A stretch of 20,278 nucleotides of DNA from a virus: positions 1 through 20,278 of the IMG/VR virus record IMGVR_UViG_3300027979_000039. One strand, written 5' to 3'. Each line of letters opens with the position of its first letter. The stretch's first letter is position 1. Positions 1-20,278 of this stretch are shown piece after piece. The notes under the pieces are model-generated. The model worked only from the letters and a program-made list of their open reading frames with translations. It was not told the DNA's origin and ran no database searches. The position numbers and the translations under genes were made by a program.

Positions 1-25
1 TAAATACATTAGAATAGGAGATAAC

Positions 26-193
26 ATGGGACAAATAATTCAAGGAAAAGATTTTAGAAAGATAACTTTTCGACAAGAAGGAAATTGGACAAGATATGCA
101 GGAGGGAATGCCAAACAAAGGGCACAAAAAAATCAAATTCCTTTAATTCAAAAAGCAATTGATGATCGCCGAAGGCAGATAGGAAATAAATAA
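26..193 (+). CDS. Small basic hypothetical protein, 55 aa
   Basis: This short open frame starts at ATG 26 behind an AGGAG site (16-20) and ends in a TAA that shares its last base with the ATG of the next gene (TAATG), the packing seen throughout this operon. The 55-residue product begins MGQIIQGKDF, is rich in Lys, Arg and Gln, and has an Arg-rich stretch (DDRRRQ) near the C-terminus. It shows no membrane segment, signal peptide or Cys cluster. I do not recognise a family. The charge would suit a nucleic-acid or structural binding role, but that is a guess. The ribosome binding site and overlap are the main evidence that it is real. Confidence 0.7.
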   Translation: MGQIIQGKDFRKITFRQEGNWTRYAGGNAKQRAQKNQIPLIQKAIDDRRRQIGNK

Positions 194-894
194 TGAAAAC
201 AGAAACACAAAAAGATTCAAATTTTTTAGCTCATGATTTTACTGCCCCATGGCAATCTAAAATAACAAAAGAACAATGGATTCAATTTCTGACTCATACC
301 TTTCATCAAGAAGATCGGGAAAAGGTATATGAATTGCTTCATTCATATTTGGAAAGTATTTCCCCCCCTCAAAGTGCAGTTACAAATTCTGCTTTTTATT
401 ATAAATCTCCATTAACTTTTTTGGAACTGGGATTTGGACAATGTTATGATTTTGCCCATTGTTTCATGTTACTTCATGATATAGAAACAATAGAATACAC
501 GGGACAAGAGGTTACCCCTCAATTTGTTGAATTTGCAAGAGAGGAATTTTGTAAATATAATAATTATAAATTTAAAGTAGGGGATTTTAATTCATTATTA
601 AAATCAGATATCATATATACTCGGCATGTGTTAGAACATCAACATCCTGATAATTGTTACCTATTTTTTGAAAACATATTAAAGGCAACAAAGAAATTGT
701 GTATCATTTCATGGTTTTGCCCCCCCGGTGAAGAAAAATTTACATGGAATGATCGGGATGGATTTAATCATGAAGGGGCCTATGTTAATGTTTATAGTAA
801 AGATAAGTTAAATAACTTAATTGAAAAATATAATTTTAAATTAACTTCTTATTTAAATAATAAAATATATTATATGAGGAAAAATAATGAATAA
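193..894 (+). CDS. Class I SAM-dependent methyltransferase
   Basis: The 233-aa protein carries the landmarks of a Rossmann-fold S-adenosylmethionine methyltransferase. Motif I is LELGFGQ at residues 77-83, an acidic end of strand 2 lies near GQEVTPQF (104-111), an acidic turn GDF is at 130-132, and DIIYTRHVLEH (139-149) matches motif IV/V of the Methyltransf_11/25 type. The first ~70 residues are a helical extension. The sequence does not show the substrate: there is no DNA methylase DPPY/NPPY motif, so a small molecule, sugar or protein is more likely than an exocyclic amine in DNA. Its start overlaps the stop of the small gene upstream, and its end overlaps a glycosyltransferase gene by 8 bases, so it may act on the same glycan or modified nucleotide. 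Family assignment is firm; substrate is unknown. Confidence 0.85.
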   Translation: MKTETQKDSNFLAHDFTAPWQSKITKEQWIQFLTHTFHQEDREKVYELLHSYLESISPPQSAVTNSAFYYKSPLTFLELGFGQCYDFAHCFMLLHDIETIEYTGQEVTPQFVEFAREEFCKYNNYKFKVGDFNSLLKSDIIYTRHVLEHQHPDNCYLFFENILKATKKLCIISWFCPPGEEKFTWNDRDGFNHEGAYVNVYSKDKLNNLIEKYNFKLTSYLNNKIYYMRKNNE

Positions 895-2536
895 TTATAA
901 TTTTCTGAATTTTTCATTAGATCAGTTATTAAATATTGATATAAAATCTCTCCCCTGGCCCCAACAAAGGGAGTTATTAAAACAAATTAAATTAAAGAAA
1001 AATGAATTAGAAACACAAGAGATATCATTACTTAAACAAAAAATAACTTTTCATGAACAGGAGGTTAAATCCCTCAAATTGGATATTTCCTCATATAAAC
1101 AAAAAACTGAATTATTTGTACAAGAAACCAAATCACTTAAACAAAATATTGAAACAAAAAAAGTAATAAAAGAATTAATCATTGACAATACAATAAATGA
1201 AGAAACAGATAAAGAAGTAAAATCGATTATTTCAAATATAACCGATAATACAAAATTTATAATTGTTTCCTATTTTACAAATGATAAATATAAAAAAGAA
1301 CTTCAAAATCTTTTAACATCTATAAATAAATACGGGTTAAGTTATTATATTGAAGAATTAAAAGATAAAAATAATTGGGTGTTAAATACCCATTATAAAC
1401 CTTGGGTGATTAAAAGGGCATTATTATTATTTAATCGTCCTATTGTTTTTCTTGATGCAGATGCAGTTATAAAAAAATACCCTGAATTGTTTGAAAATAT
1501 AAAAAAGGATATTGCTGCTTATTTTTCAGAAAGTGGAAATCTTTTATCCGGAACCCTGTATTTTAAAAATACATTGGAAAGTTTAAAATTAATAGAAATG
1601 TGGAAAAATGAATGTCTTATAAATAAAGATGTTTGGGATCAAAATATTTTAAAAGAATGTGTTCAAAAAAGAAGAATTGATATTGAACATCTTCCAAAAT
1701 GTTATTGTCAAATTTTTGATTCATTAAAAAATGAAGTCCCTGTAATTGAACATTATCAAGCAAGTAGAAGGTATAGAAAACAAACAAAAATTGATACCGA
1801 AAAAATACTTTTATTGGTTCCATCAAGAAAACGTCCGACTAATATTCATCGATTAACAAAATCTGTATATGAAACTGCTTCTTATCCTGAAAGAGTAGGT
1901 ATTTCATTTTTAATTTCAAATTCAGATACAGAAAATAAAAAGAAAATTAAAGAATTACAAAAAACATATCCTAATATTTTTATTAATTATGAACAAGCAA
2001 AAATAAAAGCAGATGTAAATCTCTCTGAATTATGGAATAATTTATATGCTGAAAATACATGGTCAAATTATGTTGGATTTTACGGGGATGATGTAGAATT
2101 TAAAACAGGTGGATGGGATTCAATGATAATATGTGAATTTTTAAAAAATGAGGAAATGCCATTAATGATTCGTACCAATGACAGTTTTCAAAAAGAAATG
2201 GCAGTGTTATTTTTTACTAATAAAGTTCTTCATTCTGCCCTTGGATTTTATATGCCCGATCAATATAAATTGGTATGTATGGATCAATATTTAAGCGATG
2301 TTTGTCAACAAGTGCAATGTTATAAATATCTTGAACATGTTAATACATACCATCATGCAATTGTATTGGGAAGAGCGGATAAAGATGAAACCCATGAATT
2401 GAGAAGAAAAGGAAAGGCACATGAGCAAGTTTTAGCTGATATGTCATTATATAATACCGATGAAGAAAAAGAAAAAAGAAATGAATCAATTGATAGGTTA
2501 AAAAAATATATTTCTTTTATTCAAAATAAAAGGTAA
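887..2536 (+). CDS. Two-domain GT-A glycosyltransferase with N-terminal coiled coil
   Basis: This 549-aa protein has three parts. Residues ~25-110 are Lys/Glu/Gln-rich and look like a coiled coil. Residues ~120-300 resemble the nucleotide-diphospho-sugar transferase family, with the metal/sugar-nucleotide DxD in FLDADAV (D190, D192). Residues ~305-549 begin a new GT-A-like fold (ILLLVPSRKRP) with a second acidic motif, YGDDVEF (D401, D402). Two nucleotide-sugar sites in one chain suggest that it adds two sugars in succession or makes a disaccharide. The acceptor could be the phage particle, host envelope or modified DNA bases. It starts inside the end of the methyltransferase gene (8-base overlap), implying coupled translation. 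Domain 1 is the surer assignment; domain 2 rests on the start of its fold and the DD motif. Confidence 0.8.
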   Translation: MNNYNFLNFSLDQLLNIDIKSLPWPQQRELLKQIKLKKNELETQEISLLKQKITFHEQEVKSLKLDISSYKQKTELFVQETKSLKQNIETKKVIKELIIDNTINEETDKEVKSIISNITDNTKFIIVSYFTNDKYKKELQNLLTSINKYGLSYYIEELKDKNNWVLNTHYKPWVIKRALLLFNRPIVFLDADAVIKKYPELFENIKKDIAAYFSESGNLLSGTLYFKNTLESLKLIEMWKNECLINKDVWDQNILKECVQKRRIDIEHLPKCYCQIFDSLKNEVPVIEHYQASRRYRKQTKIDTEKILLLVPSRKRPTNIHRLTKSVYETASYPERVGISFLISNSDTENKKKIKELQKTYPNIFINYEQAKIKADVNLSELWNNLYAENTWSNYVGFYGDDVEFKTGGWDSMIICEFLKNEEMPLMIRTNDSFQKEMAVLFFTNKVLHSALGFYMPDQYKLVCMDQYLSDVCQQVQCYKYLEHVNTYHHAIVLGRADKDETHELRRKGKAHEQVLADMSLYNTDEEKEKRNESIDRLKKYISFIQNKR

Positions 2537-2540
2537 AATT

Positions 2541-2783
2541 ATGTTTATATTTGAGCAAATTTTACAAATTTGGATGATTGTTACTTCAATTTTGGGAAGT
2601 TTTTTTGTAGCTTCAAAAAATAAAAATATAATAAAATGGGGTTTTTTGTTGTTATTTGCAGGGCAGGTTTCATATTTTTATATATGTTTTTTCCCGGTGT
2701 TCAGATTTGGTTTATTCATAACTTCAATTTTTTTTACCTTTAGTTGGGTAAAAGGAATATACCATTATTGGATACAAAAATGA
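2541..2783 (+). CDS. Small integral membrane protein, 80 aa
   Basis: An 80-residue, very hydrophobic protein with about three predicted membrane segments (roughly residues 6-24, 31-50 and 54-72), separated by short basic loops such as SKNKN. It begins four bases after the glycosyltransferase stop. Its stop overlaps the start of the next glycosyltransferase (ATGA), so it sits inside a glycosyltransferase cassette. Size and topology, including the closing pattern WVKGIYHYW, faintly recall single-repeat three-helix transporters (SemiSWEET or half-PnuC type), but I cannot show homology. It could equally be a membrane anchor or a small superinfection-exclusion protein. Gene reality is well supported by packing; function is unknown. 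Confidence 0.65.
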   Translation: MFIFEQILQIWMIVTSILGSFFVASKNKNIIKWGFLLLFAGQVSYFYICFFPVFRFGLFITSIFFTFSWVKGIYHYWIQK

Positions 2784-3517
2784 GAAAAGAATTATTAATA
2801 ATACAACCAGGGCGAAAAGGGGATATCCTATTGGTTCTTCCAATTGCAAAGTATTATTATGATCTCGGATATGAAATAACATGGCCCATTTGCAATGAAT
2901 ATCAAAATTTGTTTTTATATGTCAATTTTCCAATAAACGTAATTGATATTGGTCCTCTAACAAGTGGGATTGAAGCATATGAGAGGTCAAAAAATATAGG
3001 TAATAATTTTAATGGGACTTTGGATCTTGCAATTGGTTTTGGAAATCAAAATCTAAATGATGAATGGAAAAAGACAAATTTATCATTTGATGTTTGGAAA
3101 TATAAAAAAGCCTGTATTCCTTATTTTCATAAATATCTTTTATTAAAAATAATAAATAGAATTCCGGAAATTGAAAAAGATTTACTTAATTTTTTTGATA
3201 TAAAAAATGATCCTTATATAGTGATTCATCAAAATGGAAGTAACGGAAGACATTTTGATTTTAAAATTGATAAAGCTATAAAAACAATTGAAATAAAACA
3301 ATTTCCTTCAAATAGATGGGAAATTTTTGATTGGATTTCTTTATTACAAGGGGCACGTAAAATATATTGTGTAGATAGTTGTTTTTTAAATCTGATCGAT
3401 CAATGTAAAATAATCCCACCAGATGGAAGATTTGTTCATTTTTGGAATGAATATTACTCGCTAAAAGATTTACCCCTTTTATCCCCCTTTGTATCTAATG
3501 ATTGGATTTCGGTGTAA
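2780..3517 (+). CDS. Glycosyltransferase family 9 (heptosyltransferase)-like protein
   Basis: I start this 245-aa protein at ATG 2780, which overlaps the previous TGA (ATGA), rather than at an upstream in-frame TTG (2744) that would lie deep inside the membrane-protein gene. The N-terminus (LLIIQPGRKGDILLVLPIAK) matches the start of the ADP-heptose:LPS heptosyltransferase fold, where a glycine-rich loop follows strand 1 and GD precedes a helix. The C-terminal half has the expected second Rossmann unit, including FDWISLLQGARKIYCVDSCF, equivalent to the family's sugar-nucleotide-binding GA...DSG region. At 245 aa it is shorter than cellular GT9 enzymes (~320-350), so it may be a compact or degenerate GT-B. 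The likely role is sugar transfer in the same pathway as the preceding genes. Confidence 0.65.
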   Translation: MRKELLIIQPGRKGDILLVLPIAKYYYDLGYEITWPICNEYQNLFLYVNFPINVIDIGPLTSGIEAYERSKNIGNNFNGTLDLAIGFGNQNLNDEWKKTNLSFDVWKYKKACIPYFHKYLLLKIINRIPEIEKDLLNFFDIKNDPYIVIHQNGSNGRHFDFKIDKAIKTIEIKQFPSNRWEIFDWISLLQGARKIYCVDSCFLNLIDQCKIIPPDGRFVHFWNEYYSLKDLPLLSPFVSNDWISV

Positions 3518-3540
3518 AAATTTTAATGGACGTTACATAA

Positions 3541-3621
3541 TATAAACAGGGCAAAGGTGGAACCAATAATATGAAGAAACCCATAACTGACAAGCCTCCT
3601 CTTTGCCCTTATAAATTTTGA
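3541..3621 (+). ncRNA. Structured leader with a possible 16-codon uORF upstream of the clamp-loader gene
   Basis: This 145-base gap contains a long stem. GGGCAAAG (3549-3556) pairs perfectly with CTTTGCCC (3601-3608), and the stem extends outward by TATAA (3541-3545) with TTATA (3609-3613) across a 3-base ACA bulge. Within it, an AAAGGTGG ribosome-binding-like site precedes ATG 3571, which opens a 16-codon frame (MKKPITDKPPLCPYKF) ending at TGA 3621. The right arm of the stem lies in that frame and the left arm contains part of its ribosome binding site, so folding and translation would compete. A second, A/T-only hairpin (GTTTTTTAA 3627-3635 with TTAAAAAAC 3638-3646) follows. It could be a leader attenuator for 3663 onward, a small RNA, or a terminator for the upstream cassette. 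Confidence 0.5.
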
Positions 3622-3662
3622 TATTTGTTTTTTAATTTTAAAAAACCCTTAAAAGAAGGAAT

Positions 3663-4604
3663 ATGTCATTATATAATAAACATAGACCAAATGATTTTGA
3701 TGAAATAATCGGACAAGATTCGATTAAGAAACAATTAAAATATATTGTTTCAAAAAAGGATGATCCTTCTACAAAACATTTTTTTATATTTTCAGGACCA
3801 TATGGAACAGGGAAAACAACATTTGCTCGAGTTTTTGCAAAAGAACTTGGTTGTTCAAAATGGGACCTTACCGAAATTGATGCTGGAACAGATCGGGGAG
3901 TAGGATCAGCGGATAAATTAAAATTAAATTTGGATCTTGCCCCTTCTTCCGGAAAAATTCGAGTATGGATTATTGATGAAATTCAAGAAACCAGCAGTGC
4001 CTTTCAAGGATCACTTTTAAAAGTTTTTGAGGAACCTCCCAAACATGTTTATTTTATTTTATGTACTACAAACATTGAACAAATAAATGCTGGAATTATA
4101 AGTAGGGCAAGTGTATTTCATCTTCAAAAATTAAATCCCCCCTATATTGGAATTAAAAAAGCATTAACTGATATATGTATAAAAGAAAAAATTAAAATTT
4201 CCGATGATGTAATAAGGGAAATATGTAAAGCATCGGAAGGGGCTTACAGAAATGCCATATCAATTTTAGAATCTGTTATTGGGTTATCAGAGGAAGAAGC
4301 CCTTGATGAAATTCAAAAAACAGTTCTTTCAGGAGGGGTCTTTCGGCAATTGTGTCAATGTTTGTATAAAAAAAAGGAATGGGACATTATATGTAATGTA
4401 ATAAATGACTGTGAAAATGTAGAAAAAATGAGAAGGGGAATATGCAGTTATTTTTCAAAAATGATAGAAAAATCATATACAGATATAAGGGCAGGATTTG
4501 GAATTTATTGTTTTAAGGACCCTGCTTTTTATACAGGAAAAGCGGGATTGATGTTATCATGTTTTAAATATTTTAATGGAGATGAGCAAAAATGGATGAA
4601 TTAA
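3663..4604 (+). CDS. DnaX-like clamp loader ATPase subunit
   Basis: A 313-aa AAA+ protein closely resembling the N-terminal part of bacterial DNA polymerase III gamma/tau. It opens with MSLYNKHRPNDFDEIIGQ, the typical RP..F.E..GQ entry. The Walker A is GPYGTGKT (45-52), the Walker B is WIIDEIQ (102-108, DEIQ where cellular proteins have DEVH), and a sensor/arginine-finger SRA lies at 147-149 where SRC is usual. The zinc-binding Cys cluster of cellular DnaX is absent, as is a tau-type C-terminal extension. It would load the DnaN-like clamp encoded at 10112-11212. An AAGAAGGA site lies just ahead of ATG 3663, following the structured gap. No separate delta or delta-prime gene is recognisable here, so the protein may form the loader largely alone or with distant partners. 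Confidence 0.9.
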   Translation: MSLYNKHRPNDFDEIIGQDSIKKQLKYIVSKKDDPSTKHFFIFSGPYGTGKTTFARVFAKELGCSKWDLTEIDAGTDRGVGSADKLKLNLDLAPSSGKIRVWIIDEIQETSSAFQGSLLKVFEEPPKHVYFILCTTNIEQINAGIISRASVFHLQKLNPPYIGIKKALTDICIKEKIKISDDVIREICKASEGAYRNAISILESVIGLSEEEALDEIQKTVLSGGVFRQLCQCLYKKKEWDIICNVINDCENVEKMRRGICSYFSKMIEKSYTDIRAGFGIYCFKDPAFYTGKAGLMLSCFKYFNGDEQKWMN

Positions 4605-5092
4605 AAATTGATATATCACAATATAAGTATTTATATATTGAAATAACAAAACCGAATTTGACATTAGATTTAGACGCTCTGCATCAAGAAATGACCATGT
4701 TATCAACACTTGTTCTTGATTATGGGGATCTATTATCAGAAGTAAAATATGAACAATCTGGGTATAAATCATTATTTTGCTCAAATTTAAGAGAAAATGA
4801 TTTAAAAATAAGTGAATCAAAGGTAAAGGCATCGGTTGAAGAAGATTCTGTATATAATCAATTTCAAAAAAATGTAGATAAATTAAAATCAATTTTAGAT
4901 GCATTATATACACACAGAAAGATGTTAGAAAAACTAACTGATTTGTGGGTTAATGAATATTGGAACTCATCAAAAGATTTAAAACAAAATTTTAAAGAAA
5001 GAGGAAACATTGTAAGAAATAGGGGTGAAAAAGAAAAAGAAAAAACAAGGGAAGATATTGTTGATCAACAAAGGGAAGCACTTAATAAGTAA
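4592..5092 (+). CDS. Helical protein, candidate UvsY-type recombination mediator
   Basis: A 166-aa, mostly helical and highly charged protein that overlaps the clamp-loader gene by 13 bases and has its own GGAG site (4577-4580). The order of parts is a short N-terminal strand/helix, a central YGDLLSEVKYEQSGYKS segment, a segment ISESKVKASVEEDSVYNQF, a long helix rich in Leu and Lys, and a basic, Arg/Lys/Glu-rich tail. That layout recalls short phage proteins that bind ssDNA between SSB and RecA genes, such as T4 UvsY. Here it sits directly before the gp32-like gene and two genes before the recombinase. I see no diagnostic motif, so the UvsY idea rests on position, size and helical character. 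A clamp-loader partner is an alternative. Confidence 0.6.
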   Translation: MDELKIDISQYKYLYIEITKPNLTLDLDALHQEMTMLSTLVLDYGDLLSEVKYEQSGYKSLFCSNLRENDLKISESKVKASVEEDSVYNQFQKNVDKLKSILDALYTHRKMLEKLTDLWVNEYWNSSKDLKQNFKERGNIVRNRGEKEKEKTREDIVDQQREALNK

Positions 5093-5121
5093 ATTCTAAT
5101 TTTTTAAAAGAGAGGTAAATC

Positions 5122-6219
5122 ATGGATTATCGTCAGCAACAAGAAGGTTTAAGAAATAGAACAAATACAAATGTAGATAATAAAGATAAAAAAACATATG
5201 GGAAAAAGGGAAAAAGTATTTTTGATTTTTCCTCATTTGAAAAACCTCCAACTTTCTATAATGTAATTGAAGGGTATAATTTTCTTGATGTTCTTCCTTT
5301 TATTATAAAAAGTAAATATCATCCTCAGGAATTTAAACCTGGGCAAATTGATTACGTTATTGAGGTATATGTTCATTCTGGAATTGGATTACTTAATAAT
5401 CATTATATTTGTCTTGAAAAGACATTTGGACGACCTTGTTTTGTTTGTCAGGAAAGGCAACGATTGATTAAGGAAGAAAAGAAAAATTGGAAGGAACCCG
5501 AAGTATCAGCGCTTAATTGTTCCAGAAAAGTGCTTCATAATGTTCTTGATTTGAAAAACCTTGATAAGGGGATTCAACTTTTTTATGCGAGTTATGCTTA
5601 TTTTGAAAAGGAACTTCTTGATGCCGTTAATGATTACAAGATAAAGAAAAATCTTACAATGGCACCATTATTTGCTGATCTTTTGGAAGGCAAATCAATT
5701 TCTTTTAAAGCATCCGCTGAAAAGTGGGGAGAAATCCCTTATTTTAAGTATAAGAATTTTACTCTTGAAGATAGAACACAGGCATTTGATCCTTCAATCC
5801 TTGAAATGACAATTCCTCTTGATTCGATTTTGTATATTCCTACTTATGATGAAGTAAAAACAGCTTTTTATGATGTTGAAGGGGAACAGGAAGAGAATGA
5901 AAAAACCTCAGATACATCAATTGAGCAAAATAAACAACGGGAACAGCCTCCATTACCATCTGTTATAAACCAATTTATGCGTCCAATTGAAACACCTCTT
6001 AAACAAGAAGGGACAATGGGGATCATAGATGAAGTAAAAAATGAAAAAGAGGCAATTCAACAACTTAATCATACAGATGACGATAATTGCCCTAATAAAC
6101 ATATTTTTGCTAAAGATTGTGATACAAAACCAGAATGTATTAACTGTCCCAAATGGGAAGCGTGTTCTGATAAACAAATTGAGATGAAAAAAGCTGCGAG
6201 AAAGGCATTAAATAAGTAA
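5122..6219 (+). CDS. gp32-like single-stranded DNA-binding protein with zinc site
   Basis: This 365-aa protein resembles phage T4-type ssDNA-binding proteins. A candidate zinc site is H85, C97, C106, C109 (VHSG...ICLEKTFGRPCFVCQE); the His-12-Cys-9-Cys-3-Cys spacing is almost that of T4 gp32 (H64, C77, C87, C90). The first ~40 residues are basic and Gln-rich, as for a self-interaction arm. An acidic linker (~258-275, many Glu) follows the core, the place where partners normally bind. Unusually, the C-terminus (323-348) adds a second five-Cys cluster (CP...C...C..C...C), then ends in a basic tail, so it is not simply the acidic tail of gp32. It should coat ssDNA during replication and work with the recombinase downstream. 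The start has a strong GAGAGG site. Its stop codon lies within the left arm of the RNA structure that follows. Confidence 0.85.
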   Translation: MDYRQQQEGLRNRTNTNVDNKDKKTYGKKGKSIFDFSSFEKPPTFYNVIEGYNFLDVLPFIIKSKYHPQEFKPGQIDYVIEVYVHSGIGLLNNHYICLEKTFGRPCFVCQERQRLIKEEKKNWKEPEVSALNCSRKVLHNVLDLKNLDKGIQLFYASYAYFEKELLDAVNDYKIKKNLTMAPLFADLLEGKSISFKASAEKWGEIPYFKYKNFTLEDRTQAFDPSILEMTIPLDSILYIPTYDEVKTAFYDVEGEQEENEKTSDTSIEQNKQREQPPLPSVINQFMRPIETPLKQEGTMGIIDEVKNEKEAIQQLNHTDDDNCPNKHIFAKDCDTKPECINCPKWEACSDKQIEMKKAARKALNK

Positions 6220-6417
6220 TTATTATTTAAGGAAGTAGGTTGAGTAATGGGATCATATACGGACGTATCATATTTAAAATATGGATTAGGAATGATCCCC
6301 CTGTGAATCGGGAAAAAGCTAATAAGTGATATAATGTATCACCCCCTATAAACGTCTAAGGGGATAAAATGGGCCAAACACATGGAAGTGGCAAGATTCA
6401 CCCTTAAATAATAATTA
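6217..6417 (+). ncRNA. Multibranched structured RNA with predicted pseudoknot
   Basis: Between the ssDNA-binding and recombinase genes lies an elaborate set of complementary segments. The outer stem is perfect over 16 bp (6217-6232 with 6402-6417). Inside are GGGATCAT 6249-6256 with ATGATCCC 6292-6299 (capped by a CATATT/AATATG hairpin), GTGAATC 6303-6309 with GATTCAC 6395-6401, hairpin GTGATA/TATCAC 6326-6342, hairpin CCCCT/AGGGG 6343-6363, and a weak GCCA/TGGC pair 6373-6392. The loop of the CCCCT hairpin contains ACGTC (6352-6356), complementary to GACGT (6262-6266) inside the first arm, which predicts a pseudoknot. I recognise no known class; group I intron, tRNA and RNase P landmarks are missing. 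It could be a cis-acting leader for the recombinase gene or a stand-alone phage RNA. A 19-codon open frame (6247-6306) exists inside it but would disrupt the fold. Confidence 0.7.
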
Positions 6418-6442
6418 CACAATTTTTTATAAAGGAGTATAT

Positions 6443-7540
6443 ATGAATTTTTTTACAACGGGATCTTTTCTATTTGATAAAGCACTTGGAAATGGTTTTC
6501 CAGCAGGAAAAATAGTAAATCTTATTGGGGATAAATCAACGGGGAAAACATTAATCGCTTGTGAAACAATAGCACAAGCAAAGGCAGTTTACGGGGACAA
6601 AGTAAAATGGTTTTACGATGATGCAGAGGCGGGATTTTCATTTAATACCGAATTAATTTATGGATTTCAGATTCTTTCAGATGAAAGGAAACCATCAAGT
6701 ACAATGGAGGAACTTGATTATAATTTGGATCGATGTTTAAATCAAATTGAAGATGATGAATTATTTATATATGTAGTAGATTCCTTTGATGCTCTTTCAT
6801 CAGAAGAAGAAATGGAATTGGTTGAAAAAAGAAGAGCAGCAATTGCAAAGGGAAAAGATTTTGATGAGGGATCTTATATGTTAAAAAAGAATAAATTATT
6901 CAACCAATTTTTCCGAACACAAAGACAAAGGATTAAAGATAAAAATTGTTTACTCATTTTTATCTCTCAAATCAGGGATAATATTGGAGTAACATTTGGT
7001 AAAAAATATAAAAGATATGGCGGAAAAGCCCTTGATTTTTATAGTTCCCAAGTGGTTTGGTTATCAGAAGCAGAAAAATATGAAACCAAAGATGAACGTG
7101 CTTATGGAATAGCGGTAAAGGCATACGTTGAGAAAAATAAAATTGGAAAGCCATTTAGAACATGTTTCTTTGATATTCGATTTGATTATGGAATTGATAA
7201 TACATTTTCAAATGTCAATTTTTTGTATAATCTAAGAGACGGATTTGGTAAATTAAAAGCAGGGAAAAAATTACCTGAGATTAAATGGAATGATCAAATA
7301 TTTAATTCTCCAGATGATTTAACTTTTTTTATTGAAAAAAATGGATTTCATAAAGAATTACAAAACAAGGTGGATGAACAATGGGAAGCCCTTGATTTTG
7401 CCACTTCAATTGAAAGTACCGGGAGATGTTCAAAACTTGATTTAATGAAACAAATATATAAACAAATTCCCCCGCCCATTATTGAAGAAAATTCTTCTCA
7501 AAAAAAGACGGCGGGAAGACCTAAAAAAAATGAAAATTAA
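6443..7540 (+). CDS. RecA/UvsX-family recombinase
   Basis: A 365-aa strand-exchange ATPase. The Walker A is GDKSTGKT (29-36), the Walker B is FIYVVDSFDAL (108-118, with D113), and YDDAEAGF (58-65) supplies the Glu (E62) equivalent to RecA Glu96. IFISQIRDN further on resembles the family's Q-rich DNA-binding/sensor segment. Entry via TTGSFLFDKALGNGFPAGKI matches the RecA pattern in which a short sequence leads into GG.P.G.I. The C-terminus ends in a basic tail with an AT-hook-like AGRPKK, which could hold AT-rich double-stranded DNA. The protein would catalyse pairing for recombination-dependent replication and repair with the ssDNA-binding protein upstream and the nuclease downstream. The start has an AAAGGAG site after the structured RNA. 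Confidence 0.9.
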   Translation: MNFFTTGSFLFDKALGNGFPAGKIVNLIGDKSTGKTLIACETIAQAKAVYGDKVKWFYDDAEAGFSFNTELIYGFQILSDERKPSSTMEELDYNLDRCLNQIEDDELFIYVVDSFDALSSEEEMELVEKRRAAIAKGKDFDEGSYMLKKNKLFNQFFRTQRQRIKDKNCLLIFISQIRDNIGVTFGKKYKRYGGKALDFYSSQVVWLSEAEKYETKDERAYGIAVKAYVEKNKIGKPFRTCFFDIRFDYGIDNTFSNVNFLYNLRDGFGKLKAGKKLPEIKWNDQIFNSPDDLTFFIEKNGFHKELQNKVDEQWEALDFATSIESTGRCSKLDLMKQIYKQIPPPIIEENSSQKKTAGRPKKNEN

Positions 7541-8051
7541 AATAATAAAGGGGACTAAACCTGATACTTTTATTTTAGAAATATATGGGGGTAACCCATT
7601 ATTAACTCATTTTTTTACAATTGGAATATTTCATATAAAAAGTATTCAAAAACAAATTGAAAAAATTTTAAAAAGAACACCAATTAAAATTGCATCGAGA
7701 AAGGGAAAGGCACGTGAATTACAAAAATGGGTAGCTAATAAAGTAAGTGAAATAACAGGGATTCCATGTGGAAAAGATCAATTAATTGAATCCCGGGAAA
7801 TGGGACAAAGTGGTGTTGATGTAAAATTAATTGGTAAAGCAAAAGAGATATTTCCCTTTTCAATTGAATGTAAAGCACAAGAAAAATTAAATTTATATGA
7901 TGCAATAAAGCAAGCAATTACAAATCAACGAGAAGGAACAACCTGGTTATTGTTTTCAAAGAAAAAAAATACAAAACCCATTATAACAATGGATGCCCAA
8001 GAATTTTTTAATATCTATTCCCACTTAATAGAGAAAAATATACATGATTAA
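7530..8051 (+). CDS. PD-(D/E)XK nuclease, possible Holliday-junction resolvase
   Basis: I start this 173-aa protein at ATG 7530, which overlaps the recombinase stop by 11 bases and has GGGAAG upstream; the frame stays open to a TTG at 7482 inside the recombinase, which is a less likely start. The C-terminal two thirds carry a classical PD-(D/E)XK layout: a helix with ARELQKW (Glu), then SGVDVKL (Asp) and FSIECKAQE (Glu-x-Lys). This is followed by LYDAIKQAITNQ, the typical helix after the active site, and WLLFSKKKNTKP. The fold is shared by Holliday-junction resolvases, restriction enzymes and recombination exonucleases. A role in resolving recombination intermediates fits its place between recombinase and Rad50-like genes. 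Catalytic residues look intact; exact substrate is not decided. Confidence 0.7.
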   Translation: MKIKIIKGTKPDTFILEIYGGNPLLTHFFTIGIFHIKSIQKQIEKILKRTPIKIASRKGKARELQKWVANKVSEITGIPCGKDQLIESREMGQSGVDVKLIGKAKEIFPFSIECKAQEKLNLYDAIKQAITNQREGTTWLLFSKKKNTKPIITMDAQEFFNIYSHLIEKNIHD

Positions 8052-9177
8052 GTCAATTGAAATAACTAATTTACAATCACATGACCATACAATTTTAAAT
8101 TTTTGTAAATCCACGAATGCCATTACCGGGCCTTCTGATAGTGGAAAATCTGCAATTTTCAGGGCGTTTGGATTTGTAATGAATAATGATCCAAATAATG
8201 TTGATGATTTATTATCAAATTGGTGTAAGGACACGGATGAAGTTAAAGTAAAAATTGAAACATATGAAGGAAATATAATTGAAAGGATTCGATCAAAAAC
8301 AAAAAACATGTATGTTCTTAATAGTCAAGAATTAAAAGGATTTGGTCAAAATGTACCAGATGCTGTACAAAAAATATTAAATATTTCGGAATTGAATTTT
8401 CAAACACAATATCAAATGCCCTTTCTTCTTTCATACAGTCCCCCGGAAATATCAAGATTTATTAATAAATTAATTGATCTTGAAGATATTGATATTTTTT
8501 ATAGTGAAGTTGAACGGGATAAAAGGGATGTTATTTCATCATTAAAAGCATGGAAAAAACAACTGGAACTTGAAACTATAAAACTCGAGCAATATTCATA
8601 TTTAGAAAATATACAAAAAGAACATTTGCAGGTTAAAGAAATATATGATCGAATTGAATATATAAAAGCATGGATGACCTCATTAATAAATTTAATGGCA
8701 AGGATATCCGAGTTAAAAAGTAAAAAAAGAAATCTTTCAAAAATTTTAATACAAAAAAATGAAATTGAAAATTGTTTGTCATCAATTGAATCGATTAATA
8801 ATATTTTATTCAAAAAAGAACAAATAGAGAAACGAATAAACTTAATTCAAGTACTTAGTAATAAAATATATATTTTGTCACTTGAAAAGAAAAAATATAA
8901 ACAGATATTAAAATATAATTTAGAAATAAAAAAATTAAATGAAATACATAATAATATTGAACAAAAGATTATTGAAATTAAGCAAAAAATAAAAGAATTA
9001 GAACAAATTGAAACATTATCTGGAAAAATTAAACGATTATTAATACAAAAAGATGAGATAACAAAACAAAAAATCTCCTTTGAAAAGGAAATAAATATAT
9101 TACTTATAGAAAATGAAATTAAATGTTGTCCGTTTTGTGGGGCAGTATTAAAGATAGGAAATAATTGTGAATGCTAA
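8044..9177 (+). CDS. Rad50/SMC-like half ATPase ending in a CxxC zinc motif
   Basis: The 377-aa protein starts like Rad50 or SbcC (MIKSIEITNLQSHDHTILNF), has a Walker A GPSDSGKS (29-36) and a probable Q-loop near FQTQYQMP (119-126). A long Lys/Glu/Ile/Leu coiled coil runs from ~155 to 355. It then ends in CCPFCGAVL (C362, C365) plus C375 and C377, a likely zinc site placed where Rad50 has its zinc hook. The returning coil, signature motif and Walker B that would complete the ATPase are absent, and I find no other gene in the window that supplies them. Phage proteins of this half-Rad50 form are known to me as uncharacterised AAA-family ATPases. It overlaps the nuclease gene by 8 bases, suggesting a nuclease-ATPase pair. 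Confidence 0.8.
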   Translation: MIKSIEITNLQSHDHTILNFCKSTNAITGPSDSGKSAIFRAFGFVMNNDPNNVDDLLSNWCKDTDEVKVKIETYEGNIIERIRSKTKNMYVLNSQELKGFGQNVPDAVQKILNISELNFQTQYQMPFLLSYSPPEISRFINKLIDLEDIDIFYSEVERDKRDVISSLKAWKKQLELETIKLEQYSYLENIQKEHLQVKEIYDRIEYIKAWMTSLINLMARISELKSKKRNLSKILIQKNEIENCLSSIESINNILFKKEQIEKRINLIQVLSNKIYILSLEKKKYKQILKYNLEIKKLNEIHNNIEQKIIEIKQKIKELEQIETLSGKIKRLLIQKDEITKQKISFEKEINILLIENEIKCCPFCGAVLKIGNNCEC

Positions 9178-10102
9178 AAGTAAATTAAATATTTTTGTTG
9201 ATTCAGGGGCCTTTACTGCATTTACACAGGGAGAAAAAATTGATATAAATGAATATATTTCTTTTTTAAAAGAAAATGAAAAAGAAATATTAATGGCTGC
9301 TAATTTAGATGTTATCGGTGGAACGGAAGAAACACAAAAACAAACACAAATAAATCAAGAAATAATAAATAATGCAAATTTAAATATAAAAGTTCTCCCT
9401 TGTTTTCATTATGGAGAAGATTTTTCAATATTAAAATTATATGTTGAAAAATATGAATATATAGCACTTGGTGGAATGGCAAAAATGACAAAAACAGATA
9501 CTGAATCAGTACATAATTGGTTAATAAAATGTTTTGATATTATATGTAATGAAAAGGGATATCCGAAAGTAAAGGTACACGGATTTGGAATAACAACAAT
9601 TAGTTTAATGTTTGCTTATCCCTGGGAATCAGTTGATTCAGTACGACCAATATTAGTTGCTGGATTTGGAGATATTATGATAGCAACAAAAAAAGAAAAT
9701 AAATGGGATTTTCTTAATAATAGAATTGTGCATATGGCTTATATGGAAGAAAATTCAAAAAAAATAAATAGTTCTGATCGATTTTTTTATTACCATCTTC
9801 TTCCAAAGGACTCATTATTAAAAAAAGAAATTGATGAATATTTTGATACATTTTTTCCAAAAAAATATACAAGAATGGGGATATCAGAATATATAAATGT
9901 CCCTTCAAATCATATAAAAAAAGAAAATGAAAGATGGATAGTTCCAAATAAAAAAATAGAAATTATAAAAGAGGCCGGTTTAGCTAATCATTATATGTAT
10001 AGAAGACGAATAAATTTTTTCTATTTTAGAAAAATATCTGAATATCTTACACAAAATCCTTCGGTTTTTGTAAGAAAACCTAAAAAATTTGGATTTTTTT
10101 AA
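9167..10102 (+). CDS. tRNA-guanine transglycosylase (TGT/DpdA)-like enzyme
   Basis: A 311-aa protein started at GTG 9167, which overlaps the previous stop and has AGGA ~9 bases upstream; no in-frame ATG would preserve the first motif. Three segments align with the TIM-barrel TGT family: VDSGAFTAFTQG (D12; TGT DSGGYQ with the base-binding Asp), YIALGGMAKM (98-107; TGT GGLAVGE) and ESVDSVRPILVAG (D157; TGT FDCVLPTR with the nucleophilic Asp). TGT enzymes swap guanine for 7-deazaguanines in tRNA; the DpdA branch does so in DNA of some phages. The classical TGT C-terminal zinc site is not visible, favouring a DpdA-like or other divergent role. No 7-deazaguanine synthesis gene is evident here. Neighbours are DNA-replication genes, which supports a DNA substrate but does not prove it. 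Confidence 0.7.
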   Translation: MNAKSKLNIFVDSGAFTAFTQGEKIDINEYISFLKENEKEILMAANLDVIGGTEETQKQTQINQEIINNANLNIKVLPCFHYGEDFSILKLYVEKYEYIALGGMAKMTKTDTESVHNWLIKCFDIICNEKGYPKVKVHGFGITTISLMFAYPWESVDSVRPILVAGFGDIMIATKKENKWDFLNNRIVHMAYMEENSKKINSSDRFFYYHLLPKDSLLKKEIDEYFDTFFPKKYTRMGISEYINVPSNHIKKENERWIVPNKKIEIIKEAGLANHYMYRRRINFFYFRKISEYLTQNPSVFVRKPKKFGFF

Positions 10103-10111
10103 GGAGAATTT

Positions 10112-11212
10112 ATGAATACCATTAATAAAAAACAATTAATTGAAGCTTTAAATATTGCAAGTTTGGCAGTAACAGATAAAGATGTTGTAGCGGGATCTGA
10201 TTGTTATTTTTTTTCAAAGGATGTAATAAAAACACACAAAGACACCACCGCCTGTTATGTTATTTTTAACACAGGGATTGAAGGGATAGTAAAGGCATCG
10301 TATCTTAATAATATATTAAGTACTTTTCCTTATGATGAAATTGTTCTTTCAGTTGAGGAAAATAATTTAATCATTTCATCAATTTCAAATACCCTTTGTT
10401 TTAAATTATTGATGAAAAAGATAAAAAATGAATTTAATATTGATTTCGATTTTAATCAAACGTTATTTGAAGAATTGCCCGATAATTTTACTACTTTATT
10501 ATCAATGGCGGCCTCATCTGCAAGTAAGGATATTCAGCAAAAGGGACTTATTTGTGTTAATATAAAGGATGATGTTATGTTTTCGGGATCAACTTTTAGT
10601 GTTTGTAAAATAAATTTATCAAAACAAATTACACAAATGCAAATTCCGGTAAATTTAGTTGATCCAATAAAAAAGATTTCCCCTACATATTATTATAAAT
10701 CAAATGAATCGGGATGGATTCATTTAATGAAAAATGGACCTGATTATAAAGGAATTGTAAGTTGCATAAGTTTTAGACATGGAATTGAATCATTATCAGA
10801 TGAAGAATATGAGACAATTATTGGTCTTGTTGAAAATATTGATGAAAATGCTATTGATATTTCTCAACTTATTTCTGACGAATTTATTGAAATACTAAAT
10901 TCAGTTGTTATTTGTTCTCATGATCAAGCGGATGAATTAAATCCGTATTATAATGTCCTTATCACTTATAATGGTAAATTTCTAATTGAATGTAAATCAA
11001 TATCTAATAAGATAGGATCATCTTGTTATTCATTAGAAAAAAATCTTAATGTAAAGGATTTTAGATTTTATATAAATCCGATTTTACTAAAAAATATGAA
11101 AAATAAATGTAATGAATTAAAGGTTCTTTTATGTGACAATAGAATTATTTTTATTGGGAGTAATTTTAAATACAGTGTGTGTTTACTAAATTCATATTTA
11201 GATAATAAATAA
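10112..11212 (+). CDS. DnaN-like DNA polymerase sliding clamp
   Basis: This 366-aa protein has the length of bacterial beta clamps. Its start (MNTINKKQLIEALNIASLAV), an early strand pair (TTACYVIFNTGIEGIVKASYLNNIL), mid-protein QKGLICVNIKDDVMFSGSTFSVCKI and the ending KNKCNELKVLLCDNRIIFIGSNFKYSVCLLN follow the clamp pattern of repeated helix-strand units across three domains. Similarity is weak, as usual for phage clamps. The clamp would encircle DNA and tether the polymerase encoded immediately downstream, being loaded by the DnaX-like ATPase at 3663. A strong AAGGAG site precedes ATG 10112, and the next gene begins one base after its stop. Confidence 0.7.
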   Translation: MNTINKKQLIEALNIASLAVTDKDVVAGSDCYFFSKDVIKTHKDTTACYVIFNTGIEGIVKASYLNNILSTFPYDEIVLSVEENNLIISSISNTLCFKLLMKKIKNEFNIDFDFNQTLFEELPDNFTTLLSMAASSASKDIQQKGLICVNIKDDVMFSGSTFSVCKINLSKQITQMQIPVNLVDPIKKISPTYYYKSNESGWIHLMKNGPDYKGIVSCISFRHGIESLSDEEYETIIGLVENIDENAIDISQLISDEFIEILNSVVICSHDQADELNPYYNVLITYNGKFLIECKSISNKIGSSCYSLEKNLNVKDFRFYINPILLKNMKNKCNELKVLLCDNRIIFIGSNFKYSVCLLNSYLDNK

Positions 11213-11213
11213 T

Positions 11214-13856
11214 ATGTTTTTTGATAGTGATCAGGTAACTAAAAAACTACAGCAGGGAAATAATAATACAGAAAAGGGACCAAGTGCAGTAAAAGAAAAA
11301 AAAGGAACGTATTCATGTGAGTCATGTAAATTAAATTTAGTATGTAAATCCCCCAAAATGTCCTATACCGGACTTGGTGAAAAGGGAATTTTATTTATTG
11401 GACAATTCCCTGGTCCTATTGAAGACAATCAAAATGAACAATTCATTGGAATTACAGGGCAATATCTTCGATCAATTTTAAAATCTTTTCATTTTTCGCT
11501 TGATCGGGATGGATGGAAAGATAATGCCATTAAATGTTCTCCTTATATGGATTCGGTAACAAATAAACATGTAAAATGTTGTCGCCCATTTTTGTTTGAT
11601 GCAATAAAAGAACTTCAACCAAAAAAAATAATATTATTTGGACAAGAGGCCCTTGATTCAGTTATTGGAAATTATATTGATAGTGTTGGGAAAATATCAA
11701 AATGGGTTGGATGGAAAATTCCTGATCAAACATTAAAAACATGGATTTTTCCAATGTATCATCCTTCTTTTATTCTTCGCCAAAAAGAAGAAAAGCAATT
11801 TGCAAACTGTTCTCCCCCTGCTGAAAAATTATTTATTCAACATTTAAAAGAGGCAATTTTTTGGGATGTCCCTTTTCCTGATTTTAGTAATGATAAAGAA
11901 AAAATTTCAATAATTTTAAATTTATCAGATGCAAAGAATTATTTAAATAAACTTCTTTTTGAAAAACCTCCGGTTATATTTTTTGATTATGAAACTACCG
12001 GGTTAAAGCCGTATCGAAAAGGACATGAAATAATTTGTGTTTCTATTTCAACGGGACCTTATAATGCAACTGCTTTTCCATTTTTTAAAGATGATGAATT
12101 TCGTTTTTTATATCAGCAGGTTCTTCAATCTGAACAAATACAAAAAGGAGCACAAAATTTAAAATTTGAAGATACATGGACAAATGTAATTTGTGGCCAT
12201 GAAGTATCCCCATGGTTATTTGACACAAAAACTTCAGCACATATTCTTGACAATCGTCCCAGTACTACGGGATTAAAATTTAGGACATATGTTGATTTTG
12301 GGGTAACCGGATATGATGATGATGTTCACCCTTATATTAGTTCCCCTATTGAAGAAGAAGAAAAATACGGATGTAATGGATTTAATAGGATGAAGGAATT
12401 CTTTGAAAAAAATCCTGAAAAGGTATTATTATATTGTGGATTGGATTCAATGTATGAATTTCGAGAATATGAAAAACAATTAGTAGAAATTGAAAAAAAT
12501 CCTGTTCTTAAAAAAGGAATTGATTTATTTACACAGGGAAATATTGAACTTGCATATGTTGAAAGAAATGGGATTAGTACAAATTATGATTACTTTATAG
12601 AACAACAAGGGTATTTAGATAATAGAATTAAAAAAATAGGGGAAAGGATTCAGGAAAGTGATGAAATTATAAAATGGAATGAAATTCACCCCGATATAAA
12701 ATTTAATCCAAATTCTGATCCCCAACTTATAAATTTGTTTAATACAATTTTACATTATGAAAAAACAAAAGAAACGACCAAAGGAAATTATTCCGTTGAT
12801 AAAGAAGTCCTCGAAAAAATTGATTCCCCCTTTTGTTCAGATTTATTAAATTTAAGAAGATTTTCAAAGGCAAATGAAACATATATTTCCAATATATTAA
12901 AAGAATCAATTGATGGGGTTATTCATTTTTTTCTTAATTTAGATACTGCCCGAACATACAGATCCAATTCATTAAATCCAAATATTCAGAATATACCAAA
13001 AAGGGATAAATTATTATTATATCTTATAAGAAGCGGATTTATCCCATCAACGGGAAATTTTTTAATGGAAGTTGATTATAGTGGAATTGAAGTACGTTTT
13101 AGTGCATGTTATCATCATGATCCTTTAATGATTAATTATATACAAGATCCAACTACTGATATGCATCGAGATGAAGCTGCATCTTTATTTAAATTAGATA
13201 AACAACAAGTAACAAAAAAATTAAGATACATCACCAAAAATGAGTGGGTTTTTCCACAATTTTATGGATCGTATTATAAACAGTGTGCCCCAAATTTATG
13301 GAACTCAATTCAAAATGAAAAAACTGCTGATGGAATATTAGTTATAAAACATTTAGAAAAATACGGTATTTTTGATTATTATGATTTTGAAGAGCATGTA
13401 AGAAAATGTGAAGAAATTTTTTGGAAGCAAAAATTTAAAGTATATACACAATGGAAAGAGGAAACATGGCAAAATTATCTTAGTACGGGGAAAGTTTCCT
13501 TATTATCAGGATTTGAATGTACTGGGATAATGAGAAAAAATAATGTGCTTAACTATCCAATACAAGGGACGGCTTTCCATTGTTTATTAAAATCTTTAAT
13601 AACAATAAATAAATTTTTGAGACAAAATAAATATAAAAGTAAAATTGTTGCTCAAATACACGATAGTATTATTTTTGACATGGTTCCAAATGAAACGATG
13701 GAATTGGTACCAATTATAAGAAAAATAATGTGTGAGGATATAAGAAAGGAATGGGAATGGATTATTGTCCCATTAGATATTGAAATTGAATGCTCTGAAA
13801 TAAATGGTAACTGGGCAAAAATGTATCCTATTTCCAATTTTTATAAGGAGTTATAA
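11214..13856 (+). CDS. Family A DNA polymerase with N-terminal family 4-like UDG domain
   Basis: The 880-aa replicase has three modules. Residues ~30-215 form a family 4 uracil-DNA-glycosylase-like domain: Fe-S-type cysteines C35, C38, C108 and C122/C123, motif GQFPGPIED (63-71) and YHPSFILR (182-189). The glutamate of the usual GEAPG motif is Gln (Q64), so excision activity is doubtful. Residues ~250-420 are a 3'-5' exonuclease (FFDYETTGL with D258 and E260; NLKFED 315-320; YCGLD 407-411). Residues ~570-880 are the PolA polymerase: NIQNIPKRD, motif A EVDYSGIEVR (D621), a variant motif B (R671, K675, F680, Y684, with one extra residue compared with E. coli PolA) and motif C QIHDSII (D817). 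No 5'-nuclease domain is present. It starts one base after the clamp gene. As I recall, SPO1-like phages have comparable fusions. Confidence 0.9.
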   Translation: MFFDSDQVTKKLQQGNNNTEKGPSAVKEKKGTYSCESCKLNLVCKSPKMSYTGLGEKGILFIGQFPGPIEDNQNEQFIGITGQYLRSILKSFHFSLDRDGWKDNAIKCSPYMDSVTNKHVKCCRPFLFDAIKELQPKKIILFGQEALDSVIGNYIDSVGKISKWVGWKIPDQTLKTWIFPMYHPSFILRQKEEKQFANCSPPAEKLFIQHLKEAIFWDVPFPDFSNDKEKISIILNLSDAKNYLNKLLFEKPPVIFFDYETTGLKPYRKGHEIICVSISTGPYNATAFPFFKDDEFRFLYQQVLQSEQIQKGAQNLKFEDTWTNVICGHEVSPWLFDTKTSAHILDNRPSTTGLKFRTYVDFGVTGYDDDVHPYISSPIEEEEKYGCNGFNRMKEFFEKNPEKVLLYCGLDSMYEFREYEKQLVEIEKNPVLKKGIDLFTQGNIELAYVERNGISTNYDYFIEQQGYLDNRIKKIGERIQESDEIIKWNEIHPDIKFNPNSDPQLINLFNTILHYEKTKETTKGNYSVDKEVLEKIDSPFCSDLLNLRRFSKANETYISNILKESIDGVIHFFLNLDTARTYRSNSLNPNIQNIPKRDKLLLYLIRSGFIPSTGNFLMEVDYSGIEVRFSACYHHDPLMINYIQDPTTDMHRDEAASLFKLDKQQVTKKLRYITKNEWVFPQFYGSYYKQCAPNLWNSIQNEKTADGILVIKHLEKYGIFDYYDFEEHVRKCEEIFWKQKFKVYTQWKEETWQNYLSTGKVSLLSGFECTGIMRKNNVLNYPIQGTAFHCLLKSLITINKFLRQNKYKSKIVAQIHDSIIFDMVPNETMELVPIIRKIMCEDIRKEWEWIIVPLDIEIECSEINGNWAKMYPISNFYKEL

Positions 13857-13858
13857 AT

Positions 13859-14617
13859 ATGAAAGATTTAATGATTGTATCATGTGAAAGAGCAGGAACA
13901 CATTTTCTTATAGATAGTATTATATGGAATTTTCCAAAATTTAATAAAAAAAGAATTGATATCCCTGCAAATGGGGAACAAAAAAAATTTGAAAAATTTT
14001 TAAAAAAATATGAGCCCTCCGGACATAATATAATTAAGAGTCATCACCAGTTTGAATTTTTTGAACCAATTATTGATATTGTAAAAGAAAAATTTAATAT
14101 AATTTATATTATGAGAGAAGGAAAAGATTCAATGGTTTCATGGCATTACTATTTTAATGATGCTAATTCATGTGAATTTCCATTTTCAAAAACGGTTACT
14201 GATTTAATGATGAAAAATCCAACAAATTATTCATTTGATAATGCTTATTCAAAAATTAAATCTGAAAATATGATACAAAGATGGGAAACTCATGTAATTT
14301 CATGGGTAATGAATGCAAAAAAAGCATCTGCATTGATAATTACTTATGATGATTTATACATTTATTTTTCAAAAATAATTAATAGAATTAGTGAATTTAT
14401 AGATGAATCCCCGGTACACAAAAAAACAAGACCTCTTTTGTTTAATGGAAGTGGGATTTTCCCGAGAAAAGGGATAATAGGGGATTGGTTAAATCATTTT
14501 ACTTCATTAGATGAAAATTATTTTTATAGTCATATAAATTCAACAATTTTATACAACGAAATATGGGACAAAGAAGCAAGATTAACAATAATACATACCC
14601 CGAATAAAGAAGAGTAA
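13859..14617 (+). CDS. PAPS-dependent sulfotransferase-family protein
   Basis: The 252-aa protein retains the main signatures of the Sulfotransfer_1 fold. SCERAGTHFL (8-17) matches the 5'-phosphosulfate loop, IIKSHHQF (58-65) the KTHLP segment with a likely catalytic His (H62), and IIYIMREGKDSMVSWHYYF (81-99) the 3'-phosphate-binding region. HVISWV (145-150) and ITYDDL (161-166) follow, and PRKGIIGDWLNHF (202-214) matches the conserved RKG..GDWKN.F motif. Such enzymes move sulfate from PAPS to hydroxyl or amine groups. The acceptor is unknown: glycan, modified nucleotide or protein are possible. No signal peptide is seen, so it acts in the cytoplasm. The ribosome binding site AAGGAG lies inside the polymerase stop region, so it is co-transcribed with the replicase. 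Sulfotransferases are uncommon in phages. Confidence 0.85.
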   Translation: MKDLMIVSCERAGTHFLIDSIIWNFPKFNKKRIDIPANGEQKKFEKFLKKYEPSGHNIIKSHHQFEFFEPIIDIVKEKFNIIYIMREGKDSMVSWHYYFNDANSCEFPFSKTVTDLMMKNPTNYSFDNAYSKIKSENMIQRWETHVISWVMNAKKASALIITYDDLYIYFSKIINRISEFIDESPVHKKTRPLLFNGSGIFPRKGIIGDWLNHFTSLDENYFYSHINSTILYNEIWDKEARLTIIHTPNKEE

Positions 14618-14625
14618 TTAAAAAT

Positions 14626-15264
14626 ATGAAAATAACAATTGAAAAAAGAAATGAGATTATTCTTGATCATATCGGTTTAATTTGGAATGTAATTAGTCAT
14701 TTTACAACAAATTCAATTTTTGATAAACAGGATTATTTTCAAGTGGCATCAATAGGGATGATAAAAGCAATTGAATCTTTTGATAAGAATGAAGGAATTA
14801 AATTAGCAACATGGATGTATAAATGTATGAATTTTGAAATTCTTAGGGCTATAAAATGGAGGAGGAAATATAATAAATTTCCATATGTTTCAATAAGAAT
14901 TCCTGAATTTGAAAATGACCGGCAAGAAGATTTATATTTTAGAGAAAAAATTGAAAATTTTGAGGATTCACTTAATCTACAAGATAAAATGTTTCCAATT
15001 GATTTGGTTGAGGAACGAATAAATAATAATGAAATGTCTATTCATTTACAAAGGTATATAAATACTCTTACAGAAAAAGAACAAATAGTAATAAAAATGT
15101 GTTATGGAATTAATAGAAATGAATCATCAAATAACCAAGAAATAGGAAATGTCCTTAATTTGACAAGGGAACGTATAAGACAAATACATGATCAAGCAAT
15201 TAGAAAATTAAGAAATAAAATGGTAACAAATAAAGAATATAAAAAATTAAAGGAGTCATTATGA
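14626..15264 (+). CDS. Sigma-70-family transcription factor (first of two)
   Basis: A 212-aa sigma-like protein. Residues ~33-85 resemble region 2 (DYFQVASIGMIKAIESFD, KLATWMYKCMNFEI, then the basic KWRRK), which contacts core polymerase and the -10 element. A ~55-residue acidic linker replaces region 3. Residues ~145-200 are region 4, a helix-turn-helix: LTEKEQIVIKMCYG, NNQEIGNVLNLTRERIRQIHDQAIRKLR. The TRERIRQI segment is almost identical to primary sigma factors, which suggests that it recognises a -35 element. It should redirect host RNA polymerase to phage middle or late promoters. An AAGAAGAG site sits upstream, and its stop overlaps the next start (ATGA). Confidence 0.88.
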   Translation: MKITIEKRNEIILDHIGLIWNVISHFTTNSIFDKQDYFQVASIGMIKAIESFDKNEGIKLATWMYKCMNFEILRAIKWRRKYNKFPYVSIRIPEFENDRQEDLYFREKIENFEDSLNLQDKMFPIDLVEERINNNEMSIHLQRYINTLTEKEQIVIKMCYGINRNESSNNQEIGNVLNLTRERIRQIHDQAIRKLRNKMVTNKEYKKLKESL

Positions 15265-16127
15265 GAGTTGCCTTTTCAATTATTTTAAATGGGAAACATC
15301 ATTTATTACATGACAATTATTATGATTTTATTACAAAAAATTTTGATTTATGGATTATTGCAGAAGGGGCGAGTCTTTCACAGGGATCTACTAATTGGTG
15401 TAAAAAAATGCCCGATAAATATCATAATAAAGGACATTCAGTTGATGGAACTGTTAAATTTTTAGAAGAACTTTGTAATAATAATGAGAATGTTTTTTTA
15501 TCAAATCATTATACATTTAATAACAGTTATATTGATAACAATACAAAATTTTGGCATTCAAAAGATGATCAAGTTAATTCGTGTATAAATGTTCTTCTTC
15601 ATTATTATTTAGGTAAATATAATTATAATTATAAATCACAAAGAAAAGAAAAAATATTTTTATGGGAAATCGATATTGATGAGCAATGGGATTTACCATC
15701 AATTGAACAAGCGGAAAATGATTTGATTATTTCCGGAAATACAATGGGGGAATTCCTTTGTAATTATTGGGTAGGTGTAAATTTACAGGCAAAAGGGGAA
15801 TGGGGGGAAGGAAAATTACTACCATATCGAAGATTATGGATATGGAATTTTACAAAATTTAAACAACATGAGCCCCCTATATTAATTGACACTGATAAAG
15901 GTATATTATTAAATCAAAAATTTGATCATTATGCCTATTATTTTAAACAGGATGTTGAATTTAAAAATGATTGGTATTCAGGACATGAAGATATTTTAGC
16001 AAAATGGAAAATACTTCAACAAGAATCGATTAATAAACCAATCGGTTGGAAATGTTCAATAAATGCTCTATTAAATGAAAATTCATACTGGGGGAAATCA
16101 AATACACATATTGAAAGGATAAGATAA
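15261..16127 (+). CDS. GT-A-like glycosyltransferase (GT17-like family)
   Basis: This 288-aa protein resembles a phage/bacterial family distantly related to GT17. It begins VAFSIILNGKHHLLHDNYY, followed by LWIIAEGA and GSTNWCKK. Its most diagnostic part is LWEIDIDEQW (134-143), with D138, D140 and E141 as a DxDE metal/sugar-nucleotide site. Toward the end, RRLWIWNFTKFKQHEPPIL and FDHYAYYFKQDVEFKNDWYSGHE form a conserved histidine/aromatic region that I associate with this family. The acceptor is unknown. It starts on the overlapping ATGA of the sigma gene with an AAAGGAG site, and its stop overlaps the TS-like start (TAATG). This tight coupling to a nucleotide-metabolism enzyme makes a modified-base acceptor worth considering beside a cell-surface one. 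Confidence 0.75.
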   Translation: MRVAFSIILNGKHHLLHDNYYDFITKNFDLWIIAEGASLSQGSTNWCKKMPDKYHNKGHSVDGTVKFLEELCNNNENVFLSNHYTFNNSYIDNNTKFWHSKDDQVNSCINVLLHYYLGKYNYNYKSQRKEKIFLWEIDIDEQWDLPSIEQAENDLIISGNTMGEFLCNYWVGVNLQAKGEWGEGKLLPYRRLWIWNFTKFKQHEPPILIDTDKGILLNQKFDHYAYYFKQDVEFKNDWYSGHEDILAKWKILQQESINKPIGWKCSINALLNENSYWGKSNTHIERIR

Positions 16128-16894
16128 TGAAAATACAAACAATAAAAGCAGTAACAATAAATGATTTATGGTTCCAAGCAATGAGTTTACTTTTAAATTT
16201 AGGAAGTAAAACAAATTTAACCTATATAATTGAAGAAGGATCATATATCGGACAAAAACGTCTTGAATATGATTTTCTTTCATTTCAAATAACTTTTCCA
16301 GAAACAAGGCCATTTATAGTAATGCCTGAAACTATTAAAACTCCTCCTCCATTTGATAATGAGTTTTTAGAACAATATTTAAATTATATTATTACTACCT
16401 ATAAACCAAAAAATACAATTTATACATATGGGGAAAGATTATTTTCAGATCTTGGTAATTTTATTAATTTAGAAAAAGGTGAAATACAATCAGATATAAA
16501 ATATGAAATTTTTAAAAATAGAAAAACAAATCAAATACAAAATGTGATAAAAAAACTTAAAAAAACAAAAAATACAAATCAATGTTGTACCACCATTGGA
16601 ATCCCGTCTGATATTATACTTAATGATCCTCCATGTTGTAGGATTATCGATTTTAATATGAAAGGAAATCGATTAAATATGTTTTTATATTTTCGATCCT
16701 GGGATTTATGGGGGGGACTTCCCCTTAACCTTGCTGCCTTTCAAATATTGAAAGAAATGATGGCAGATGAATTAAATGTATCACCAGGACAAACCTTTGC
16801 AAGTAGTAAAGGATTACACTTATATGACCATTGTTGGGAAGTTGCAAAAATATTAACTCATAAAGAACAAAATTTTAAAATAATTGGGGAATAA
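16127..16894 (+). CDS. Thymidylate synthase/pyrimidine hydroxymethylase-family enzyme
   Basis: The 255-aa protein has the core of the thymidylate synthase fold. NDPPCCR (166-172) contains the catalytic Cys (C170, TS PPCH). LYFRSWDLWGGLPLNLAAF (187-205) matches TS QRS.D...GLPFNI.., keeping the Arg-Ser, the Asp and the Asn (N201) that in TS selects dUMP over dCMP. GLHLYDH (229-235) matches the HIYLNH nucleotide-binding motif, with Asp in place of Asn. The N-terminal half, ending in IYTYGERL (98-105), is more like archaeal TysY and phage variants than E. coli ThyA. Retained Asn argues for a dUMP substrate, so it would be a thymidylate synthase or a dUMP hydroxymethylase as in SPO1. The reaction cannot be told from sequence alone. 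It precedes a nucleotidase gene by one base. Confidence 0.8.
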   Translation: MKIQTIKAVTINDLWFQAMSLLLNLGSKTNLTYIIEEGSYIGQKRLEYDFLSFQITFPETRPFIVMPETIKTPPPFDNEFLEQYLNYIITTYKPKNTIYTYGERLFSDLGNFINLEKGEIQSDIKYEIFKNRKTNQIQNVIKKLKKTKNTNQCCTTIGIPSDIILNDPPCCRIIDFNMKGNRLNMFLYFRSWDLWGGLPLNLAAFQILKEMMADELNVSPGQTFASSKGLHLYDHCWEVAKILTHKEQNFKIIGE

Positions 16895-16895
16895 A

Positions 16896-17495
16896 ATGAG
16901 TAATATTGGAATTGATTTAGATGGAACTTTAATTGAATTTTTAACAGGATTCAAAAAACAAATTGCAATGGATTTTAAAATAAAAGAAAAGGATCTTCCT
17001 CAACAAATTGATTACTTTTGGTCAAATTTTCCACAGGAATTTAAAAATAGGGTTGAAGAATTAATAGAAGATCCCTATTTTATGGGACCAGAAAATATAA
17101 TAACCGATATATACACTATTGATGCCCTTCTTCATTTTAAAGAAGAAGGACATAAAATTATAGTAATAACGGCAAGATCCGAGAAAATTAGAAAACAAAC
17201 AGAAGAAATTATAAATAGGTTTTTTCCAAATTTAATTGATAAATTAATTTTAGTAAAAAATGTAACTGATAAAAAAGAAAAAATGATTGAAGAAAAAATA
17301 AATTATTGGATTGATGATGCCCCTCATGGTTGTACGATATCAATTGAGTTAGGACTCCCAACATTTTTATTATATAATAAATACACGGAAGTGTATTCCA
17401 AATCTTTATTTATAAAATATAGGGAAGGAATTGATTTTTGGGCAGTAAAATCAATATACGAAATTTATTTAAAATATTCAATTTTTAGATATTAA
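16896..17495 (+). CDS. HAD-family 5'(3')-deoxyribonucleotidase
   Basis: Started at ATG 16896 behind a GGGGA site; an in-frame TTG at 16884 would overlap the previous gene and only adds four residues. The 199-aa protein has all HAD motifs: IGIDLDGTLI (D7, D9), IVITARSEK (motif II Thr), the Lys in LVKNVTDKKEK (motif III) and YWIDDAPHG (motif IV, DD). The layout matches the 5'(3')-deoxyribonucleotidase (NT5C) family, which removes phosphate from dNMPs. Directly following the TS-like gene, it may clear an unwanted nucleotide such as host dTMP, or adjust pools so a modified nucleotide replaces the normal one. Several phages carry such enzymes. Confidence 0.8.
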   Translation: MSNIGIDLDGTLIEFLTGFKKQIAMDFKIKEKDLPQQIDYFWSNFPQEFKNRVEELIEDPYFMGPENIITDIYTIDALLHFKEEGHKIIVITARSEKIRKQTEEIINRFFPNLIDKLILVKNVTDKKEKMIEEKINYWIDDAPHGCTISIELGLPTFLLYNKYTEVYSKSLFIKYREGIDFWAVKSIYEIYLKYSIFRY

Positions 17496-17510
17496 ATACA
17501 TAATATATAT

Positions 17511-17684
17511 ATGAGAAATTTAAAAATTGAATATGAAACGGATACAATAAATGCAAGAATGGAAAATGCATTAATATATCTTTTAAACATTTTTGGATGG
17601 AGGATTGATAATATTAATTTTTATATGCCTTTATGTTCAAAAACTGGGTATCGTCTTTTATTTTTTAAAAAGAAGGATAATTAA
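17511..17684 (+). CDS. Small hypothetical protein, 57 aa
   Basis: A short frame from ATG 17511 to TAA 17684, two bases before the next ATG, that fills an otherwise unexplained 191-base gap. It encodes a 57-residue protein with a hydrophobic/aromatic core (ALIYLLNIFGWRIDNINFY) and a basic end (FFKKKDN). Upstream sequence is A/T only (acataatatatat) with no good ribosome binding site, so translation may depend on the upstream gene or be weak. The A/T block contains no obvious -35 box. The next gene's AAGAAGGA site lies inside its last codons. No family recognised. Confidence 0.5.
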   Translation: MRNLKIEYETDTINARMENALIYLLNIFGWRIDNINFYMPLCSKTGYRLLFFKKKDN

Positions 17685-17686
17685 AA

Positions 17687-17974
17687 ATGGCAATAGGAGT
17701 AAAAGCATTACAAAAGTATAATAAAGGGGAACCTTTATCGATGAAACAATCAGTATATGCTAAGTGTGCTGAATGTATGGGATCTTTTGAAGATGGTGCC
17801 TGTGATTGTGAAGTTACAGGGTGCCCATTGTATCCATATATGCCATATGGAACAATTAAAAAGAAAAAGGCAATAAAAATGGATAAAGAAAGTGTTGAAA
17901 AGAGAAAAGAACGGGGAAAACAATTGGCAACGGGTAGGAAGAAACGATTATCAGAATCATCTGATATACAATAA
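17687..17974 (+). CDS. Small Cys-rich phage protein, probable zinc binder
   Basis: This 95-aa protein has a compact cysteine block: C27, C30, C39, C41 and C46 in KCAECMGSFEDGACDCEVTGCPLYPYMPYG. The closing CPLYPY.PYG with a preceding DC...C pattern is one I recognise from many short phage proteins of unknown function. It probably binds one zinc ion. The C-terminal 40 residues are very basic (KKKKAIK, EKRKERGK, RKKR) and could bind nucleic acid. An AAGAAGGA site precedes the start. It sits with two small proteins and a sigma-like factor, so a regulatory role is plausible, but no function can be assigned. Confidence 0.75.
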   Translation: MAIGVKALQKYNKGEPLSMKQSVYAKCAECMGSFEDGACDCEVTGCPLYPYMPYGTIKKKKAIKMDKESVEKRKERGKQLATGRKKRLSESSDIQ

Positions 17975-18001
17975 TTTTTATTTTTAAAAGAGGAGAAAAA
18001 A

Positions 18002-18448
18002 ATGCCTGCATATGATAAGAATGGTATCCCGATACTCGGTCGAAATTCAGAGGAGCAAGCAAAGGTTAATGAATTAATTCTTCAAATAAAGCAGGGGAGA
18101 GCCTATATTCAGCAACTTGAAGCATATTGTGGGCAACTTCAACAATCCCTTATGAATAATGGTAATATTTTAGCTTTCCTTCTTCATAAGGAAAATAATA
18201 GGGTCAGAATTTCAATTGATGATATGAAGAATTTTGTAAAAGATAATCAAGGAAAAATTCGATCATATAAAGACACATCAACTAAATCAATTATTGTAGA
18301 GCTTATTCCCCTTACAAAAGAGGAAATGGAAAAAATTAATGAATCTCAATCTGAAAATACTTCTCCCGTTGAGCAGTCTAATTCAATCTCAAATGATGAA
18401 TCAGTAAAAGAAGTGAGTAATGAAGAAGGAAACAAAATTAACGGATAA
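18002..18448 (+). CDS. Hypothetical coiled-coil protein with acidic Ser-rich tail
   Basis: A 148-aa protein with an excellent GAGGAG site before ATG 18002. Residues ~17-50 form a likely coiled coil (EEQAKVNELILQIKQG, then Gln/Leu-rich QQLEAYCGQLQQSL). A short central strand/helix region (LAFLLHKENNRVRISIDDMKNFVK) follows, and the last ~35 residues are Ser, Glu and Asn rich, consistent with a flexible tail. No catalytic motif or membrane segment is evident. The frame overlaps the second sigma-like gene by 29 bases, so the two are probably translated together. Function unknown. Confidence 0.7.
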   Translation: MPAYDKNGIPILGRNSEEQAKVNELILQIKQGRAYIQQLEAYCGQLQQSLMNNGNILAFLLHKENNRVRISIDDMKNFVKDNQGKIRSYKDTSTKSIIVELIPLTKEEMEKINESQSENTSPVEQSNSISNDESVKEVSNEEGNKING

Positions 18449-18956
18449 ACAGCAAGAGTATTTTAATTTAAACAGTAAATTAGTCCATTATGTAATTCAT
18501 AATTTATCATCAAAATTTAAGTTTATTCCATATGATATTTTATATGATGGGGGAATTGATGGATTAATTTTTGCAATAAAACATTATATTGAAAGTAAGG
18601 GAACATTTGCTACTTACGCTCGAAAATGTATTTATTGCCGGATTTTATCGGCAGTAAATACATTTGTAACAAAAGATTGTAATAAAGTTGATATAAATGA
18701 TCTTTCAATTATTGATAATACAGATTATGAAGATAATGTTCTAAAAAAAGAATATAATAAAAAAATATTTGACATAATATATAATATACTGAATGAAAAA
18801 GAAAAAATGTTTGTATTTCTACGATACGAACAGGATTATTCATTAAATGAAATAGCGGAGGTCATGGGTAAGTCCCTGTTTACCATTAATTTATTAAAAA
18901 ATAAAGTACATAAGTTAATTAAAGATAAATTAAAAGAGGAAATTTATACTTTATAA
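18420..18956 (+). CDS. Second sigma-70-like factor, compact
   Basis: The 178-aa protein looks like a reduced sigma factor. Residues ~38-80 resemble region 2 (YDGGIDGLIFAIKHYIESKGTFATYARKCIYCRI, matching the DL.Q.G..GL..A...YD...G.F.TYA family pattern). Residues ~125-175 resemble region 4 (LNEKEKMFVFLRYEQDYSLNEIAEVMGKSLFTINLLKNKVHKL). The region 4 recognition helix (KSLFTINLLKNK) differs from the TRERIRQI helix of the other factor, so the two probably read different promoters. It starts 29 bases inside the previous gene with a weak AGAAGTGAG site. The likely role is late or middle promoter control; a sigma-appropriating coactivator is an alternative. Confidence 0.8.
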   Translation: MKKETKLTDKQQEYFNLNSKLVHYVIHNLSSKFKFIPYDILYDGGIDGLIFAIKHYIESKGTFATYARKCIYCRILSAVNTFVTKDCNKVDINDLSIIDNTDYEDNVLKKEYNKKIFDIIYNILNEKEKMFVFLRYEQDYSLNEIAEVMGKSLFTINLLKNKVHKLIKDKLKEEIYTL

Positions 18957-19042
18957 TAAAAAATTAATCGATCAAAAAAGTAATATGTGTCGATATATAT
19001 AATAGAGGGGGAAAACAGAAACCTTTAACAAAGGAGAAAAAA
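18957..19042 (+). promoter_or_regulatory. Leader of lytic transglycosylase: possible -10 box and RBS-masking hairpin
   Basis: This 86-base gap has a perfect TATAAT at 18998-19003 but no TTGACA-like sequence 17 bases upstream (AAAAAG is there), so promoter status is weak. Just before the start codon, CCTTT (19022-19026) is complementary to AAAGG (19030-19034) with a 3-base AAC loop. The right arm overlaps the AAAGGAG ribosome binding site, so it could hold translation down. The three-base loop and short stem make the effect modest. Confidence 0.35.
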
Positions 19043-19621
19043 ATGTTAACCCTTGAATATTATAAACCATCGATAAAAAATGAAATTATTGCAATTCTAT
19101 TTTTTATTTTTATATGTGCTATTTTTACTTATATCGGAGCACAAATTTACCATTGGACATTATTATTTAACTATGAATTAATTGCCCCTCAAAAAGAGAA
19201 AAAACAATTAATTATTGAATGTGGTACAAAGATGATGATTCAAAATATTGTACGGGATGTGGCAGAAGAACATAATGTATCCCGTCATTTAGTTTTAGCA
19301 ATATTGGAAACTGAATCAAGTTATCGAACAAAAATAACGTCAAATAAAGGGGCAATGGGATTAATGCAGATTATGCCCTTAATTGCTAATACATATAATG
19401 TAGATGATCCTTTTGATCCCCATCAAAATATTCAAGCGGGAACTCAATACATAAAATATTTACTTGAAAAATTTGATGGGGACATTGAAAAAACAATTGC
19501 TGCTTATAATGCAGGGGAAACAAAGGTTAGACAATTGGGAAGGGTACCAAGATTTAAAGAAACATTGAATTATGTTAAAAAGGTTTCTTCTTTATACGAA
19601 AAATATACACAAAACACTTAA
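19043..19621 (+). CDS. Membrane-anchored SLT-type lytic transglycosylase
   Basis: A 192-aa protein with an uncleaved N-terminal membrane anchor (~14-34, IIAILFFIFICAIFTYIGAQ) and a soluble domain of the Slt70 type. The catalytic Glu is E91 in AILETESSYRTKITS, followed by GAMGLMQIMP, then NIQAGTQYIKYLLEKF and AAYNAGETKV, the lysozyme-like signatures, and RFKETLNYVKKV at the end. It cleaves peptidoglycan glycan strands. In phages such enzymes help genome entry or release; the membrane anchor and isolated position suggest a cell-wall-remodelling or lysis-associated role. The start lies behind AAAGGAG, part of which can pair with upstream CCTTT. A small membrane protein gene follows after 21 bases, which could make a lysis pair. 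Confidence 0.88.
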   Translation: MLTLEYYKPSIKNEIIAILFFIFICAIFTYIGAQIYHWTLLFNYELIAPQKEKKQLIIECGTKMMIQNIVRDVAEEHNVSRHLVLAILETESSYRTKITSNKGAMGLMQIMPLIANTYNVDDPFDPHQNIQAGTQYIKYLLEKFDGDIEKTIAAYNAGETKVRQLGRVPRFKETLNYVKKVSSLYEKYTQNT

Positions 19622-19642
19622 TATCATAAAGAAAGGTTAGAT

Positions 19643-19852
19643 ATGAAAAAAGGATTTATAGGGGCATATGCTGTTATATGTGGTTTTTTGATCACAAATG
19701 TAATAATAATATTGAAATTAATGAACGTCTTGACAATATCGTGGTTATTTATATCAATACCCTATATTGTTATTTTTTGCACAATTTTAGAAATATTATT
19801 TATATCAACCACAATAAAAATTATTAAATTTATGTTTTTTTCTAAAAAGTGA
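19643..19852 (+). CDS. Small membrane protein, 69 aa
   Basis: A 69-residue protein almost entirely hydrophobic with two predicted membrane helices (~5-25 and ~32-58) and a basic C-terminus (KFMFFSKK). An AAAGG site precedes the start. It has no recognised motif. Its size, two-helix form and place after a lytic transglycosylase fit a holin-like or spanin-associated protein, though the evidence is only topological and positional. Confidence 0.6.
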   Translation: MKKGFIGAYAVICGFLITNVIIILKLMNVLTISWLFISIPYIVIFCTILEILFISTTIKIIKFMFFSKK

Positions 19853-19861
19853 ATATAAATA

Positions 19862-20278
19862 ATGAATAAACATATTGTTTCCTTTTCAGGTGGAAAAGAT
19901 TCCACTGCAATGTTACATTTATTACTTACACATGATATTCCAATTACACATGTTATTTATTTTGAAAGTGGTTGGGATTTTCCACAAATGGATAAACATA
20001 TAAAACAAGTAGAAGAAAAAACAAATATATATATTACACGATTAAGATATTATCGTCATTTTAATGAATTATTACGGATTTATGGATGGCCCCATGGTTC
20101 AGGTGGATGGTGTGTTGATTGTAAGATAAGCACATGTAAAAAATTTATAAATGAAATAAAGGGAGACAAAATTGAATATATAGGTTTTACAATTGATGAA
20201 AAAAAAAGAACACAATCTAAAACAATTTTAAAACGTAAATGGCCTGTTAAATTTCCATTAATTGATATGAATATGTCT
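19862..20278 (+). CDS. PAPS-reductase/PP-loop ATPase-like protein, partial
   Basis: Only the first 139 residues are inside the window and the frame stays open to its edge. The N-terminus carries an ATP-pyrophosphatase PP-loop, SFSGGKDSTAMLH (SGGKDST 9-15), followed by YFESGWDFPQM (34-43), GGWCVDCK with C84, C87 and a third Cys at C92, and YIGFTIDEKKR (106-116). This is the layout of PAPS-reductase/adenine-nucleotide-alpha-hydrolase relatives, including phage proteins annotated as phosphoadenosine phosphosulfate reductase. It lacks the zinc-binding ending expected for QueC as far as it can be seen, so it is not called QueC. The reaction is unknown: sulfur incorporation, adenylation or nucleotide modification are all possible. 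No ribosome binding site better than AAAAGTGAA is visible. Confidence 0.7.
   Translation, partial: MNKHIVSFSGGKDSTAMLHLLLTHDIPITHVIYFESGWDFPQMDKHIKQVEEKTNIYITRLRYYRHFNELLRIYGWPHGSGGWCVDCKISTCKKFINEIKGDKIEYIGFTIDEKKRTQSKTILKRKWPVKFPLIDMNMS

Follow-up and report, generated by a model that had tools for sequence, protein, structure and literature searches.

A structured intercistronic element of putative function between the ssb-like and recA-like genes of a phage

The gap between an ssb-like gene and a recA-like gene of a phage holds a 203-base element (6216-6418), in which a perfect 17-bp stem closes a multibranched set of helices. The helices are real and rare, and they stand in a tight operon at a junction where near relatives keep a small gene. 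We file the stretch as a structured intercistronic element of putative function. Our favoured reading, a tentative one, is that the ssb-recA mRNA may carry it as a structured element acting in cis, the long stem serving as a processing site or as insulation for recA.

The helices and the operon around them

The window, meaning the whole stretch of DNA analysed, is a virus record of 20,278 bases. It is present unchanged within an 82,517-base IMG/VR contig (3300009078_000075, hereafter the 82.5-kb contig), the only other record found with the element. All 20 listed genes (3663-19852) lie on the + strand, and 18 of their 19 junctions measure at most 86 nt. The sole exception, of 223 nt, lies between the ssb-like and recA/UvsX-like genes, where the features are as follows.

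5122-6219, + strand: ssb-like gene, upstream of the element; weak gp32 match, under the Pfam cut-off
6216-6232, + strand: 5' arm of P1, the 17-bp closing stem; contains the ssb stop codon TAA (6217-6219)
6247-6306, + strand: putative micro-ORF of 19 codons within the element, read from sequence
6249-6299, + strand: P2 domain, an 8-bp stem (6249-6256/6292-6299) enclosing P2a and P2b
6257-6260/6265-6268, + strand: P2a, 4 bp, weak (pair probability 0.18-0.25)
6262-6266, + strand: candidate pseudoknot strand GACGT, weakly supported
6269-6274/6278-6283, + strand: P2b, 6 bp, within P2
6303-6401, + strand: P3 domain, a 7-bp stem (6303-6309/6395-6401; pair probability 0.60-0.62)
6326-6342, + strand: P4 hairpin, 6 bp (6326-6331/6337-6342)
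6343-6363, + strand: P5 hairpin, 5 bp (6343-6347/6359-6363)
6352-6356, + strand: candidate pseudoknot strand ACGTC, weakly supported
6369-6407, + strand: putative micro-ORF of 12 codons within the element, its degenerate pattern seen in this phage only
6373-6392, + strand: P6 hairpin, 4 bp (6373-6376/6389-6392; pair probability 0.59-0.72)
6402-6418, + strand: 3' arm of P1, pairing perfectly with 6216-6232
6423-6437, + strand: six consecutive T (6423-6428), then the recA-like gene's ribosome-binding site AAAGGAG (6431-6437), both immediately beyond P1
6443-7540, + strand: recA/UvsX-like gene, downstream of the element; PF00154 (E 8e-27) and phrog_97 (E 3e-42)

An earlier note on this DNA had described six or more nested helices fitting together, and every helix it named is present. 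Its 8-bp and 7-bp internal stems are P2 and P3, and its two adjacent hairpins are P4 and P5, which abut without a linker. The closing stem is perfect as described but one pair longer than the 16 bp given, and its left arm does lie at the ssb stop codon. P3 adjoins P1 on the 3' side, again with no linker, and the two strands of P1 are 169 nt apart.

The downstream gene is clearly assigned to recA by its profile matches. We call the upstream gene ssb-like because of its sub-cut-off gp32 match together with its alignment to the ORF upstream of recA in other phages; its protein has no PHROG match and none in a search against phages. The 12-codon micro-ORF was considered as a gene and rejected, as its degenerate pattern matches this phage alone. 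Reading of TGA as tryptophan was likewise rejected, since TGA serves as the stop codon in 8 of the 64 ORFs that are 150 aa or longer.

No terminator is called at the element, and no promoter call marks it as a separate transcription unit; promoter-like matches between 5000 and 8000 number 6, fewer than in shuffled sequence (16.1). It would therefore be read within a longer mRNA. Nor is an intrinsic terminator (a short G/C-rich hairpin with a T run at once after it) called there, though the six T stand 4 nt past P1. A/U-rich sequence runs from the end of the fold to the recA start.

Several other features of this phage were recorded. The ORF at window positions 11214-13856 is a family A DNA polymerase with an N-terminal uracil-DNA-glycosylase-like domain, and an ORF at 9167-10102, amid replication genes, matches the queuine tRNA-ribosyltransferase PHROG. 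The 82.5-kb contig has one tRNA gene, tRNA-Lys(ttt), at L042 1399-1474. The strongest-folding place of the contig lies outside the window, at about 33.1-34.1 kb of G001. It holds two near-identical hairpins of about 60 nt (GGGCAAAGGGGAACC...GAAACCC...CTTTGCCC; L132 9723-9755 and 9817-9849), A/T-rich palindromes and three tandem AACAATAAGC repeats, and it looks like a replication origin. An Rfam search over 601 bases of this place gave sub-threshold matches only, and a search for the hairpin pattern in other viral contigs found none.

Rarity of the fold and a DNA-level alternative

We compared the fold with shuffled and genomic controls. At best, 6217-6417 folds with -51.4 kcal/mol (z -3.35), an energy that none of 200 shuffles equalled. 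The full element (6216-6418) gives z -4.0 over 60 shuffles; among 250 random windows taken from the 82.5-kb contig, one does as well. The P1 arms are the longest perfect inverted repeat of that contig within a span of up to 400, the next measuring 14, and none of 20,000 dinucleotide shuffles reached 17 bp (maximum 16). When energy is regressed on dinucleotide content, the element ranks 44th on the + strand and 17th on the opposite strand among 1650 windows. The earlier claim that base composition hardly explains such dense pairing holds against shuffles, for both the energy and the arms; the regressed rank weighs against it.

The opposite strand folds at least as well as the + strand, with z -3.91 for 6217-6417 and z -5.7 for 6216-6418. 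Our hand-drawn structure has 57 Watson-Crick pairs and no G-U pair; the best computed fold has 61 and 1. Long-evolved RNA usually has G-U pairs and a strand preference. The lack of G-U pairs in the hand structure and the equally good fold of the opposite strand make a DNA palindrome a live rival, while some Watson-Crick bias is expected because the helices were chosen as perfect matches.

The GACGT/ACGTC pseudoknot, predicted earlier between two loops, is weakly supported. The letters are there, but pairing of this kind is near chance expectation: a 5-bp loop-loop match of some sort turns up in 61% of loop shuffles, and one with at least three G-C pairs in 4.2%.

No relative of the element came to light. 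Rfam 15 has no family above its gathering threshold, and at E up to 10 it gives two chance-level minus-strand matches, in line with the earlier remark that the fold matches no RNA class familiar to its author. An exact 15-base inner block occurs in 28 stretches of viral contigs and an exact 17-base block in 4; once their surroundings are considered, the sole occurrences that look like the element belong to this same phage. A covariance model, built on two identical rows (a single sequence) so that its misses show little, found in 21 sources the element only, with 14 other rows at or below 12.5 bits (best E 0.035); the two of these whose alignments we viewed are one place held twice, a plain hairpin. 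In 50 related records the same model gave no match with E up to 1. Compared with phages, the element hit 50 records, none covering 80% of the query (the 20 matches listed cover 13%), and compared with plasmids it hit 16 (the 10 matches listed cover 13-15%). RecA and the polymerase, as single queries against viral contigs, returned this phage only, and none of the paper titles listed by a literature search concerned this element. What stands of the earlier proposal is a dense fold with no Rfam family; its picture of an evolved functional RNA with a pseudoknot is conjectural, and the purely Watson-Crick pairing of the hand structure, an opposite strand that folds at least as well and the near-chance pseudoknot speak against it.

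These data bear on a possible, though unlikely, alternative at the DNA level. The stretch might be a MITE-like, non-autonomous insertion between ssb and recA with 14-17-bp terminal inverted repeats, its RNA fold being a by-product. Perfect repeats do close the element, 203 bp from end to end, the hand-drawn pairs are all Watson-Crick, both strands fold equally, and relatives hold differing content at this site. The ends are compatible with a duplicated TA (TA-ATTATTATTTAAGG...CCTTAAATAATAAT-TA), but TA is the only target-site duplication candidate and the palindrome itself supplies it. The insertion reading also has to contend with the lack of a second copy in the 82.5-kb contig, with the two exact inner blocks, whose matches in the viral contigs led back, in context, to this phage only, with inner helices P2-P5 that terminal repeats leave unexplained, and with a left repeat that coincides exactly with the ssb stop codon.

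The ssb-recA junction in other phages

We used a RecA profile of three rows to find comparable loci. It returned 234 encoding stretches, and we retained the best 80. This phage is one of them (L045), the next is at most 48% identical to it over the best segment, and no close relative is present among these best 80 of 234. Between ssb and recA, six of the seven best other loci (L046-L052, all but L051) carry a small ORF of one family, about 53-77 aa long. Four of the six match Pfam HTH_17 with E from 9e-6 to 0.005, all below the cut-off, and those of L050 and L052 match no Pfam family; 'helix-turn-helix-like' is therefore a fair but weak name for the putative family. That six of the seven best RecA matches carry such a gene at this junction is a new observation. 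Four loci came from genome contigs, of which all but L131 were viewed. A similar order of ssb, small ORF and recA, with RecA 43% identical, occurs in L128 (PRDI01000110.1), filed under a Thorarchaeota MAG; this is perhaps a phage contig binned with that MAG.

A profile of the six small proteins found nothing significant in this phage's gap and nothing in the 82.5-kb contig. We considered the gap as a pseudogene of the small gene and rejected it: the profile scores -0.3 bits (E 2.3), which makes the gap the top non-member row but barely better than wrong frames of the relatives, even though one frame is suggestive (KYGLG...stop...GKKL). As far as these searches see, this phage would have a structured stretch at the place where its nearest known relatives carry the small gene, which it would lack.

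A wider survey took in 86 loci. Nine without a detectable ssb or recA match were excluded, leaving 77 with this phage included, and their gap lengths are rough because RecA starts were guessed from the farthest ATG. An ORF of at least 50 aa starts in the gap of 38 loci, and 13 gaps are 10 nt or shorter. Another 13, this phage among them, have gaps of at least 150 nt in which no ORF of at least 50 aa starts, and at least two of these (L046 and L048) do contain the small ORF, starting elsewhere or shorter. Other loci have a short gap, or one with ORFs or different sequence in it; the gap measures 3 nt in Edwardsiella phage ZHS and contains a thymidylate kinase gene in Vibrio phage SSP002. Several loci have a terminator-like hairpin directly after ssb (for example L054, L058, L059, L063 and L079). 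Across the gaps of the 76 other loci, perfect repeats that enclose at least 100 nt reach 11 bp at most, so conserved coding sequence at this junction does not produce the stem as a side effect.

The survey also bears on the improbable reading that the stretch has no function and is what is left where relatives have a small gene, its repeats having arisen by chance or by a local DNA duplication-inversion. In its favour are the failure to find that gene here, the weak pseudoknot and the regressed rank of 44th. The 17-bp arms, unseen in 20,000 shuffles, and a z score matched in 1 of 250 windows argue against it, as does a gap without trace of the small gene. Equally improbable is the stronger proposal of a new class of pseudoknotted, multibranched phage RNA that replaces the helix-turn-helix-like gene and controls recombinase expression within the mRNA.

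Possible roles and known systems

RNase III enzymes cut duplexes like a 17-bp stem stacked on 7 more pairs, and it is this likeness that leads us to prefer an element that is processed or insulates. During termination of ssb translation, the ribosome would sit over the left arm of P1. Once it leaves the stop codon, P1 could close, stacked on P3, and tie off a compact multibranched domain, with the recA ribosome-binding site staying just outside the fold. The long perfect stem would suit an RNase III-type nuclease that is specific for double strands, and cleavage or protection there may part the ssb message from the recA message and determine how stable they are or in what ratio they occur. That the stretch is transcribed, folds in the cell, is processed or affects recA at all is our inference from the sequence.

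In favour of this cis-acting role we count the rare arms and fold, the exceptionally wide gap in an operon of tightly packed genes on one strand, the lack of promoter or terminator calls that would set it apart as its own unit, and the lack of so long a stem in the gaps of the 76 other loci. Against it we count that no homolog was found, hence no covariation, along with the well-folding opposite strand, the missing G-U pairs and the rank of 44th of 1650. A ribosome-driven switch for recA was rejected: with a modelled ribosome on the ssb stop, the unpaired probability of the recA binding site rises from 0.29 to 0.38 and that of the start codon falls from 0.89 to 0.67, only a modest change.

The closing stem also suits a doubtful alternative, in which a stable small RNA is excised from the mRNA at this stem and acts elsewhere as a decoy or antisense RNA. 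Such an RNA would be compact and cut out at a processing-type stem, as here, but the element has no promoter or terminator of its own, no relatives were found and no target is known.

One sequence by itself cannot decide between a functional RNA and a DNA insertion. If it is a functional RNA, this phage would have an RNA element between two recombination genes where relatives have a small putative DNA-binding protein, and the case would open a route to studying what determines the SSB to RecA ratio in phages. If instead it is an insertion, it is one more inverted repeat resembling an RNA in a single genome.

Among known systems, a retron ncRNA was rejected because no PF00078 reverse transcriptase matches in the 82.5-kb contig, and group I introns and small ribozymes because Rfam has no match. 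RNase III processing sites in phage T7 early mRNA are local hairpins. The element resembles them in placing a long stem between phage genes of one mRNA, and the length of P1 fits such a site, but here the stem strands lie far apart.

Correia-type MITEs are short elements with terminal inverted repeats in multi-copy families, and RNase III cleaves Correia transcripts at the repeats (PMC10969869). Our element shares the shortness and the terminal repeats, whereas those of the source are multi-copy and no second copy was found here. The STAXI motif (RF01728) is described as a tandemly repeated pseudoknot, often near SSB genes, whose authors also weighed a DNA-level role (PMC2864571). Both are structured elements near an SSB gene; unlike STAXI, ours is one multibranched domain with no Rfam match.

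In T4 and RB69, the translational operator of gene 32 is located upstream of that gene itself, and published accounts describe a pseudoknot component of about 28 nt and an A/U-rich stretch, both bound by T4 gp32 (PMC535899, PMC3014915). By analogy, our element might be an operator bound by the phage's own SSB, with excess SSB nucleating on the fold and spreading over the A/U-rich stretch at the recA start. This is unlikely on balance. The upstream gene is ssb-like with a weak gp32 match, and A/U-rich sequence follows the fold up to recA, but the T4 operator precedes gene 32 itself whereas our element follows ssb, and its pseudoknot is weak. A T4-type operator in the strict sense, with a pseudoknot upstream of the ssb that it controls as in those accounts, was rejected. 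Compared with the operator described there, the element differs in its 203-nt length and in lying downstream of ssb and upstream of recA, and it is alike in being a structured mRNA element beside a phage SSB gene that is followed by an A/U-rich start region.
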